In this document: in pieces, positions 1-64,000 of the stretch
Layout: every line of letters starts with the position of its first letter
Position numbering within the stretch: the first letter of the stretch is position 1
Origin: Zobellia alginiliquefaciens
Lineage (GTDB): Bacteria; Bacteroidota; Bacteroidia; Flavobacteriales; Flavobacteriaceae
NCBI RefSeq assembly: GCF_029323795.1
Contig: NZ_CP119758.1
Coordinates: forward strand, 4,898,001-4,962,000
DNA: 64,000 nt
Direction: 5' to 3'
The notes under the pieces: generated by a model
What the model saw: the letters and a program-made list of their open reading frames with translations, nothing else
The model's database searches: none
Told to the model about the DNA's origin: nothing
Made by a program: the position numbers and the translations under genes

Positions 1-256
1 CCTGAAAGGAATGCACCTGTCCTTTTGCAATTTTTAAAACGCTCCCCTTTTTAATAGGATATTCTTTAAGGTCAACCCTATGAAAGCCACTACCCTCAGT
101 AACCATAAGTAAGGCGAAGAAAGTAATACGATGCGGTTTGTTAGGGTTATGATCTAAACCTTCTACTATTTTTGCAGATAGGTCCGATATGCTTAGCACT
201 TCAAACTCCTTGGTGTTTTCTTGCCCTTCAAACGCTATATTAGGAATGTTCTCCAA
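1..256 (-). CDS. AraC-family transcriptional regulator, partial (N-terminal cupin part)
   Basis: Reading leftwards, an open frame runs off the window edge and encodes an AraC-type sugar-sensing N-terminal domain. The translated stretch has the pattern common in Bacteroidota AraC proteins: HRITFFALLMVTEG, then VDLKEYPIKKG, then IAKGQVHSF. The helix-turn-helix part would lie beyond position 1. An in-frame stop lies at 278-280 and there is no ATG near the beginning, so the start is probably the TTG at 254-256, but this is uncertain. It follows the M14-type hydrolase gene on the same strand. The family assignment is fairly safe; the target genes are unknown. Confidence 0.72.
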   Translation of the reverse strand, partial: MENIPNIAFEGQENTKEFEVLSISDLSAKIVEGLDHNPNKPHRITFFALLMVTEGSGFHRVDLKEYPIKKGSVLKIAKGQVHSFQ

Positions 257-323
257 TGAAGTTTTCTTTTCTGATTTTTAAATAGGCTCTTAAAGTTAAC
301 CAATAATAAAATATACTGGTTTG

Positions 324-1382
324 TTAGCGATGCTCACTTATACACATTACCGTATCTCCTTTATTTATTGGAGGTGTAGCTAGTTTATATAGAATAACAC
401 CGGAACTGGTTGCCTTGTACTCGGTAATGGTCTTCCCAAATTCATCAGTGGTACGGCCAACAATATCTCCTTTTTTTACGGAATCGCCCGCTTTTAGAGG
501 ACTATAAAAGATGCCCTTTTCATTTGACCTGATGTAGGTTTGGTAATTCAATTTAATTAAATCTGGTTTGGGAGTAGTTTTTGGCCCGTCGTACATGTTC
601 ATTTGAGCGAGCATATTATAAACTCCGGTCTTAATCAATTGAACCGATTCTTCTTGAACATTCCCTAGTTTACCAGCTTCAATACTCAACGCGGTTTTAC
701 CGTCTTGTACGGCTTGCTTAAACACATATTTGGCAGGATCTTCATCTTTTAATGTATAGGGATAAGAAACCACGTATTCAAAACCACTATTTTCAGAAAG
801 TTTTTTTGCTTTTCTGGTTTGTTCCGGTTTCTGTTCATTATTGTAATAACAAATAAATGGAATTAGGTCTTCACATGCATCTCCACCATGGATATCCAAA
901 AAAATATCACTTACAGGAATAATTTTCTCCGTAATACTATATGCCATTCTTTGAGTTATAGAACCCGAAGCATCTCCTGGAAAAGCTCCGTTTAAATTTG
1001 TTTTATCCTGCGGATTCATAAAGGGCGTTCGCGTATAGAAAGAAGCCCTATTGGCTATGGGAATAAAAATAAGTGTGCCAGCCAGTTTATCCACATCAAT
1101 TTCTTGCATTAACTCTTGTGTGGCTATAATGGGTGGATACTCAAACCCATGAACGCCTGCAACTATGGTAAAAACGGAACCATCTGTTTTTCCTTTTACA
1201 ATTGAAACGGGCAAGTACCCTTCGTTGCCCAAATCATCAGTGACATCTATGCGAACGTTTGTGGTCGTTGCCCTCGCTTTGTTATTAAAAGCTTGTTTAA
1301 AACCATCTTGTGCCAAAGAAACAGCCATTGACAAAAACAGTAATCCGGTAAGTATTCTTTTAAAAGTCTTCTGTTGTACCAT
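324..1382 (-). CDS. Exported M14-type zinc hydrolase (succinylglutamate desuccinylase / aspartoacylase family)
   Basis: A 352-residue protein with an N-terminal signal peptide (about residues 1-24), so it acts in the periplasm or outside. The zinc site of the AstE/AspA branch of family M14 is visible: H78 and E81 in GVHGFE, H165 in DIHGG, and a probable catalytic glutamate E235 in SIEAG. The usual D-x-N-R-x-F-P-G motif reads NLNGAFPG (130-136), so the substrate-binding arginine is missing. That argues against a true desuccinylase and for an unknown amide substrate. Residues about 280-350 form the beta-rich C-terminal domain typical of these proteins. The cut-off AraC gene lies downstream and a structured 97-bp repeat lies upstream. 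Confidence 0.8.
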   Translation of the reverse strand: MVQQKTFKRILTGLLFLSMAVSLAQDGFKQAFNNKARATTTNVRIDVTDDLGNEGYLPVSIVKGKTDGSVFTIVAGVHGFEYPPIIATQELMQEIDVDKLAGTLIFIPIANRASFYTRTPFMNPQDKTNLNGAFPGDASGSITQRMAYSITEKIIPVSDIFLDIHGGDACEDLIPFICYYNNEQKPEQTRKAKKLSENSGFEYVVSYPYTLKDEDPAKYVFKQAVQDGKTALSIEAGKLGNVQEESVQLIKTGVYNMLAQMNMYDGPKTTPKPDLIKLNYQTYIRSNEKGIFYSPLKAGDSVKKGDIVGRTTDEFGKTITEYKATSSGVILYKLATPPINKGDTVMCISEHR

Positions 1383-1489
1383 ACGCTCATTTTTTCACGA
1401 TTATCCTACCTCGTGATTTGGGGAATTAAGAAGCTTTAAATATAGGGGTTTGGTTGGAAATATTACCAAAGCACCATACCAACTTTTAC

Positions 1490-1586
1490 GTAAACTACCT
1501 TGGGGCAAGCCCACGAGCCATTAAAAGGAATACACCATAATTTCGAGGCATTCCTCGGAGCATTTAATCTCGATTATCGAGTAAAA
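1490..1586. repeat. 97-bp interspersed structured repeat, copy 1
   Basis: This intergenic block matches the block at 48005-48101 over exactly 97 bases, with 9 mismatches by my count. It begins GTAAACTACC and ends GAGTAAAA. It can fold into several short hairpins: CTCGATTATCGAG near the end, CGAGGCATTCCTCG in the middle, and a GGGC/GCCC pair near the beginning. Several mismatches fall in loops. It has no open reading frame and resembles a REP- or MITE-like non-coding element rather than a protein-binding site. Confidence 0.8.
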
Positions 1587-1660
1587 CGAAAATTAATTCG
1601 ATAACAAAAAACAGCCAATAGGAAGGTTAAAAATAATTAGAACACAAGCCTAAACCGAAT

Positions 1661-2434
1661 CTAGTAACCGTTTCTCAAATTTTCGGCATAACTGTTTGGC
1701 AGTATACTATCCTCAACAGCTTTAGCTGCTTTTTCTATATCGTACGTAAACTTGATAAAATTCACAGAAATACTATCCTTATCTAAAATAGAAGAATTAT
1801 CATTTATTTCAATAATAACGTAGCTGCCGCGATTATCATTATCTTTTGGTTTACCTATAGAACCCAAATTTATGGCATGCCTAAAATGGGTTTCATTTTC
1901 TTCACCTGTATTAAAAATTCTATGGTATGGCTGATGGGTATGCCCAAAACACATAATATCCGCATTTGCTTGATTCATAATACGAATCATACTTTTCTCC
2001 GCCCTATCCTCAAAAAGATATTCATTAATTTTTCTGGGACTACCATGTACCAGCAACAGATTCAACTTATCTTCATTCAGTTGAAATTCTGATTTTATAT
2101 GAGCCGGAAGCGTTCTTAAATACGCCCTATTTTTGTCGGTTACCAATTCGTTCGTTAGCGCTATGGAAATATCTCCATTAGCCCTTTCCTCTTCTGTTTT
2201 ATAGGCGCACAAACAATCATCACTAGTTCTTCCTATACCAAAATCATAATTACCGGCAATAGTTGGTATATTTCTTTTGCGTATTTCTTCTATCACTTCA
2301 TTTGGCCAAATGTTATAGCCCACCAAATCACCCAGGCAATACATAGCATCAACCTCCCTCTTTTCAACATCCGCGAAAAAGGACTCTAGAGCTGGTAAAT
2401 TAGAGTGAATATCACTAAACAGGGCAATTTTCAT
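1661..2434 (-). CDS. Cytoplasmic calcineurin-like metallophosphoesterase
   Basis: A 257-residue metallophosphoesterase. The dinuclear-metal ligands are in the canonical order: D8 and H10 (SDIHSN), D36 (LGDLVGY), N62 (AGNYD), H130 (LVHGSP), H165 and H167 (GHTHQP). There is no signal peptide, so it should act in the cytoplasm, hydrolysing a phosphomonoester or phosphodiester. The closest general resemblance is to the YfcE/serine-threonine-phosphatase-like group. The physiological substrate cannot be read from the sequence. It lies 47 bp downstream of the FAS1 lipoprotein gene on the same strand and could share a transcript, with no obvious functional link. Confidence 0.85.
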   Translation of the reverse strand: MKIALFSDIHSNLPALESFFADVEKREVDAMYCLGDLVGYNIWPNEVIEEIRKRNIPTIAGNYDFGIGRTSDDCLCAYKTEEERANGDISIALTNELVTDKNRAYLRTLPAHIKSEFQLNEDKLNLLLVHGSPRKINEYLFEDRAEKSMIRIMNQANADIMCFGHTHQPYHRIFNTGEENETHFRHAINLGSIGKPKDNDNRGSYVIIEINDNSSILDKDSISVNFIKFTYDIEKAAKAVEDSILPNSYAENLRNGY

Positions 2435-2481
2435 AGGGTACTTTTAAAAGTTAATAGCAACACAAATGGGAATACACAATA

Positions 2482-3630
2482 CTAGTTAAGAATCAAAAGT
2501 GCTTTTTGTGGAATAAGAATTTTATCTATGGTATGAATAACTCCATTTGATGCCTCAATATCAAACTCCACAAAATTGGCCTTAAACTCAGAAGCATCCT
2601 GTAGCGCAAGTCCGCCAGAACCTTCAACTACATCTACTGCATCATCTTCAATCAAAGTGGGAAGCGAGCCTACTTTTAACTCGCTACGCGGAATAACCTG
2701 TGCCACGGCATGGCCTAAAATTATCTCTCTTAACGCCTGCTGTTCCAATATGTTAGAAAAATCCGAAAACGAATTATAATCGTCACCAAGTGTATTGAAC
2801 AATTCCTCAATGGCTTCGTTCGTTGGAGCAAAAACAGTTAAGTCACCATCATTGAATCTACTTTCCAAATCTGCTTCTTCAATGGCCTCAGCGAACATAG
2901 AAAGGTCTTCGTTCCCATTTATCAACTCCATTAGTGAAGATGGGGATTCTGGAAATAAATCGGCAAGAACGGCCTCTGGAATCAAAACTTTATCAATGAT
3001 ATGGATAACTCCATTGGCAACTTGAATATCCGCTTCGGTAATCTTTGCGTCGATCTCTGTGGTATCAATAATATAAACATCACCATCTACCATAATTTTT
3101 ATCTCTTCAGATTGCAACGTTTCCAAAATGGTTCCGTTAGACAGTTCAGTTGAGAAATTGGCTCCACCAATAACAGCATGGTATTTTAATACTTGGGCAA
3201 GAATCTCTTTCTCTAGTTCCTCATCAAAATCCAGAACAGCCGCGTACTCTTTTAAAGATTCTAAAAAATTGGCAAAAGCCTCATTACTTGGCACAAAAAA
3301 TGTAACCGTTCCACTTTCGTTGGAAAGAGCATCCGTAAGGGTATTGTCAATAGCATTCAAGGCATCTGAAGACATGGACAAACTCTCTTCAGAATCAATA
3401 AACTCTACGGCATTCAATAAGGATTCTTCCTCTGAGGTTTCCTCCTCCTCTTCTTCTGCAGTCTCTTCTTCGGTAATTTCTTCTTCCTCTTCCGTTTGTT
3501 CTTGGGCCACCTCTTCTTGATCCACATCATCAATAGGGTCACTGTCATTTGAACACCCTATGGCCATTGCCAAAACCAAAATTAAAGAGGTTAGATTTTT
3601 TAGAAATTTTACAGTAATCATCATTTTCAT
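2482..3630 (-). CDS. Lipoprotein with two fasciclin (FAS1) domains
   Basis: A 382-residue protein with a lipoprotein signal ending AMAIGC (Cys26), followed by a Ser/Asp-rich start of the mature protein that suits surface export in Bacteroidota. A very acidic linker of Glu and Thr spans about residues 37-70. Two FAS1 domains follow (about 72-220 and 228-380). Each carries the hallmarks TVFFVPSNEAF or TVFAPTNEAI near its start and NGVIHIIDKVL or NGVIHTIDKIL near its end. FAS1 domains mediate adhesion and matrix binding, so a cell-surface adhesion or biofilm role is likely. The start is one of several closely spaced Met codons. Confidence 0.9.
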   Translation of the reverse strand: MKMMITVKFLKNLTSLILVLAMAIGCSNDSDPIDDVDQEEVAQEQTEEEEEITEEETAEEEEEETSEEESLLNAVEFIDSEESLSMSSDALNAIDNTLTDALSNESGTVTFFVPSNEAFANFLESLKEYAAVLDFDEELEKEILAQVLKYHAVIGGANFSTELSNGTILETLQSEEIKIMVDGDVYIIDTTEIDAKITEADIQVANGVIHIIDKVLIPEAVLADLFPESPSSLMELINGNEDLSMFAEAIEEADLESRFNDGDLTVFAPTNEAIEELFNTLGDDYNSFSDFSNILEQQALREIILGHAVAQVIPRSELKVGSLPTLIEDDAVDVVEGSGGLALQDASEFKANFVEFDIEASNGVIHTIDKILIPQKALLILN

Positions 3631-3741
3631 AGCGGTTATTTATCTGGGCTACAAAGTAGTTCTTTAATAAAAATACAAACCCTGCTTTTCTTTAATTCTA
3701 GGTTAGCTAAACTTTAAATTTATTAGGAAAAATACATTCTA

Positions 3742-5589
3742 TTAAGGTGTAACTTCGGCTATTTGAGGTATTTCCTCTTTATCAACATTTGTATCTGTCA
3801 TGGTTTTCAAAAACGAAATAATAGCTTTTTGCTCTTCTGGGGTCAGCTCCAGTTCATCAAAAGGCAAGGTCTGATGCTCTAGTTCAAAGCCCATGCCTCC
3901 GCCACCTCCTTTGTTGTAAAAATTCATAACTTCTTCCAACGTATTGTAAACTCCGTTGTGCATATAAGGTCCAGTGAATTCGGAATTTCTAACTGTAGGT
4001 GTTTTGAACATACCCAAATGTTCCGCCTTATTATAGCGCCAATAAAAACCTAGGTCATCATCTAACATCTTGTTTTCAGCAGTTTCCGGAACTCCAATAA
4101 CCTCTTTTTCAGTCTCTGCATAGAAAGGTGGCACCGTTCCGTTCGTCAATGGCATAAAGTGACAGGTTGCACAAAGCGCTTTACCCATAAACAGGTTCAT
4201 ACCCAATTTTTCCTCTTTTGTAAACGTATCTTCCTCTGCCCTCATATTCCTGTCGAATTTGGAATCAAACCCATTTAAAGTGGAGATATAAGAAGATATG
4301 GCTTTAATAATATCTGTATTTCTATTGGAGATTCTACCAAAAGCATCTTTGAACAAAACGTGGTAGGTAGTATCCTTTAAAATATCGGTAGAAAATTCAT
4401 GAACGCCCGTATTGAATTCTTGTTCGTTGTTGAATACCATAGAAATTTGATCAAGAATATTCTCTGCACGACCGTCCCAAAAAAAGCTTTTTTGAAAAGC
4501 GGAATTAATCAGAGTTGGCGTATTTCGTTGCAACGGACTCCCATTATTTCCGTTGTTTACGGCAATACCGTCAGTATATGCTTTTTCGGGTATGTGACAC
4601 GTAACACATGCCATGCTTTTTGTTTGCGACAAGTTAGGGTCAAAGAATAATTTTTCGCCAAGTGCAATCTGTTTTTCTGATGGATTTCTATTAATTGGAG
4701 GGGTAAAGTATTCCAGGTTAAAAGCATCTTTTTCAAAGAAAGTAGGCGCATCAAAATTGAAAGGTTTGTTATTTACCCCCTCCCAAAGACCACTTTCTTT
4801 TCTTATACTCACCCAATTACGCGTAATAGGATTCATATAATCCCGTATAAAGGTGTAGCGGTCAAAAGTGTTGAAATCTGTGTTTTTTTGAAGAAAATCT
4901 ACGGCTTTTTCTATGTTTTGATGAAAATTAGTATCTAAATCACTGTTTTTATCTTGTATTAAATCACGCAATGTATGGTCATAAACCTCTTCCAACCCTC
5001 GCAACGAGACCACACTTTCTGAAAGTCCCAAACCGCTTACCGGTGTGTCAAAACCTGAAATACCTAAACTAATGATTCGTAAAAGTTGTTGATGAGTGGC
5101 TATAAAAAAACGCTCGGCACTTAAATCCCGTTCGGTAACATTTTTCAATAAATTGACCATCAAACCTTTGGTCAAAACCGTTTCTTTTTTAAAAACGGCA
5201 GGTGACTCACCGCCTTCATAAATAGACTCTTCTATTTTCTGTAATCCAATAGGGTTCAATATACGTTCTGTATCTTCTGCAAAAACGGGTAAAGCGGGCC
5301 CATTGGCACGGTGCCCAACTTCTGGGTTTAGATATGATGCATAGGGTTCTGCTTTTTTAAAGGCAACGCGGAGCTCTTTGAAGATTTTTTTAGCCTCGTC
5401 GCTTTCTGCATCCATTTTACTCAAGGTATCGATCAAATCTACCGCCTTGGTCATATTTTTTATATAGAACTCTTGTGCATAGCTCCAGTCGGTAGTTTCG
5501 ACATGGTCAACTTTTGCTAGTTCTTCATTTTTATTTTTACAGGAAAGAATACAAAATATCGATAAAAAAAAGAGGAGAAATTTATTCAT
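3742..5589 (-). CDS. Di-haem cytochrome c peroxidase (CCP/MauG family) lipoprotein
   Basis: The protein has a lipoprotein signal (FCILSC, Cys17), an alpha-helical N-terminal part of about 290 residues that I do not recognise, and a C-terminal CCP/MauG module. Two haem c sites are visible: C328-C331-H332 and C473-C476-H477. The motif FWDGRA (about 370-375) lies between them, as is usual in this family. I chose the start at 5589 because it places the signal peptide at the N terminus; a longer frame adds 24 residues with no such logic. It should work in the periplasm as a peroxidase or as a MauG-like oxidase of a protein or small molecule. It lies 86 bp after the PhoX-like gene and is probably co-transcribed with it. 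Confidence 0.88.
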   Translation of the reverse strand: MNKFLLFFLSIFCILSCKNKNEELAKVDHVETTDWSYAQEFYIKNMTKAVDLIDTLSKMDAESDEAKKIFKELRVAFKKAEPYASYLNPEVGHRANGPALPVFAEDTERILNPIGLQKIEESIYEGGESPAVFKKETVLTKGLMVNLLKNVTERDLSAERFFIATHQQLLRIISLGISGFDTPVSGLGLSESVVSLRGLEEVYDHTLRDLIQDKNSDLDTNFHQNIEKAVDFLQKNTDFNTFDRYTFIRDYMNPITRNWVSIRKESGLWEGVNNKPFNFDAPTFFEKDAFNLEYFTPPINRNPSEKQIALGEKLFFDPNLSQTKSMACVTCHIPEKAYTDGIAVNNGNNGSPLQRNTPTLINSAFQKSFFWDGRAENILDQISMVFNNEQEFNTGVHEFSTDILKDTTYHVLFKDAFGRISNRNTDIIKAISSYISTLNGFDSKFDRNMRAEEDTFTKEEKLGMNLFMGKALCATCHFMPLTNGTVPPFYAETEKEVIGVPETAENKMLDDDLGFYWRYNKAEHLGMFKTPTVRNSEFTGPYMHNGVYNTLEEVMNFYNKGGGGGMGFELEHQTLPFDELELTPEEQKAIISFLKTMTDTNVDKEEIPQIAEVTP

Positions 5590-5675
5590 AACAGAAGTAA
5601 GTTGAAACAAAATTTTAAAATAGGGAAAGACCCCCATCAATAGATAGAGGTCTTTCACCATAAAATAGTAAGGTC

Positions 5676-7214
5676 TTATCTAGGCAAACCTTTTAAGATA
5701 ATGATTTGACCACCTTGGTTATCTTCTCTAGCACCTGCTGCAATTGCGTCAGGATTTTCAGATTCCATATCGTGACCGTCTTTACTCTTGTAATCATCAT
5801 TCTGCCAGTAGTGTGGCTGAAGGTTCAATAAGAATGTGTCATCTTCACCAACTTTATCGGATATATCTACCAATGCACCAAACTCACCACTGAAACCAGT
5901 GCTTCCTGATGGATCAAGATCGTTTCTGATCAATAATTCCAGAACTGTTTTTGCATTGTTTCCGTTTAAATCCGTTTGATAAATAGCAGCCGAGTGGTTT
6001 CTATCGAAAGAGTTAGGATCTTCTTGAAGGTATACAAAGTTCTCTGTAACCGTAATGTTATCAGGACTCTGAAGCTCAGGAAGGTTACCGTCCATGTTAT
6101 TAGTATCTGTATTACCACTAATAATCTGAGTGATTTTTCCAGTCAATGGAGAATCTTCATCCAGCTCCAATTTGTAAGCTGTACCCCAATCGTTATAAGT
6201 ACCTCTTCCCGGACCTCTACCTGTTACGGCAACGAAAATATTTCTTGCATTGTCAACAGAACCTTTTTGGTAATCAACATCTTCAACACGCATAAAAGCA
6301 GAAGCACCTGCAGCTACACAAGCATCTTCCATTTCATTTTTGGTCATAGCCGCACCGTTTTCGATTTCAACGAATTCGAAAGCATAAGTTTCTTGAAAAG
6401 CCAACTGACCTTCGTTATAGATAACACCTTCTTCAACGGCCATTGGCGCGATCGGGTTACCGTCTGCATCTGTAGAACCAGAAGCAACTTCTTTTAATTT
6501 AAGAACGTAGATTTTACCATTGGTTAAATCGGCATCCCCATTTTCAGAATAATAAAGAGTAATCTGACCTTCAGAACCGCTAGAGTCATCATCACCTCCA
6601 ATAATTACTGTTTTACCTTTATACGTATCTCTTGGTAATGGAACAGCGTTTTCCCATGAGAACTCACCTAAAGCATCTAAACCAAAATCTGCAGTTGGCG
6701 TAGGTACGGCAACATGAGGATCTATACCTTTAACATCATAGTGAAAGCTTTCTGAAGCAGAAAGAAAAATATCTTTTGCACCACCGTGAATGTCAGCTTC
6801 CCACATAGTACCAGAACACTGACGAGCGAAATCTGCAACCCCTGAGTTCAATAACCACTCACCGCCTGTTGGGTTTAAGTTTTCATCTAAATGAATACGG
6901 CTAACCGCATAATCATCTTCAGCATTTACAATATACATGTAACCGTTACCTTCTTTTAAGAAACCGGCTCCATCTTGAGCACCTACCAATTGAAAACCGT
7001 CCTCTAAAATATCAGTAGAACTGATTAAAGAATAAGGTTTTACAAAGTTAAAGTTTGAATTCATTACTACTAAAGGCTCAAGATTCGATTTGTTCTCGAA
7101 CATTGTTCCTTCATCTTCTTTTGGACCACCATGCCCAACATGTTCTTCTAATTTTTCACAGGAAGTAGTAGCTACCAAACCTGCTAGTAATAACAATTTA
7201 GATACTGTTTTCAT
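5676..7214 (-). CDS. PhoX-like (DUF839) lipoprotein
   Basis: A 512-residue lipoprotein (signal ending ATTSC) whose C-terminal half resembles the beta-propeller of PhoX alkaline phosphatases. It has FMRVEDVDY, FVAVTGRG, WGTAYKLELD and LQSPDNITVT, in that order. PhoX enzymes bind Ca and Fe and hydrolyse phosphomonoesters, but many DUF839 proteins are not proven phosphatases, and this one is paired with a di-haem peroxidase rather than with phosphate-uptake genes. A phosphatase role is therefore only a possibility. The genomic pairing suggests a joint periplasmic redox or surface function. A good -7 promoter box lies about 36 bp upstream of the start. Confidence 0.75.
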   Translation of the reverse strand: MKTVSKLLLLAGLVATTSCEKLEEHVGHGGPKEDEGTMFENKSNLEPLVVMNSNFNFVKPYSLISSTDILEDGFQLVGAQDGAGFLKEGNGYMYIVNAEDDYAVSRIHLDENLNPTGGEWLLNSGVADFARQCSGTMWEADIHGGAKDIFLSASESFHYDVKGIDPHVAVPTPTADFGLDALGEFSWENAVPLPRDTYKGKTVIIGGDDDSSGSEGQITLYYSENGDADLTNGKIYVLKLKEVASGSTDADGNPIAPMAVEEGVIYNEGQLAFQETYAFEFVEIENGAAMTKNEMEDACVAAGASAFMRVEDVDYQKGSVDNARNIFVAVTGRGPGRGTYNDWGTAYKLELDEDSPLTGKITQIISGNTDTNNMDGNLPELQSPDNITVTENFVYLQEDPNSFDRNHSAAIYQTDLNGNNAKTVLELLIRNDLDPSGSTGFSGEFGALVDISDKVGEDDTFLLNLQPHYWQNDDYKSKDGHDMESENPDAIAAGAREDNQGGQIIILKGLPR

Positions 7215-7249
7215 TTTGTTCTTTGGTTATTAGTTATACTAATTTTCAC

Positions 7250-7257
7250 CAAAAGTA
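7250..7257 (-). promoter_or_regulatory. Putative Bacteroidota -7 promoter box for the PhoX-like/peroxidase operon
   Basis: Read on the minus strand, the box is TACTTTTG, an exact match to the Bacteroidota consensus TAnnTTTG. Transcription would begin around 7243 and leave a leader of about 30 bases. A convincing -33 TTG at the usual spacing was not found, so this is a tentative call. Confidence 0.35.
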
Positions 7258-7421
7258 TCTTACTGTTATACCAAAAACGTTAACTCATTATAGCCATACT
7301 ATAAACAAGATGATAACTTTGTGTTAAATTGTTAACCCAATGTTACCATTCATATTCGTTCTAAATAAGATTGATTTTTGGCATATAAAATCAGGTTTAG
7401 AATAGAATCTATCTAAATAAC

Positions 7422-7450
7422 AAAAAAAGGACGGTCATAGAAACCGCCCT
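7422..7450 (-). terminator. Rho-independent terminator of the Gfo/Idh/MocA gene
   Basis: On the minus strand a GGGCGGT / ACCGTCC stem (one G-T pair) with a 7-base loop is followed by seven T residues. It lies 26 bp after the stop codon of the upstream oxidoreductase gene. Confidence 0.75.
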
Positions 7451-7476
7451 TTTGTACATACTGTCTTTTTGTTTTT

Positions 7477-8616
7477 TTACGCCCTTACGATACCCATATC
7501 TCCTAAGTCTAACGAAATGGTTTTTCCTCCCTCTTTAATGGATTTGTATATAGCTTCTACAATTATCATATCTCGCTTGCCCATCTCACCCGGTGCATAA
7601 TTGGTGGTACCCATCATTATATGTTTGGCAAAATCATCCATCTGCAACTTTTGTTGTCTTTGATGCGGGAATTTTATTTCCTTTCCTTCGGATGTGCGTC
7701 CGCTTAATGGTCCGTAACTGTGACATGGGTTCAGTTCTGCCCATCCTTTTTCAAAAGAAACAAAAAGGCGATTCGCGTTTGCATTATGAGAGGTAAACAA
7801 ATTTCCTACTACCCCATCAGGAAAACCCATCTGCGCGGTTATGGTTTCATCTGTATCCTTAAAATACTCCGGTTTAGAGCTGAACTCTTGTGCAGCCACG
7901 GATATCGGATTTTGACCTGTACCATATATATTACTTTGTATGGAATACACGCCCATATTCATTAATGCGCCACCTCCAGACAGGACATGATTTAAACGCC
8001 ACTGATCTGGATTTCCCCGAGAAATATAGCCTGCATCCGAAGATACGTAACGTACATCACCAAAAGGCTTCTCTTTTACCATACGTTTAATCTCATTGGT
8101 ATAAGGGTCCGATTGCATCCGATATCCTACACCCAATTTTACTCCGGCATCATTACAAGCATTCATAATAGCATCACATTCCTTTACACTGACTGCCATT
8201 GGCTTTTCACAGATGACATGTTTACCCGCCTTTGCTGCACGGATGCTAAACTCGGCATGCATACTGTTGGGAAGCACTACGTAAACAATATCAATATCTT
8301 CATTATTGGCTATCGTATCAAAATTCTCATAATTGTAAACATTCTTTTTGGGAATGTTGTACTTATCCATCCATAGTTTTTCTTTTGCCGGGGTTCCGGT
8401 AACAATACCCGCCAAATAACAATGTTCCGTATCTTGTAGAGCAGGTGCTAATTGCCCCGTGCTGTAGCCTCCTAGCCCTACTAAAGCTATGCCTAGTTTC
8501 TTTTTTTCCGTTCCTGCTGAAAATCCATAGCCCAACCCAACGCTACCTAAAAGTGCTGTACCGGCCAGGCCCTGCGATAGTTTGGTATTAAAGCTTCTTC
8601 TTGATATATTTTTCAT
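7477..8616 (-). CDS. Tat-exported Gfo/Idh/MocA-family NAD(P)-dependent oxidoreductase
   Basis: A 379-residue sugar oxidoreductase. The N terminus has a twin-arginine signal (SRRSF at residues 5-9, then a hydrophobic stretch), so the folded, cofactor-loaded enzyme would be exported, as in Zymomonas glucose-fructose oxidoreductase. A Rossmann fold begins at about residue 40 (VGLGGYSTG), and the family motif EKP lies near residue 138. The C-terminal half is the substrate-binding sheet. The substrate is unknown, probably a sugar or cyclitol. It is a single gene with its own terminator, divergent from the next small gene. Confidence 0.85.
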   Translation of the reverse strand: MKNISRRSFNTKLSQGLAGTALLGSVGLGYGFSAGTEKKKLGIALVGLGGYSTGQLAPALQDTEHCYLAGIVTGTPAKEKLWMDKYNIPKKNVYNYENFDTIANNEDIDIVYVVLPNSMHAEFSIRAAKAGKHVICEKPMAVSVKECDAIMNACNDAGVKLGVGYRMQSDPYTNEIKRMVKEKPFGDVRYVSSDAGYISRGNPDQWRLNHVLSGGGALMNMGVYSIQSNIYGTGQNPISVAAQEFSSKPEYFKDTDETITAQMGFPDGVVGNLFTSHNANANRLFVSFEKGWAELNPCHSYGPLSGRTSEGKEIKFPHQRQQKLQMDDFAKHIMMGTTNYAPGEMGKRDMIIVEAIYKSIKEGGKTISLDLGDMGIVRA

Positions 8617-8775
8617 TTGGTGTACCTTTTTTAATTTTCCCTTCTAAATTACATATAAATAAATTTTCCTTTAGCACGTAAAAAAATTGTTTTAATACCA
8701 TAAATTTTAATAGTGTATTTTCCTACAAGTTGTAACATTTTTGAATAAATTGCTACCAATAAATAAAAACTATTC

Positions 8776-9060
8776 ATGGCGGGAGAAGGTTTTATGGCAC
8801 ATGCGATTACTAGTTTAAGAACGAACAGGGCGCTTCTGAAAAAACGAAATTTCAAAGACTTAAAAGATCTTTGTAAAGAAAATACAGGTAAAACCGAACT
8901 CGAATTTAAAAAATTGAGTCCCAGGGAATGGGCCATTCTTAAAAGCCAAATTAGAAGCCAGCATAAAAACAACCTACGCTTTGAAACGATGATTTACATA
9001 CTCTCTGTAGTTATCTCTCTTCTTATTCTTTATTGCCTCTACTGGCTAATAGCAAACTAA
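8776..9060 (+). CDS. Small conserved flavobacterial protein with one C-terminal membrane helix
   Basis: A 94-residue protein: a short N-terminal part with AHAITSLRTNRALLKKR, a basic, charged middle, and a hydrophobic helix at about residues 70-91. It resembles a common uncharacterised flavobacterial family that begins with a similar ITSL-NN-R-like segment and is sometimes mislabelled as a riboflavin synthase subunit; I see no such activity in it. A purine-rich GGAGAAGG just before the second Met (8794) makes that codon an alternative start. The function is unknown. Confidence 0.6.
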   Translation: MAGEGFMAHAITSLRTNRALLKKRNFKDLKDLCKENTGKTELEFKKLSPREWAILKSQIRSQHKNNLRFETMIYILSVVISLLILYCLYWLIAN

Positions 9061-9129
9061 GCCCTTGTTATTATTTTTTGTCATTCCTTTTGAAAAGCTA
9101 TCTTTATAAACACCTAAACCAAGCAATAG

Positions 9130-9588
9130 ATGGCTACAAAACCTTCTGATTTTTTTAAGACCTTATCCATAATTCATCTTGCGCTAGTAGGTGGTATTCT
9201 AGTGTTTGGAGCAATAACATACTTTAATAACGGTAGTTTTGAAGCTAATGCCGACCCAAATGACATTTTTATATATGTAGTGCCTATAATAGCTGCTTTT
9301 GGTTACTTTATGAGTCAATTTTTATTTAAAAAACAACTTCAAAGCATCAACAGAACCGATGAATTATCAGCTAAATTGAGTAAATACCTATCCGCATCAA
9401 TAGTAATGTACGCCCTTATAGAAGGGCCTGCATTTCTAGCTATCTTTGCGTATAGCTTTAGTGGCAATGCCTTATTTTTGGTTATTGCAATTTTCTTGGT
9501 GGCATATCTTTATATGCAAAAACCAGCACAACGAAAGTTTATGGACAATGTTCCTTTAACTATGGAAGATAAAAAACAATTCAACTAG
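9130..9588 (+). CDS. Small integral membrane protein of unknown function
   Basis: A 152-residue protein with four predicted membrane helices, at about residues 13-33, 46-64, 90-110 and 113-130, and a short polar tail. No catalytic motif is visible. It starts 69 bp after the preceding small gene and ends 17 bp before the GDSL hydrolase, so the three genes may form a transcript. I do not recognise a function. Confidence 0.65.
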   Translation: MATKPSDFFKTLSIIHLALVGGILVFGAITYFNNGSFEANADPNDIFIYVVPIIAAFGYFMSQFLFKKQLQSINRTDELSAKLSKYLSASIVMYALIEGPAFLAIFAYSFSGNALFLVIAIFLVAYLYMQKPAQRKFMDNVPLTMEDKKQFN

Positions 9589-9605
9589 ATAACTTACAGA
9601 TCAAC

Positions 9606-10292
9606 ATGAAACTTAAACCAACACTACTTGCTTTATTAATGGGACTAGGAATAATTAATGGGATAAAGGGACAAGATTGGCCCAATTTGAGTCAATTTAA
9701 AGAAGACAATGCTAAACTTGCCAAACCCTCAACAGATGAAAACCGAGTTGTTTTTATGGGAAATTCCATTACCATAGGTTGGCTCAACTCAAGACCGGAA
9801 TTCTTTGCTAACAAACCATATGTAAATAGAGGTATTAGCGGTCAGACTACTCCACAAATGTTAGTACGTTTCAGACAAGATGTAATTGATTTACAACCCA
9901 AAGTAATGGTTCTCTTAGCGGGTACTAACGATATAGCGGGCAATACAGGGCCGTCAACTCTTGAGATGATTATGAACAATATTAAATCTATGGCAGACTT
10001 AGCAGCAGCAAATGACATTAAAGTAATTTTGTCTTCCACTTTACCTGCTTTTAATTATCCATGGAAACCAGGAGTGGAGCCTGCCCAAAAAATTGTGGAT
10101 TTAAACAAGATGATCAAAGCTTATGCTGAAGAAAAAGGTCATATTTATCTCGATTACTTTTCTGCATTGGCAGACGAGCGCAATGGACTACCAAAAAAAT
10201 ATGCAAAAGATGGTGTACACCCCACTGTTGAAGGTTACAAAGTAATGGAGCCCCTTGTAGAAAAAGCTATTGCCGATGCATTGCAAAATTAA
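9606..10292 (+). CDS. Exported SGNH/GDSL-family hydrolase
   Basis: A 228-residue protein with a signal peptide ending near KGQD (about residue 23). It shows all four SGNH blocks: the nucleophile block reads GNSIT (catalytic Ser in the GDS-equivalent motif), then GISGQTT with the oxyanion Gly, then LAGTND with the Asn, and DGVHPT with the catalytic Asp and His near the C terminus. Such proteins are esterases or lipases; in polysaccharide-degrading bacteria many are acetyl-sugar esterases. The substrate is not evident from its neighbours. Confidence 0.85.
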   Translation: MKLKPTLLALLMGLGIINGIKGQDWPNLSQFKEDNAKLAKPSTDENRVVFMGNSITIGWLNSRPEFFANKPYVNRGISGQTTPQMLVRFRQDVIDLQPKVMVLLAGTNDIAGNTGPSTLEMIMNNIKSMADLAAANDIKVILSSTLPAFNYPWKPGVEPAQKIVDLNKMIKAYAEEKGHIYLDYFSALADERNGLPKKYAKDGVHPTVEGYKVMEPLVEKAIADALQN

Positions 10293-10403
10293 AGAATAGT
10301 ACACGCTTACAATTTTCGAATCTTTTAGGTAAAAATCTAATACCCTTTTTATGTATATCTTCGTTAGTATTGGCTACCAAAAATTCCACTTTTAAATCTG
10401 CTA

Positions 10404-12125
10404 ATGCAAGAAACAGCTAAAGATTCAAACTCGACCATCGACACTGACTCATCTGAACGTTTCGATTCTATAATCATCGGTTCTGGAGCTGGTGGTTTGG
10501 CTACTGCCATTTGCCTAGCTAGAGCAGGTAAGAAAGTAGTGGTACTGGAACAACACGATGTTCCTGGTGGTTGGTGCCATAGTTTCTATTTAAACGGACA
10601 CCGCTTTACTCCTGGGGTACATTATGTTGGACTTATGGCTGAAGGAGAAGCTACCAACGATTTGTACCGCGGTTTAGGAATTGCCAACGACCTCGTATTT
10701 TTTAGAATGAATCCCGATGCCTACGAACATGTTCTTGTAGGTGAAGAACGATTTGATTTTCCAGCTAATTTTGATTTGCTAATCGAACGCCTATCCCAAC
10801 GGTTTCCTAAAGAGAAAAAACAAATTTACAAATACCTTCACTTGACCCGTAAAGTTAGTGAAGAGCTCTACTCCCTACCCTATTTTAAAGGGTTTTGGCA
10901 GAAGTTGACAATTCCTTTCAAAACCAAACATTTTGGAAAGTACGGTATGTTCAGCGTACGAAAAGTTATTGGATGGCATATCAAAAATCCACTTTTAAAA
11001 AATATTTTGAACATACAATGTGGTGACCATGGTGCACAACCTAAAAAGGTTCCTTTTGTATTACATAGTGCGTTAATGTACCATTACTTTCAAGGAGGAT
11101 ACTATCCCATGGGCGGTGGTGGAGCGCTCATAAAAGCAATGACCAATAAACTGAAAGAATATGGTGGAGAACTCCGCACAAGCACAGCCGTAAAAACTAT
11201 AATCTTGGAAGGAGACCAACGTAAAAAAGCCGTTGGAGTGACTTTAAAAAACGGGGAAAAATTATATGCTAGCACCGTAGTTTCCAATGCGGATGTAGGT
11301 ATTACCTATAACGATCTAATTGGTAGAGAAAACTTAAGTAAAAGTCTGCAGCAAAAATTAGCAAAAACAAAATATTCAAGTACTTCGTTGATGTTGTTTT
11401 TAATTGTTGATATGGACTTACGCAAAGCGGGACTAGATTCAGGCAATATTTGGATGATGCCAAATAAAGACACTGACGATTTTTATGATAGCATGCTCGA
11501 ATCCGATATTTCAAAAGGAGATGCCTTTGAAGGGATGTTCATTAGTTGCACAACCTTAAAAGACCCTTCTAGCTTTGATGGCAAATACCATAGTATAGAA
11601 GCTATTACCCTTGTAGATTTTAAAGCGTTCGAAAAATTCAAAAATGAAAATCAAGAGCGGTCTCAAGAATATCTAGATTTTAAAGAACGATTGATGCAAA
11701 AAATGCTAAACGGACTAGAAAAAGCTATTCCGGGTATCAGAAATCACATTGTTCAAAAAGATTTAGGTACTCCATTGACCAATAAATACTATGTAAACAC
11801 AACAGATGGAAATATTTACGGTACCGAAAAAAGTCTCAAACATATAGGTCCTTTTGCTTACAAAGCTAAAAGCGAAATTGAGAACCTCTATCTATGTGGT
11901 GCCAGTATTTTGTCCCATGGTGTTGCAGGAGTCTCGCATTCCGGTGTTGATACCGCAGCACAAATTTTAGAGTGTGACCCAGATGAGCTCAAAAAACCAC
12001 AGGAAAACCAACATATTAGAATCTATGAAGCCGAAGATGCTTCTAATTATCCGGAGTGGATGTTGAAAAAGATAGCCGTAAAAACTGCTCGGGCAAAGGG
12101 AAAAAGTCAGGAAATTAATACATAG
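10404..12125 (+). CDS. CrtI/retinol-saturase-like FAD-dependent oxidoreductase
   Basis: A 573-residue flavoprotein of the phytoene desaturase / all-trans-retinol 13,14-reductase superfamily. The FAD-binding fold is at the N terminus (IIGSGAGGLATAICLARAGK, about residues 25-44, then VLEQHDVPGG). The C-terminal FAD contact LYLCGAS with GVAGVSHSG lies around residues 495-515. There is no signal peptide or membrane anchor. It stands alone, away from any carotenoid cluster, so a retinol-saturase-like or other polyene or lipid reaction is as likely as carotenoid desaturation. Confidence 0.78.
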   Translation: MQETAKDSNSTIDTDSSERFDSIIIGSGAGGLATAICLARAGKKVVVLEQHDVPGGWCHSFYLNGHRFTPGVHYVGLMAEGEATNDLYRGLGIANDLVFFRMNPDAYEHVLVGEERFDFPANFDLLIERLSQRFPKEKKQIYKYLHLTRKVSEELYSLPYFKGFWQKLTIPFKTKHFGKYGMFSVRKVIGWHIKNPLLKNILNIQCGDHGAQPKKVPFVLHSALMYHYFQGGYYPMGGGGALIKAMTNKLKEYGGELRTSTAVKTIILEGDQRKKAVGVTLKNGEKLYASTVVSNADVGITYNDLIGRENLSKSLQQKLAKTKYSSTSLMLFLIVDMDLRKAGLDSGNIWMMPNKDTDDFYDSMLESDISKGDAFEGMFISCTTLKDPSSFDGKYHSIEAITLVDFKAFEKFKNENQERSQEYLDFKERLMQKMLNGLEKAIPGIRNHIVQKDLGTPLTNKYYVNTTDGNIYGTEKSLKHIGPFAYKAKSEIENLYLCGASILSHGVAGVSHSGVDTAAQILECDPDELKKPQENQHIRIYEAEDASNYPEWMLKKIAVKTARAKGKSQEINT

Positions 12126-12162
12126 ATTTAATTATTACTATAATATAGATAAGGGATGGACC

Positions 12163-12375
12163 ATGGAAATGGCCATCCCCTATTCTAACTTTGGTGAGCT
12201 TGGTAAAGTTGTTGCAATTGAACCCGGAAACAAATGGGCTTTCCTTGCTATTCGTCAAGACCGTAATGATGCTGACGGCAACCGCCGGTCCACATCAACT
12301 ATTTTCCCTATTTATGATATTTCCAAAAACGTACATCAAGCGAACAGGTTTGGACTAATGGAATTTGTTGAATAA
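12163..12375 (+). pseudogene. C-terminal remnant of a CBM9-like carbohydrate-binding protein
   Basis: Only the last 70 residues of a domain are present. They show the pattern of the C-terminal half of CBM9-like domains: EMAIPYSNF, then KWAFLAIRQDR, then the ending ANRFGLMEF. The frame stays open a little upstream and reads GWT just before the Met, which also fits the domain, but there is no N-terminal half and no credible start before the preceding gene ends. It is most simply a gene fragment left after a deletion, lying between two complete genes on opposite strands. Confidence 0.55.
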
Positions 12376-12384
12376 TATTTTTGA

Positions 12385-13545
12385 CTACCAGTTCGTAAAC
12401 GAACCGTCCTGGCGTCTTAACCTTGGTATTTCAATTGGTTTAAAAGTTTTTTCCAAAGCCAATTCTTCATTGAACTCAACACCTAGTCCAGGAGTATCCA
12501 ATACAGGATACGTAGGTCCATTCAAAATTGGACGCACAGGATAATATTCCGGAGCATCGGTTCCCATATACTGTGCCGGAGTATTCATTTCTTCCAACCA
12601 GCCAAAATTAGGACATGCTGCTGCCAAATGAATCGTAGCTGCCGTACATATAGGTCCTAAGGGGTTATGGGGCATCAAATCTATATAATGTGCTTCCGCT
12701 AAACTGGCCACTTTCATCGCTTCTGTAATTCCGCCTACATTACAAATATCTATACGTGCATATTGAGTCAGATTTCGCTCTAAAAACGGTAAAAACTGCC
12801 ATTTGCTGGAGAACTCCTCTCCTATCGTAAAAGGAATATCAACCATTTTTCTTAGGTTCTCATAAGCTTCGGGATTTTCATCGCGGATAGGCTCTTCTAT
12901 ATAGTCCAATGTTCCCGGAGGCATACGCTTCATGAAAGAATATGTTTGTGCAGGGGTTAATCTTGTATGATAATCAATGCCAATGGTAATAGCAGGACCC
13001 ACTTCTTTTCTCAAGTCAGTAAGCCATTCGGCGATTGTTGCAATGGACTGGCGAGGTTCAAAAAGCTCTTTGTCTCCTTCGGCCTCAAATTCAGCTGGAG
13101 CCAAACGCAACATGTTCCAACCTTCTTTTATACATGTTTTAGAATACTCAAAAAGCTCTTCTCGTGTTCTAAAACGAACCGAAGCAAAACAGTCTACATG
13201 GTCGCGATGTTTCCCACCTAAAAGTTCATATACCGGAACACCAAGCGCCTTTCCTTTAATATCATAAAGAGCAATATCAATAGCCGAAATAGCCGCTGTA
13301 AGTACTCTACCACCTTCAAAATATTGTCCACGGTACATTTCTTGCCATAGTGCACCAATATTCCGTGCATCTTTGCCGATTAGAAAACCTTTGAAATGCT
13401 CAATTGCACCTATAACCGCTAATTCTCTACCAGAAAGACCAGAAGCTCCCCATCCATAAATACCTGAATCGGTTTCAACTTTAATGACTAATTGGCTTCC
13501 AAAACCTACGTTTATGGGAAAAGTTTTAATGGCTGATATCTTCAT
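12385..13545 (-). CDS. Enolase-superfamily sugar-acid dehydratase, D-galactonate-dehydratase-like
   Basis: A 386-residue mandelate racemase/muconate-lactonising family protein. The metal-binding carboxylates appear in order: IGIDYH (Asp, with His as probable general acid/base), YIEEPI and TIGEEF. A final PHNPLGP loop is typical of the galactonate dehydratase (DgoD) branch. The predicted reaction is D-galactonate, or a related aldonate, to its 2-keto-3-deoxy acid in the cytoplasm. It is followed 30 bp upstream by an MFS transporter of the sugar-acid type, a classic uptake-plus-dehydratase pair. It differs clearly from the second enolase-superfamily enzyme at 28561-29655. Confidence 0.8.
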   Translation of the reverse strand: MKISAIKTFPINVGFGSQLVIKVETDSGIYGWGASGLSGRELAVIGAIEHFKGFLIGKDARNIGALWQEMYRGQYFEGGRVLTAAISAIDIALYDIKGKALGVPVYELLGGKHRDHVDCFASVRFRTREELFEYSKTCIKEGWNMLRLAPAEFEAEGDKELFEPRQSIATIAEWLTDLRKEVGPAITIGIDYHTRLTPAQTYSFMKRMPPGTLDYIEEPIRDENPEAYENLRKMVDIPFTIGEEFSSKWQFLPFLERNLTQYARIDICNVGGITEAMKVASLAEAHYIDLMPHNPLGPICTAATIHLAAACPNFGWLEEMNTPAQYMGTDAPEYYPVRPILNGPTYPVLDTPGLGVEFNEELALEKTFKPIEIPRLRRQDGSFTNW

Positions 13546-13575
13546 AAAATCCTATTTATTATGTTTAGTGTTTTA

Positions 13576-14877
13576 TTAATTTTTTGGTACGATACGTTCA
13601 ACTTTACCCACAATAAAGGTGTAGGATATAAAACCGAGTAAAGCTATTCCTCCAATAAAGAAAAGCGCTGGACTAAAATCTCCATCTTCTACCAAGTAAC
13701 CAATAACAATGGGTACAACCACACCTGCAAGTCCTCCGATAAAATTAAACGCACCACCGGTGAGTCCTATTAATTTTTTAGGTGCCATAAGTGATATAAA
13801 TATCCAGGCTATACTTGCCAATCCATTTCCGAAAAAGGCCAAAGCCAAAAAGAGAATCACAAAGAAGGTGCTATCCGTATAATTCGCACCTATGATACAG
13901 GTAGATAATAGCATCCCAATAATGATAGGTGTCTTTCTTGATATCTCAACGGAAAAGCCTTTTTTAATTAAATAATCAGATGTAAAACCAGATAAAAGCA
14001 CTCCAAAGAAAGCTGCCAAAAATGGAATGGAAGCCAAAAACCCCGATTTTAGAAAATCCAAACCTCTGAACTCCACTAAATATGTTGGGAACCAAGTAAG
14101 AAAAAATATAGTTGTAGCTCCCAAACAAAATTGCCCTATGTAAAGACCCCAGAGTTTCCTATAGATAAAAGCTTGTTTGAAGTCGTTCCAATCAAATTTT
14201 TTCTTCTCTTCTTTCTTTACATCATTCTTACCGATAAGGCCTCCTCCCTTTTCAATATGCTCTAATTCTGCTTTATTTATAGATTTATGATTTTGTGGAT
14301 TACGGTAGAAAAAATACCAAATTGCTGCCCACACAAGTCCAATTATACCAGATATAATAAACAATCCTCTCCAGCCAAAATAGGTCTGAATCGTTACTAA
14401 AACCGGTGTAAGAAAAGCGAGTCCCAAAAACTGTCCCGAAGTATATATGGCAATTGCCGATGCCCGTTCGTTTTCAGGAAACCATTTGGTTACCACTAAA
14501 TTATTAATAGGATAAGAAGGAGCTTCAAAAACACCTATACTGGCCCTCAACCCTAATAACGCCCCAAAAGAACTGACCATTCCCTGTATGAGAGTGGCTA
14601 CAGACCATAAGGCCATCATGACAGAATATAATATGCGAGTGGGAAGTTTATCCGCGACAATACCACCAGGGATTTGCAAACAGGCATACGTCCATGCAAA
14701 GGCAGAAAATACGTAGCCCATCTGTACATTGCTCAAGCCAATATCTTCCTTCATGGCAAAAGCCGCCACTGAAATATTACTTCTGTCCAAATAATTAATA
14801 ACCACGGTAACGAATACCATGGCCAATATATTATAACGTTTACGTGTGGGATTTTCTATTTGATTGAAATCGGTCAT
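13576..14877 (-). CDS. MFS transporter, anion:cation symporter (DgoT/ExuT-like) type
   Basis: A 433-residue inner-membrane protein with twelve hydrophobic segments. The N-terminal part, with YLDRSNISVAAFAMKEDIGLS, is characteristic of the hexuronate/galactonate (ACS) subfamily, which takes up sugar acids with protons. The central loop (about residues 200-225) is charged and lysine-rich. Together with the adjacent sugar-acid dehydratase it probably imports D-galactonate or a similar acid. The two genes run in the same direction. Confidence 0.82.
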   Translation of the reverse strand: MTDFNQIENPTRKRYNILAMVFVTVVINYLDRSNISVAAFAMKEDIGLSNVQMGYVFSAFAWTYACLQIPGGIVADKLPTRILYSVMMALWSVATLIQGMVSSFGALLGLRASIGVFEAPSYPINNLVVTKWFPENERASAIAIYTSGQFLGLAFLTPVLVTIQTYFGWRGLFIISGIIGLVWAAIWYFFYRNPQNHKSINKAELEHIEKGGGLIGKNDVKKEEKKKFDWNDFKQAFIYRKLWGLYIGQFCLGATTIFFLTWFPTYLVEFRGLDFLKSGFLASIPFLAAFFGVLLSGFTSDYLIKKGFSVEISRKTPIIIGMLLSTCIIGANYTDSTFFVILFLALAFFGNGLASIAWIFISLMAPKKLIGLTGGAFNFIGGLAGVVVPIVIGYLVEDGDFSPALFFIGGIALLGFISYTFIVGKVERIVPKN

Positions 14878-15025
14878 TTGGTTAGTTAAATTTTAAAAGG
14901 AATTAAGGTTTTAAACTTTTAGAATAGTAATTTTTCAAAATTAAAAAGTGTCAAGATAACAATTATTATTGTTTAGAGTGAATTATGCTCGTTATAAAAA
15001 ATATTCTTTATAGAAGCATTTGTTG

Positions 15026-15060
15026 CAAAAAAAAACGACAACAGGCCAAAATAACCTGTT
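15026..15060 (-). terminator. Rho-independent terminator after susD
   Basis: On the minus strand an AACAGG / CCTGTT stem with a 9-base loop is followed by GTCG and a run of T residues. It lies 44 bp after the SusD stop codon and separates the SusCD transcript from the MFS gene. Confidence 0.65.
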
Positions 15061-15103
15061 ACCGCTTTCAAACAACTAACTCAACTAGTTTATTTTTTAA
15101 TCC

Positions 15104-16864
15104 TTAATAAGCAGGGTCTTGTGTTAATACCCCCTGTTGCAAATCAATTTGGGTTTGCGGTACAGGCCAATGATCATCTTGACCCGCAGTATAAGCTGCC
15201 CCTTGTATCCATTTTAATTTTTCATTACTTAATTCTGAGGCTAAATATTGATTGATCGTTGAATCATCTATACCCCAGCGTACTAAATCCTGAAAACGCA
15301 TTCCTTCTAAAGCAAATTCCAAGCGCATTTCATGATAGATAGCTTTTCTAGCGTATTCTTGATTTGGAAATGTAGTGTACAAGCCAAGGTTGTAATTTGC
15401 CGCTGGTTGGTTTTCATCAATATCCAACTCATAACCACTTTCAAAAGTGGTATTATTTACCTTACCCATTACCAAATCATCTTGGGCACGCTCGCGAATT
15501 TCATTTACCAAATCCATTGCTGTGCCAAGCTCATTTTCTTCCATTGCAACTTCAGCCCTCCACAAAATAACATGGCTTAACCTGAATAAACGCCAGTTAT
15601 TACCATTAAGTCCATTTGACCAAATTGGGCTAGAAATGGATATTACCCCTTTATTTCTTTTATAGAACATAATTTTCTTGTTCAAAAAAGGCCCCATGCC
15701 TGCTTGATCTAACATCCAATCACTACCAGACATTGGCCCCCAATCCAAGAAAGGAATACCGCGTCTACCAATAGTCCAATCTACACGAGGATCGAGAGAA
15801 GCATCAGTAGGTGTAAAAGGCTCAGTATCCAAAATTTTATAATCCTCTAATAACAGGTCATCTTGAAAAGTATCAAACAATGGCAAGCCATCGGCATCAG
15901 TTTTAAAAGCATTGAACAAATCAAAACTTGGAGCACTATAAGAACAACAAGAGCCTACATCACTACCTCTAGGAAACAAAGTTCTATGATCAGCACCACT
16001 ATTGGCATCACCTGCACCATCATTAACAGTGTACTGAACCTCTAAAATACTTTCCGAATTGTTCTGTTTCTCTTCATCGAAATTATCATAATAATGATCC
16101 ATTAACTGGAAAGGTCCATTATCTATAATATCATTTAAATAAGGTTTTGCTTCAGTAAATTCTTGCTGAAACATGTGAACACGAGCCAAAAGTGCTTTGG
16201 CTGCCCAACGAGATGCACGACCTATTTCAACATCTTCGGCCATACCATTATCTATTCCCCACTTAATATCGGCTTCAATCTTATCCCATACTTCCTCGTT
16301 ATTGGTCACTTCACTTGCAACAACATCGTCCGTTATATATGGAATCTTCTCAATTTTATTACGCAATTGAAAATGGAACCATGCGCGTAACCAACGTGCT
16401 TCCGCCTCTAATTGTATGGCATCTGCGGGGCCTACATTCTCTCCCGCTTTTTTAAGAACACGAATAGCATCATTAGCTCTGGCAATGGCATCATAATTTG
16501 CTGCCCATAAACCTTCTATCCATGGGTTGGCCGCATCTGTCTCATATCTTTCAATAAGGTTAATTGGACTCCACCCCCCAGTTTGATCGCCACGGTGCAT
16601 ATCATCAGAGGGCACATCTCCCCAGACCCAGTTCGTGGCAGATGCTTCTCCATTTCCTCCAGCTTCCCCTGCAGAATATCCATCCATTCTTGAATAAGCT
16701 CCTATAAGAAGAAGGTCTACACCATGAGCATTCGTTAATATTTCTTCACTAACCGCTCCTTTTGGTTTTTCCTCAAGAAACTCTTCGCCACATGACCAAG
16801 AAAGGGCCATGACCGTAGCAAGCAATCCGGTTTTTATAAATATATTATTTTTCATCTTTTTCAA
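15104..16864 (-). CDS. SusD/RagB-family glycan-binding surface lipoprotein
   Basis: A 586-residue lipoprotein (signal ending SWSC, Cys25) of the SusD family. The N-terminal TPR-like helices carry GAYSRMDG and YDAIARANDAI, and the C-terminal signature includes RLEFALEGMRFQDLVRWG and ends with the usual WPVPQTQID. SusD sits over the SusC barrel and captures glycan outside the cell. It lies 9 bp after SusC on the same transcript. The glycan is not identifiable from the sequence; neighbouring genes suggest a galactan. Confidence 0.95.
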   Translation of the reverse strand: MKKMKNNIFIKTGLLATVMALSWSCGEEFLEEKPKGAVSEEILTNAHGVDLLLIGAYSRMDGYSAGEAGGNGEASATNWVWGDVPSDDMHRGDQTGGWSPINLIERYETDAANPWIEGLWAANYDAIARANDAIRVLKKAGENVGPADAIQLEAEARWLRAWFHFQLRNKIEKIPYITDDVVASEVTNNEEVWDKIEADIKWGIDNGMAEDVEIGRASRWAAKALLARVHMFQQEFTEAKPYLNDIIDNGPFQLMDHYYDNFDEEKQNNSESILEVQYTVNDGAGDANSGADHRTLFPRGSDVGSCCSYSAPSFDLFNAFKTDADGLPLFDTFQDDLLLEDYKILDTEPFTPTDASLDPRVDWTIGRRGIPFLDWGPMSGSDWMLDQAGMGPFLNKKIMFYKRNKGVISISSPIWSNGLNGNNWRLFRLSHVILWRAEVAMEENELGTAMDLVNEIRERAQDDLVMGKVNNTTFESGYELDIDENQPAANYNLGLYTTFPNQEYARKAIYHEMRLEFALEGMRFQDLVRWGIDDSTINQYLASELSNEKLKWIQGAAYTAGQDDHWPVPQTQIDLQQGVLTQDPAY

Positions 16865-16873
16865 TTTTTTATT

Positions 16874-19800
16874 TTATAATGAGATATTAAGACCAAAAAT
16901 GATCTGTCTCGGCGATGGCCAAGTACCCAAATCTAAACCTCTATCGATATCACTTGAAAAACCTGAATCAGGATCATCATACAAAGCGATTTCGGGATCT
17001 AGACCAGAGTAATCCGATATTGTAAACAGGTTTGTACCCATTACGTAGATTCTCATAGAGGCTAAATTCATCTTATCCAAAATTTTGCTCGGTACGTTAA
17101 AGCCTATTTGCGCATTTTGCAAACGAATATATGAGGCATCCTCAACTAAATCCGAATGGGTATTCTGCTCAAAACTTGTCTGAGAAGATGCTTTTGGAAG
17201 AACAGCATCTGCATTGTTATCTAAATATGGGCTTCCCCAAGACTTGTATAATCTATCTGGACTTTTAGGACCTTGAAAAAGTCCGTATCTCGTAAAACGA
17301 TTGTAATAGTTGATAGCATCATTACCCTGACTAGTATAAAAACTAGCAGAAAAATCAAACCCTCTATATTCCATACTTAGGTTCAGCCCTGCTGTAAAAT
17401 CAGGATTTGGATTACCAATGTACGTTCGATCATCTGGAGTAATATCTCCACTACCATCTACATCCTTTATTTTTAGGTTTCCTGGTTGATTATAAGTACC
17501 ATTTTCCGGGTGTGCATCTGCCTCTCCTTGAGTTTGAAAAATTCCTTCTACAACATATCCATAAAATTCAGGGAACGCAGTACCTGTTTCTACTCTAGAA
17601 TAGGTCTGAGCTCTTTGGTTTCTACCGACGATAAATTCACCATCTGTTTCAGACAAGGATTCGACCTCATTTTTATAGGTCGAGAAAATAACACCTACGT
17701 TATATTTAAAATCTCCTTCATCAGTTCCACCACCTCTATAACCTAGTTCTATATCAACACCTTTGTTTGCCATGGTACCGATATTTACACTTGGTGCCGT
17801 TGCAAATCCTTCTACTGCTGGTATAGCAATAGGGAATAACATATCTTCCGTATCCTTGTTCCAAACATCTACCGTAAGGTTCACACGATTGAATAATGTT
17901 GCATCAATAGCAAAGTTAGTAGAAGTAGTCGTCTCCCATTTAGCATCAGGGTTTCCAATAGCTGAAGATTGAAATCCTTGTTTGATTATACCATCCGCAC
18001 CACCTAAACCGTAAAATGAGCCACCTAAGTTAGAACTAAAGGTGCTGAAACCATTATAGTTCCCTATTTGGTCATTACCGGATTGCCCCCAACCAGCACG
18101 TAGTTTTAAGTAATTTAACCAACTGCTATCGGCCAAGAAATTTTCTCTAGAAACAACCCATCCTCCAGAAATTGCCGGAAAATTACCCCATCTATTATTA
18201 GCTCCGAATCTTGAAGACCCATCACGTCTAACAGTAGCCTCTACCATATACTTATCATCATATGAATAATAAAGTCTTGCAAAATATGAGTTTAATGCCC
18301 ATGCCGCTGCTTCGCCACTGTTCGTCTGGTTTTCCGACCCTGAACTAAGAATAAAAAAATCATCATCAGTAGAAATAAAACTTTCCCTACCTGCCGAAAT
18401 TTGATCATACTTATACCTGGTAGATTCTGTTCCTAATAAAAAATCTAATTGGTGAACATCATTAAAAGTTTTAGTATAATTTAATGTGTTGGTAAAGTTC
18501 CATGTAAGATTATCTCCTCTTGTCTCATTCAACGTATGTCCCGCTGTACCATTGGTATTCTCTAAATCCGCAAACCTAGGATCATGATTTGAATACCAAT
18601 TCATATTATATCCTAAAAGAGACTTGAACGTTAGGTTGTTGGCTGGCTTAACCTCTACAAAAACATTACCAGTTACATTTAAAGTTGTTCTCTTATCCTT
18701 ACGTTGTCTAAAATTATTACCTACAGGATTAGGGCCGTCATTTAAGCCACCACCTACTACACCTCCAGCAAAATTACCCGCAATATCTCTAACAGGAATT
18801 AACGGACTAGTCTCAATAATGCTATTAAAACCAACAGTATTTCCTTTAGATTCGCTTAAAGTAACCCCTAAACGTTCACCAATTTTCAACCAATCTTTTA
18901 CTTGAGAATCTATATTGGCACGTATGGCATATCTATTGTAAGAATTGTCTCGTAATATCCCTTCTTCTTTAAAATAATTAGCACTTAAGGCATACGTAGT
19001 TTTTTCTGAACCTCCTGAGACAGACAATACAAAATCTTGTATTAGCGCTGGTTGATACAACTCTTCCATCCAATCCGTTCCTTCTTGGTTGGTTTTAGTA
19101 ATCGGGTAATTTACTTGGTCGTATAATGCCGGATTTGTTGATGCGTCACCATTAGATGCCCCGTTTGGAAACAAATAATCATTTACTCGTGTTGCCTGAA
19201 TATTATTTGGATCAAAACTAAAATGAGCATGATTTGGCGCAATACCATCATTGGTTTGTTCCAACCAAATTTGTTGTCCGATTAAATTAGGATCGGTAAC
19301 TAAGTCATATCTAGAGGTAGACGTTCCCATACCACTCCTTAAGTTAATATCAACCTTAGCGGGTTGAGCTTTTCTACCCGTTGTGGTGGTTATTAAGATT
19401 ACACCATTTGCACCTCTTGAACCGTAAATAGCAGTAGAAGAAGCATCTTTTAATACCTGCATAGATTCAATTTGGCTTGTTGGTGGTGGCGATGCACCAA
19501 AAACTCCATCAACAACATATAAAGGTCCATTTCCATTAATAGTACCTAAACCACGAATTCTTACTTGAGCATTTTGTCCTGGTCTTGCAGAAGCATTTAC
19601 CGTAACACCTGCTGCACTACCTTGAAGTGCTCTTGTTGCATCGGATGAAGCTTGTTGCTCTATGTAAGCCGTTTTTACGGTACTAACAGCACCAGTAACG
19701 TCTGCCTTTTTTCTAGAACCATAACCAATAACCACAACTTCGTCCAGAAGTTGAGAATCTGGCTGTAATTGTACGTTAATTGTTGTTCCTGATTCTGCAG

Positions 19801-20074
19801 CTATTTCTTGTGTGGTATAACCAGTATAAGAAATAACTAGGATATCACCTGTATTTGCGGCTAGGGAAAATTTACCGTCAAAATCTGTGACTACCCCATT
19901 TGTTGTTCCCTTAACGAGAACGTTTGCCCCAAACATGGGTTGATTAAGTTCATCGGTTATTGTACCACTTACATTAGAGTCTTGCGCAAATCCAATAGAA
20001 GCACAAGTCAACATAAGCCCAAACAATAACCAATGTTTGCGTTTTGTGAGTTGTTTAAATAAACATTCTTTCAT
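16874..20074 (-). CDS. SusC/RagA-family TonB-dependent outer-membrane transporter
   Basis: A 1066-residue protein with a signal peptide ending GFAQ (about residue 31), a carboxypeptidase-regulatory-like beta-sandwich (about 34-115, with SGTITDELNQPMFGANV), a TonB-dependent plug with the SusC-type motif VVVIGYGSRKKADVTGAVS (about 123-141), and a C-terminal 22-strand barrel ending in an aromatic-flanked LNISL. It imports oligosaccharides using TonB energy. There is no FecR or sigma-factor gene and no extra N-terminal signalling domain, so control is not by the anti-sigma route. A perfect inverted repeat lies in its upstream region. Confidence 0.95.
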   Translation of the reverse strand: MKECLFKQLTKRKHWLLFGLMLTCASIGFAQDSNVSGTITDELNQPMFGANVLVKGTTNGVVTDFDGKFSLAANTGDILVISYTGYTTQEIAAESGTTINVQLQPDSQLLDEVVVIGYGSRKKADVTGAVSTVKTAYIEQQASSDATRALQGSAAGVTVNASARPGQNAQVRIRGLGTINGNGPLYVVDGVFGASPPPTSQIESMQVLKDASSTAIYGSRGANGVILITTTTGRKAQPAKVDINLRSGMGTSTSRYDLVTDPNLIGQQIWLEQTNDGIAPNHAHFSFDPNNIQATRVNDYLFPNGASNGDASTNPALYDQVNYPITKTNQEGTDWMEELYQPALIQDFVLSVSGGSEKTTYALSANYFKEEGILRDNSYNRYAIRANIDSQVKDWLKIGERLGVTLSESKGNTVGFNSIIETSPLIPVRDIAGNFAGGVVGGGLNDGPNPVGNNFRQRKDKRTTLNVTGNVFVEVKPANNLTFKSLLGYNMNWYSNHDPRFADLENTNGTAGHTLNETRGDNLTWNFTNTLNYTKTFNDVHQLDFLLGTESTRYKYDQISAGRESFISTDDDFFILSSGSENQTNSGEAAAWALNSYFARLYYSYDDKYMVEATVRRDGSSRFGANNRWGNFPAISGGWVVSRENFLADSSWLNYLKLRAGWGQSGNDQIGNYNGFSTFSSNLGGSFYGLGGADGIIKQGFQSSAIGNPDAKWETTTSTNFAIDATLFNRVNLTVDVWNKDTEDMLFPIAIPAVEGFATAPSVNIGTMANKGVDIELGYRGGGTDEGDFKYNVGVIFSTYKNEVESLSETDGEFIVGRNQRAQTYSRVETGTAFPEFYGYVVEGIFQTQGEADAHPENGTYNQPGNLKIKDVDGSGDITPDDRTYIGNPNPDFTAGLNLSMEYRGFDFSASFYTSQGNDAINYYNRFTRYGLFQGPKSPDRLYKSWGSPYLDNNADAVLPKASSQTSFEQNTHSDLVEDASYIRLQNAQIGFNVPSKILDKMNLASMRIYVMGTNLFTISDYSGLDPEIALYDDPDSGFSSDIDRGLDLGTWPSPRQIIFGLNISL

Positions 20075-20242
20075 AATAATGCTTGTTTTTTGTTAGTTAG
20101 TATTTTGACCAAACAACAGAAATTCGTTTAAAAAATTAGGATTTTCACTTTAAAAACCTTTCTCTGGTGATAAATCAATAATTATATTGTCAAAGAAAGT
20201 ATATTGTGCTTGTTAAGACTCGGCAATAAATGGTCAAAATCG

Positions 20243-20283
20243 GGTAATTATAGGTCAAGCATCTCTTTTGACCTATAATTACC
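20243..20283. promoter_or_regulatory. Perfect 16-bp inverted repeat between divergent susC and CRTAC1-like genes
   Basis: The left arm (20243-20258) begins GGTAATTATAGG and the right arm (20268-20283) is its exact reverse complement, with a 9-base spacer. A further GGTCAA half-site lies at 20232-20237. It occupies the middle of the 330-bp divergent region, 169 bp from susC and 121 bp from the other gene. There is no T tract on either side, so it is more likely an operator than a terminator. Apart from this I see no gene in that region. Confidence 0.55.
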
Positions 20284-20404
20284 TAAGCATGAACTTATAT
20301 TACCCATTCTGTTAAGAGTCTTTCCGTATTTTGAACATTATTATACAAACCTTATTATGTTTAGTTTCTCTGTAAAAGATATAGCGTTTATTGCTTTGGA
20401 TTCC

Positions 20405-23400
20405 ATGAAAACAAACTGGAGTTTGGGATTACTCGGTTTTTCATTTTTGTTCTTGTTTTCTTGTAATAAAAAAGAGCAAAAGCCAGTTGATGATTCAACA
20501 ACATTATTTACACTAGTTGACCCAGAAGATTCTGGTATCCATTTTTCAAATACCTTAAAAGAAACCGCTAAGGAAAACCATCTTGTAAATGAAAATTTCG
20601 TTACTGGTGCAGGTGTAGCTATTGGTGATATAAATAATGATGGACTGCCTGATATTTATTTTTCCGGTAATCAGGTAAATGATATGCTGTTCCTGAATAA
20701 GGGAGATATGGTTTTTGAAGATGTCACTGAGAGAGCCGGCATCCTAAAAAGTGATAGCTGGTCTACCGGCGTCACATTTGCAGATATTAATGGAGATGGC
20801 CATCAAGATATATACGTATGTAAAAATGAACAAGGCAACAGAGACAAGAGTGCCAATTTACTATACATAAATTCTGGTAATGGTACATTCAAGGAAATGG
20901 CTGCGCATTATGGTTTAGATGATAAGGGTTTTTCTATTCAGTCCAGTTTCTTGGACTATGACAAAAATGGACTCCTTGATCTTTATGTAATAAATCAACC
21001 TCCTGGCTACGGTAATAGACAAGGAGGAAAAAAAAGGGTAAAAGGCTCCAATCCTGCATACAGTGATAAACTTTATAAAAACCTAGGGAAAGATATTGGA
21101 TTTATTGAAGTTTCTCCTATGGCCAAAACCGAGAATTTGGCTTTTGGCCTTTCTGTAGCAGTTGGAGACCTTAATAATGACGGATGGCAAGATATGTATG
21201 TTGCCAACGACTATAATGAGCCCGACTTTTTTTATCTAAACGATAAAAAAGGAGGGTTTAAGGAAAACTTGAAAAATAACTTTAAACACATTTCCAATTT
21301 TAGCATGGGTACTGATATTGCCGATTTTGACAATGATGGCAACTTAGATATTATGGTTTTGGATATGGTTGCAGAAGACCACAAACGTATCAAAACTAAT
21401 ATGGGCGGTATGAATCCAGAAAATTTCTGGAACATGGTTAATGAAGGTGGGCATTATCAATATATGTTCAACACTTTACAACGAAACAATTGCAATGGTT
21501 CTTTTAGTGATGTAGCCCAAATGGCTGGAGTGTCCAATACAGATTGGAGTTGGGGACCACTAATTGCTGATTTTGATAATGACGGTCTAAAAGACATTTT
21601 CGTTACCAATGGCATTAAGCGAAATATGCGTAACAGCGATGTAAATAAAAAATACGAACGAATTTTAGATAGCATTGATAAGGTTGCAAAAAAGGAAAAT
21701 AAAAAATTTCAAGATGTAGTAGATATTTTGGCATTAACTAAAATTGCGCCAGAAGACAAGCTTCAAAACTATGCTTATAAAAATAATGGTGACCTAACTT
21801 TTACCAAACAAAATAAAGAATGGGGATTTGAGCTTGAAACCTTATCTAATGGTTCGGCCTACGCAGATCTAGATCAAGATGGAGATTTAGACCTTATTAT
21901 AAACAATATAGACGAAAAGGCTTTCATCTATAAAAACCATACGGTAGAAAAGAATATTGGAAACTACATTAGATTTAACCTCCACCCCACTTCACAGACC
22001 GAAGCTCTAAGCAGTAAAATTTCACTCTATAAAGACGCTAATCTATGGCAGACCATAGAAGTAACCAATGTGCGGGGTTATATGTCAAAAAGCGAAAATA
22101 CAGCTCATTTTGGAGTCGGTTCTATGGAAGACATTGAAAAAATTCGGATTCAATGGCCCAACGGCCAGGTAAGTGAGCTTAAAGATGTTCGCTCAAATCA
22201 GTCGTTAGCTATTTATCAGAAAAATGAAGAATTTATAAGTAGGACAAACATATCCATCAAGCCAATTTTCAAAGAGAACACGGTTAAAGCTCAACTAAAA
22301 TACAAGCATACAGAAAATGAATTTGACGATTACCAGAAACAAGTTCTTCTGCCGCACAAAATGTCTCAATTTGGACCAACGATAGCGGTAGCCGATGTTA
22401 ATTCGGACGGACTTGATGATTTTTACGTTGGGGGTGCTTCGGGCAAAAGCGGAGCTCTTTTTGTTCAAAACAGAACAGGGAGTTTTGATTCTATTCCGCA
22501 ACTATCTTTTCTGAAAGATAAAATTTCTGAGGACCTTGGCAGTGTGTTTTTTGATATTGATAAAGATGGAGACCAAGACCTATTTGTAGTTAGTGGTGGT
22601 TACGAATTTCAGGAAAACAGCAAAAACCTTCAAGACCGACTATACCTTAACGACGGTACGGGTCATTTTAAAAAAGACAGCGGCAGATTACCAAAATACT
22701 TGGATAGCGGCTCCCAAGTAATCCCTGCGGATTACGATAATGATGGCGATATAGATCTGTTTATAGGAGGTAGACAAACACCCGGTAAATACCCTTCTCC
22801 GGCCAATAGCATGTTACTACAAAATGATAATGGGTATCTAAAGAATGTAACCTCTTCAAAAGCTCCGGACTTCAAAAATCTAGGTATGGTGACTTCCGCT
22901 CAATGGGCACACATTAATAATGATGACAAATTAGACTTGATTATTGTTGGCGAATGGATGCCTATTACAACTTTCTTGCAAACCGAAAACGGGATTTTTG
23001 AACGTACATCTATTGAAGGTTTAGATAAAACCAATGGTTGGTATTACAACGTCACCAAAGCCGATATGGATAATGATGGCGATGATGATTTCATTGTAGG
23101 TAATTTAGGTTTGAATTATAAATATAAAGCATCACCCAAACATCCATTTCAGGTTCATAGTGCAGATTTTGATAAAAATGGAAAGCAAGATATTGTCCTC
23201 AGTTATTTTGAAGAAGGAGAAGTTTATCCCATAAGAGGGCGGTCTTGTTCCGTGGAGCAAATACCAGAGTTAGACGCCAAATTCCCCACTTTTGAATCTT
23301 TTGGTGATTCTGATTTGAAAGATATATACGGAGACCAACTTAATGATGCCCTTCATTTATCGGCATATACTTTTGCTTCCTATTATATTGAAAATGTTGA

Positions 23401-23737
23401 TGGAAAATCACTTCAACTACACGAGCTTCCAAAACTGGCGCAAGTATCTAGCATAAACACCATCCTTGCAGAAGATTTTAATAAAGACGGCCACAAAGAC
23501 TTATTGATTGCCGGAAATTTATTTACCTCCGAGATTGAAACTCCAAGAAACGATGCCGGTGTAGGTCTTTTTCTTAAAGGCAACGGAAAAGGAGATTTTA
23601 TTCCGATTACAACAGCAGAAAGTGGATTTTATACTCCTTTTGATGTCAAAGACATGAAAGTTCTTAAGACCGGTGATAAATCCAATATACTAGTTGGTAA
23701 CAACGACCATTACTTACAACTTATAGGATGCAACTAA
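20405..23737 (+). CDS. CRTAC1-like FG-GAP/VCBS repeat lipoprotein with ASPIC/UnbV domain
   Basis: An 1110-residue lipoprotein (signal FLFSC). It has many FG-GAP/VCBS calcium-binding repeats of the form DINNDGLPDIY, DINGDGHQDIY, DFDNDGNLDIM and DLDQDGDLDLI, forming beta-propellers before and after a central ASPIC/UnbV domain (about 525-610, with VTNVRGYMSKSENTAHFGVG and IRIQWPNG). I chose the second Met because it begins a proper lipoprotein signal; the first Met at 20357 adds 16 residues. It is probably a cell-surface adhesin or glycan-binding protein. It is divergent from susC and likely co-regulated with it. Such proteins often accompany Bacteroidota glycan loci, though their role is unproven. 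Confidence 0.85.
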   Translation: MKTNWSLGLLGFSFLFLFSCNKKEQKPVDDSTTLFTLVDPEDSGIHFSNTLKETAKENHLVNENFVTGAGVAIGDINNDGLPDIYFSGNQVNDMLFLNKGDMVFEDVTERAGILKSDSWSTGVTFADINGDGHQDIYVCKNEQGNRDKSANLLYINSGNGTFKEMAAHYGLDDKGFSIQSSFLDYDKNGLLDLYVINQPPGYGNRQGGKKRVKGSNPAYSDKLYKNLGKDIGFIEVSPMAKTENLAFGLSVAVGDLNNDGWQDMYVANDYNEPDFFYLNDKKGGFKENLKNNFKHISNFSMGTDIADFDNDGNLDIMVLDMVAEDHKRIKTNMGGMNPENFWNMVNEGGHYQYMFNTLQRNNCNGSFSDVAQMAGVSNTDWSWGPLIADFDNDGLKDIFVTNGIKRNMRNSDVNKKYERILDSIDKVAKKENKKFQDVVDILALTKIAPEDKLQNYAYKNNGDLTFTKQNKEWGFELETLSNGSAYADLDQDGDLDLIINNIDEKAFIYKNHTVEKNIGNYIRFNLHPTSQTEALSSKISLYKDANLWQTIEVTNVRGYMSKSENTAHFGVGSMEDIEKIRIQWPNGQVSELKDVRSNQSLAIYQKNEEFISRTNISIKPIFKENTVKAQLKYKHTENEFDDYQKQVLLPHKMSQFGPTIAVADVNSDGLDDFYVGGASGKSGALFVQNRTGSFDSIPQLSFLKDKISEDLGSVFFDIDKDGDQDLFVVSGGYEFQENSKNLQDRLYLNDGTGHFKKDSGRLPKYLDSGSQVIPADYDNDGDIDLFIGGRQTPGKYPSPANSMLLQNDNGYLKNVTSSKAPDFKNLGMVTSAQWAHINNDDKLDLIIVGEWMPITTFLQTENGIFERTSIEGLDKTNGWYYNVTKADMDNDGDDDFIVGNLGLNYKYKASPKHPFQVHSADFDKNGKQDIVLSYFEEGEVYPIRGRSCSVEQIPELDAKFPTFESFGDSDLKDIYGDQLNDALHLSAYTFASYYIENVDGKSLQLHELPKLAQVSSINTILAEDFNKDGHKDLLIAGNLFTSEIETPRNDAGVGLFLKGNGKGDFIPITTAESGFYTPFDVKDMKVLKTGDKSNILVGNNDHYLQLIGCN

Positions 23738-23752
23738 AGTCAGCAAGAAAAC

Positions 23753-26296
23753 CTACTTGTCAGCTGGTATAATCTTTAAAGTTACCTCCCCTGCTTTCAA
23801 ACCTTCGGAAGCAGCGGAAATAGTTACTTTATCTGCCTGAGCGTTTGATTGCACTATTAAAAGTGTCCTACCTTGGTCTGTCACAATTTTATTGGACTGA
23901 AAATCCTGAACATTTCTTTCCGAACCATTATCAACCCCAAGTAGCCTTACATCACCATGAACAGTAAAAATAATTTCTGAATTGAGGTGTCTTACCGGTT
24001 TGCCATCTTTATCTACAATTTGAGCTATAATATGAGCTGCATCATAGGTATTGGCACCTAATTCTGTCTTGTCTACGGATAGGTGAACCGCATAAGGTTC
24101 TTTCGCTGTTTTTATCTGCGCAATGGCATCCACTTTTTTTCCACCAATATAGCCTTCGGCCCTTAATTCCCCTTCGGTAAACGGAACGGACCATTTGTAA
24201 ATATGATCCGCAAAATCTTCAAGGTTTTTTCGTCCTAAAGAAGTATTATTTAAAAAGAGCTCTACTTCATCACAATTGGAATATACCTCTACTACCGTTG
24301 GCTCGTTAGTATTGTAATTCCAATAGTCATTGGTTTCATACCAAAACCACAATGCTTTTTTCCAAGCATCTTTTTTCTTTTCTATGGGTTCTCCTACACT
24401 ATTTAATTTAAAAATAGATTTATCCAAAGACTGTGTGGTAATATATAAATGAGGCTCATCGCTCCAAAGCGTTTTCATCATATGGTATGAGGTCTTTTCG
24501 AAACCTGCGGAATTCAGTAATCCACTATTCGTGCCTTTTTTTGGCCAGCCTCCGTTAGACTCACCCATATAATCAATTCCCGTCCACAAAAAGAGCCCGG
24601 AAATAAACGGACGTTCCATCACCGCTTTCCATTCATGCCATTGGGGAAGATTCTCCGTACCCATAATCACTTTGTCCGGATAATTTTTATGTCCGTAATC
24701 ATAAATTACCCGTCGGTAACTATAGCCCACCACGTCCAAAGCATCTGCATAGCCTGATAAATGGCTAGCGGAAGGTAGAATGCAATTAGCAGTTACATAG
24801 CGTGTAGTGTCCAATTCCTTGGTCCATTTTGCCAACTTGTGAGCCGTTTTTCCTATATCATATTTTCCCTTGGGTAAAGTTTTCAATTTTTCATTTATCT
24901 GCTCTACGGAAAACGGTGGTTCAGAAAAGAAGTAATTGCCCTGCCATCCCATGTTGTTAAAGAAACCCGTGGCATCTGCATTTCTAGGATAGGTCCACTC
25001 TATCTCGTTACCGATGCTCCACTGTATAATGCTTGGATGGTTTCGGTGCGCCAATACGGTATTTTTTAAATCTTTTTCTGCCCATTCTTGAAAATGTTCA
25101 GTATATCCTCTTGTGATATAATCCACACTTTGTTCGTTCATGTTCTTTCTTTTGTCCTTGGGATTGTCCCACTCATCAAAAAACTCATCCTGTACCAGAA
25201 AGCCCATCTCATCGCACAAATCTAAAAATGCTTGGGAACCGGGATTATGCGAAATTCTAATCGCATTACACCCCGCTTCTTTTAACTTGGCCAAGCGTCT
25301 TCTCCAAACATCATCAGGAACTGCAGCACCTACCAATCCTCCGTCATGGTGCAGGCAAACTCCTTTAATTTTCATATTTTCACCGTTAAGGAAAAACCCT
25401 TCATTAGCTTCAAAACGGATGGATCGAACACCAAAGGTTGTTTCCTGTCGATCAATAATTTTTCCGTCTTGCACGATTGAGGTAATGGCTTTGTATAAAT
25501 AGGGATTTTCAACACTCCATAGATTAGCATTTTCAATGAATATGGACTGTTGATGTGAAGTCTTCGTATTTCCAGCAATGGAAAATGTATTTGTTTGTTC
25601 ATTGACTTTTTTCCCTTCTCTATCATAAATATCAGTTTGTATTTCAGCGTTTTTATTCTCTGAAAAATCGTTCTGGATATCAATTGCTACAGAAACTTCT
25701 GCCCTATTTTCATCTATTTTAGGAGTCGTAATGAACACGCCCCAGACAGGAATGTGCAATTTGTTTTTGACCAAAAGTTTTACATCTCGATATATTCCTG
25801 AACCCGTGTACCAACGGCTGTCGGCATAACGGGTTCTATCAACCTTAACCTCGATTAAATTCGAGTCTTTTTCCGAATTCAAATAAGGTGAAATGTTAAA
25901 ATAAAAAGGAGAATATCCATACGGATGAGCACCGACCTTTTCTCCGTTCAAAACAACTTCCGAGTTATTATAAACCCCATCAAACAATATATATGCATTT
26001 TCATTCTCTTGTAGTTTTAATGGGAATTTCTTACGATATAACCCTGTACCTCCGGGAAGATACCCAGTAGCCCCTTCTCCATTTATGGAGTCAAAAGAAG
26101 CTTCAACACTCCAATCATGTGGAAGTCTTACGTTTTTCCAGTTGGCGGAGTTCCCAGTGGTGTCTACCAACTGAAACTGCCAATCGTAATTGAAATCAGT
26201 AGATACTTGTGTTAATTCTGTTGTAGCCCGTTTATCATTCGTGCAAGAAGTTAGCACGGAACCAATCAGTGTAAAAAACAAAAGATATTTTTTCAT
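23753..26296 (-). CDS. GH2-family beta-galactosidase, lipoprotein
   Basis: An 847-residue lipoprotein (signal ending VLTSC, Cys18) with the GH2 order: jelly-roll sugar-binding domain (about 33-180), immunoglobulin-like domain (about 185-290), TIM barrel (about 295-600), then C-terminal beta domains. The acid/base is E431 in SIGNEIEW and the nucleophile is E548 in MGTENLPQ. The motif RISHNPGS (347-354) is typical of the family. Beside agar and porphyran genes, the likely role is removal of beta-linked D-galactose from the non-reducing ends of oligosaccharides in the periplasm. It starts 24 bp after the terminator of the AHG operon, so it needs read-through or its own promoter. Confidence 0.88.
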
Positions 26297-26320
26297 AACT
26301 CTATATTTACCATATCAATC

Positions 26321-26358
26321 AAAAAAGCCCAATTGAAAAGCTAATAACAATCGGGCTT
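26321..26358 (-). terminator. Rho-independent terminator of the AHG operon
   Basis: On the minus strand AGCCCGATTG, a 12-base loop and CAATTGGGCT (one G-T pair) are followed by a run of T residues. It comes 43 bp after the RhaT-like gene and directly before the GH2 gene. Confidence 0.75.
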
Positions 26359-26401
26359 ACTACTAAAACAAACTAACTTTATTTTTGATGGAGAGCCGGC
26401 A

Positions 26402-27421
26402 TTAACCTAATCCGTTCGCATAAGCCACAATTACAATTCCTGCAATCATACAACCCAATCCACCATATAATAGGTTTCTAGCTTTTGGTGAAGCGCTTAT
26501 CCATTCCTTAGTTACCAAACCACTTACAATGGCCGTAGCAACAGAAGCTGTATTAAAAATTGCATACCCAACAGTATTTCCGGATGCACCAAGTTTAAAT
26601 GCAGCATATGCAAAAAGAGCCGAGGCAGCATAATGAAAAACGGCCATGATCAGAATAAGAAATAGATTCTTTCCAAAAGCTGGCGTTTTGAAATCTCCCC
26701 ATGCTTTTTTGGCATTTAACTGCCATAAGAAGTAAGCAGTCATAACGATACCCCCACTTAAAAAAATAGGAAACATAACAGCTACTGCTGTTATCCAATC
26801 GGCATTGCCCTGTGCTATGCTTGCCTCGTGCAAATATGGTCTTCCTGCGGCATTGGCATAACTGAAACCGGTAGCCAAAAGACCTCCAACAACAGCAATC
26901 ATAATACCTGTTACCATAGAACCTTTATTGGAACCTCCTTTTTCCGTGGCGATTTTTTTCTCGTCCTTTTCTCGCGTAAGACCTGCCTTTCCGTTCAATA
27001 TTACCCCAAGCAAGACCACCAAAATACCGACTAAAATGAAGGTTAATACATTAGATGGCGGTAAACCATCTTCTATGAACGGTAAAAGGGAACCTACTAA
27101 AATTATAGTTCCAATAAATATTGAAAAACCTAAGGAAAGTCCTATATGATTTATGGCTTTACTCCACATCATAACGCCTATTCCCCAAAGGAAACTGGTA
27201 AGTCCCATTTTAATCCAAATATCGGTTGGCATATTACCAAAAATTTCACCAAAACCCTGAATAAGAGTCACTGATGCTATAATGGGCACCACGAACATAG
27301 TCAGGAGAAAAAAGAGACTCCACGTATTTTCATACTTGAACCCCTTTGTAAATTTTTCGGGAAGGGCATAAAGGCCCAACATCAATCCGGCGAAAATCGC
27401 CCATAAAACTCCTTCGGTCAT
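26402..27421 (-). CDS. RhaT-like sugar/proton symporter
   Basis: A 339-residue membrane protein with about ten hydrophobic helices, resembling the L-rhamnose-proton symporter RhaT of the drug/metabolite transporter superfamily (N-terminal GVLWAIFAGLMLGLYALPEKF, then WSLFFLLTMFVVPII). A charged cytoplasmic loop is at about residues 147-165. It is the last gene of the AHG operon and the only inner-membrane transporter in it. The inferred substrate is 3,6-anhydro-L-galactose or the D-galactose released with it, rather than rhamnose, since no rhamnose genes are near. Confidence 0.8.
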   Translation of the reverse strand: MTEGVLWAIFAGLMLGLYALPEKFTKGFKYENTWSLFFLLTMFVVPIIASVTLIQGFGEIFGNMPTDIWIKMGLTSFLWGIGVMMWSKAINHIGLSLGFSIFIGTIILVGSLLPFIEDGLPPSNVLTFILVGILVVLLGVILNGKAGLTREKDEKKIATEKGGSNKGSMVTGIMIAVVGGLLATGFSYANAAGRPYLHEASIAQGNADWITAVAVMFPIFLSGGIVMTAYFLWQLNAKKAWGDFKTPAFGKNLFLILIMAVFHYAASALFAYAAFKLGASGNTVGYAIFNTASVATAIVSGLVTKEWISASPKARNLLYGGLGCMIAGIVIVAYANGLG

Positions 27422-27481
27422 AACTTAAATATTTAATTGAAGTCAAGTCAACCACTACCGGCCCACCCGACTTTTATTGAT

Positions 27482-28537
27482 TTACCAGTTGAATTTAAAA
27501 ATAGTAGTACTGTTATAAACTTCGCCAACTTTTAGAATGCTCTGGGGAGCAGTGGCAATATTCGGTCCATTAGGATAGCGGTGGGTTTCACAACAAAATC
27601 CGCGATATTTGCCGTACTGCAAGCCGGATTCTCGTTTTAGTTCATCAGAAGTATATTTACCCGTATACAATAACATGCCGGGCTCTGTAGTAAAAACTTC
27701 CATAGAGCGCCCACTCTTAGGCTCGGATATTTCGGCCACTTTACCCAGTTCAAATCCTTTATCTTCAAAGAGGTAAAAGTGCTCAAAACCGTCGCCCATG
27801 GCATCATGTACTTCTTTTATGGTCTTTGCCGTACGCAAATCATCGGCTTTGCCCGCAACAGAAACATTCTCACCTGTTGCTGCACCGGTTTCATCCCAAA
27901 TTTGTTTGGTATCCGAGTTTACCATTACGGAGTGAGCCTCTACATTTTCAGCAAAACCAGAAAGATTAAAATACGAGTGATTTGTAATGGTGAAAGGCGT
28001 GTCTTGGTCGGTTATTGCGCCATATCGTATTTTAAGTTCATTGTCATTTGTCAATGTAAAGGTCACTTGAACCGTAATATTTCCAGGAAAACCTTCTTCT
28101 AAATGAAGACTTGTAAGTTCCATTTGAATGTTAGCTAACTCGTTTGAAAACGAACTTACTTTCCATATTTTTTTGTCGAAGCCCACTTTACCACCGTGAA
28201 GATTATTATCACCAACTATTTTTGCCAGTTCATAATCCTTTCCGTTCAAAGAAAATTTAGCATCCTTAATTTGCGAACAATAACGACCTACGGTTCCTCC
28301 AAAATAGGGGGCATTTGCTTTATAAGCATCAGAAAAATAGCCTTCAAAAGTATCAAAACCACAAACGATTTCTTCGGCTTTACCTTCTTTGTTCGGCACT
28401 AAAATAGAGGTAATTGTAGCCCCATAGTTGGAGATTTTTACTCGAACTCCATTATCATTTTCCAAAGTATACTGTTGAATAGTCTCACCATTCAGTACAC
28501 CAAAATCCGTTTGATCTGTTCTCATTATCATTTGCAT
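27482..28537 (-). CDS. galM: Aldose 1-epimerase (mutarotase), GalM family
   Basis: A 351-residue GalM-type mutarotase. Family features are NYGATITSILVP near the N terminus, the substrate-binding NLHGG (about 91-95), the catalytic His in TNHSYFNLSG (about 190), and the catalytic Glu near the end in GFCCETHRYPNGPN. It interconverts the anomers of D-galactose and related aldoses. There is no signal peptide, so it acts in the cytoplasm. Inside an AHG operon it probably serves the galactose released when neoagarobiose is split by GH117, although AHG itself is a possible substrate. Confidence 0.88.
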   Translation of the reverse strand: MQMIMRTDQTDFGVLNGETIQQYTLENDNGVRVKISNYGATITSILVPNKEGKAEEIVCGFDTFEGYFSDAYKANAPYFGGTVGRYCSQIKDAKFSLNGKDYELAKIVGDNNLHGGKVGFDKKIWKVSSFSNELANIQMELTSLHLEEGFPGNITVQVTFTLTNDNELKIRYGAITDQDTPFTITNHSYFNLSGFAENVEAHSVMVNSDTKQIWDETGAATGENVSVAGKADDLRTAKTIKEVHDAMGDGFEHFYLFEDKGFELGKVAEISEPKSGRSMEVFTTEPGMLLYTGKYTSDELKRESGLQYGKYRGFCCETHRYPNGPNIATAPQSILKVGEVYNSTTIFKFNW

Positions 28538-28560
28538 TTAAAATGTTCTTATTTGATGTT

Positions 28561-29655
28561 CTATTTAGATTGATAAGGTGCAAGTTTTTCCCAATCGAAA
28601 TCAACGCCTACACCAGGTGTATCCGGCGCAACGGCAAGATGATTTTCCACCACCAAAGGCCTTTTGGTATATTGATCAATAGGAAAACTATGTACCTCTA
28701 ACCAACCCGAATTAGGCTGTGCGGATACCAAACTTACGTGCAGCTCCTGCATACCGTGAGAACATGCCGGAATATTGTGCTTATCCGCTAATCTTGCTGC
28801 GGCCAACCAACCCGTAATACCCCCACAGTTGGAAGCATCCGGTTGAACAAAAGATAATTTTGCCTGATCCATGGCATATTCAAACTCATGAATGGTATGT
28901 AAATTTTCGCCCATGGCCAACGGGAAATCCGTAGCATCTGAAATCTGGGCAAACCCCATGTAGTTATCCGGTATGATAGGTTCTTCAAACCAAGTAATGT
29001 CATATTCCCGGAACCTGTTAATCGCCTTTATAGCTTTTTCAACGGTCATGGAATAATTGGCATCGACCATGAAAGTTACATCCGGACCAATAAATTCACG
29101 AACGGCCTTAATGCGTTCTATATCCTCATCCAGGTTTTCCCGTCCTATTTTTATTTTAACCGCATTAAAACCAGCAGCCAAATAACCTTCCATATTCTTC
29201 AAAAGTTTTGGAATAGGGAATTGTAAATCTATTCCGCCACAATATGCTTTACAGGTTTTACCAGCTCCACCGGCCATTTGCCATAACGGTTTTTCTGCTT
29301 TTTTACAACGAATGTCCCACAGGGCAATATCAATTGTAGAAACCGCAAAAGATACAATACCGCCGCGGCCCACATAATGCATATGCCACTCTAAGAAATC
29401 ATAGATACCTTCTACATCTGTACCATCCTTACCAATTAAAGCCGGCGCAATATCGTGGTCTACCATTGCCTTTATGGCATTTCCGCCTTTCCCGCCTGTA
29501 TAAGTATAACCAGTTCCTGTACTCCCATCTTCTAAAGTAATAGTAGAAGTAACCAGTTCAAAATGCGTATGGTCTCCATGTTTGGCATCGTTCATGACTT
29601 CCGGCAACGGAACCCTGAACAACTTACAATCAACCGATTTAATTTGCGTAGCCAT
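28561..29655 (-). CDS. Enolase-superfamily enzyme, probable 3,6-anhydro-L-galactonate cycloisomerase
   Basis: A 364-residue mandelate racemase-type enzyme. The visible catalytic set is K167-x-K169 (VKIKIG), metal ligands D198 (VDANYS), E224 (FEEPI) and E250 (MGENLH), and H300 (CSHGMQE). In the known agar pathway AHG is oxidised to 3,6-anhydrogalactonate, and an enolase-superfamily cycloisomerase opens its ring to 2-keto-3-deoxy-L-galactonate. The gene abuts the aldehyde dehydrogenase with no gap, exactly the two steps in sequence, and shares an operon with GH117. An ordinary aldonate dehydratase would be the alternative reading, but the context favours the cycloisomerase. Confidence 0.78.
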
Positions 29656-31110
29656 CTATGCTTTATGTCTAATGTAAAACGTCTTTTTCTCCATGTACTG
29701 CTCAAAGCCGTACTTGCCATCTTCCCCACCTGAACCACTTAGTTTATAACCATTGTGGAAACCTTGATGCTGCTCCCCATGACCACGGTTCACGTAAATT
29801 TCACCGTATTCAAGTTCGTCATTACACTTCATGATGGTATTCATGTTATTGGTAAAAACCATTGCTGCCAATCCGTACTCACAATCATTGGCATATCCAA
29901 TAACTTCCTCAAAAGTCTTGAATTTCAAAACCGGAAGAATAGGTCCAAAAGACTCTTCATGAACAATAGTCATATCTTGTGTTACATTGGTCAAAACCGT
30001 AGGCTCAAACCAGAATCCTTTTTCAAAAGCTTTTCCTTCAAGTTTTTTACCACCCGTAGCCAAAGTTGCCCCTTCTTCCAAACTAACGGCTACTAAATGC
30101 TCCATATGTTTTAATTCGGATGCGTTTACTTTTGGTCCCATATCGGTATCATCCAACATTGGATCACCTACTTTAATTGCTTTTGTTTTAGCTATGAATT
30201 TTTCCATGAAAGTATCATAAACACCCTCATGCACATACATTCTTTCATTACAGGTACAAACTTGACCACAGTTATCAAAACGTGAGTGAAGCGCAGAATC
30301 AACCGCTGCATCTATATCTGCATCCTCAAAAACTATAAACGGAGCCTTACCTCCAAGTTCCAACTGCACATGAGTAAGATTCTGAGCAGCAGCCCTAGCA
30401 ATAGATTGACCAACTGGAGTAGATCCGGTCATGGTAACCATTTTAGTTATAGGACTCTCAACCAATGCGTTACCCATTGCCCTTCCCGGACCAGTTAAAA
30501 TATTGATAACTCCGTCTGGAATACCAACCTTTTTGGCCAAATTACCCAATTCAAGAGTAGCTAATGGTGTTTCTGAAGTCGGTTTAATTACGATAGTATT
30601 TCCCGCAACCAAAGCCGGTCCTAACTTACGTCCTGCCAAGGCCAATGGAAAATTCCAAGCTGTAATAGCCACAACAACACCGCGTGGTATTTTCTGAATC
30701 CAGATTTGCTCATTAGGGTTATCCGAAGGAATAATATCTCCTTCAATTCTTCTTGCACCTTCACAAGCGTACTCTATAAATGAAGCCGTCACCGCGACTT
30801 CCCCTTTGGCCACTTTGAGCAATTTACCTTGTTCCTTAACCAAAAGTTCCGCTAAGTAATCTGAATTTGCCTTTATCTCGTTCGCCAGCTTATATAATAA
30901 GTCTGCACGAGAGCGAGCAGGCAATTTTTTCCATTCTTTTTGTGCCTTATCAGCAGCATTCAGAGCTTGCTGCGCCTCCTCTACTGTTCCGTTTTGCACT
31001 CTCGCAACAACTTCTTCCGTAGTTGGATTTACGATATCTATGGTCTTACCTGATGTGGATGTTACCCATTTTCCGTCAATAAATAGTTGGTATTCTTTAA
31101 TTGCTGACAT
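29656..31110 (-). CDS. Aldehyde dehydrogenase, probable 3,6-anhydro-L-galactose dehydrogenase
   Basis: A 484-residue NAD(P)-dependent aldehyde dehydrogenase. The catalytic Cys is C285 in NCGQVC and the general base is E251 in LELGGK; the cofactor loop has TMTGSTPVG (about 227-235), and AWNFP lies at 151-155. Family members related to AldA act on lactaldehyde, ketoglutarate semialdehyde or AHG. AHG carries a free aldehyde because its anhydro bridge prevents ring closure, and the adjacent cycloisomerase takes the acid product, so AHG is the likely substrate. Lactaldehyde is less likely because no fucose or rhamnose aldolase is present. Confidence 0.8.
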   Translation of the reverse strand: MSAIKEYQLFIDGKWVTSTSGKTIDIVNPTTEEVVARVQNGTVEEAQQALNAADKAQKEWKKLPARSRADLLYKLANEIKANSDYLAELLVKEQGKLLKVAKGEVAVTASFIEYACEGARRIEGDIIPSDNPNEQIWIQKIPRGVVVAITAWNFPLALAGRKLGPALVAGNTIVIKPTSETPLATLELGNLAKKVGIPDGVINILTGPGRAMGNALVESPITKMVTMTGSTPVGQSIARAAAQNLTHVQLELGGKAPFIVFEDADIDAAVDSALHSRFDNCGQVCTCNERMYVHEGVYDTFMEKFIAKTKAIKVGDPMLDDTDMGPKVNASELKHMEHLVAVSLEEGATLATGGKKLEGKAFEKGFWFEPTVLTNVTQDMTIVHEESFGPILPVLKFKTFEEVIGYANDCEYGLAAMVFTNNMNTIMKCNDELEYGEIYVNRGHGEQHQGFHNGYKLSGSGGEDGKYGFEQYMEKKTFYIRHKA

Positions 31111-31119
31111 GTTCTTATT

Positions 31120-32511
31120 TTATTTATGTTTTCTATATGTATCCATTCTTGTAGCTGCTTTGCCTTCAAATCTTCTTTCTAATTCCCAAAGCGGTCTTTC
31201 TAATGTAAGTTCCCAGTCAAAAAGCATTTTGTAAAGCTCACGAACCTTCTCTGGATGTGCCAAAGCCAAATCGTTCACTTCTGAAATATCTTCCTTTATG
31301 TTGTACAACTCTGCGGGACGATCAGGAAAACGAACCAATTTCCAATCGTTATGCCTAACGGCTCCCCTGTTCTCTTTTTTCCAATACAATGTTGTATGGG
31401 GAATACCGGCCTTCTTTTCTTTTAAATAAGGCAGTAGATCTACTCCATCCAAACCTTCCACATTACTAACATCCCCGCCTGCGGCAGTAACAAAAGTTGG
31501 CAAAAGGTCTAATGTACTTACTGGATTTTCATAGACTGTATTTGATTTTAACATACCGGGCCATGACATCAAGAAAGGAACGCGTATTCCCCCTTCTAAG
31601 TGGTTTGCTTTTGTACCGCTTAACGGGTCATTTAATGATTCATTAGAATCCGAAGGGCCACCATTGTCATTGGTAAAAACTATAAGTGTGCTCTTTTCCA
31701 GGCCCAGTTCTTTAATATGGTCCAAAACTTTCCCACATGCTCTATCCATTGCAATAGCCATAGCTGCTAAAGTTTTCCGTTTCCCGCTCAGGCCATTCAC
31801 TTTCTTTAAATCCTCTTCTTTTGCTTCCATTGGTGTATGTACCGCATTGAAAGCCAGATAAATGAAAAATGGATTCTTTTGGTTTCTATCCATAAACGAG
31901 TTGGCCTCTTCTGCTAATTCATCCGTGAGATATCCGTCATGCTCTAGATAATTCTCAAAACCACGTTCAAGTCTATCTTCGTCCCGACGAAGTTTATTTT
32001 CATTTCCATAAGGCATATAACTTCTTGCGCCGCCACGGAAGCCATAAAACTCATCAAAACCTCTTTTGGTAGGATGAAAACGGTCTGCATTACCTTGATG
32101 CCATTTTCCAAATATCGCCGTTTTATAACCTTGTTCTTTGAGGTAATCCGCCATTGTCTTCTGGTCCAGCGGAAGCCCCATATCATCTCCGGTAATTCCG
32201 TTTTTACTCATAAGACCGGGAACGTTGTTCTCTTCGAACCCAAATTTCTGCTGATATTTTCCTGTCAAAAGTCCGGCGCGCGATGGTCCACAAACGGCCG
32301 CAGAAACATACGCCTGAGTAAATCGAACCCCATTTTTTGCCAATTTATCAAGTTCAGGAGTTTGAAAATCTTTGCTTCCCTGAAAGCCAAAATCTGCATA
32401 ACCCGCATCATCCGATAGGATAAAAACAATATTAGGTTTGTCTTGCCCCCAACAATTACAAAGCATTGCAAAGGACGCAAAGAACAAGAATACCCGTCTT
32501 GGCAATTTCAT
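31120..32511 (-). CDS. Exported S1-family sulfatase
   Basis: A type I sulfatase with a signal peptide ending CWGQ. The formylglycine motif is CGPSRAG (cysteine type), preceded by the metal-binding [11 protein letters not shown] and followed by HTPMEAKEE and the FTNDNGGP calcium-site motif. The start was placed at 32511 because the longer frame would run into the preceding SDR gene and bury the signal peptide. It acts in the periplasm on a sulfated sugar. Within the AHG operon a sulfated agar or porphyran oligosaccharide is likely, for example L-galactose-6-sulfate. It needs a formylglycine-generating enzyme, which is not in the window. Confidence 0.88.
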
Positions 32512-32557
32512 TTTCCTTAAATTTTTATTGGGATTTTTTCTTATCTCTTTGAACAAA

Positions 32558-33328
32558 TTATCGACCCATCCAGCCACCATCTACGAGCATGGTAACACCA
32601 CTCATATAACCAGCTGCATCAGAACTTAAAAACACGATAGGCCCTGCAAAATCTTCAGGTTTACCCCATCTTCCCGCCGGTATCCTAGATAGGATAGATG
32701 CTGATCTATCCGGGTCATTTCTTAAGGCTTCCGTATTATCCGTACTAATGTAACCGGGAGCAATTGCATTTACATTTACTCCTTTTCCGGCCCACTCATT
32801 TGCAAACGCCATTGTCATTTGACCAATAGCTCCTTTACTTGCTGCATAACCTGGTACGGTAATACCTCCTTGGAAGGTCAACAAGGAAGCCGTGAAAATA
32901 ATTTTACCTTCACCACGAGCTACCATTTCCTTACCAATTTCACGGGTTAATACAAATTGTGCCGTTTGGTTGATTTCAATTACCTTATCCCAATATTCAT
33001 CTGAGTGCTCAACCGCTGGAGCTCTTAGGATTGTCCCTGCATTATTTACCAAAATATCAATTTTTGGAAAGTCGCCTTTTACTTCTTTAATGAATTCGTA
33101 TAAAGCTTCTCTATTCCCAAAATCGCAAGTATAGGCTTTAAACTTTCTACCTGTAGCTTCAACTTCTTGCTCTACCATGCTACCATGCTTCTCCAAAGAA
33201 GCACTGACCCCAATGATATCCGCACCAGCTTCCGCCAAGGCAACTGCCATAGCTTTTCCAATTCCTCTTTTGCAACCCGTTACCAAAGCGGTTTTACCTT
33301 TTAGGCTAAATTGATTTAATATGCTCAT
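32558..33328 (-). CDS. KduD-like short-chain dehydrogenase, probable 2,5-diketo-3-deoxy-L-galactonate reductase
   Basis: A 256-residue classical SDR: cofactor loop TGCKRGIG (about 18-25), NNAG (94-97), catalytic Ser in the TASLLT segment, and YAASK (about 161-165) with the Tyr and Lys. The N terminus ([13 protein letters not shown]) and overall form are those of KduD, which acts on 2,5-diketo-3-deoxy acids in pectin and alginate metabolism. In AHG metabolism the 5-hydroxyl of 2-keto-3-deoxy-L-galactonate must be inverted by oxidation and re-reduction to give KDG. This SDR and the adjacent Zn-dehydrogenase make a sensible pair for those two steps. Confidence 0.8.
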
Positions 33329-33352
33329 TTCCTTATGCGTTATTTCTCTTTA

Positions 33353-34369
33353 TTATTGTTGACAATCCATTAGTACCTTCATACCATCTGGATTATTATC
33401 TATGTTTTCAAAAACTTGTTGGATTTTGGTCAATGGTTGTACGTCCGTAATCATGTCCTCAAAAGGAAGTTCGTTAGCCGTAATCAATTCAATTGACTTC
33501 TCATAATCTTCCTTCTCGTACACACGAGCACCAATTAAGCTCAGCTCTTTCCAGAAAAATTTAAAAAGATCTACTGGTTTCTTTTCCCCATGAATAGCTA
33601 CCATTAATATTCTACCACGAATACCGGCTACTTCGCACATAATATCTAAAGCAGGTTGTACGCCGGCTACTTCAAAAACCACATCTGCACGACGGTTATC
33701 CGTTTTCTCTTTTACGTATTCTACTAAATCCACTTTCATTGGGTTAACAGCATGTAACCCCATAGATTCAGCTTTGGCAATACGCTTTTCGTTTACTTCC
33801 GAAATAATAACATTTGCACCTACATCTTTGGCCACCATAGCTACCAAAAGACCTATAGGTCCACCACCTAGAACAACGGCAGTCTCACCTGCAACCAATC
33901 CGCTTCTACGAACATCGTGTGTGGCAACCGATAATGGCTCTATTAAAGCCGCCAGTTTTAAATCGGTTTCAGCCTTTAGCTTATGAAGAACAAAAGATGG
34001 TACGTTCCAATATTGTTGCATTGAACCTGGACTATCAATACCAATGAATTTTAATTCTTCACAGATATGATTGAACCCTTTATCGGAAGCTTTAACCTTA
34101 CGGTCATCCAGTGGGCGAACCACAACCTTGTCCCCAACTTCGTACCCTTCAACCCCTTCACCGACAGCATCAATGACACCGGACATTTCATGGCCAATAG
34201 TTTGAGGCATTTCTACCCTTTTATCCATCATACCATGATAAATGTGCACATCCGTACCACATACACCGGAATAGGCTACCTTTATTCTTACATCACCTTT
34301 TGCAGGCTGCTCAATCTCCTTCTCTATTACAGAAAACGTTTTGTTTCCTTTGTAAACTGTTGCTTTCAT
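33353..34369 (-). CDS. Medium-chain zinc dehydrogenase, probable 2-keto-3-deoxy-L-galactonate 5-dehydrogenase
   Basis: A 338-residue MDR enzyme. The catalytic zinc ligands are present (C37, H60, E61 in GVCGTD and IGHEMSG), as is the Rossmann motif VLGGGPIGLL (about 168-177). The lobe that normally holds four structural-zinc cysteines is altered: between residues 84 and 105 only C103 remains, with PLDDRKVKASDKGF in place of the Cys cluster. It is therefore a one-zinc enzyme like some sorbitol dehydrogenases. Its placement 24 bp before the KduD-like SDR supports the oxidation half of the 5-epimerisation of 2-keto-3-deoxy-L-galactonate. Confidence 0.75.
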   Translation of the reverse strand: MKATVYKGNKTFSVIEKEIEQPAKGDVRIKVAYSGVCGTDVHIYHGMMDKRVEMPQTIGHEMSGVIDAVGEGVEGYEVGDKVVVRPLDDRKVKASDKGFNHICEELKFIGIDSPGSMQQYWNVPSFVLHKLKAETDLKLAALIEPLSVATHDVRRSGLVAGETAVVLGGGPIGLLVAMVAKDVGANVIISEVNEKRIAKAESMGLHAVNPMKVDLVEYVKEKTDNRRADVVFEVAGVQPALDIMCEVAGIRGRILMVAIHGEKKPVDLFKFFWKELSLIGARVYEKEDYEKSIELITANELPFEDMITDVQPLTKIQQVFENIDNNPDGMKVLMDCQQ

Positions 34370-34385
34370 TAACTATATTTCTCTA

Positions 34386-35609
34386 TTATTTCTTTTCACC
34401 TTTTGCAGTGTGCGATGTTTTTCGTTGAGAAGAAAATCTCATTATACTTTGGTAATCGCCACTATTGTATACATGTGTTAAGCCCCATCTTAAAATTTCC
34501 GTCGGTTCTTTTTCAACATCCGCAGTTCTATTTAAACCAATAGCATGAGCATTAACCCCAGGGATAACAGACTTGATATCGAAATTAATACCATCTGGAG
34601 CCCATTGAATTGTATTCTTCTCAGGACCATCCGTAGTAATCAATGCGGCTATACCGCCATCATAAGGCCAAACACAAATTTCATGACCACTATTACTTAT
34701 TGGGTTATATGGTGATTTCACATAAGGCCCCTTAGGGTTATCCGCAATGGCAACACCATGACGAATTTGTCTTCCTCCAAAAGTGATTTCCTCACCCATT
34801 TGCTCTCCTTTGTAGTACAAATAGAATTTTCCCTTATAGGGTAGAATACAAGGATCGTGAACTTTATGACTGTCAAAGTCACCCTTTTTTTCTACGGCAA
34901 ACCGGTTCTGTTCTTCGCCCTTCCATATACCATTGTCCGCAGGACTCAAAATTGGCTCTTCGCTCTTTGTCCAAGGTCCGTTGGGAGAGTCAGCCCATGC
35001 TAAACCAACCTGATTTTTTACACGGACGTTATATGGAGATTTTACGGTTTGGTAGCATAGGTAATATTTATCTTCCCATTTCATGATTTCAACCGTAAAA
35101 ACAGAACGATCATCATAGGCACCTTTCTCACCACGGGTAACCGCTGGCCCTTCTTCTTTCCACGTCCAGCCATCTTCTGAAGTAGCATACCAAATATCGC
35201 AACGGTCCCAAGGAAATACCTTTTCAGTTTCTATATCTCCTCCAAAACCTTGAGTGGGTCCCGTACTTCTTGTATACCATACATAGTACTTTCCGTTCTC
35301 TTTGATAATGGCACTAGGGTCACGACGAACAACACCTTCCTCATAGGCCAAATCTCCTTTTAAAGGTTGAAGCGGTCCAAACTGAATGAACCATTCGTTA
35401 CCTAGATCCGTTGGCCACTTTAATGCTCTTTTTGAAGCTGCGCTCAAATGATTGGTATCGGTAATACCGAGGTGGTCAATTTGCTCTGGAGTAAATGTCA
35501 CCTTATCATCACAGTCATTGGTAGATTTCATTTCATTAGATGTTTTAGGAGAATTACAGGCCGAAACCAGCACTGCTGCTACTATTAAAAATTGGGAGTA
35601 TTTGTTCAT
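34386..35609 (-). CDS. ahgA: GH117 alpha-1,3-(3,6-anhydro)-L-galactosidase, lipoprotein
   Basis: A 407-residue protein with a lipoprotein signal (LVSAC, Cys18) and a five-bladed beta-propeller. Acidic residues lie at D97 (VRRDPSA), D252 (VHDPCI) and E310 (SGHEICV, with H309 beside it). As far as I recall these are the same numbers as in the characterised Zobellia enzyme AhgA. GH117 releases 3,6-anhydro-L-galactose from the non-reducing end of neoagaro-oligosaccharides. It is the first enzyme gene of the operon encoding AHG catabolism, directly after the AraC-type regulator gene, which is strong context. Other GH117 clades have unknown specificity, but the operon argues for AHG. Confidence 0.9.
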
Positions 35610-35655
35610 GATTATCAGTTACTTGATATAAATTTAAATATATGAATTTTCTCTA

Positions 35656-36345
35656 CTAGCTGGCACTGCTTAAAACACTATAATCAGAGGGCGAAGTACC
35701 ATAAAACCTTCTGAAACATTTGCTAAAATAATTAGGGTCGCTAAACCCCACTTGATAACTCACTTCTGCAATACGCAACTGTCCGTTTTCTAATAATTCA
35801 GCGGCTCTTGTCAATCTCATATTTCTCATATAATCTTTGGGAGCATACCCAGTAAGCTTTTTTAATTTTCTAAAAAAAGTAGACCTACTCGTATTCATGT
35901 CATAAGACAAATCATCTACCCAATAGGTATCATCGGACATGTTCTCTTCCATATATATACTGATTCGATTTAAAAACTCCCGATCATATATATTAAGTGA
36001 TGAAACTTCTGTTACCTTCTTTTCTAAGAAATCTTTTCTTTCAGTAGCCTTTTTTGCAGTAAATTTCTTTTCATTTTTATCCTTAAACAACTTGAAGCGT
36101 TTGGTCAACTTACCATCGGCTTCGGTTTCCAACACTTTTATCTTCACTCCTAATGAGTTTAATGCCCCAAGTAAAATGGCAGGCATGTTTAACCCTTGAT
36201 TAAAGACCGCGTTATAAACCGGTACATCTGCACCACAATCATCAATAAAATCAACTTTTATGCGTAGTTCTCCGTTCTCTATCACTCCTTCGCCATTGTC
36301 CGTAGCACCAAGAGCATTCTTTCCATTAAAAATAGTTGCTTCCAT
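35656..36345 (-). CDS. AraC-type regulator with unusual N-terminal domain
   Basis: A 229-residue protein. Residues about 128-225 form a normal double helix-turn-helix AraC domain (MNTSRSTFFRKLKKLTGYAPKD and VGFSDPNYFSKCFRRFYG), closest to those at the end of Bacteroidota hybrid two-component systems. The first 90 residues are not a cupin, receiver or sensor domain that I recognise, and residues 85-112 are a lysine-rich linker. It is probably the local activator or repressor of the AHG operon: it lies 46 bp before GH117 and behind a 44-bp palindrome. The ligand is unknown. Confidence 0.78.
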   Translation of the reverse strand: MEATIFNGKNALGATDNGEGVIENGELRIKVDFIDDCGADVPVYNAVFNQGLNMPAILLGALNSLGVKIKVLETEADGKLTKRFKLFKDKNEKKFTAKKATERKDFLEKKVTEVSSLNIYDREFLNRISIYMEENMSDDTYWVDDLSYDMNTSRSTFFRKLKKLTGYAPKDYMRNMRLTRAAELLENGQLRIAEVSYQVGFSDPNYFSKCFRRFYGTSPSDYSVLSSAS

Positions 36346-36353
36346 AAGGTGTT

Positions 36354-36397
36354 TTTTTGATTCAAATATGAAACTAGTTTCTTATTTGAATCAAAAA
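36354..36397. promoter_or_regulatory. 44-bp near-perfect palindrome overlapping the promoter of the AHG-operon regulator
   Basis: The two 22-base halves (36354-36375 and 36376-36397) are reverse complements with one mismatched pair (36369/36382). Outer arms are TTTTTGATTCAAATA, and the centre is GAAACTAGTTTC. On the minus strand a perfect -7 box TATTTTTG (36392-36399) overlaps the outer arm, so transcription should begin inside the palindrome, just before the regulator start codon at 36345. Related half-sites occur at about 36484-36495 (TTGAATCCAAAT) and 36590-36599 (TATTTGAATA). It is most likely an operator, probably for autoregulation. Confidence 0.65.
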
Positions 36398-36616
36398 TAT
36401 ATAAAAATTTGACATATCAGTATAATTTGGCCGTGTTTTTTTAAGATTTCTTTCACAAACCACACCAAAAACATCAAATTCTTGAATCCAAATATTTTAA
36501 CAAGGAAAAAACTACAAAAATAGTGCAATACAGCTATGTTATGTTGTACTAAATGATTTACATCTAATAACATAGAGATAAAAATTACGTATTTGAATAA
36601 GAAGGAAGAATGACTA

Positions 36617-37408
36617 TTAATGCTTTAGATAACCTAATTTAGTAGAAATTTCCAAGGCATATTTTTTTACTATTTCACCTTTACTACTAAACTGAGATGC
36701 AGGTAACCTTCCATAAGGTGCTGTAATCCAAAGTGCCGCTACCGGGTAGCCATGTTCGTTAAAAATTGGCGCTCCTACACAGTTAATACCCTGAATGTCT
36801 TCACTATTATCAATAGCATAGCCTTTTGACTTAACTTCCTTTAGGACTGTTTTAAATTCTTTTTTAGAAGTAATGGTGTTCTCTGTGTACTTGGTCAGTG
36901 TTTTACCCCTTAAGGCTTCATCTGCTTCATCTACAGGAATGTTCGCTAATATACATTTACCGCCTACTGAGCTGTGAAGATCAAACTGTGTACCAGGTTC
37001 CACAAAAAGTTTTACAGGGTATGAAGATGGCACTTGTTCCAAAATGGTTCCTGTAGACCCCAATAATACACCAAGCATAACAGATTCCTTAAGCTCGTCT
37101 CGTACAGCGCGCATTACATCTATAGAATGCTCAACCAAACTTTGCTCATTCATAGAAGAAATACCTAAAGTGAGCATTTTCCTAGAAAGGGTAATCTTTT
37201 TGGTTGTCTCGTTTTTTTGAAGGTAATTTTTAAAAATCAATGTGCTTACAATGCGAAAAGCACTTGACTTAGTAATAGAAAGTGTTTCGGTAATTTCCGC
37301 CAAGGTCAATCCTTTTGTCCGAGTGGCCAACAACTCTATTATAGAAAGACCTCTTTCTAAATTTGGAACATTATAAGTTGATTTTAGCTCTACCTTGGCT
37401 TTCTTCAT
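36617..37408 (-). CDS. IclR-family transcriptional regulator
   Basis: A 263-residue IclR protein: winged helix-turn-helix at about residues 15-75 (LERGLSIIELLA, TLAEITETLSITKSSAFRIVSTL) and an effector-binding domain at about 85-260 (SVGGKCILAN, GINCVGAPIF, PVAALWITAP). IclR proteins often respond to central aromatic or sugar-acid intermediates; KdgR, which senses KDG, belongs to this family. Standing at the head of a region where two pathways converge on KDG, it may sense KDG, but that is inference. It is separated from the AraC-type gene by 271 bp. Confidence 0.88.
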   Translation of the reverse strand: MKKAKVELKSTYNVPNLERGLSIIELLATRTKGLTLAEITETLSITKSSAFRIVSTLIFKNYLQKNETTKKITLSRKMLTLGISSMNEQSLVEHSIDVMRAVRDELKESVMLGVLLGSTGTILEQVPSSYPVKLFVEPGTQFDLHSSVGGKCILANIPVDEADEALRGKTLTKYTENTITSKKEFKTVLKEVKSKGYAIDNSEDIQGINCVGAPIFNEHGYPVAALWITAPYGRLPASQFSSKGEIVKKYALEISTKLGYLKH

Positions 37409-37712
37409 TATATCATATTATGAGTGCAATTTAAGACTCTTCTCCGTATTTTGATAAAAAATCTCTCGGGATTAAACATATTTACCTAGACAAAAAGTCA
37501 ACAACTCATAAATTCAAAAAGTAATAGACATATTCCAAAATCGAACGCAGAAATAAAAGGACTAGCAGCTATTAGTTACGAAAACATAGAAATTTATCCT
37601 CTGAATTTTTCGTTTTAATTCTCATGTTACTCAATAACACATTATCGGATAAAAACATAAGGACATTAATATTTTTTACCATTTTATTTTTATTATGACT
37701 CAAAAGCGAAAC
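37409..37712. other. Non-coding stretch upstream of the IclR gene
   Basis: About 300 bp of AT-rich sequence between the IclR gene and the terminator of the next gene. It must contain the IclR promoter. I see no credible gene, no long inverted repeat and no clear TAnnTTTG box. Confidence 0.5.
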
Positions 37713-37738
37713 AAAAAAAGGAGGCGAAAATCGCTCCC
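37713..37738 (-). terminator. Rho-independent terminator of the monocistronic sulfatase gene
   Basis: On the minus strand GGGAGCGA and TCGCCTCC form an imperfect stem around a 3-base loop, followed by seven T residues. It lies 53 bp after the sulfatase stop codon. Confidence 0.6.
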
Positions 37739-37790
37739 TTTTTCATAAAATACTAATTTTAATGTATTTACATTATTTTTCCAATCATCT

Positions 37791-39395
37791 TCAATCCACA
37801 GTCACTTTACTACCCCACCAATCATTTTTGGGATTAAAATCTGGGGATAGGAAATCCAACCTTTGCTTTTCCAAGGATGGTAATTTCTTGTCAACTATAT
37901 TTTGTAGATACGCTTCTTCTTTTTTAACACTGTACTCTGGGTCTTTTGATGGATACTTAGCTCCAACTTCTTCTAAATAAGTAAATAATTCCTCGCTTAA
38001 TTGCTTCTGCAAATCTGAATGTTCCGAAGCAACATTGGTCAACTCTTCTATGTCTTCTTTCAAATTATAAAGCTCTTCCCTATTATCTTCATAGTAATGA
38101 ATCAGCTTCCAATCGCCTTTTCTAATTACAGAAGATGGTTCACCTCCTTGGTTACCATAATGTGGGTAATGCCAAAATAGAGACCGCTTCTCAAGATTTC
38201 CTCCCTTAAGTATTGGTACTAGACTTTTTCCATCTAAATGCTGTTCCGGTTTTAAATCAACTCCTGCAATATCCAAAATGGTGGGATAAAAATCAGCTCC
38301 GGTAACAGGTTCTGAAGTAGATGCCCCTCCTTTTATCAACCATGGTGCTTTTATAAAATAAGGTTCTCTTATCCCTCCTTCAAATTGATAGCCTTTTCCT
38401 CCTCTTAATGGCAAATTAGAAGTTGAAAAAGAATCTCCTGCAGAAACACCACCATTATCAGAGGTAAAAACTACCAATGTATTTTTATCAAGTCCAAGTG
38501 AGTCTAAAGTCTGTAACACTCTACCTACGGCATCATCCATAGTTTCTACCAAACCGGCATAAACGGGATTATCCTGCACTTGCCGTATCGGAAGGAATTT
38601 TGCCATTTTATAACTAGATTCAGCAATGCCATTTTCTTCTGCTTTTTTCTGATACTTGGCCCATTTCTCCTTGGTGGTCTGTATAGGCCCGTGAACGGCA
38701 TAGAAAGAGAGGTAGGCAAAAACTGGCTGACCGGTTTCCGTTGGGTTGTTCTCTTTAAAAAAGTTTACGGTTTCCTCCGCTAAACGCATGGTTAAGTTCT
38801 CACCATCTTCGTGGTTCTCCAGATTTGGGTTCGTATAAGGCGCAAAATAACCTCCGTTGGGGCTACCAGCATCCCACCCTCCTTTGTTAATATCAAAACC
38901 ATGGTCTTCGGGCCATGAACCTTTTTCTCCTAAATGCCATTTTCCGGCAAAAAACGTTTTGTATCCCGCAGCTTTCATAGCTTCGGGTAAGGTTATAGCC
39001 TCTGCGGGAAGATTATGTTCGTATTCTGGGGGAAGCAATTTATTAAAACGTCCGGCTTTGCGCCAATCTGTTCCTGTTTTTGCTCCTATCCAATCCGTAA
39101 TACCATGTCTAGCGGTAAAAGTTCCCAACATAATACTTGCTCTAGACGGACTACAAACTCTACTTGCGGCATAGCCATTGGTGAAATTCATCCCCTCATT
39201 GGCGATTCTATCAATATTTGGGGTTTCATAGAACTTACTACCCATAACACTCAAATCATGATATCCATAATCATCCGCCAGTATAAATAATACATTTGGC
39301 CGAACAGCCTTTTCTTCTACTTTTTTTTCATCATTTTTACAACTGGTCAGAACCAAACAAGTTACTGCCAAAATTGAATAGAGAAAATGCTTCAT
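37791..39395 (-). CDS. S1-family sulfatase, lipoprotein
   Basis: A 534-residue lipoprotein sulfatase (signal ending VLTSC, Cys19). Key sites are the metal-binding ADDYGYHDLS near residue 41, the formylglycine motif CSPSRAS near residue 82, GKWHLG near 150, and FTSDNGG near 310. The C terminus (about 480-534) is an extra helical tail ending in a Trp-rich segment. Terminators flank it on both sides, so it is transcribed alone. It lies between the AHG operon and the demethylase operon, which suggests an agar- or porphyran-derived sulfate ester. The exact regioselectivity cannot be read here. Confidence 0.9.
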   Translation of the reverse strand: MKHFLYSILAVTCLVLTSCKNDEKKVEEKAVRPNVLFILADDYGYHDLSVMGSKFYETPNIDRIANEGMNFTNGYAASRVCSPSRASIMLGTFTARHGITDWIGAKTGTDWRKAGRFNKLLPPEYEHNLPAEAITLPEAMKAAGYKTFFAGKWHLGEKGSWPEDHGFDINKGGWDAGSPNGGYFAPYTNPNLENHEDGENLTMRLAEETVNFFKENNPTETGQPVFAYLSFYAVHGPIQTTKEKWAKYQKKAEENGIAESSYKMAKFLPIRQVQDNPVYAGLVETMDDAVGRVLQTLDSLGLDKNTLVVFTSDNGGVSAGDSFSTSNLPLRGGKGYQFEGGIREPYFIKAPWLIKGGASTSEPVTGADFYPTILDIAGVDLKPEQHLDGKSLVPILKGGNLEKRSLFWHYPHYGNQGGEPSSVIRKGDWKLIHYYEDNREELYNLKEDIEELTNVASEHSDLQKQLSEELFTYLEEVGAKYPSKDPEYSVKKEEAYLQNIVDKKLPSLEKQRLDFLSPDFNPKNDWWGSKVTVD

Positions 39396-39524
39396 ACCTT
39401 TCTTAAATTTTACGGTGAAATACTTTTATCGAAATGAAAGATACTAAATTATAGGGTTGACAGCGTTTTCTATTTCATGATTATAAAAAAAAATCGTCTC
39501 ATGAAGACAACATGTGTTAAATTG

Positions 39525-39548
39525 AAAAAACCTCTATAAAAGAGGCTT
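39525..39548 (-). terminator. Rho-independent terminator after the P450/PhyH operon
   Basis: On the minus strand CCTCT / AGAGG form a short stem with a 5-base loop, followed by six T residues. It comes 16 bp after the PhyH stop codon and closes the operon before the separate sulfatase gene. Confidence 0.65.
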
Positions 39549-39563
39549 TGTTTACTATAATTT

Positions 39564-40448
39564 TTATTTTTCATCAAAGAGGAGAGGAAAGAATTTACCG
39601 TCCATTTTTTCACCTTTTGGCACCTTAATTGGCGTTCCCCTAAGCATTTCTCCATCGGTATCACTAACAGTTCCATTTGCAAACACGTTCAAAACAAAAG
39701 CCCTTCTACTAAACTCGGACTTATTTTCATAGGATCCGTGAATCATTAAGGGGTGATGAAAAGAAGCATATCCTTTTTTAAGCTCTATAGGCACGGGATT
39801 AAAATTCGCCTTTTGCTCATCGGTCATAAATTCCATTAATCCTTCCATTTTTCCTGCCAACTCCGGTTTTTGAAGCAATCCCCATTTATGACTTTTAGGA
39901 ACATAATAAAGACATCCGTTTTCTGTTGTGGCATCATCAAGACCTGTCCAACAGGTTAAATGCTGCATAGGCACCGTTCTGATCCAAAAGGAATAATCTT
40001 GGTGCCAAGCTACTACTCCGCCATGATCAGAAGGTTTGCAAAACAATTGATCATGCCAAAACCTAACATTAGTATTACCTAACAACTGGCTCGCTGCCAT
40101 TGTAAAAGCCGGATTCCATAATAAATCATGAAAACCTTCGGTAATGCGCCAATGTCCTAAAGAGTGAAAAAGTACAGTATTGGGGTCTGTGGATTGATTG
40201 CCGTGAAATTCATAGAAAAGTTCATGTGCCGGATGTTTAGGATCGCGTATTTCTTCTAACTCGCTTCTCAACACGTTAATCTGACTTTCATCCAGCAATT
40301 TTATCCCGGAAACATAGCCATATTCATGAAAATGAGCCACCTGCTCATCACTTAACTTATACTGCTCCCATTCCTCGGGTGTTTTTGGTTGTTTAAAAAG
40401 GTCCGAAATCAATTCATGACGATCCGCCAAATCTTTTACTAATTGCAT
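39564..40448 (-). CDS. Phytanoyl-CoA-dioxygenase (PhyH)-like Fe(II)/2-oxoglutarate oxygenase
   Basis: A 294-residue cytoplasmic oxygenase of the PhyH family. The iron triad is visible as H149-x-D151 (AWHQDYSFW) and H237 (MIHGSY), with a 2-oxoglutarate-binding Arg at R248 or R249. Such enzymes hydroxylate or demethylate small molecules using O2 and 2-oxoglutarate. It is the last gene of the P450 demethylase operon, 61 bp after the esterase and before the terminator. The substrate is unknown; a second methylated or otherwise modified sugar is a reasonable guess. Nothing suggests true phytanoyl-CoA metabolism. Confidence 0.82.
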   Translation of the reverse strand: MQLVKDLADRHELISDLFKQPKTPEEWEQYKLSDEQVAHFHEYGYVSGIKLLDESQINVLRSELEEIRDPKHPAHELFYEFHGNQSTDPNTVLFHSLGHWRITEGFHDLLWNPAFTMAASQLLGNTNVRFWHDQLFCKPSDHGGVVAWHQDYSFWIRTVPMQHLTCWTGLDDATTENGCLYYVPKSHKWGLLQKPELAGKMEGLMEFMTDEQKANFNPVPIELKKGYASFHHPLMIHGSYENKSEFSRRAFVLNVFANGTVSDTDGEMLRGTPIKVPKGEKMDGKFFPLLFDEK

Positions 40449-40509
40449 TGCCCGTGGTTTAAATTATAATCGGTTATTCGTATAAATCCTTTAAAACGTA
40501 TTTTGTTCG

Positions 40510-41307
40510 CTATTTACAGTGTGATGCAAAAAAACGTAGCGTATCCTTAATATGCTCGCTCCAGTACGTCCATTCATGTGCTCCTTCAAATTCTTCGTAG
40601 ATATGGGGTATTTGGTTTTCTTCTAACTGCTGGTGCAACTTGCGATTAAATTCGATAAGTTGATCTTCTCTTCCGCAATCGAACCGTAGTTTCGGCAATT
40701 GACCACGGTTCTGGTCTATTTGTCCCCAAACGGAATTTTCTGTAGCATTTTCTTGATTATAGTTCTCCAAAGGTTCTTCTACAAAAAGATTCATCTGTTC
40801 TACATCCGTAATGGACGAATGTCCTGAAATAGCCTTAAACCTATCAGCATATTTCACTCCTAGACGCAAAGCTCCGAAGCCTCCCATGGAAAGCCCGGAA
40901 ATAAACAATTCCGATGTTTTACTTACGGAAGGAATATTTTCTATAACGGCATTTGGCACATCGTCTACAATCCAATTTTCAAAATCCTTTTGATTATGCG
41001 GAAGATAACCAGAACCATCTCCCCAAAGTCCGTCTGAAGGCATAGCTATCACCATAGGTGGAATCTCTCCTTTCTCCATCATTTCAAGGGCCGTAATATG
41101 TACTCCTGCTTTTTGAGACCAAACCCAAGCGCTTCCGTAAACCCCATGAAGCAAAATAACAAGTGGCAAATCTACCAAGTCCGTCATGGGTGGTACATAT
41201 ACACAAATATCCCCTCTGCCCTTTAGGTTTTTCGTCTTAACGGTTATAAAACGAAGGTTTGCACTCTCGTATGCGGCATCTGAAATTTCGGTAGTTCTGA
41301 ACATCAT
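40510..41307 (-). CDS. Esterase D/CE1-like serine esterase of the P450 operon
   Basis: A 265-residue alpha/beta-hydrolase without signal peptide. The catalytic triad is visible: S140 in SGLSMGGFG, D215 in CGREDQL, and H244 in EGAHEWTYW. The oxyanion region is LHGVYGSAW. The fold is that of the esterase D group, which includes S-formylglutathione hydrolase and CE1 carbohydrate esterases. It starts 5 bp after the dehydrogenase gene. It may hydrolyse a formyl ester arising from formaldehyde oxidation, or an acyl ester on a sugar; I cannot choose between these from sequence. Confidence 0.8.
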   Translation of the reverse strand: MMFRTTEISDAAYESANLRFITVKTKNLKGRGDICVYVPPMTDLVDLPLVILLHGVYGSAWVWSQKAGVHITALEMMEKGEIPPMVIAMPSDGLWGDGSGYLPHNQKDFENWIVDDVPNAVIENIPSVSKTSELFISGLSMGGFGALRLGVKYADRFKAISGHSSITDVEQMNLFVEEPLENYNQENATENSVWGQIDQNRGQLPKLRFDCGREDQLIEFNRKLHQQLEENQIPHIYEEFEGAHEWTYWSEHIKDTLRFFASHCK

Positions 41308-41312
41308 GGATT

Positions 41313-42431
41313 TTAATCAAAAACTATTACGCCTTTTGCATTTTTACCGGCCAGCATATCATCTAGGGCCAATTGTAAATCGTCTAGTTTGTATTCTTTG
41401 GTAATCATTTCGTTTAATTTCAAATCTCCCTTTTTGTACAATCGCACTAATTTAGGAAAGTCGATTTGCGGTCGGCATTTGCCATACAATGGATTGATAT
41501 AAACCTTATCCCATTCAAAAAGACGCATATCTATAGTAATATCCTCCTCAATACCACTCACTTGAACTGCTGTACCTGCATTGCGAATCATTGCCAATGG
41601 AGCAGCTCCCAATGCAGGAATAGCAGTGCACTCAAAAGCATAATCCGCTCCCCTACCACCTAGCATAGTTTTAACCTGTTCAGCAACATGGGTCAAACCT
41701 GCATCGGCCTTATCTGCCAAAATAACATCCGTAGCACCAAATTGTTTTGCGAGTTCCAGTTTATTAGGATTAATATCTACCGCTATAATTCTGCCTGCAC
41801 CGGATATCTCGCACGCATTAATAACATTGAGCCCCACACCTCCACAACCTAAAACCACAGCTGAACTACCAGCTGCCAGTTTTGCTGAATTTACTACAGA
41901 ACCATAGCCGGTCATCACTCCACAACTGATAATACTGGCTGCGGAGAAGTTTAAATTTTCCTCTTCTACCTTAACCACGGCAGATTCTTTTACCAAAGCG
42001 TATTCGCTAAGCGTACCTAGATTAAAAGAACGTTCAATTGGTTTACCTTCCCATTGACTACCTTCTAAATGCGCATGACCCGGAGTATGACCGTTTGCCC
42101 CTGCCACTACTGGAGAATTATTTTCACATATATGCTGATTGCCTTCTTGACATTGAAAACAATCATAACAAGGAGTTGCCCAATTCAAAAGAACCTGGTC
42201 CCCTACTTTTAAACCTTTGATACCAGCTCCTACTTTTTCAATGACTCCTGCTCCCTCATGCCCCATTACAATAGGTTTTCCCCAAGTAAGGGAATCATAA
42301 TCCGTATGGCAAAGACCTGCAGCCTTTACCTTAACAAGTAACTCGTCCGCTTTTGGTTCGGCAACAGTAACTTCGGTAATGATAAAAGAACCATCTCCTT
42401 TAGCCACAGCACTTTTTGATTGAATAGACAT
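41313..42431 (-). CDS. Zinc-dependent alcohol dehydrogenase, probable formaldehyde-detoxifying enzyme of the demethylase operon
   Basis: A 372-residue MDR alcohol dehydrogenase with both zinc sites: catalytic C41, H58 and E59 (GLCHTD, GHEGAG), and structural C88, C91, C94 and C102. The NAD fold has VLGCGGVGLN (about 193-202). P450-driven demethylation of 6-O-methyl-galactose releases formaldehyde, and an alcohol dehydrogenase beside the P450 gene has been linked to formaldehyde detoxification in related marine Bacteroidota. The position here, 20 bp after the ferredoxin reductase gene, fits that description. The direction of the reaction cannot be told from sequence. Confidence 0.82.
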   Translation of the reverse strand: MSIQSKSAVAKGDGSFIITEVTVAEPKADELLVKVKAAGLCHTDYDSLTWGKPIVMGHEGAGVIEKVGAGIKGLKVGDQVLLNWATPCYDCFQCQEGNQHICENNSPVVAGANGHTPGHAHLEGSQWEGKPIERSFNLGTLSEYALVKESAVVKVEEENLNFSAASIISCGVMTGYGSVVNSAKLAAGSSAVVLGCGGVGLNVINACEISGAGRIIAVDINPNKLELAKQFGATDVILADKADAGLTHVAEQVKTMLGGRGADYAFECTAIPALGAAPLAMIRNAGTAVQVSGIEEDITIDMRLFEWDKVYINPLYGKCRPQIDFPKLVRLYKKGDLKLNEMITKEYKLDDLQLALDDMLAGKNAKGVIVFD

Positions 42432-42451
42432 CTATTGTGTTTTATATTTGA

Positions 42452-43708
42452 TTATTGCGCGATAAGATTAGCTGGCTTGAACTCAGCCCTAGGATCACCC
42501 AATTTTGATTTATCTAATTTCTCGCCTCCTTTGATAAATTTTGTGCCGTACACGTAGGCTTTCGCATTGTTTACGGCATCGACGGCCAAAAGCGTATCGC
42601 CTTTAAAGTACCACACAGAAAAGCAATTTTCTTTATCCGCTTCTTTGCGTACCACTACATCATCATAATCCTGAGAAAGACCTACCATCTGTAATTTTAC
42701 ATCATATTGATCGGACCAAAACCATGGTAAAGAATTGTAAGTGCACACTTTACCATTTATGGCAGCAGCTGCAATTTTAGCTTGATCCACTGCATTTTGT
42801 ACGGACTCTAACCGTATGTGACGCTTGTAATGCGGATTATGATGAAAAGTACAATCCCCAATGGCATAAATATCTTTATCACTGGTTTGTGCCATTTCAT
42901 TCACCTGAATACCATTTTCTATGGTCAAACCGGCTTTTTCTGCCAGTTCTTTGTTTACATGAATACCAACGCCAACCACAATCATATCGGCCTCATAATT
43001 CGTTCCATCCGAACAGACCACGATATTCCTATTTCCATTACTCTCTATAGAAACTACATTTTTTTCGGTGAGTACCGCTACACCGTGATCAGCATGAAGT
43101 TTTTGAAAAAATAGGGACATTTCCGGTGCTGTTACCCTGGCGAGTGTCCTGGACTCTCGTTCTAAAACTACTACTTCTGCTCCCATTTTTTTTAGGGATG
43201 CTGCAGTTTCTAGTCCAATATATCCTCCTCCAATAACTACTACTTTAAGACCTACATTTTCTGCAACGGTCTTTCGGATATTGGCCACATCTGCAGCTGA
43301 TCGTAACGCAAATGAATTCTTTGCCGTATCCAACCCTGGAATAGGAGGCATAATTGGCCGAGCACCAGTAGCTATTACAAGCTTATCGTAAGCTAAGGAA
43401 GTGCCATCCGCTAAGACAACCCTTTTATCTTCACGTTCAATTGCGTCTACCCAAACCCCAAGTTTCAGCTCAATATTCTCTTTGACGTAACTCTCTTCTG
43501 ACTTCAGAAGGTTTTTTTCAATGCTATCGGAACTGGTTAAATAGGCCTTGGACAAAGGTGGCCTGTGGTAAGGCAAAGTAGGATCAATATCCACCATGGT
43601 AATTGAACCTTGCCAACCTTCTCGGCGTAAAGCAAACGCAAAGTTCACCCCTGCATGGCTGGCACCTATTACTACACAATTTTTATTGTTTGTTGTACTT
43701 TCGGACAT
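42452..43708 (-). CDS. NAD(P)H-dependent ferredoxin reductase of the P450 system
   Basis: A 418-residue FAD enzyme of the putidaredoxin-reductase type. Motifs in order are VIGASHAGVNFA (FAD, residues 13-24), ATGARP (about 116-121), VIGGGYIGLETA (NAD(P), about 158-169) and AIGDCTFHHN (FAD, about 285-294). It passes electrons from NAD(P)H to the [2Fe-2S] ferredoxin encoded 6 bp upstream, which in turn reduces the P450. All three genes are adjacent in the order P450, ferredoxin, reductase, making a complete three-component class I P450 system. Confidence 0.92.
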   Translation of the reverse strand: MSESTTNNKNCVVIGASHAGVNFAFALRREGWQGSITMVDIDPTLPYHRPPLSKAYLTSSDSIEKNLLKSEESYVKENIELKLGVWVDAIEREDKRVVLADGTSLAYDKLVIATGARPIMPPIPGLDTAKNSFALRSAADVANIRKTVAENVGLKVVVIGGGYIGLETAASLKKMGAEVVVLERESRTLARVTAPEMSLFFQKLHADHGVAVLTEKNVVSIESNGNRNIVVCSDGTNYEADMIVVGVGIHVNKELAEKAGLTIENGIQVNEMAQTSDKDIYAIGDCTFHHNPHYKRHIRLESVQNAVDQAKIAAAAINGKVCTYNSLPWFWSDQYDVKLQMVGLSQDYDDVVVRKEADKENCFSVWYFKGDTLLAVDAVNNAKAYVYGTKFIKGGEKLDKSKLGDPRAEFKPANLIAQ

Positions 43709-43714
43709 TATGTT

Positions 43715-44023
43715 TTATTTGGCGACTTTCAACACAACACCATCAATAGCATCGGTAATATCTATTTGGCAGCATAAACGGCTATATTCATCTGCATTAT
43801 CATCCAACTCTAGCATATCTGTCTCAATTTCACTTGCGCTTCCTGTTTTCTCCATATCTTCTGGAGCTACATGCACATGGCAAGTAGCGCAAGAGCAAAC
43901 TCCGCCACAATCGCCATCAATTCCCGGCACACCATTATCTACGGCCAATGCCATTACGGAACCCGAGGTTCCTTCTAAAGTTATTGTTTCTTCATCGTTG
44001 GTTATAAAAGTGATTTTTGCCAT
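43715..44023 (-). CDS. [2Fe-2S] ferredoxin, adrenodoxin/putidaredoxin type
   Basis: A 102-residue ferredoxin. The cluster cysteines have the expected spacing, C39-x5-C45-x2-C48, with the fourth at C85 (SRLCCQI). Acidic residues around 65-79 form the usual docking surface. An additional C43 and C84 lie beside cluster ligands. It carries electrons from the reductase to the P450 and lies between their genes with gaps of only 5 and 6 bp. Confidence 0.92.
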   Translation of the reverse strand: MAKITFITNDEETITLEGTSGSVMALAVDNGVPGIDGDCGGVCSCATCHVHVAPEDMEKTGSASEIETDMLELDDNADEYSRLCCQIDITDAIDGVVLKVAK

Positions 44024-44028
44024 GGATT

Positions 44029-45192
44029 CTATTTTATTAAAGGATTGAATTTCATATGTATACTGTGAAAGCCCACTTTACGTTTAAAGTGATGTAAATC
44101 TTCTATGTTTTCCTCGCAATCAAGTATTTCAAACGAGCTTACTTTTTCAGCCAAAGTCTGAAGTAATATTTTCATTATCTGTCTCGCATGGGTAGCCCCC
44201 AAACAATTGTGATGACTAAAGCCAAAACCTACATGCGGATTTATTTTACGGTCCATTACAATCTCATTTGGATTCTCAAACACTTTGGAATCCCTATTGG
44301 CAGACGCCCAACATAATGATACTCTAGTATCTGCTTTTGCCGCATGTTCGCAGACAAAAGTATCTTCCGTAACTACACGCCCCATTTGGGTAAGTGGAGA
44401 AAAATACCGAATCATCTCTTCTACGGTCTTTCCTGTAATTTCAGGTTCATTACGCAAGCGCTCCAAAGACTCGGGGTTTTCGGCCAAATACGCTATGGCA
44501 TTTGTAACCGCGTTTATTACGGTGTCTCTTCCCCCAGCAAAAGTCAGTACCATTACCCCTTTTACTTCCTCTTTAGTCAACTTTCTCCCTTCAAATTCGG
44601 AATCAAGAAGTATAGCGTACATATCACCTGTAGGATTCTTACTGGCGCGTTCTATTTCGGCATCTATATAATCATATAGAATATTGGCCTTATCTCCATC
44701 TAGCGCATCACCCTCACTTCTAAAGACGTGCGTTCCCCAAGAAATCCAGGTTTCGGATTCCGAAAAAGGTGTATTCAAAAGAAGCGTTAACGCCCTAGAT
44801 TGTAACTTAAGTGCCAAATCGGTCACTACTTCAACAGAATCTTCCTGAAGTACTTCGTCTATTATATTCGCTATCTGTGCCGCTAACTTCTCTTGATATT
44901 CTGCCTGCAATGGCCTTTTAAACCAAGGTTCAACCAAGGCCCTATACATACCATGGACCGGTGGATCCACTTCAAAAGGTATTTGACGTGTCTCCCGAAT
45001 ATTTACTTCAGAAGGTACAACAATACGTCCGGGAACAGCTCCTGATTGAAATGTTTTATAATTGTGTGCTGTTTTACGAACGTCCTTATGACGTAAAAGC
45101 ATGGTTACCGGATCATCTTGATCATCCATTTCACCGTAACCTTTTGACTCTCTAGCCTTTTCAAACGGATCTGGAAATTCACTTTTTTTCAT
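44029..45192 (-). CDS. Cytochrome P450, probable 6-O-methyl-D-galactose demethylase (CYP236A-like)
   Basis: A 387-residue soluble P450. Haem-ligand Cys330 lies in FGFSHHNCLGA, the I-helix oxygen-activating motif is AGGRDT (219-224), and the K-helix ExxR is E259-R262. I chose the start at 45192 because it gives a normal bacterial P450 N terminus; the longer frame adds 15 residues with no support. In Zobellia and Formosa, P450s with their own ferredoxin and reductase remove the methyl group of 6-O-methyl-D-galactose from porphyran, giving galactose and formaldehyde. The operon and the neighbouring agar genes match. Specificity is inferred from context. Confidence 0.88.
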   Translation of the reverse strand: MKKSEFPDPFEKARESKGYGEMDDQDDPVTMLLRHKDVRKTAHNYKTFQSGAVPGRIVVPSEVNIRETRQIPFEVDPPVHGMYRALVEPWFKRPLQAEYQEKLAAQIANIIDEVLQEDSVEVVTDLALKLQSRALTLLLNTPFSESETWISWGTHVFRSEGDALDGDKANILYDYIDAEIERASKNPTGDMYAILLDSEFEGRKLTKEEVKGVMVLTFAGGRDTVINAVTNAIAYLAENPESLERLRNEPEITGKTVEEMIRYFSPLTQMGRVVTEDTFVCEHAAKADTRVSLCWASANRDSKVFENPNEIVMDRKINPHVGFGFSHHNCLGATHARQIMKILLQTLAEKVSSFEILDCEENIEDLHHFKRKVGFHSIHMKFNPLIK

Positions 45193-45234
45193 ATAAGCGG
45201 CATAATTTAATAGGATAGTCTTTCTGTGGAAATA

Positions 45235-45264
45235 CAAAAGTCAATATTTAGGAATCACTATCAA
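45235..45264 (-). promoter_or_regulatory. Putative promoter of the P450 operon
   Basis: On the minus strand a TTG (45262-45264) is followed after 19 bases by GACTTTTG (45235-45242), a one-mismatch fit to the Bacteroidota TAnnTTTG -7 box. Transcription would begin near 45229, leaving a leader of about 37 bases before the chosen P450 start. Confidence 0.35.
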
Positions 45265-45375
45265 TTGCCTTTTTTAGCAAATAAGTACCTTATTCTGTCA
45301 ACAACTATTAATTTTATCGTATTTTCCAACAAAATAAACTACACAAAAGATTCTTATTCATAAGTAAACAATAGA

Positions 45376-46215
45376 ATGAAACCTGTATTAGAGCCCATAC
45401 ACTTAGACAAACAGCGTACTATTACAAGTTTTTATCATTCTAAAAAAGATTTTGAGACACCTTGGCATTTTCATCCTCAGCATGAGCTCACCTATATAGA
45501 AGAAAGTGTAGGCACAAAATTCGTTGGTAATTATGTAGGTCCTTACCAACCAGGAGAATTGGTTTTGTTACGTTCAAATCTTCCACATTGTTGGAAAAAC
45601 AACACTAACCAAGAAGGGCTTTCAAAATCCATTGTAATTCAGTGGAATATTGGTGTTTTTAATAAAGTACCGGAATTAGATTCTTTATTTCATATGCTCA
45701 GAATGGCTTCTAAAGGCCTTATATTCAACAAAAAAGAAACAGCTCCTCTTTTATCACGTTTAAAAAAATGCCCGGAATTAGAGGGTCATGATCTATATAT
45801 TGAGTTACTCACTATATTGGTAAAATTATCTGGTTGTAGCTACAAAACACTATCCGGAGCCAGTTTTACAGAAGACCTACCTTCTGAATACGGGAGCCGA
45901 ATGGCTCAAATACACGAGTTTGTAGGATTGAACTACAATCGTAAAATTTACCTTAAAGAGATGGCAGATTTGGTCAGTATGTCCGAGCAATCCTTTTCTA
46001 GGTTTTTTACAAAAATGATGGGGCGTCCTTTCTTTACTTTCCTAAACGAATACCGTATTAATATTTCGGCAAGAATGCTACTGGACACTCACGATTCAGT
46101 TTCTCATATTGCATTTTCATGCGGTTATGAATCGCTTCCTTTCTTTCATAGACAATTTAAAAAATTCATGGGCAGCTCTCCTCTAGCCTATCAAAGAAAA
46201 TATGCAAAGGCCTAA
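45376..46215 (+). CDS. AraC-family regulator with cupin sensor domain
   Basis: A 279-residue AraC protein. The N-terminal cupin has the metal-like histidine pair in WHFHPQHEL (about 30-38) and a GxVLL-type strand (PGELVLLRSNLPHCW). The C-terminal double helix-turn-helix spans about 180-279 (MSEQSFSRFFTKMMGRPFFTF, CGYESLPFFHRQFKKFMG). It is transcribed away from the P450 operon across a 183-bp region and towards the GH29 gene, so it probably controls both. The signal is likely a sugar monomer such as a methylated galactose or L-galactose, but this is inference. Confidence 0.88.
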   Translation: MKPVLEPIHLDKQRTITSFYHSKKDFETPWHFHPQHELTYIEESVGTKFVGNYVGPYQPGELVLLRSNLPHCWKNNTNQEGLSKSIVIQWNIGVFNKVPELDSLFHMLRMASKGLIFNKKETAPLLSRLKKCPELEGHDLYIELLTILVKLSGCSYKTLSGASFTEDLPSEYGSRMAQIHEFVGLNYNRKIYLKEMADLVSMSEQSFSRFFTKMMGRPFFTFLNEYRINISARMLLDTHDSVSHIAFSCGYESLPFFHRQFKKFMGSSPLAYQRKYAKA

Positions 46216-46220
46216 AAAAG

Positions 46221-46333
46221 TGCATTTTAGCAACTCCTCAAAAACTGGACAAATAGAATAAATGACCATTTGTTGTAGTTATTTGAACAATTCGCACTTT
46301 CGGTTCTGTCATTAAATTGCAACTTAGCAACTC
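46221..46333. repeat. Two 16-bp near-direct repeats upstream of the GH29 gene
   Basis: TGCATTTTAGCAACTC at 46221-46236 and TGCAACTTAGCAACTC at 46318-46333 match at 14 of 16 positions, and the ten bases TTAGCAACTC are identical. The start-to-start distance is 97 bp. A related TTTTTAGCAA lies at 45271-45280 in the divergent P450/AraC region. They may be binding sites of the AraC-type regulator encoded just upstream. Confidence 0.4.
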
Positions 46334-46384
46334 GTTAAAAGCGCCAATCTTTGGCACCACTAACCAACCCTATAAATCATTTTA

Positions 46385-47923
46385 ATGAATAAAATTTTCA
46401 CACTTATATTGACCGGCGCAGTTCTTGCCTCTTGTGGGTCAAAAACGGAAAAGAAAGAAGAAACTTCCGCCAACGAAACTGTGGTTAAGTACGAACCGAA
46501 TTGGGAATCCATTGAAAAGAATTACAAAGACCCCGAATGGTTTAACGATAGTAAATTTGGTATTTTCATTCACTGGGGTGCGTATGCCGTCCCGGCTTAT
46601 GGTTCTGAATGGTATCCACGACAAATGTATATGGATACAGCTACTTTTAGTGCCCAGTTAAAACCAGGTCAAAAAGGACCTAACACAACGTATCTGCATC
46701 ATAAAAAAACGTATGGTGACCAAAAAGAATTCGGATACAAGGATTTCATACCTATGTTCAAGGCCGAAAAATTTGATGCCAAAGAATGGATAGATATCTT
46801 TAAGAAATCCGGTGCTAAATATGTAATTCCTGTGGCAGACCACCATGATGGTTTTGCTATGTACAATTCTAACACAACAAGATGGAACTCAGTAGACATG
46901 GGGCCTAAACGTGATGTTCTAGGTGAACTTTTTAAAGAGGGACGTGAGCAAGGTATGATTATGGGTGCTTCTTCCCACTACGCTTTCAACTGGTCTTTCT
47001 ATAATAAAAAGGACCATTTTGACACTACAAACCCTGAATATGCAGATTTATACTCCCCAAAAGGAAAAGACCTAACGGAGCCTGTTTCCGAAGAGTTTAA
47101 AAAAATGTGGTGGGATAGAACCGTTGATTTAATCGACAACTACCAACCGGATATTCTTTGGTTTGATTTTTATTTAGATATCCCTGATTACAAAGAATAC
47201 CGTCCTAAAATTGCCGCTTACTACTACAATAAAGGTTTGGAATGGGGTAAAGAAGTAGTAATAAACGATAAGAATTTTGATCACGAAGCTTTCCCGGAAG
47301 GCACTGTTATCTATGACCTTGAACGTGGTAAGCTTCCTGGAATCCGTAAACTGCCTTGGCAAACGGATACTTCCATCGGAAAAAATTCTTGGTGCTATGT
47401 TACCAACTGGGAATCTAGAACTGCTAATAGTTTGGTTGATGATTTGGTAGATATTGTATCTAAAAACGGAAACCTTTTACTAAATGTAGGTCCAAAAGCT
47501 GATGGCACCATTCCTGAAGACCAAAAAGAAATTTTGTTTCAAATTGGGGGTTGGCTGAATACCAATGGAGAAGCTATTTATGATACTGAATATTGGGATA
47601 CTTTTGGTGAAGGTCCAACAGAAGTTAAAAAAGGTCACCATAGTGAGGGTCAGAATAAAGGCTTTACCGGTCAGGATATTCGCTTTACCAAAAAAGGCGA
47701 TAAACTTTATGCCATTATGATGGAATGGCCAGAAGGTAACAAAGTGGATATTAAATCTTTAGGAAAAGCTAGTGAACACGGGAAAGACCTAAATATCAAA
47801 AGTGTAAAATTACTAGGAAGTGATGCTAAAATTACATTTGATGTAAAAGATGATGCACTTTCAATTTCTGACTTGGGCAACAAGTCTGGAGATTTTGCAC
47901 ATGTACTTGAAATATCGTTATAG
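46385..47923 (+). CDS. GH29 lipoprotein; alpha-L-fucosidase family, possibly exo-alpha-L-galactosidase
   Basis: A 512-residue lipoprotein (signal VLASC, Cys17) with a GH29 TIM barrel: WFNDSKFGIFIHWG (52-65), VADHHDGFAMY (150-160), nucleophile D261 in LWFDFY, and DLERG near 315. The C-terminal beta-sandwich is at about 415-512. GH29 enzymes remove alpha-L-fucose; a porphyran-associated GH29 from Bacteroides plebeius has been reported to act instead on alpha-L-galactose, which differs only by the 6-hydroxyl. Here the downstream operon fits L-galactose catabolism, so that activity is proposed. A strong terminator follows it, so it is a separate transcript. Confidence 0.88.
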   Translation: MNKIFTLILTGAVLASCGSKTEKKEETSANETVVKYEPNWESIEKNYKDPEWFNDSKFGIFIHWGAYAVPAYGSEWYPRQMYMDTATFSAQLKPGQKGPNTTYLHHKKTYGDQKEFGYKDFIPMFKAEKFDAKEWIDIFKKSGAKYVIPVADHHDGFAMYNSNTTRWNSVDMGPKRDVLGELFKEGREQGMIMGASSHYAFNWSFYNKKDHFDTTNPEYADLYSPKGKDLTEPVSEEFKKMWWDRTVDLIDNYQPDILWFDFYLDIPDYKEYRPKIAAYYYNKGLEWGKEVVINDKNFDHEAFPEGTVIYDLERGKLPGIRKLPWQTDTSIGKNSWCYVTNWESRTANSLVDDLVDIVSKNGNLLLNVGPKADGTIPEDQKEILFQIGGWLNTNGEAIYDTEYWDTFGEGPTEVKKGHHSEGQNKGFTGQDIRFTKKGDKLYAIMMEWPEGNKVDIKSLGKASEHGKDLNIKSVKLLGSDAKITFDVKDDALSISDLGNKSGDFAHVLEISL

Positions 47924-47966
47924 TGCTATAATAAAGAAGTTAGTTGAGTTAGTTTTTTTAAATTAG

Positions 47967-47994
47967 GAGCGCACCTTAAAAGTGCGCTCTTTTT
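47967..47994 (+). terminator. Strong Rho-independent terminator after GH29
   Basis: GAGCGCAC and GTGCGCTC form a perfect 8-bp stem with a 7-base loop, followed by five T residues. It lies 44 bp after the GH29 stop codon. Confidence 0.9.
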
Positions 47995-48004
47995 CAGTAC
48001 TACA

Positions 48005-48101
48005 GTAAACTACCTCGGGGCAAGCCCACGAGACATTAAAAGAAATACACTTTGATTTCGAGGCAAGCCTCGGAGCATTTAATCTCGATTACCGAGTAAA
48101 A
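48005..48101. repeat. 97-bp interspersed structured repeat, copy 2
   Basis: This is the second copy of the element at 1490-1586, in the same orientation, with 9 of 97 positions different. Here the internal stems are cleaner: CGAGGCAAGCCTCG and CTCGATTACCGAG. It sits between the GH29 terminator and the start of the LgoD-like operon, so it may lie within or next to that operon's promoter region. Confidence 0.8.
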
Positions 48102-48186
48102 TTAATAGGTGTAATTCCTAATTTCTGGATAGTATTAAAAAAGCAGCTCGTTTTAATATAAATGTGACCAAAAACAGATTAAACAC

Positions 48187-49203
48187 ATGAAATATATTGT
48201 ATGCGAAAAACCGGGAGAGTTCATCCTTAAAGAAAGAGAGGAACCAACAAGAAAATCCGGCGAAGCCATATTAAAAGTAAAAAAAGTAGGTATTTGTGGA
48301 ACGGATTTGCACGCTTACGCAGGTAACCAAGCTTTTTTTACCTACCCTAGAATTCTCGGTCACGAATTGGCTACCCAAGTGGTTGAAATAGACGAGAACC
48401 CTCAAGGTATTAAACCAGGAGACAATGTTGTAGTTATGCCGTACGTAAGCTGTGGTACTTGTATAGCCTGTAGAAATGGAAAAACCAACTGTTGTACGAA
48501 CATTAAAGTTTTAGGAGTTCATACAGACGGCGGAATGCAAGAAAAAATTACAGTTCCCACCAACTTACTTATCCCGGCGCAACAGTTAACGGATGATCAA
48601 ATGGCGGTCGTAGAACCTCTGGCCATTGGTGCACACGCTATTCGCCGTGCAGACTTAAAACCTGGTGAAACTATTGTTGTTGTAGGTTGTGGTCCTATCG
48701 GAATCGGTATTATGAAATTGGCCCAGATTGCAGGAGCAAAAGTAATAGCTATTGATATGAACCAACAGCGTTTGGATTATGCAAAGAATGATATTGGTGT
48801 GGACTATGTGGTTTTAGGTGGAAAAGATGCCGTAGAACAAGTTGAAAAAATCACCAATGGAGATTTAGCTACAGCTGTTTTTGATGCCACAGGTCACAAA
48901 GGAGCACTTGAAGCAGGTCCGGATTATATGTCACATGGTGGAAGATACGTATTGGTTGGTCTTTCCAAAGGAGAATTGGTATTTACACATCCAAAAATTC
49001 ACGCTAAGGAAACTACCGTTATGTGCAGTAGAAATGCTACTTTAGAAGATTTTGAACATGTGATTTCCGTTTTGGAAAAAGGCGAATTCCCTATTAATTC
49101 TTTTATAACACATAACGTGCCTTATACAGAAATGATCGCGAATTTTGATAGCTGGTTAGATCCAGCAAACGGAGTTATTAAGGCTACCGTAGATTTCGAG
49201 TAA
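48187..49203 (+). CDS. lgoD: LgoD-like zinc dehydrogenase, probable L-galactonate 5-dehydrogenase
   Basis: A 338-residue MDR enzyme with catalytic zinc ligands C37, H59 and E60 and the structural set C89, C92, C95 and C103. It resembles E. coli LgoD (YjjN) closely in segments I remember: VGICGTDLHAYAGNQAFF, YPRILGHE, and the C-terminal VGLSKGELVF with SRNATLEDF. LgoD oxidises L-galactonate at C5 to D-tagaturonate. The next two genes, UxaA and UxaB, are exactly the enzymes that use tagaturonate and altronate, which strongly supports this assignment. L-idonate or threonine dehydrogenase would be the alternatives. Confidence 0.82.
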   Translation: MKYIVCEKPGEFILKEREEPTRKSGEAILKVKKVGICGTDLHAYAGNQAFFTYPRILGHELATQVVEIDENPQGIKPGDNVVVMPYVSCGTCIACRNGKTNCCTNIKVLGVHTDGGMQEKITVPTNLLIPAQQLTDDQMAVVEPLAIGAHAIRRADLKPGETIVVVGCGPIGIGIMKLAQIAGAKVIAIDMNQQRLDYAKNDIGVDYVVLGGKDAVEQVEKITNGDLATAVFDATGHKGALEAGPDYMSHGGRYVLVGLSKGELVFTHPKIHAKETTVMCSRNATLEDFEHVISVLEKGEFPINSFITHNVPYTEMIANFDSWLDPANGVIKATVDFE

Positions 49204-49259
49204 GCCAAAGCTCATCATCTTTCATAGAATTTTAAGCACAGACAAAAGTAAAGAACACT

Positions 49260-50912
49260 ATGTCAAAGCAATTTTTGCAAATACATCCAGAAGACAATGT
49301 TCTGGCAGCCCTTACCAACATTTCCAAAGGTTCTGAGATTTCTCATAACAACGACCGTTTTCAGTTAACGGCAGACGTGAAAGCCAAGCATAAGTTTACA
49401 ATCACAAATCTTAATGTTGGCGATTCCATTATCATGTACGGTTCTCTAGTAGGAAAGGCTACAAAACCTATTGCCAAAGGAGAAACGATTACTACGGAAA
49501 ATGTGGTTCATGCTTCATCAGAATATGTGGTGGGCCAAGAAAAATTGAGTTGGACCGCTCCTGATGTCAGTAAATGGAAAGATGTTACTTTCAATGGATA
49601 CCACAGGGCAGACGGTAAAGTAGGTACGGCCAACCATTGGTTAGTGATTCCTTTGGTATTCTGTGAGAATAGAAACGTTGATGTAATGAAATCGGCATTA
49701 CTAAAATCGTTGGGCTACCATACCACCACTGATTTTGTAGTGGACACCGAGGTGCTTGTGAGCCAATATAAAAATGGAGCTTCTGAGAATGACCTTCTTT
49801 CTTCGGATATCATTAAAACTCCAGAAGACATAAAGCAAAATAGGACCTTTCCGAATGTAGACGGGATTAAGTTCTTGAACCATGACGGCGGTTGTGGGGG
49901 TATTCGCCAAGATTCGGAAACACTATGTAACCTTTTAGCGGGGTACATTACCCACCCCAATACGGCAGGTGCTACCATTCTAAGTTTAGGTTGTCAGAAT
50001 GCGCAATTCAAATTGTTGGAGGCGGCCATTGCTAAACTCGATCCCAGTTTTGAAAAACCACTGTATGTTCTGGAACAACAAAAAAGTTCTGGCGAACGTC
50101 AGTTTATAGAAGAAGCGGTTAAAAAAACATTTTTAGGTTTAATCGAAGCCAATAAAACAGAAAGAAAACCAGCACCGCTAACTAAACTCGTTTTAGGTTT
50201 GGAATGTGGTGGATCGGATGGCTTTTCAGGAATATCTGCAAACCCTTCTTTAGGTTATGCCTCTGATTTATTGGTTGGCTTAGGTGCTACAACCGTACTT
50301 TCGGAATTTCCGGAATTGAACGGTGTGGAACAAGAACTCATCAACCGTTGTGAAACGGAGGAAAATGCCGAAAAATTTGCGAAACTGATGCGTGCCTATT
50401 CGGATAAGGCCGTATCCGTGGGGTCTGGGTTTGAGAATAATCCATCCCCAGGAAACATAAAAGATGGACTCATTACAGACGCCATGAAGTCTGCTGGAGC
50501 AGCTAAAAAAGGGGGCACCAGCCCGGTAACGGATGTACTAGATTATACTGAACCGGTAAAGAAAAAAGGCCTGAATCTTTTGTGTACACCTGGTAATGAT
50601 GTAGAAAGCACCACAGGTCTTGCGGGATCCGGTTGTAACGTAATCTGTTTCACTACTGGCTTGGGAACGCCTACAGGAAACCCTATTGCTCCCGTCATAA
50701 AATTATCAAGTAATAATGCCCTTAGTACTCGTATGAAAGATATTATAGACTTTAATACGGGTACGGTCATTACCGGGGAAGATACTATCGAAACCAAAGG
50801 AGAAGAACTATTGGAATATATTATTAAAGTCGCCAGTGGTGAGGTGATTCCCGCAGCAGTACGCTTAGGGCAAGAAGACTTTATTCCTTGGAAAAGAGGT
50901 ATATCCCTTTAA
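49260..50912 (+). CDS. uxaA: Altronate dehydratase
   Basis: A 550-residue UxaA. The N-terminal SAF domain (about 1-95) precedes the catalytic part, which has ADGKVGTANHW (about 117-127), the Cys-containing GGCGGIR (about 217-223), GLECGGSDGFSG (about 314-325) and CTPGNDVEST near 440. The enzyme, iron-dependent in characterised members, converts D-altronate to KDG. It is 56 bp after the LgoD-like gene. No uronate isomerase (UxaC) is nearby, so galacturonate degradation is not the purpose of this UxaA. Confidence 0.92.
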   Translation: MSKQFLQIHPEDNVLAALTNISKGSEISHNNDRFQLTADVKAKHKFTITNLNVGDSIIMYGSLVGKATKPIAKGETITTENVVHASSEYVVGQEKLSWTAPDVSKWKDVTFNGYHRADGKVGTANHWLVIPLVFCENRNVDVMKSALLKSLGYHTTTDFVVDTEVLVSQYKNGASENDLLSSDIIKTPEDIKQNRTFPNVDGIKFLNHDGGCGGIRQDSETLCNLLAGYITHPNTAGATILSLGCQNAQFKLLEAAIAKLDPSFEKPLYVLEQQKSSGERQFIEEAVKKTFLGLIEANKTERKPAPLTKLVLGLECGGSDGFSGISANPSLGYASDLLVGLGATTVLSEFPELNGVEQELINRCETEENAEKFAKLMRAYSDKAVSVGSGFENNPSPGNIKDGLITDAMKSAGAAKKGGTSPVTDVLDYTEPVKKKGLNLLCTPGNDVESTTGLAGSGCNVICFTTGLGTPTGNPIAPVIKLSSNNALSTRMKDIIDFNTGTVITGEDTIETKGEELLEYIIKVASGEVIPAAVRLGQEDFIPWKRGISL

Positions 50913-50952
50913 TTATCTCAACTAAATTTTAACTTGACAAAACAACTATGTA

Positions 50953-52398
50953 ATGCAGATTTTAAATCATACTAACGCAACCAATAGAACGCAACGTCCT
51001 ATAAAGGTAATGCAGTTTGGAGGCGGTAATTTTTTACGCGCTTTTGTGGATTGGATGGTTCACGTACTCAACCAAGAAACCGATTTTAATGGAGATATCG
51101 CCATAATCAAACCCACTGCGGGAGGAGATTATGCGGAATTGAAAGCACAAGACGGACTTTTTACCGTTGTTCTTGACGGAATTAAAAATGGAGAACTGGT
51201 TGCCGAAAAAACTCTAGTTACCGAGGTTCAGCAGGTAATCCACTCCTATAACGAATGGGCCAAATATTTAAAGTTGGCCGAAAATGAAGATTTACGTTTT
51301 ATAGTTTCAAATACAACAGAAGCAGGAATCAAGTTTAATTCGGAAGATGAATTTAATGGAGTACCTCCAAAAGAATTCCCCGCTAAATTAACGATTTGGC
51401 TGTACCACCGTTTTAAACATTTCAATGCTGATATTTCTAAAGGATGCATTTTACTTCCCTGCGAATTGATCGAGGATAATGGCGATGCTCTCAAAAAAAC
51501 GGTTTTGCAATACGCCGATCATTGGAGTTTAGAGGCTGAATTTAAAGATTGGGTGGAGACTGCAAATCACTTTTGCAGCACCTTGGTAGACCGTATCGTT
51601 TCTGGTTACCCTTCTGATCGCGCTGAGGAAATTGAACAAGAACTGGGATACAAAGATGAACTATTGGTTGCTGGTGAATATTATCATAGTTGGGTTATTC
51701 AGGGCAACGAAACCGTGCAAAAGGAACTTCCCTTTTCCCAAACGGATTTGAATGTGGAGTTTGTAAATGACCTTGCTCCTTATCGTGAAATGAAAGTCCG
51801 TATTTTGAACGGTGCGCATACTTCTATGGTTCCTGTTGGTTATTTGGCCGGCATCCGCTTTGTAAAAGAAGCTATGGAAAATGAAGCTGTAAGCAACTTT
51901 GTAGAAAACCTTCTTTTAAAGGAATCCGCTACCACTCTCAATTTCCCCGATGATGTAAAAAACAAGTTTGTTGGCGATGTTCTTGATCGTTTTAGAAATC
52001 CTCTTTTGAAACATCAACTTTTAAGCATCTCTTTAAACAGTACTTCTAAATTTGTTGCACGCTTATTGCCTACGCTAAAAGACTATTACAATGCTCAAGG
52101 AAAGTTGCCAAAACGCATTGTTTTTGGACTTTCGGCATTGCTGCGGTTTTACAAAGGCGAGTTCAACGGTGAGCATATTGCTGTTAATGATGATAAGGCT
52201 GTTTTAAGTTTCTTTGAATCGCAGTGGGAGAAAGTAGACAATGGTTCAAGCTTACAGGATTTTACAAAAAATGTATTGAGTAACACTGCTATTTGGGGCG
52301 AAGATTTAACTCAAATAGAAGGTCTTTCGGAAACCGTAGCTAAGAATATCGAAAACATTGAAGCCAACGGAATCACTTCCTGTTTAAAAAACTTATAA
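50953..52398 (+). CDS. uxaB: Tagaturonate reductase (altronate oxidoreductase)
   Basis: A 481-residue mannitol-dehydrogenase-family protein. The nucleotide-binding motif is QFGGGNFLRAFVDWM (about 22-36), and the catalytic region has KVRILNGAHTSMVPVGYLAG (about 281-300), with a lysine as general base in this family. It reduces D-tagaturonate to D-altronate with NADH in the cytoplasm. In this operon it would take the product of the LgoD-like enzyme and pass altronate to UxaA. The gap to uxaA is 40 bp. Confidence 0.92.
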   Translation: MQILNHTNATNRTQRPIKVMQFGGGNFLRAFVDWMVHVLNQETDFNGDIAIIKPTAGGDYAELKAQDGLFTVVLDGIKNGELVAEKTLVTEVQQVIHSYNEWAKYLKLAENEDLRFIVSNTTEAGIKFNSEDEFNGVPPKEFPAKLTIWLYHRFKHFNADISKGCILLPCELIEDNGDALKKTVLQYADHWSLEAEFKDWVETANHFCSTLVDRIVSGYPSDRAEEIEQELGYKDELLVAGEYYHSWVIQGNETVQKELPFSQTDLNVEFVNDLAPYREMKVRILNGAHTSMVPVGYLAGIRFVKEAMENEAVSNFVENLLLKESATTLNFPDDVKNKFVGDVLDRFRNPLLKHQLLSISLNSTSKFVARLLPTLKDYYNAQGKLPKRIVFGLSALLRFYKGEFNGEHIAVNDDKAVLSFFESQWEKVDNGSSLQDFTKNVLSNTAIWGEDLTQIEGLSETVAKNIENIEANGITSCLKNL

Positions 52399-52426
52399 TC
52401 CATATTCAATCTTTAAAAATTGAAAA

Positions 52427-53254
52427 ATGACGATAGATAGTCACCAACATTTTTGGAAATACGAACCGGTAAAACATTCTTGGATCGATGATGACATGTC
52501 AGTTATCCGAAGAGATTTTCTTCCCCAAGATTTGAAGAAGGTCTATCAAGAAAATCAAGTTGATGGTTGTATTGCCGTGCAAGCAGACCAAACCCTAGAG
52601 GAAACCGATTTTTTATTGAATTTGGCAAAGGAGCACAATTTCATTAAAGGCGTTGTGGGCTGGGCCGATCTAAGAGCGGATAATATTGATTCTGTTCTAG
52701 AACAGTACAGTACGGATAAAAACTTGAAAGGTTGGCGTCATGTAGTACAAGGTGAGGCCGATCATAATTTCTTGTTGCGTCCTGATTTTTTACGAGGAAT
52801 ATCCAAACTTGAAAAATATGACCACGCTTATGATATTTTGGTTTTCCCGCATCAATTAGGCTCCGTTCTAGAATTTGTAAAAAAATTTCCTAATCAAAGA
52901 TTTGTCATAGACCATATAGCCAAACCCTACATTAAAGATGGTTTTTATGAAGGGTGGGCAGTTTTGATGAAAGAAATAGGCAAACAGGAAAACGTGTATT
53001 GCAAGCTCTCCGGTATGATTACCGAAGCGGATTACAATACATGGACAGCAGAGCAATTACAACCTTACATGCACCTGGTTCTAGAAGCTTTTGGCAGTGA
53101 ACGGATTATGTTCGGTTCTGATTGGCCCGTTTGTCTCGTAGCAGGCAATTACGGCCAGGTTAAAAGCATTGTAACCCATTTTATTGCAACGCTTAGTAGT
53201 CAAGACCAAGAGATGATCATGGGCGGAAACGCACAAGAATTCTATAATTTATAA
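52427..53254 (+). CDS. Amidohydrolase-family sugar lactonase (L-fuconolactonase-like)
   Basis: A 275-residue COG3618 amidohydrolase. The N-terminal metal-site motif is DSHQHFWKY (4-12), later residues are VIDHIAKP (about 160-167) and FGSDWPVC (about 226-233), all in the order of L-fucono- and L-rhamnono-lactonases. The reaction would be opening of an L-galactono- or L-fucono-lactone to the acid. It is followed by the L-fucose-dehydrogenase-like SDR that makes such a lactone, so the two consecutive steps sit together. L-galactonate as product fits the LgoD-like gene. Confidence 0.85.
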   Translation: MTIDSHQHFWKYEPVKHSWIDDDMSVIRRDFLPQDLKKVYQENQVDGCIAVQADQTLEETDFLLNLAKEHNFIKGVVGWADLRADNIDSVLEQYSTDKNLKGWRHVVQGEADHNFLLRPDFLRGISKLEKYDHAYDILVFPHQLGSVLEFVKKFPNQRFVIDHIAKPYIKDGFYEGWAVLMKEIGKQENVYCKLSGMITEADYNTWTAEQLQPYMHLVLEAFGSERIMFGSDWPVCLVAGNYGQVKSIVTHFIATLSSQDQEMIMGGNAQEFYNL

Positions 53255-53326
53255 ACGATTGTCTATCTCATTTGAGCACTAGTTGCTCTCCTAGAAAAAA
53301 GGACAACACCAAAATAACAGAACGCA

Positions 53327-54121
53327 ATGGATTTAAACTTAAAAGGAAAAGTAGTCGTTATTAGCGGCGCGGCAGGAAAAGAAGGCAGCATTGGAGAAAC
53401 TATTTTACAGCGTTTGGCGGAAGAAGGTGCAATACCTGCGGTCATTGATCGTAATGCCCGAGGTTTTGGGTATGTTGAGAAAATTCAAGAGAAAGGAATA
53501 GATGCTATTTTCTGTCAAACCGATGTAACCGACCCCGTTCAGATTGAAAATGCCGTAAATACAATTACCAAAAAATACGGTCGTATTGATGTGGTTATCA
53601 ATAACGTTGGTGTAAATGACGGAGTTGGTCTAGATGCCAGTTATGAAGAGTTTATGGATTCGCTTAAGCTGAACATGGTGAGCTATTTTCTTATTGTAAA
53701 GCATGCGCTTCCCTTTCTCATTAAATCAAAAGGCAACATTTTGAACATTGGTTCTAAAGTAGCTTTGACAGGGCAAGGAAGAACTTCTGGCTATGCTGCT
53801 TCCAAAGGAGGTGTTTTAGGCCTTACGCGTGAATGGGCTGTTGATCTAATAAAACATGACATCCGTTCCAATGCAATTATTATTGCAGAAAGCTGGACTC
53901 CATCATATGATACTTGGATCAGAACATTACCTGATGGAGAAGAAAAATTAAAATCCATTGTAAAGAAAATTCCTTTAGAAAATAGAATGACAAGTACCGA
54001 TGAAATAGCGGATACCTGTTTATTCACTATCTCAAACAGGTCATCGCACACTACCGGTCAATTTATTTTTGTGGACGGTGGCTATGTGCATTTAGACCGT
54101 TCGTTACTGACCGAAGATTAA
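53327..54121 (+). CDS. L-fucose-dehydrogenase-like SDR, probable L-galactose 1-dehydrogenase
   Basis: A 264-residue SDR with N-terminal LNLKGKVVVISGAAGKEGSIG, NNVGVNDGVGLDAS (about 90-103), the GQGRTSGYAASKGG segment with catalytic Tyr and Lys (about 149-162), and LTREWAV. This VNDG-GLDA and TREWAV pattern is that of bacterial L-fucose dehydrogenases, some of which also accept L-galactose and D-arabinose. It would oxidise the sugar at C1 to the lactone. In this operon L-galactose is preferred because the later enzymes need the 6-hydroxyl. Its SESWTP segment replaces the more common PAEVMTP, a possible sign of altered specificity. Confidence 0.8.
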   Translation: MDLNLKGKVVVISGAAGKEGSIGETILQRLAEEGAIPAVIDRNARGFGYVEKIQEKGIDAIFCQTDVTDPVQIENAVNTITKKYGRIDVVINNVGVNDGVGLDASYEEFMDSLKLNMVSYFLIVKHALPFLIKSKGNILNIGSKVALTGQGRTSGYAASKGGVLGLTREWAVDLIKHDIRSNAIIIAESWTPSYDTWIRTLPDGEEKLKSIVKKIPLENRMTSTDEIADTCLFTISNRSSHTTGQFIFVDGGYVHLDRSLLTED

Positions 54122-54146
54122 TCTCAACCAACTTAAATTCAAACCC

Positions 54147-55490
54147 ATGACAAAAAACACCAAAATACCTGTAGTACCTAAGCATTTGCTCGTTCCATTT
54201 ATTGCGGCGACGTCTATTTTTGCCCTTTGGGGGTTTGCCAACGATTTAACAAATCCAATGGTTGCTGCTTTCAAAAAAGTAATGATTCTTTCTAATGAAG
54301 AAGCATACAACGTGCAATTCGCATTCTATTTTGGTTATGGTGTTATGGCTATTCCTGCCGCTTTATTCATACGTAAATTCAGTTATAAATCAGGGTTATT
54401 ACTCGGTTTGGCGCTTTATGCTTTAGGTGCCATTCTCTTTTATCCTGCAGCCGAAAATGGTTCTTATACCTATTTCTTGATTTCGCTCTTTGTAATTACT
54501 TGCGGATTAGGATTCTTGGAAACCACCTCTAACCCCTTAATTCTTTCCATGGGGGATAAAGAAACGGCTACGCAAAGATTGAACTTGGCACAATCCTTTA
54601 ACCCTATTGGTTCGCTAACAGGTATGTTGATTGCCAAGTTTGTGGTATTAGATAGAATTCTATCTGCTGATTATGCAGATAGCTCTGAAATTCTAGCCCA
54701 AGGAGCTGAAAAAGCTGCTGAAATCAAAGCTTTTGACCTGAATATTATCAGTGGTCCGTACATTGCTGTTGGTATATTTGTCGCTTTGGTTTTTCTGGTA
54801 ATTTGGAGGACAAAAATTCCTGCAATGGTAATGGGTGACCATCTATCTATCAAAGAATCTATTGACCGTATTTTTAAAAGCAAGACCTTTCTCTTGGGTG
54901 TTGTTGCCCAAATGTTCTACGTAGGTGCCCAGATTATGTGCTGGACAGCTATTTTTCAGTTGGTAGAATATCTGAACGAATCCCAAAGTTTAGGAGTTGA
55001 TGCTACATGGTGGAATATTACCGCAATGGTGTCCTTTGTAACTACTAGATTTATTGGTACCGCATTGATGAAAAAAATAAACCCGGCAAAAATGTTGGCT
55101 TATTTTGGTATTGCAGCTGCTCTTATGTGTGGTGGAATTATCATGACCTCAGGTATCATCAGTCTCGTGTTCTTGGTACTGGTATCGGTTTTTATGTCGA
55201 TAATGTTCCCAACCATTTATGGCCTCGCTCTTAAAGATATGGGTGAAGAAGCAAAACTGGCTTCATCTGGACTTATTATGGCGATTGTAGGTGGTGCATT
55301 TTTACCGAAGTTGCAAGCAAGTATAATGGATTTTGGAGATACCGTAAACGGACAAGAAGTATTTGGTGATAAGATAGCTGGAAACATAACTGAAATTCAC
55401 TTTTCTTTCCTATTGCCTATGATTTGTCTTTTATTTGTTGCATTCTACGGTATGTACGCCTATAAAGTAACCAAATTGAAAACAGCTTAA
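54147..55490 (+). CDS. fucP: FucP-like sugar:proton symporter
   Basis: A 447-residue MFS permease with twelve membrane helices. The family features are FALWGFANDLTNPMVAAFKK (23-42; residues equivalent to FucP's Asp and Asn in helix 1 are present) and ETTSNPLILSMG (about 126-137). FucP moves L-fucose with protons in E. coli and can also carry L-galactose. It lies 25 bp after the SDR and 1 bp before the mutarotase. It should import L-galactose, and perhaps L-fucose, released in the periplasm by GH29. Confidence 0.9.
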   Translation: MTKNTKIPVVPKHLLVPFIAATSIFALWGFANDLTNPMVAAFKKVMILSNEEAYNVQFAFYFGYGVMAIPAALFIRKFSYKSGLLLGLALYALGAILFYPAAENGSYTYFLISLFVITCGLGFLETTSNPLILSMGDKETATQRLNLAQSFNPIGSLTGMLIAKFVVLDRILSADYADSSEILAQGAEKAAEIKAFDLNIISGPYIAVGIFVALVFLVIWRTKIPAMVMGDHLSIKESIDRIFKSKTFLLGVVAQMFYVGAQIMCWTAIFQLVEYLNESQSLGVDATWWNITAMVSFVTTRFIGTALMKKINPAKMLAYFGIAAALMCGGIIMTSGIISLVFLVLVSVFMSIMFPTIYGLALKDMGEEAKLASSGLIMAIVGGAFLPKLQASIMDFGDTVNGQEVFGDKIAGNITEIHFSFLLPMICLLFVAFYGMYAYKVTKLKTA

Positions 55491-55491
55491 C

Positions 55492-55833
55492 ATGAAAACG
55501 AAAAGATACTGCTATTCCTGTGATCTTAAAGATGACCCAAAACTCATTGCAGAATACAAAGAATATCATGCTCCTGGTAACGCCCGTCCCGCAATAACAA
55601 AAAGTATTAAAGATGCGGGTATTGTAGACATGCAGATTTTCCTAACCGGAAACCGCATGTTTATGATTATGGAAGTCGATGAAACTTTTGATGCCAAGAG
55701 AAAGGCTGAAATGGATGCCAATAACCCTGCCGTACAGGAGTGGGAACAATTAATGTGGAAATACCAACAAGGCTTGCCTTGGGCCAAAAATGGTGAAAAA
55801 TGGATTGAATTAGAGCGTATTTTCAAACTCTAA
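55492..55833 (+). CDS. L-rhamnose/L-fucose mutarotase-family protein
   Basis: A 113-residue member of the RhaM (DUF718) family: CYSCDLKDDPKLIAEYKEYH near the N terminus with the catalytic His, DMQIFLTGNRMFMIMEVD in the middle, and MWKYQQGLPWAKNGEKW near the end, all expected for this fold. It interconverts anomers of a 6-deoxy- or L-hexose. It is the last gene of the operon and follows the permease at once, so it probably supplies the proper anomer of imported L-galactose to the dehydrogenase. Confidence 0.85.
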   Translation: MKTKRYCYSCDLKDDPKLIAEYKEYHAPGNARPAITKSIKDAGIVDMQIFLTGNRMFMIMEVDETFDAKRKAEMDANNPAVQEWEQLMWKYQQGLPWAKNGEKWIELERIFKL

Positions 55834-55853
55834 TAACCCTTCTACAAAATTAA

Positions 55854-55900
55854 CAGAGCGTAGTTAAACCGAGTATTCGGTTTAACTACGCTCTGTTTTT
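55854..55900 (+). terminator. Strong Rho-independent terminator of the L-galactose operon
   Basis: A perfect 19-bp stem, CAGAGCGTAGTTAAACCGA with its complement, a 4-base loop and a run of five T residues. It comes 20 bp after the mutarotase stop and separates it from the convergent sulfatase. Its opposite strand has a weaker T-rich tail, so it may also help end the sulfatase transcript. Confidence 0.95.
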
Positions 55901-55918
55901 GCTTTAAACGCTAGTTAT

Positions 55919-57598
55919 TTAATCGTTCCAGTGAGCGTCTATAACTTTTTGAATGTGGGGATATTTTTCATCAGTTTCGTTTAAGTCCTCTCTCAACCTC
56001 AATAATTCTTTTTTCAATTCGGCTATGGTTTCTGCATACGCAGGGTCGTCATAGGCATTGTTCATTTCCTTAGGGTCTTTTTTCAGGTCATAGAATTCCC
56101 ATGCAGCAGGTGTATCCGTAGAAAAATCGTTACCCCAATTCTGTTTGTCCCATTCTGCATTTGGGTCGCTGGTATCCACATAATATTTTCCGTAGAAAAA
56201 TATTAACTTATGATCCTTGGTACGAACGCCAAAATGTGCGGGGTTTTGGTGACGGTGTGCCATATGCATCCAATACCTGTAGTATGTAGACTTTTGCCAA
56301 TCTTCAGGCTCCTCCCCCGTTTCTAGGATAGTTTTAAAACTATTACCTTGCATATAATCCGGAGCGCTGCCACCGGCCATTTCTATTAAAGTTGGTGCAA
56401 AGTCCGTGTTGTTGATAATTGCATCCGTGCGAGTTCCTCCTTTAATTTTCTCTGGGTAACGCACAAAGAAAGGCATACGCATAGATTCATCGTACATCCA
56501 TCTTTTATCAATAAAATCATGCTCGCCCAACATAAAACCTTGATCACCGGTGTAAACGATTATAGTGTTATCCAAAAGCCCTTCAGCCTCTAAATAATCC
56601 ATTAAACGCTTTACATTATCATCAACTCCTTTTACGCAACGCAAATACTTTTTTACGTAGTCCTGATAAACCTTACTCGTGTATTTTTTCTCTTCATCAT
56701 CCATTTCCCATTTTACATATTCTTCTGGACGGATTTTATCCGCATCACGATACGAACGGTGAATAGAGCTATCTACATAAATGTTCATGGCCTGATTACG
56801 AATCAAGTTTCTGTGCGATACAGAAGATCCAATAATTCTAGTCAACGAATCGTTCTTACCACGTGTAGCAATAGAACCGTTATTTCCTCTTTCGTACAGG
56901 CTTTCAGGTTCTGGAATAAAGGTATCCGCCAAATACTCTTCATAACGAGGTGCATTTTCAAAATCATCATGCGGTGCCTTAAACTGGTGCACTAAAAAGA
57001 AAGGTTTGTTTGGATCTCTTTCATTCTTTAACCAATTTAAAGATATATCAGTAACCATATCGGAAGAATGCCCTTTGGTCTGAACCGTATTTTGCGGCCA
57101 AGGCTTGTCTCCTCTAACTCTAAAATCCGGGTCGAAATATTTGCCCTGTCCTGGTAATACCTTGTAATAATCAAATGCCGCAGGTTCTTCCTTTAAGTGC
57201 CATTTACCCACAACCGCGGTTTGGTACCCTAGTTTTTTTATCTCTATAGGAAGAAATTGGCGTGCCGGTTCTATACGACCATCTAAATCCAGAACTCCAT
57301 TTAATTGCGAATTTTGTCCTGTAATAATGGCTGCACGACTAGGCGTACATATAGAATTACTAACAAAACAATTTTCGAATATGATACCCTCTTTGGCAAT
57401 CTTATCTAGGGTGGGTGTAGGATTTAATTTGGCCAATCGACTACCATAAATCCCAAAACCCTGGGTAGTATGGTCATCAGCCATAATGTAGATGATATTC
57501 GGTTTTTTTTCTGTGATTACAGCCTTCTCTTCTTTACAAGAAGAAAATACAATAAGCAACAAAAGAGCATACAGTAGATTGTTCTTTTTGCAGCGCAT
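55919..57598 (-). CDS. S1-family sulfatase, lipoprotein
   Basis: A 559-residue lipoprotein sulfatase (signal VFSSC, Cys21). It has the metal motif IMADDHTTQGFG (about 41-52), the formylglycine motif CTPSRAA near residue 81, GKWHLK near 133 and YTGDQGFMLGEHD near 353. The GDQG form of the latter and an insert with acidic residues (about 265-320) mark it as a subfamily different from the other two sulfatases here. It is convergent with the L-galactose operon. Sulfated L-galactose or another algal sugar is likely. Confidence 0.9.
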   Translation of the reverse strand: MRCKKNNLLYALLLLIVFSSCKEEKAVITEKKPNIIYIMADDHTTQGFGIYGSRLAKLNPTPTLDKIAKEGIIFENCFVSNSICTPSRAAIITGQNSQLNGVLDLDGRIEPARQFLPIEIKKLGYQTAVVGKWHLKEEPAAFDYYKVLPGQGKYFDPDFRVRGDKPWPQNTVQTKGHSSDMVTDISLNWLKNERDPNKPFFLVHQFKAPHDDFENAPRYEEYLADTFIPEPESLYERGNNGSIATRGKNDSLTRIIGSSVSHRNLIRNQAMNIYVDSSIHRSYRDADKIRPEEYVKWEMDDEEKKYTSKVYQDYVKKYLRCVKGVDDNVKRLMDYLEAEGLLDNTIIVYTGDQGFMLGEHDFIDKRWMYDESMRMPFFVRYPEKIKGGTRTDAIINNTDFAPTLIEMAGGSAPDYMQGNSFKTILETGEEPEDWQKSTYYRYWMHMAHRHQNPAHFGVRTKDHKLIFFYGKYYVDTSDPNAEWDKQNWGNDFSTDTPAAWEFYDLKKDPKEMNNAYDDPAYAETIAELKKELLRLREDLNETDEKYPHIQKVIDAHWND

Positions 57599-57762
57599 TT
57601 AAGTTTGAAATTTTGTTAATATGAGTTTGATTAAAGTCTTGAGACCTTAACCCGAAAATTACACATATTTGAGACAGAGCAATAAAAGAAATGATCAATT
57701 ATTAGCCACAAATGTCTTTGTGTAACTTATTTGTAATTAAACGTAAGTAAGCTGATCAGACC

Positions 57763-58866
57763 CTATACCCGTTCTAATTTAACCGGAGGCGTTCTGTTGG
57801 CGTTCCATTGACATACGTAAAGGTTCTTGTCCTCATCTACAAAAACATCGTGTCCATGATTAAAAACCGCTTTTTCCGATTGATACATTTGTTGCAGTTT
57901 GCCATTTTTATATTCAGGTGCATTGCCTCCAGGATTGGAAACTACCTTGTTTTCACCATCCATAATGGTTACAAAACCAGAATTGCTAAACCTATGCCCT
58001 TGCTTATTTTCGGACCAACATACGCCAGCGTAGATATTTTCATCATCAAGAACGGGACGGCAGACATACGCTCCCGGTAACTCAACTGTTTTAATGAATT
58101 TTCCATCTAAAGTGAAAAACTTAAAACTCTTATCAGAACGAGAAGTAACCACAAGCACTGGATTTTGCTTGTCCCTATAATCTACGGCAACACCGTGAGC
58201 GTTATGAAGATTATAATTTTTATCGCTGTTATCATGACCACCCCATTTGCGGATGAATTCACCTTTACCACTAAACTGAAGAATAAAGTCAGAGCCGTAA
58301 CCATCCGCTACGTAAATATCCCCATTGGGCCCTACAGCGGTCTCCGTTGGCAAATATTCTTGTTCTTCGGTATACACACCAATAGTATGTGGATCGGGCA
58401 AGTTGAATAAAAGACGGCCATCAACAGTAGTTTTACTTACAGTTCCTGCCTGTTTACTCCATTTCCCGGTTCGGTCAACAAACCACCCACAATCCACAAT
58501 GTACAACATGTCCTCACCCCCTTCATCATGGAGTGTAAGCCCGTGTCCGCCAGGGTAACGTGTTCCCCAATAATCCAGAAGCTTTCCCGATTTATCGAAA
58601 ATCAAAATATTATTATCCGTGTGGTCTCCTAACATGATAAGCCTTCCCTTACTGTCCATTTGCATTTCATGACAGTTCAGTATCGGGTTGTGAGCAACAG
58701 ACATTTGTGCCCAATCCTTAACTACTTTGTACTTATAATCACCGTGACCTATGATTTGATCTTCCAATGCGGTTTTCTTTAAGATATTAAATCCAAAAGA
58801 TGTTGTGGTAGTTAAAGCGGTGGCGCCCAATGCCGATTTCTTAAGAAAGCTTCTTCTATTGCTCAT
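57763..58866 (-). CDS. Tat-exported six-bladed beta-propeller (NHL-like) protein
   Basis: A 367-residue protein with a twin-arginine signal (NRRSFLKK, 3-10) and NHL-type propeller repeats (for example GPNGDIYVADGYGSDFILQFSGKG at about 177-200, and VDEDKNLYVCQWNAN near the end). Proteins like this resemble peptidylglycine lyase propellers, but I do not see a proven active site. It belongs to a minus-strand group with DUF1501 and PSD1 genes, an arrangement common in Planctomycetes. Its role may be binding or cleaving a sugar derivative in the periplasm. Confidence 0.75.
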   Translation of the reverse strand: MSNRRSFLKKSALGATALTTTTSFGFNILKKTALEDQIIGHGDYKYKVVKDWAQMSVAHNPILNCHEMQMDSKGRLIMLGDHTDNNILIFDKSGKLLDYWGTRYPGGHGLTLHDEGGEDMLYIVDCGWFVDRTGKWSKQAGTVSKTTVDGRLLFNLPDPHTIGVYTEEQEYLPTETAVGPNGDIYVADGYGSDFILQFSGKGEFIRKWGGHDNSDKNYNLHNAHGVAVDYRDKQNPVLVVTSRSDKSFKFFTLDGKFIKTVELPGAYVCRPVLDDENIYAGVCWSENKQGHRFSNSGFVTIMDGENKVVSNPGGNAPEYKNGKLQQMYQSEKAVFNHGHDVFVDEDKNLYVCQWNANRTPPVKLERV

Positions 58867-58929
58867 ATAATACTAGTGGTTTTATTGTGGTGGTAATTTA
58901 CTATGAAAGTTAACTAAAAGCAGGTAAAT

Positions 58930-60447
58930 CTAGGTCAATAAATCCTTTACTACATGACCATGTACATCCGTGAGACGGTATCTTCTACCTTGGTGTTTAA
59001 ACGTTAACCGTTCATGATCAATACCGAACAAATGCATTAGTGTAGCATGAAAATCATGTACATGTACCGGGTCTTTAGTTACGTTATAACTGAAATCATC
59101 CGTGGCTCCATACGTAAACCCAGGCTTCACCCCTGCTCCAGCCATCCACATAGTAAATGCCTTTGGATGGTGGTCACGTCCATAATTTTCACTTGTTAGC
59201 TGACCTTGAGAATACACCGTACGACCAAATTCCCCACCCCAAACAACAAGCGTATCTTCAAACATGCCACGCTGTTTTAAATCTTTAATCAAAGCAGCGG
59301 TAGCTTGATCGGTCTTTTTAGATTGACTTTTTACTCCTCCTGGGCAGTAATTATGCTGATCCCATCCTTGGTGATACAATTGCACAAACTTCACTCCTTT
59401 TTCTAGCAGTTTTCTTGCCATTAAACAGTTTGCAGCGTATGTGCCAGGGTCACGACTATCTTCTCCGTACATATCAAAAATATATTCAGGCTCGTTGGTC
59501 AAATCAGTTACTTCCGGAATGGAGGTCTGCATTTTAAAAGCCATTTCGTACTGAGACATACGCGATTGAATTTCAGGATCACCATAAGCATCCGTCTGTA
59601 ATTCATTCAAATGTTTTAAATAATCCAACATATCCCTTCTATCATTACCGTCGTAATTTTCAGGGTCGCTCAAATAAAGTACCGGGTCTTTTCCCGATCT
59701 AAATTGCACTCCTTGATGTTCTGTTGGCAAAAATCCGTTACCCCATAAACTAGCTTTTAGAGGTTGTCCTTTTCCATTTTTTGAAACCAAAGCAATGAAG
59801 GTAGGCAGGTTTTCATTATCCGAACCTAAACCATAACTTAACCATGAGCCTATTGCAGGTCTTCCCGGCAACTGATTTCCCGTTTGCATAAACGTAATGG
59901 CAGGCGTATGATTGATTTGATCCGTTTGCATACTTTTAATGAAACATAAATCATCTACAACCTCGGACAAATACGGCATAGCATCACTTACCCATGCCCG
60001 TGATTCTCCGTATTGTTTAAATTTAAAGGTTGATGGTGCTATGGGCAACGTACTTTGACTACCGCTCATTCCTGTAAGTCTTTGACCACTTATGACCGAA
60101 TCCGGTAATTCTTGACCAAACATATCCGATAGCTTAGGCTTATAATCGAACAAATCCATCTGGGAAGGTCCGCCACTCTGAAAAAGATAGATTATTCTTT
60201 TGGCCTTTGGTGCATGGTGCGGTAAACCTAATCGGTTCTTATTATAGACCTTTAAAATCTCTTCTTCCGTACTGTTCTTGCCAATACCGGCAAATGCTTT
60301 TTCAGCCCCTAATAAACTGCCCAACGCCATGGCTCCAATACCAAGCGAGGTCTGTTTTAAGAAATGTCTTCTATCTAATTGCTTCTCGATTTTTTGTAAA
60401 TCGTTATTATTAGAAGTCAATTTGCTGTGATGATGATTATTACACAT
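58930..60447 (-). CDS. Tat-exported DUF1501 protein
   Basis: A 505-residue protein with a twin-arginine signal (RRHFLKQTSLGIG, 26-38) and a DUF1501 (arylsulfatase-like fold) domain: IIYLFQSGGPSQMDLFDYKP near 84, GGEFGRTVYSQG near 405, YGRDHHPKAFTMWMAGAG near 420 and HDFHATLMHLFG near 470. The conserved Asp and His residues suit metal binding as in alkaline phosphatase-like enzymes, but activity is unproven. DUF1501 and PSD1 proteins nearly always occur together, as here, 26 bp apart. Twin-arginine export fits a periplasmic metalloprotein. Confidence 0.88.
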   Translation of the reverse strand: MCNNHHHSKLTSNNNDLQKIEKQLDRRHFLKQTSLGIGAMALGSLLGAEKAFAGIGKNSTEEEILKVYNKNRLGLPHHAPKAKRIIYLFQSGGPSQMDLFDYKPKLSDMFGQELPDSVISGQRLTGMSGSQSTLPIAPSTFKFKQYGESRAWVSDAMPYLSEVVDDLCFIKSMQTDQINHTPAITFMQTGNQLPGRPAIGSWLSYGLGSDNENLPTFIALVSKNGKGQPLKASLWGNGFLPTEHQGVQFRSGKDPVLYLSDPENYDGNDRRDMLDYLKHLNELQTDAYGDPEIQSRMSQYEMAFKMQTSIPEVTDLTNEPEYIFDMYGEDSRDPGTYAANCLMARKLLEKGVKFVQLYHQGWDQHNYCPGGVKSQSKKTDQATAALIKDLKQRGMFEDTLVVWGGEFGRTVYSQGQLTSENYGRDHHPKAFTMWMAGAGVKPGFTYGATDDFSYNVTKDPVHVHDFHATLMHLFGIDHERLTFKHQGRRYRLTDVHGHVVKDLLT

Positions 60448-60473
60448 ACAATCTTTTTTTTAGCTGTTAACTA

Positions 60474-63400
60474 TTATCTTTTAGTGATACTGGCATCTGC
60501 GTTCATAATGGTACTTGCTACCACTGCATTTGCTGCTATAGATGCTTTATCATCCGTTTCTGAAACTTTAAAAGCCCCGGTTTGTAGCCAACCTTTTGCT
60601 TTATCCAAGTTAGTACTGAACTTTTTGTATTCCTTATTTTGAAGCTTGGCCAAAACATCCAATTCTTGATCGGTAATATTTCTACCTGCAAGCTTTTTAA
60701 AGGTTTGTGCTATACCTGTCCGTACGTCCTCTGCCTCCGTCATTTGTTTCCCTAAAACTCTAGAGGCCTCTATATAAGTAGGATCGTTCAATACTACTAG
60801 TGCCTGTAAGGGCGTATTTGTTTTTTGTCTTCTACTGGTACATAAATCCCTTGTAGGCGCATCAAAAGTTGAAATCGTTGGATTAGGCACGGTACGCTTC
60901 CAAATAGTATACATACTACGTCTATACAAACCTTCTTCTCCATCCTGGACATAAGTATCCCCATTTACTTTCCACAATCCATCCGGTTGATAGGGTTTCA
61001 CACTCTTACCACCTACCGTTTCATTCAATAAACCTGATGCGAACAGGGCATTATCACGTAACATCTCACCGGACAGTCTAGTAGACGGGCCCCTAGCCAA
61101 CCATTTGTTTTCGATATCCTTTTGAAGAAGCTCTTCACTTATAACAGAACTTTGCTGATAAGTGCTGGATAACATTATGGTCTTATGTAAGGCCTTTACA
61201 TCCCAACCAGATTCTATAAACCGAATAGCCAACCAGTCCAGCAACTTAGGATGACTAGGAAGTTCTCCTTGGTTACCAAAGTCTTCCGAAGTCTTTACCA
61301 ACCCTCTTCCAAAAAGATTCTGCCAATACCTGTTTACCGCTACCCTTGCAGTTAATGGGTTATCCTTATCCGTTATCCATTTGGCCAATCCCAATCTGTT
61401 TTTAGGTAAGCTATCATCAATAGGAAATATTTCTTCTGGAACATTAGGAAAGACAGAATCTGTAGGAGAATCATAATTACCCCTATCCAAAATATAGGTC
61501 TGTCTCGGGGTTTTACGCTCTTTCATGACCATTATCTGCTTAACAGGCTCTATACTGTCCACCAATACCTTACGGTCTTTCTCTAATTCAGTTAGTACTT
61601 CTTCGTATTTAGGCGAATTATTGAATAAATAATACTGCGCAAGTTGTTCCTTCTCCTTCTCGTTAAGCACATCACTAGATTTTGCCACTAAGTTTTTAAG
61701 ATTTTCCGTTGTGCTAATTTGCATAACTTCAATCTCGCTTATCTCTTTATCAAATACCATTAAATCATCTACCAAGGCGTTACCAATACCTTTTCCTCGC
61801 CAAATAGCCCCTATTCTTAAACCTGGTTCTACGGTTCCCTTATAAATATAATTGTCCATATTGTTGAAGACAATGTCTTTATAAAGATTATCAAAATTTG
61901 TTGTGGTCTGTAATTTTTCGCCATCCATAAAGATGCCTATACCGTTTGCTTTACTAGAACCATCATAAGTAAGGGTGAGCTGTACCCATTTTTCTTTAGG
62001 AATTTCTTTGAGCGACTCAACAACCATTGAATTATCTGGCCAAACATGTGCAAATAAAGCCTCTAGTTTGTTGTCTTTGATTTTTAGGTGATATCCTCTA
62101 AAACTATGCAATTCCGGACCTTGCATTTTATGAAATATCACCCCTTCATCAAGGTCTTGAGGTATAAATACTTTAATAGAAATACTAAAAGGTTGGTTTC
62201 GCTTATAAATACCTATTTTATCTAAATCTAGCCATGTATCCCCATCCATAAAAAGCCCTTTCCCACTAGCTCCTTTTTTATAAATCGCCTTTTCATTATC
62301 TACAAAATGCTGACGCATCCTGATGTTATTTTTTCCGTTTCCTCCAACAGCGTTCACCAGATTTTGATTATCAAAATCAAAAGATGCAATCAATCCTTTA
62401 GGACGTGTTTTTACAGGAATATTTTTAAACGAATTACTAGCGAGCCACTTTTCAAAATTATTGTGCTCTGTCTTGGCCGTAGTTTCTACCCTCTCCTCAG
62501 ATTCATCTACAATCTTTTCTAAATAGGCAAGTACATCTTCTTGCTCCTTTGTGGGCAATAACATAGCAGGAACAGGAGTTGCCAAGTCCCAAGGAATAAG
62601 TCCGGTCTCATCTACGTTATTAAAAAAACCATACATCTCAAAATAGTTTTTCTGAGATATAGGATCATACTTATGATCATGACATTTAGCACAAGCATAG
62701 GACAATCCTAACATACCTTGACTAACCGTTGCCGTTCTATCCGCTACATATTCCGATCTAAATTCTTCGTCTATAATACCACCTTCTAAATTTTGAGGGT
62801 GCAACCTATTAAAAGTGGTTGCTAAAATTTGCTCTTTTGTAGCATTGTCAAAAAGGTCACCCGCCAGTTGCCATGTAATAAATTCATCATAAGGCATATT
62901 TTTATTGAAAGACTTTATAACCCAATCTCTCCATGGAGAAGTATCTCTATACCTGTCATTACTATAGCCATGGGTATCTGCATAACGGGATACATCCATC
63001 CAATCCAATGTCATCTGTTCACCGTAATGTTCAGATGCCAATAGTCGGTCTATTTGCTTTTCAAAAGCACTTTCCGATGTATCGTTTACAAAGGCATCCA
63101 TTTCTTCCAAAGTTGGAGGAAGGCCTGTTAAATCTATGGAAGCTCTTCTTAACAATAATTCCTTTTCTGCTCTTTTTGATGGTTTGAACCCTTTCTCTTC
63201 CAACGTGGCCAAAACAAAATTATCTATCGGGCTCTGGACAAAATCCGTCTGTTTTACTTTTGGAACCTCATGTTTTACGGGTTTTAAAAAAGCCCAGTGA
63301 TCTTTATATTCTGCTCCTTGGTCTATCCACTTGATCAACATAGCCTTTTCAGTAGGCGATAAAGTTAAATGCGATGACGGTGCAGGCATGATAATATCCG

Positions 63401-63722
63401 GGTTATCCGTCAAAATCCTTTTTACTACCTCACTATTCCCCGGATTGCCCGGATCTATTGAATATAATCCTGGTGTATTAGGCGATTCCGCATAAGCAAG
63501 TTCTGGATCATGAAGTTGTAGCCCTCCTTTAATTTTTGCCTTGTCCGGCCCGTGGCAGATAAAACATTTGTCTGATAATATAGGTTTTACATGCTGATTG
63601 AAATCTACTTTTTCCGGAAGCTTTTCATAAGCAATTTCAACATCTTCAGGAAGGTCCGGGCCTCCACATGAAAACAACACAAATGCTAAAGAAAAAACGA
63701 AACAGCTTATTAATTTGGACAT
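60474..63722 (-). CDS. PSD1 family c-type cytochrome with LamG domain, lipoprotein
   Basis: An 1082-residue lipoprotein (Cys19 in LFSC). Domains in order: PSCyt1 with the haem site C53-C56-H57 (ending LSPTEKAMLIKWIDQGAEYKDHWA), PSCyt2/DUF1549 (about 160-365) with a second CxxCH at C344-C347-H348, a LamG/concanavalin-like domain (about 440-650), then PSD1/DUF1553 (about 790-1050, with NPLTARVAVNRYWQNLFGRG and DAPTRDLCTSRRQKTNTPLQAL). It is likely periplasmic, with electron transfer through haem c and glycan binding by LamG. The TAAATTTG box just upstream suggests its own promoter. Function is unproven. Confidence 0.9.
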   Translation of the reverse strand: MSKLISCFVFSLAFVLFSCGGPDLPEDVEIAYEKLPEKVDFNQHVKPILSDKCFICHGPDKAKIKGGLQLHDPELAYAESPNTPGLYSIDPGNPGNSEVVKRILTDNPDIIMPAPSSHLTLSPTEKAMLIKWIDQGAEYKDHWAFLKPVKHEVPKVKQTDFVQSPIDNFVLATLEEKGFKPSKRAEKELLLRRASIDLTGLPPTLEEMDAFVNDTSESAFEKQIDRLLASEHYGEQMTLDWMDVSRYADTHGYSNDRYRDTSPWRDWVIKSFNKNMPYDEFITWQLAGDLFDNATKEQILATTFNRLHPQNLEGGIIDEEFRSEYVADRTATVSQGMLGLSYACAKCHDHKYDPISQKNYFEMYGFFNNVDETGLIPWDLATPVPAMLLPTKEQEDVLAYLEKIVDESEERVETTAKTEHNNFEKWLASNSFKNIPVKTRPKGLIASFDFDNQNLVNAVGGNGKNNIRMRQHFVDNEKAIYKKGASGKGLFMDGDTWLDLDKIGIYKRNQPFSISIKVFIPQDLDEGVIFHKMQGPELHSFRGYHLKIKDNKLEALFAHVWPDNSMVVESLKEIPKEKWVQLTLTYDGSSKANGIGIFMDGEKLQTTTNFDNLYKDIVFNNMDNYIYKGTVEPGLRIGAIWRGKGIGNALVDDLMVFDKEISEIEVMQISTTENLKNLVAKSSDVLNEKEKEQLAQYYLFNNSPKYEEVLTELEKDRKVLVDSIEPVKQIMVMKERKTPRQTYILDRGNYDSPTDSVFPNVPEEIFPIDDSLPKNRLGLAKWITDKDNPLTARVAVNRYWQNLFGRGLVKTSEDFGNQGELPSHPKLLDWLAIRFIESGWDVKALHKTIMLSSTYQQSSVISEELLQKDIENKWLARGPSTRLSGEMLRDNALFASGLLNETVGGKSVKPYQPDGLWKVNGDTYVQDGEEGLYRRSMYTIWKRTVPNPTISTFDAPTRDLCTSRRQKTNTPLQALVVLNDPTYIEASRVLGKQMTEAEDVRTGIAQTFKKLAGRNITDQELDVLAKLQNKEYKKFSTNLDKAKGWLQTGAFKVSETDDKASIAANAVVASTIMNADASITKR

Positions 63723-63749
63723 TATTTATGAGAAAATTTATGTTTCCTA

Positions 63750-63757
63750 CAAATTTA
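63750..63757 (-). promoter_or_regulatory. Putative -7 promoter box for the PSD1 operon
   Basis: On the minus strand the box is TAAATTTG, an exact TAnnTTTG match, 27 bp before the PSD1 start codon. No clear -33 TTG was found at the usual spacing, so confidence is low. Confidence 0.35.
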
Positions 63758-63952
63758 GCTCATTTGTTTTGTCGATTTCTTGTATAAATCAGGCTATGAA
63801 TTGTACAAATCCGATATCAACAAAAGTATATCAATATATAAGAAGCTAAAGAAAACACCCATAAATCACCCTATAATAAGCAAATACAAGCTTTATTTAT
63901 ATCTTTACCCAACGAGGAAGAGTATTTAAAATCCGATAAACGAACTTTTAGT

Positions 63953-64000
63953 ATGAATAAAATTCTTCAGTCACTAAAGCTTACCTTTCTACATTGTGGA
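63953..64000 (+). CDS. Start of an unidentified gene, cut by the window end
   Basis: An ATG followed by 16 open codons reads MNKILQSLKLTFLHCG and then runs out of sequence. The gene would be divergent from the PSD1 gene across about 230 bp. It might be a membrane-associated or exported protein, since the segment is rather hydrophobic, but too little is visible to name it. Confidence 0.35.
   Translation, partial: MNKILQSLKLTFLHCG

Follow-up and report, generated by a model that had tools for sequence, protein, structure and literature searches.

A probable L-galactose catabolic operon between predicted porphyran-trimming genes in Zobellia alginiliquefaciens

L-galactose is an uncommon, mirror-image sugar of nori porphyran, among whose alternating units is L-galactose-6-sulfate (PMC10033563), and a search of the open-licence PMC literature found no account of the fate of L-galactose after its release in marine Bacteroidota. 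Bearing on this fate are seven adjacent plus-strand genes at positions 48187–55833 of the 64,000-nt stretch of Z. alginiliquefaciens DNA analysed here (the window), which a sequence-only reading had proposed to convert L-galactose, through its lactone, L-galactonate, tagaturonate and altronate, to KDG. Which sugar does this gene set serve? It is very probably an operon for the catabolism of L-galactose that contributes to the breakdown of porphyran, with every activity, location and mode of regulation predicted from sequence; gene content, order, homology, conservation and the occupation of one slot by either an SDR or an AKR in related operons are directly established.

Operon layout and lower pathway

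The seven genes are intact open reading frames, called in the 64-kb window, and match the families named in the sequence-only reading, with gaps of 56, 40, 28, 72, 25 and 1 nt between successive genes. They encode a predicted LgoD-like Zn-dependent L-galactonate 5-dehydrogenase (48187–49203; Pfam ADH_N and ADH_zinc_N, homology to Escherichia coli LgoD), a UxaA-like D-altronate dehydratase (49260–50912; PF20629, PF04295 and SAF, including galactarate/altronate dehydratase domains), the D-tagaturonate reductase UxaB (50953–52398; NF002969), a predicted amidohydrolase-family L-galactono/L-fucono-1,5-lactonase (52427–53254; PF04909, Amidohydro_2), an SDR sugar 1-dehydrogenase proposed to act as L-galactose dehydrogenase (53327–54121; NF052481, PDB 4gkb, YAASK motif), a FucP-like MFS sugar:H+ symporter (54147–55490; TIGR00885, fucP) and a RhaM-family aldose mutarotase (55492–55833; PF05336, rhaM, 1.8e-29). 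The same gene order, with a GH29 gene in front, is kept in all eight congeners examined (L155–L162, five of which are the same records as L041–L045), so the set is more than a chance assembly.

A 20-bp inverted repeat (55852–55897), terminator-like on both strands, separates the operon from a convergent sulfatase gene. On the other side, a terminator-like hairpin 3′ of the GH29 gene (47967–47994, plus strand; an 8-bp perfect stem followed by TTTTT), which was read in the sequence and is not in the terminator-scan list, suggests that GH29 and the seven genes form separate transcripts. The promoter scan returned 30 sites, fewer than the 34.0 found in shuffled sequence. A candidate regulator, assigned from its position, is the AraC-family protein encoded at 45376–46215 on the plus strand (Pfam HTH_18 and Cupin_2); an AraC-family gene also lies 5′ of GH29 in the Zobellia loci L041–L045.

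Homologues of all three enzymes of the E. coli L-galactonate pathway, LgoD, UxaB and UxaA, are present in the operon. The LgoD-like protein is 40.9 % identical to LgoD of E. coli K-12 over 337 aligned residues, and the cysteines of its C-x2-C-x2-C-x7-C motif align with those of the E. coli enzyme. UxaB, 44.2 % identical to its K-12 counterpart, scores 670.6 bits against the NF002969 tagaturonate reductase model (cut-off 359), and two further homologues in the genome are each 27 % identical to it, while UxaA shares 34.8 % identity with K-12 UxaA and is the sole match in the genome. Against the NCBIfam models that fit them best, UxaA and the LgoD-like protein each score under the cut-off. The steps are homologous to those of E. 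coli, but in that species the genes are spread over three places and the route begins at L-galactonate.

KDPG aldolase is absent among the operon genes, the nearest one found lying beyond the window at C1:4984328. Related operons were compared in 80 loci, the best of 87 confirmed from 101 candidates, which do not constitute a random sample because all were drawn by one lactonase query. Among these 80, the operon run contains a KDG-kinase-like gene in 12 loci and a KDPG-aldolase-like gene in 14, which fits KDG as the end product.

Neighbouring genes for red-algal sugars

The gene in front of the operon (46385–47923, plus strand; PF01120) encodes a GH29 enzyme that is predicted from its N-terminus to be a lipoprotein. 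Its best PDB matches are an entry named alpha-L-fucosidase, 7snk, with 442 bits and the ‘Exo-alpha-L-galactosidase’ 7ljj with 438 bits, the next fucosidase being 4ni3 with 292 bits. At the site where chain 7lnp has Asn in place of Asp, presumably that of the nucleophile, the window GH29 keeps Asp, and the protein is a probable exo-alpha-L-galactosidase. The convergent sulfatase (55919–57598, minus strand; PF00884), S1_11-like and carrying C-T-P-S-R, which fits C-x-P-x-R, matches 7lha (‘Exo-L-galactose-6-sulfatase’) with 635 bits, 7snj and 7sno (‘Arylsulfatase’) with 605 and 602 bits and the GlcNAc-6-sulfatase 5g2v with 367 bits, and is a probable exo-L-galactose-6-sulfatase. Both proteins are far closer to entries named for L-galactose than to differently named solved relatives outside their near-identical sets, which supports L-galactose as the substrate of the operon. 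The sequence-only reading, which had missed these neighbours, gains from them support for its proposed link to porphyran.

The nearest solved relatives of both flanking proteins appear to belong to the Bacteroides plebeius porphyran PUL, the correspondence of entry 7snj to BpS1_11 being inferred from PMC12316285, which describes the application of BpS1_11, BpGH29 and a GH2 in sequence to porphyran oligosaccharides. In contrast to the Zobellia locus, L-galactose catabolic genes are unmentioned in the available text of that source, in which ‘dehydrogenase’ occurs 0 times.

Association across the 80 loci (the best of 87) was assessed with thresholds chosen after the table had been seen and with Fisher tests that ignore the kinship of loci. 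On these terms, a match to the window GH29 of at least 60 % identity occurs in 19 of the 47 loci whose fetched stretch includes LgoD, UxaA and UxaB and in 1 of the 33 others (Fisher 1.3e-4), or in 14 of 42 vs 1 of 33 without the five Zobellia loci (Fisher 1.0e-3), a close GH29 being missing from the fetched stretch in 28 of the 47. Co-occurrence of the operon families with porphyran loci had been put forward as a check in the sequence-only reading. The GH29 association speaks for an L-galactose operon in porphyran use; counting against it are the 28 loci without a close GH29 in the stretch and the sulfatase association (7/42 vs 1/33 without Zobellia, Fisher 0.07).

Two further minus-strand clusters lie upstream. 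The genes at 39564–45237 (PhyH, esterase, Zn-ADH, ferredoxin reductase and P450, by Pfam) form a putative 6-O-methyl-D-galactose demethylation cluster and are of the kinds named for Zobellia and Formosa (PMC10033563). Those at 26402–37408 (transporter, epimerase, MR_MLE cycloisomerase, Aldedh, sulfatase, SDR, Zn-ADH, GH43-like hydrolase, AraC and IclR, by Pfam) fit the description of ZGAL_4657–4669 (PMC5613140), and steps of the 3,6-anhydro-L-galactose pathway (PMC5943477) may be assigned to them by analogy, the GH43-like hydrolase being by inference a GH117.

Upper pathway and competing substrates

In the proposed route, terminal L-galactose would be desulfated at position 6 by the flanking sulfatase and then released by the GH29 enzyme, both outside the cytoplasm. 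L-galactose would be taken up by FucP, with anomer exchange sped by RhaM, and oxidized at C1 by the SDR to L-galactono-1,5-lactone, the ring of which would be opened by the amidohydrolase to give L-galactonate. LgoD would oxidize L-galactonate at C5 to D-tagaturonate, UxaB would reduce this to D-altronate and UxaA would dehydrate D-altronate to KDG. A KDG kinase and a KDPG aldolase, whose genes lie in other parts of the genome, would finish the route. The chain, as put forward in the sequence-only reading, is supported by the flanking genes, by a substitution of the first enzyme and by a separate L-fucose operon, and the same chemistry is backed by gene disruptions in Luteolibacter (PMC12632266).

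The substitution concerns the SDR slot, which an AKR takes in related operons. Across all 80 loci (the best of 87 confirmed), the first enzyme is an SDR in 59, an AKR in 8 and neither in 13, and among the 47 with LgoD, UxaA and UxaB the corresponding counts are 37, 7 and 3; no locus has both. On the lactonase tree the AKR label requires 6 changes, 5 of them forced by starred branches. The best PDB match of the operon AKR is an L-galactose dehydrogenase, as are 4 of its 6 matches by name, by a small margin over IolS (83 vs 79 bits), and a search of 395 genomes of the phylum with the AKR of L098 gave a single match at E <= 1e-50, in L135, with 37 % identity. The replacement supports L-galactose as the substrate. 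Six AKR matches lie elsewhere in the Zobellia genome, none matching the operon-type AKR at 1e-50, so that a different first enzyme is possible.

The enzymes of the upper pathway also resemble those for L-fucose. The SDR exceeds the cut-off of the L-fucose dehydrogenase model NF052481 (353 vs 300 bits), as FucP does that of TIGR00885 (460 vs 280 bits), and the best NCBIfam model of the lactonase is that of L-fucono-1,5-lactonase (NF052480; 277 bits, under the cut-off of 400). Among solved structures, the SDR is closest to 4gkb (257 bits) and the lactonase to 4dlf (194 bits, the single PDB match at 1e-5), generically named entries that we take to be Burkholderia-type L-fucose dehydrogenase and L-fucono-1,5-lactonase; those enzymes feed an L-fuconate dehydratase, whereas the window pair stands with LgoD, UxaB and UxaA. 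Genes for L-fuconate dehydratase, 2-keto-3-deoxy-L-fuconate dehydrogenase and the diketo hydrolase are absent at 45376–55833 and have homologues in a separate L-fucose operon (L121), whose dehydratase (about C1:3652100; PDB relatives including 1yey and 2hxt) qualifies the claim of the sequence-only reading that this enzyme is missing: it is missing from the window and present in the genome. FucI, FucK and FucA, likewise held to be absent, were not found among the families of the window ORFs scanned.

A dual upper pathway, in which the SDR, lactonase, FucP and RhaM take both sugars, the resulting L-fuconate being handled by the dehydratase operon elsewhere in the genome and the L-galactonate by LgoD, UxaB and UxaA, overlaps with the preferred explanation and is a tentative possibility. 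In addition to the score of the SDR, the window lactonase is the only match in the genome to the lactonase query and may therefore also serve L-fucose. In the SDR of the L-fucose operon, 55 % identical to that of the window, Asn replaces the lysine of the YxxxK motif (9/9 Zobellia genomes), which favours dual use. Five hybrid loci among the relatives (L058, L063, L071, L115 and L117) combine LgoD with homologues of the second SDR and the hydrolase of the L-fucose operon, which makes dual use possible, and lgoD, uxaA and uxaB adjoin L-fucose genes in joint loci of Halomonas and Chromohalobacter (PMC5507952), although the acids are imported there by TRAP transporters and a link to red-algal galactans is not mentioned in the available text. 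Against dual use, an SDR and a FucP are encoded within the L-fucose operon itself (this FucP being 51.5 % identical to that of the window), and the neighbours of the window operon resemble enzymes that release L-galactose.

It is very unlikely that the operon serves D-galacturonate, with UxaB and UxaA handling tagaturonate made by UxaC and the other genes being incidental. The only UxaC match in the genome (C1:2083263–2084648), absent from the window as the sequence-only reading had held, lies more than 2 Mb away beside ORFs that on visual inspection resemble a TRAP transporter, and its presence, together with the single UxaA match in the window operon, would suit this role. However, UxaC is outside the operon, and LgoD, the lactonase, the SDR and FucP, needless for galacturonate, stay with UxaA and UxaB across genera; this explanation was rejected. 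Counting against L-galactose, a role in galacturonate use is assigned to tagaturonate reductase and altronate dehydratase in Flammeovirga (PMC5385347), and arabinogalactan induces a tagaturonate reductase in Maribacter (PMC11036162).

A role in L-fucose use alone, to which the names of the SDR, lactonase and FucP models and the five hybrid loci might point, is extremely improbable and was likewise rejected: L-fucose has its own operon elsewhere in the genome, which supports L-galactose here, a homologue of L-fuconate dehydratase occurs in the operon run of 0/80 loci (the best 80 of 87), and the chemistry of UxaB and UxaA is unsuited to L-fuconate. Least probable is a Luteolibacter-style pathway for both L-glucose and L-galactose, which shares the downstream enzymes (PMC12632266) but was set aside because a C-4 epimerase was not found among the operon genes, and which is also at odds with an SDR as first enzyme.

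Known routes and implications

In Bacteroides (Phocaeicola) vulgatus, BVU_0220 is presumably the lactonase and, like that of the window (PF04909), a member of the amidohydrolase family, and the GALDH_ARATH-type BVU_0219 is presumably an AKR. The conversion of L-galactose to D-tagaturonate by BVU_0219/BVU_0222, credited to Hobbs et al. 2014 (cited in PMC12632266), places L-galactose and L-galactonate dehydrogenases in the same phylum; the first enzyme there groups with plant GALDH_ARATH (PMC12632266), unlike the Zobellia SDR, and the Zobellia operon differs in including UxaB, UxaA, FucP and RhaM alongside porphyran-trimming genes. In Luteolibacter LG18, gene disruptions in lguABCDEF (2025) delineate the route from L-galactose through L-galactonate, D-tagaturonate, D-altronate and KDG to KDPG (PMC12632266). 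The route proposed for Zobellia is the same, but LguA groups with GALDH_ARATH, the cluster includes KDPG aldolase, the phylum is another and the word ‘lactonase’ is missing from the main text, whereas the Zobellia operon has a predicted lactonase gene.

The route itself is thus already known, in the phylum from B. vulgatus and as a whole from Luteolibacter, and in this respect the sequence-only reading, which knew of no description in marine Bacteroidota, needs correction. In the open-licence PMC literature, no description was found of the route in marine Bacteroidota or in connection with porphyran. New, as far as searched, are the SDR variant of the first step, the coupling to porphyran-trimming genes and the spread in marine Flavobacteriaceae. 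It may be, though it is rather unlikely as a whole, that in this family the first oxidation of L-galactose has been swapped repeatedly between the unrelated SDR and AKR folds with the rest of the operon kept, and that the Zobellia SDR form and the only lactonase also supply L-fucose oxidation because the dedicated SDR of the L-fucose operon is without its catalytic lysine.

These observations suggest that annotations as ‘L-fucose dehydrogenase’ and ‘L-fuconolactonase’ mislead in such operons, and a combination of LgoD, UxaB, UxaA, lactonase and either SDR or AKR provides a signature for L-galactose users. Routes for three red-algal sugars, anhydro-L-galactose, methyl-galactose and L-galactose, neighbour each other in Zobellia, a genus in which gene-deletion tools are available for Z. 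galactanivorans (PMC10033563), and the locus offers a complete, testable answer to the fate of L-galactose in marine Bacteroidota.

The operon and its flanking genes

As the sequence-only reading had claimed, seven adjacent genes lie on the plus strand at 48187-55833, and ORF reading combined with family searches found all seven intact. Read 5' to 3', their products are an LgoD-like Zn-dehydrogenase, then UxaA and UxaB, an amidohydrolase-family lactonase, an L-fucose-dehydrogenase-family SDR, a FucP-type symporter and finally a mutarotase of the RhaM family; the intergenic gaps measure 1 to 72 nt. Because a 20-bp inverted repeat closes the 3' end of the set and a terminator-like hairpin (47967-47994) separates it from the upstream GH29 gene, the seven genes are probably transcribed together, separately from the GH29 gene. 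The surrounding genome is a single contig of 5.07 Mb. The lactonase shares 95% identity with its Zobellia uliginosa C3R17 counterpart and, in the lactonase tree, is nested within Zobellia. The RhaM-family protein (55492-55833) carries NARPAI, as in all three other Zobellia compared, and NAWPEI is found in three of three non-Zobellia relatives.

The flanking genes encode probable L-galactose-releasing enzymes, as judged from their PDB matches. The best matches of the GH29 protein (46385-47923) are 7snk (442 bits), which bears the name alpha-L-fucosidase, and 7ljj (438 bits), which bears the name exo-alpha-L-galactosidase; the fucosidase that comes next reaches 292 bits. For the convergent downstream sulfatase (55919-57598), the best match is the exo-L-galactose-6-sulfatase 7lha (635 bits), ahead of 7snj (605), 7sno (602) and a GlcNAc-6-sulfatase (367). 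Excerpts of PMC12316285 describe the treatment of porphyran oligosaccharides with BpS1_11, BpGH29 and a GH2 in sequence. Further upstream, Pfam identifies a P450, ferredoxin reductase, ADH and esterase cluster (39564-45237), the gene kinds named for 6-O-methyl-D-galactose in Zobellia (excerpts of PMC10033563), and a probable 3,6-anhydro-L-galactose cluster (26402-37408) that agrees with the description of ZGAL_4657-4669 in the consulted parts of PMC5613140. The minus-strand genes at 57763-63722 encode a protein with no Pfam match at 1e-8, a DUF1501 protein and a DUF1549/DUF1553/planctomycete-cytochrome-C protein; they are perhaps the agar-induced unit ZGAL_4688-4690, whose connection to agar is termed unclear in those parts of PMC5613140.

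Among 13 nearest-relative stretches (L155-L167; eight congeners and five others), the order from GH29 to RhaM is conserved in all eight congeners. Seven of their stretches also show the sulfatase; for the exception, L161, it is seen in a longer locus (L042) that is probably its counterpart. LgoD, UxaA, UxaB, lactonase and SDR are all present in L163, L164 and L165. GH29, LgoD, UxaB, SDR and sulfatase occur in L166, with no UxaA or lactonase match in the stretch compared, and L167 combines the lactonase with an L-fucose-type SDR, FucP and RhaM, with no LgoD, UxaA or UxaB match in its stretch.

Alternative first enzymes across lactonase-bearing loci

A single lactonase query yielded 87 confirmed loci, on the best 80 of which the window genes were placed by tblastn. 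LgoD, UxaA and UxaB occur together in the fetched stretch of 47 of these best 80; 37 of the 47 have the SDR, 7 an aldo-keto reductase (AKR), 3 neither and none both (59, 8, 13 and 0, respectively, across the 80). In L098, the AKR occupies the slot of the SDR between lactonase and FucP; its best PDB match is an L-galactose dehydrogenase (83 bits; IolS, 79), and four of its six matches bear that name. LguA is grouped with GALDH_ARATH and BVU_0219 in the consulted text of PMC12632266. Six changes of the AKR label are required on the lactonase tree, five of them forced by starred branches; the bootstrap of this tree had not settled, and two of its long branches join. Most simply, SDR and AKR would carry out the same first step.

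A KDG-kinase-like gene lies within the operon run in 12 of the best 80 loci and a KDPG-aldolase-like gene in 14; Z. alginiliquefaciens itself encodes an aldolase (C1:4984328) and a kinase (C1:944056) with 79% and 50% identity to those of L098. A close GH29 match (at least 60% identity) is found in 19 of the 47 LgoD-UxaA-UxaB loci vs 1 of the other 33 (Fisher 1.3e-4), and a sulfatase match (at least 55%) in 12 vs 1 (Fisher 0.011), or 7/42 vs 1/33 (Fisher 0.07) without the five Zobellia loci; these thresholds were picked after the table was seen, and the loci are not independent. A second GH29 type, 39-43% identical to that of the window and possibly another alpha-L-galactosidase, lies between uxaB and the lactonase gene in 11 of the best 80 (L051, L056, L066, L067, L070, L077, L087, L088, L090, L103 and L120).

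L-galactose, L-fucose or both

The L-galactose reading has to be weighed against the L-fucose-type NCBIfam names of the window SDR, lactonase and FucP, and against six AKR-family matches elsewhere in the genome. Uronate isomerase UxaC and L-fuconate dehydratase had been claimed absent, which holds for the window but not for the genome. UxaC is encoded elsewhere, and galacturonate use may therefore share UxaB and UxaA. L121, a locus elsewhere in the same genome that looks like a non-phosphorylating L-fucose operon, encodes an L-fuconate-dehydratase-like enolase-superfamily protein (PDB 4ip4, generically named, 631 bits; 4a35, 'mitochondrial enolase superfamily member 1', 602; L-fuconate dehydratase 1yey, 594). 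It also has an FMN-dependent dehydrogenase, its own L-fucose-dehydrogenase-type SDR (409 bits; NCBIfam cut-off 300) and its own FucP (523; cut-off 280), to which the window SDR and FucP are 55% and 51.5% identical. The L-fucose roles of its second SDR and FAH-type hydrolase are assigned from position, their best NCBIfam matches being generic SDRs and, below cut-off, 2,4-didehydro-3-deoxy-L-rhamnonate hydrolase. Genome-wide, UxaA and the lactonase have one match each, and UxaB one plus two distant relatives; known chemistry gives UxaB/UxaA no role on L-fuconate.

The SDR of the L-fucose operon (L121:9123-9911 = C1:3655122-3655901; also L147-L154) has Asn for the YxxxK lysine in all nine Zobellia genomes, and six more distant relatives (L025-L028, L119, L167) have Asn (five) or Cys (one). 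The lysine is kept in the window SDR, PDB 4gkb and the LgoD-linked SDRs of L058, L072 and L115.

LgoD-bearing operons, including that of the window, may handle both sugars, since five hybrid loci (L058, L063, L071, L115 and L117) combine an LgoD-like gene with homologues of the second SDR and FAH hydrolase of the L-fucose operon, plus lactonase, SDR and RhaM, and joint L-fucose/L-galactonate loci are described for Halomonas in excerpts of PMC5507952. No UxaB match was found in these five loci.

Relation to the known route

The L-galactose route is already known, and its first half also in Bacteroidota, because the consulted parts of PMC12632266 report the whole route in Luteolibacter, with gene disruptions, and name D-tagaturonate as an intermediate in the breakdown of L-galactose by Phocaeicola (Bacteroides) vulgatus, citing Hobbs et al. 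2014. The same parts also report that no organism was found to lack lguG while having the six remaining lgu orthologues, a finding that applies to close orthologues. Within the open-licence literature searched, the new elements would be an SDR-type first enzyme for this route, the direct coupling of the operon to probable L-galactose-releasing enzymes, and a wide distribution among marine Flavobacteriaceae in which SDR and AKR appear to have been swapped repeatedly.
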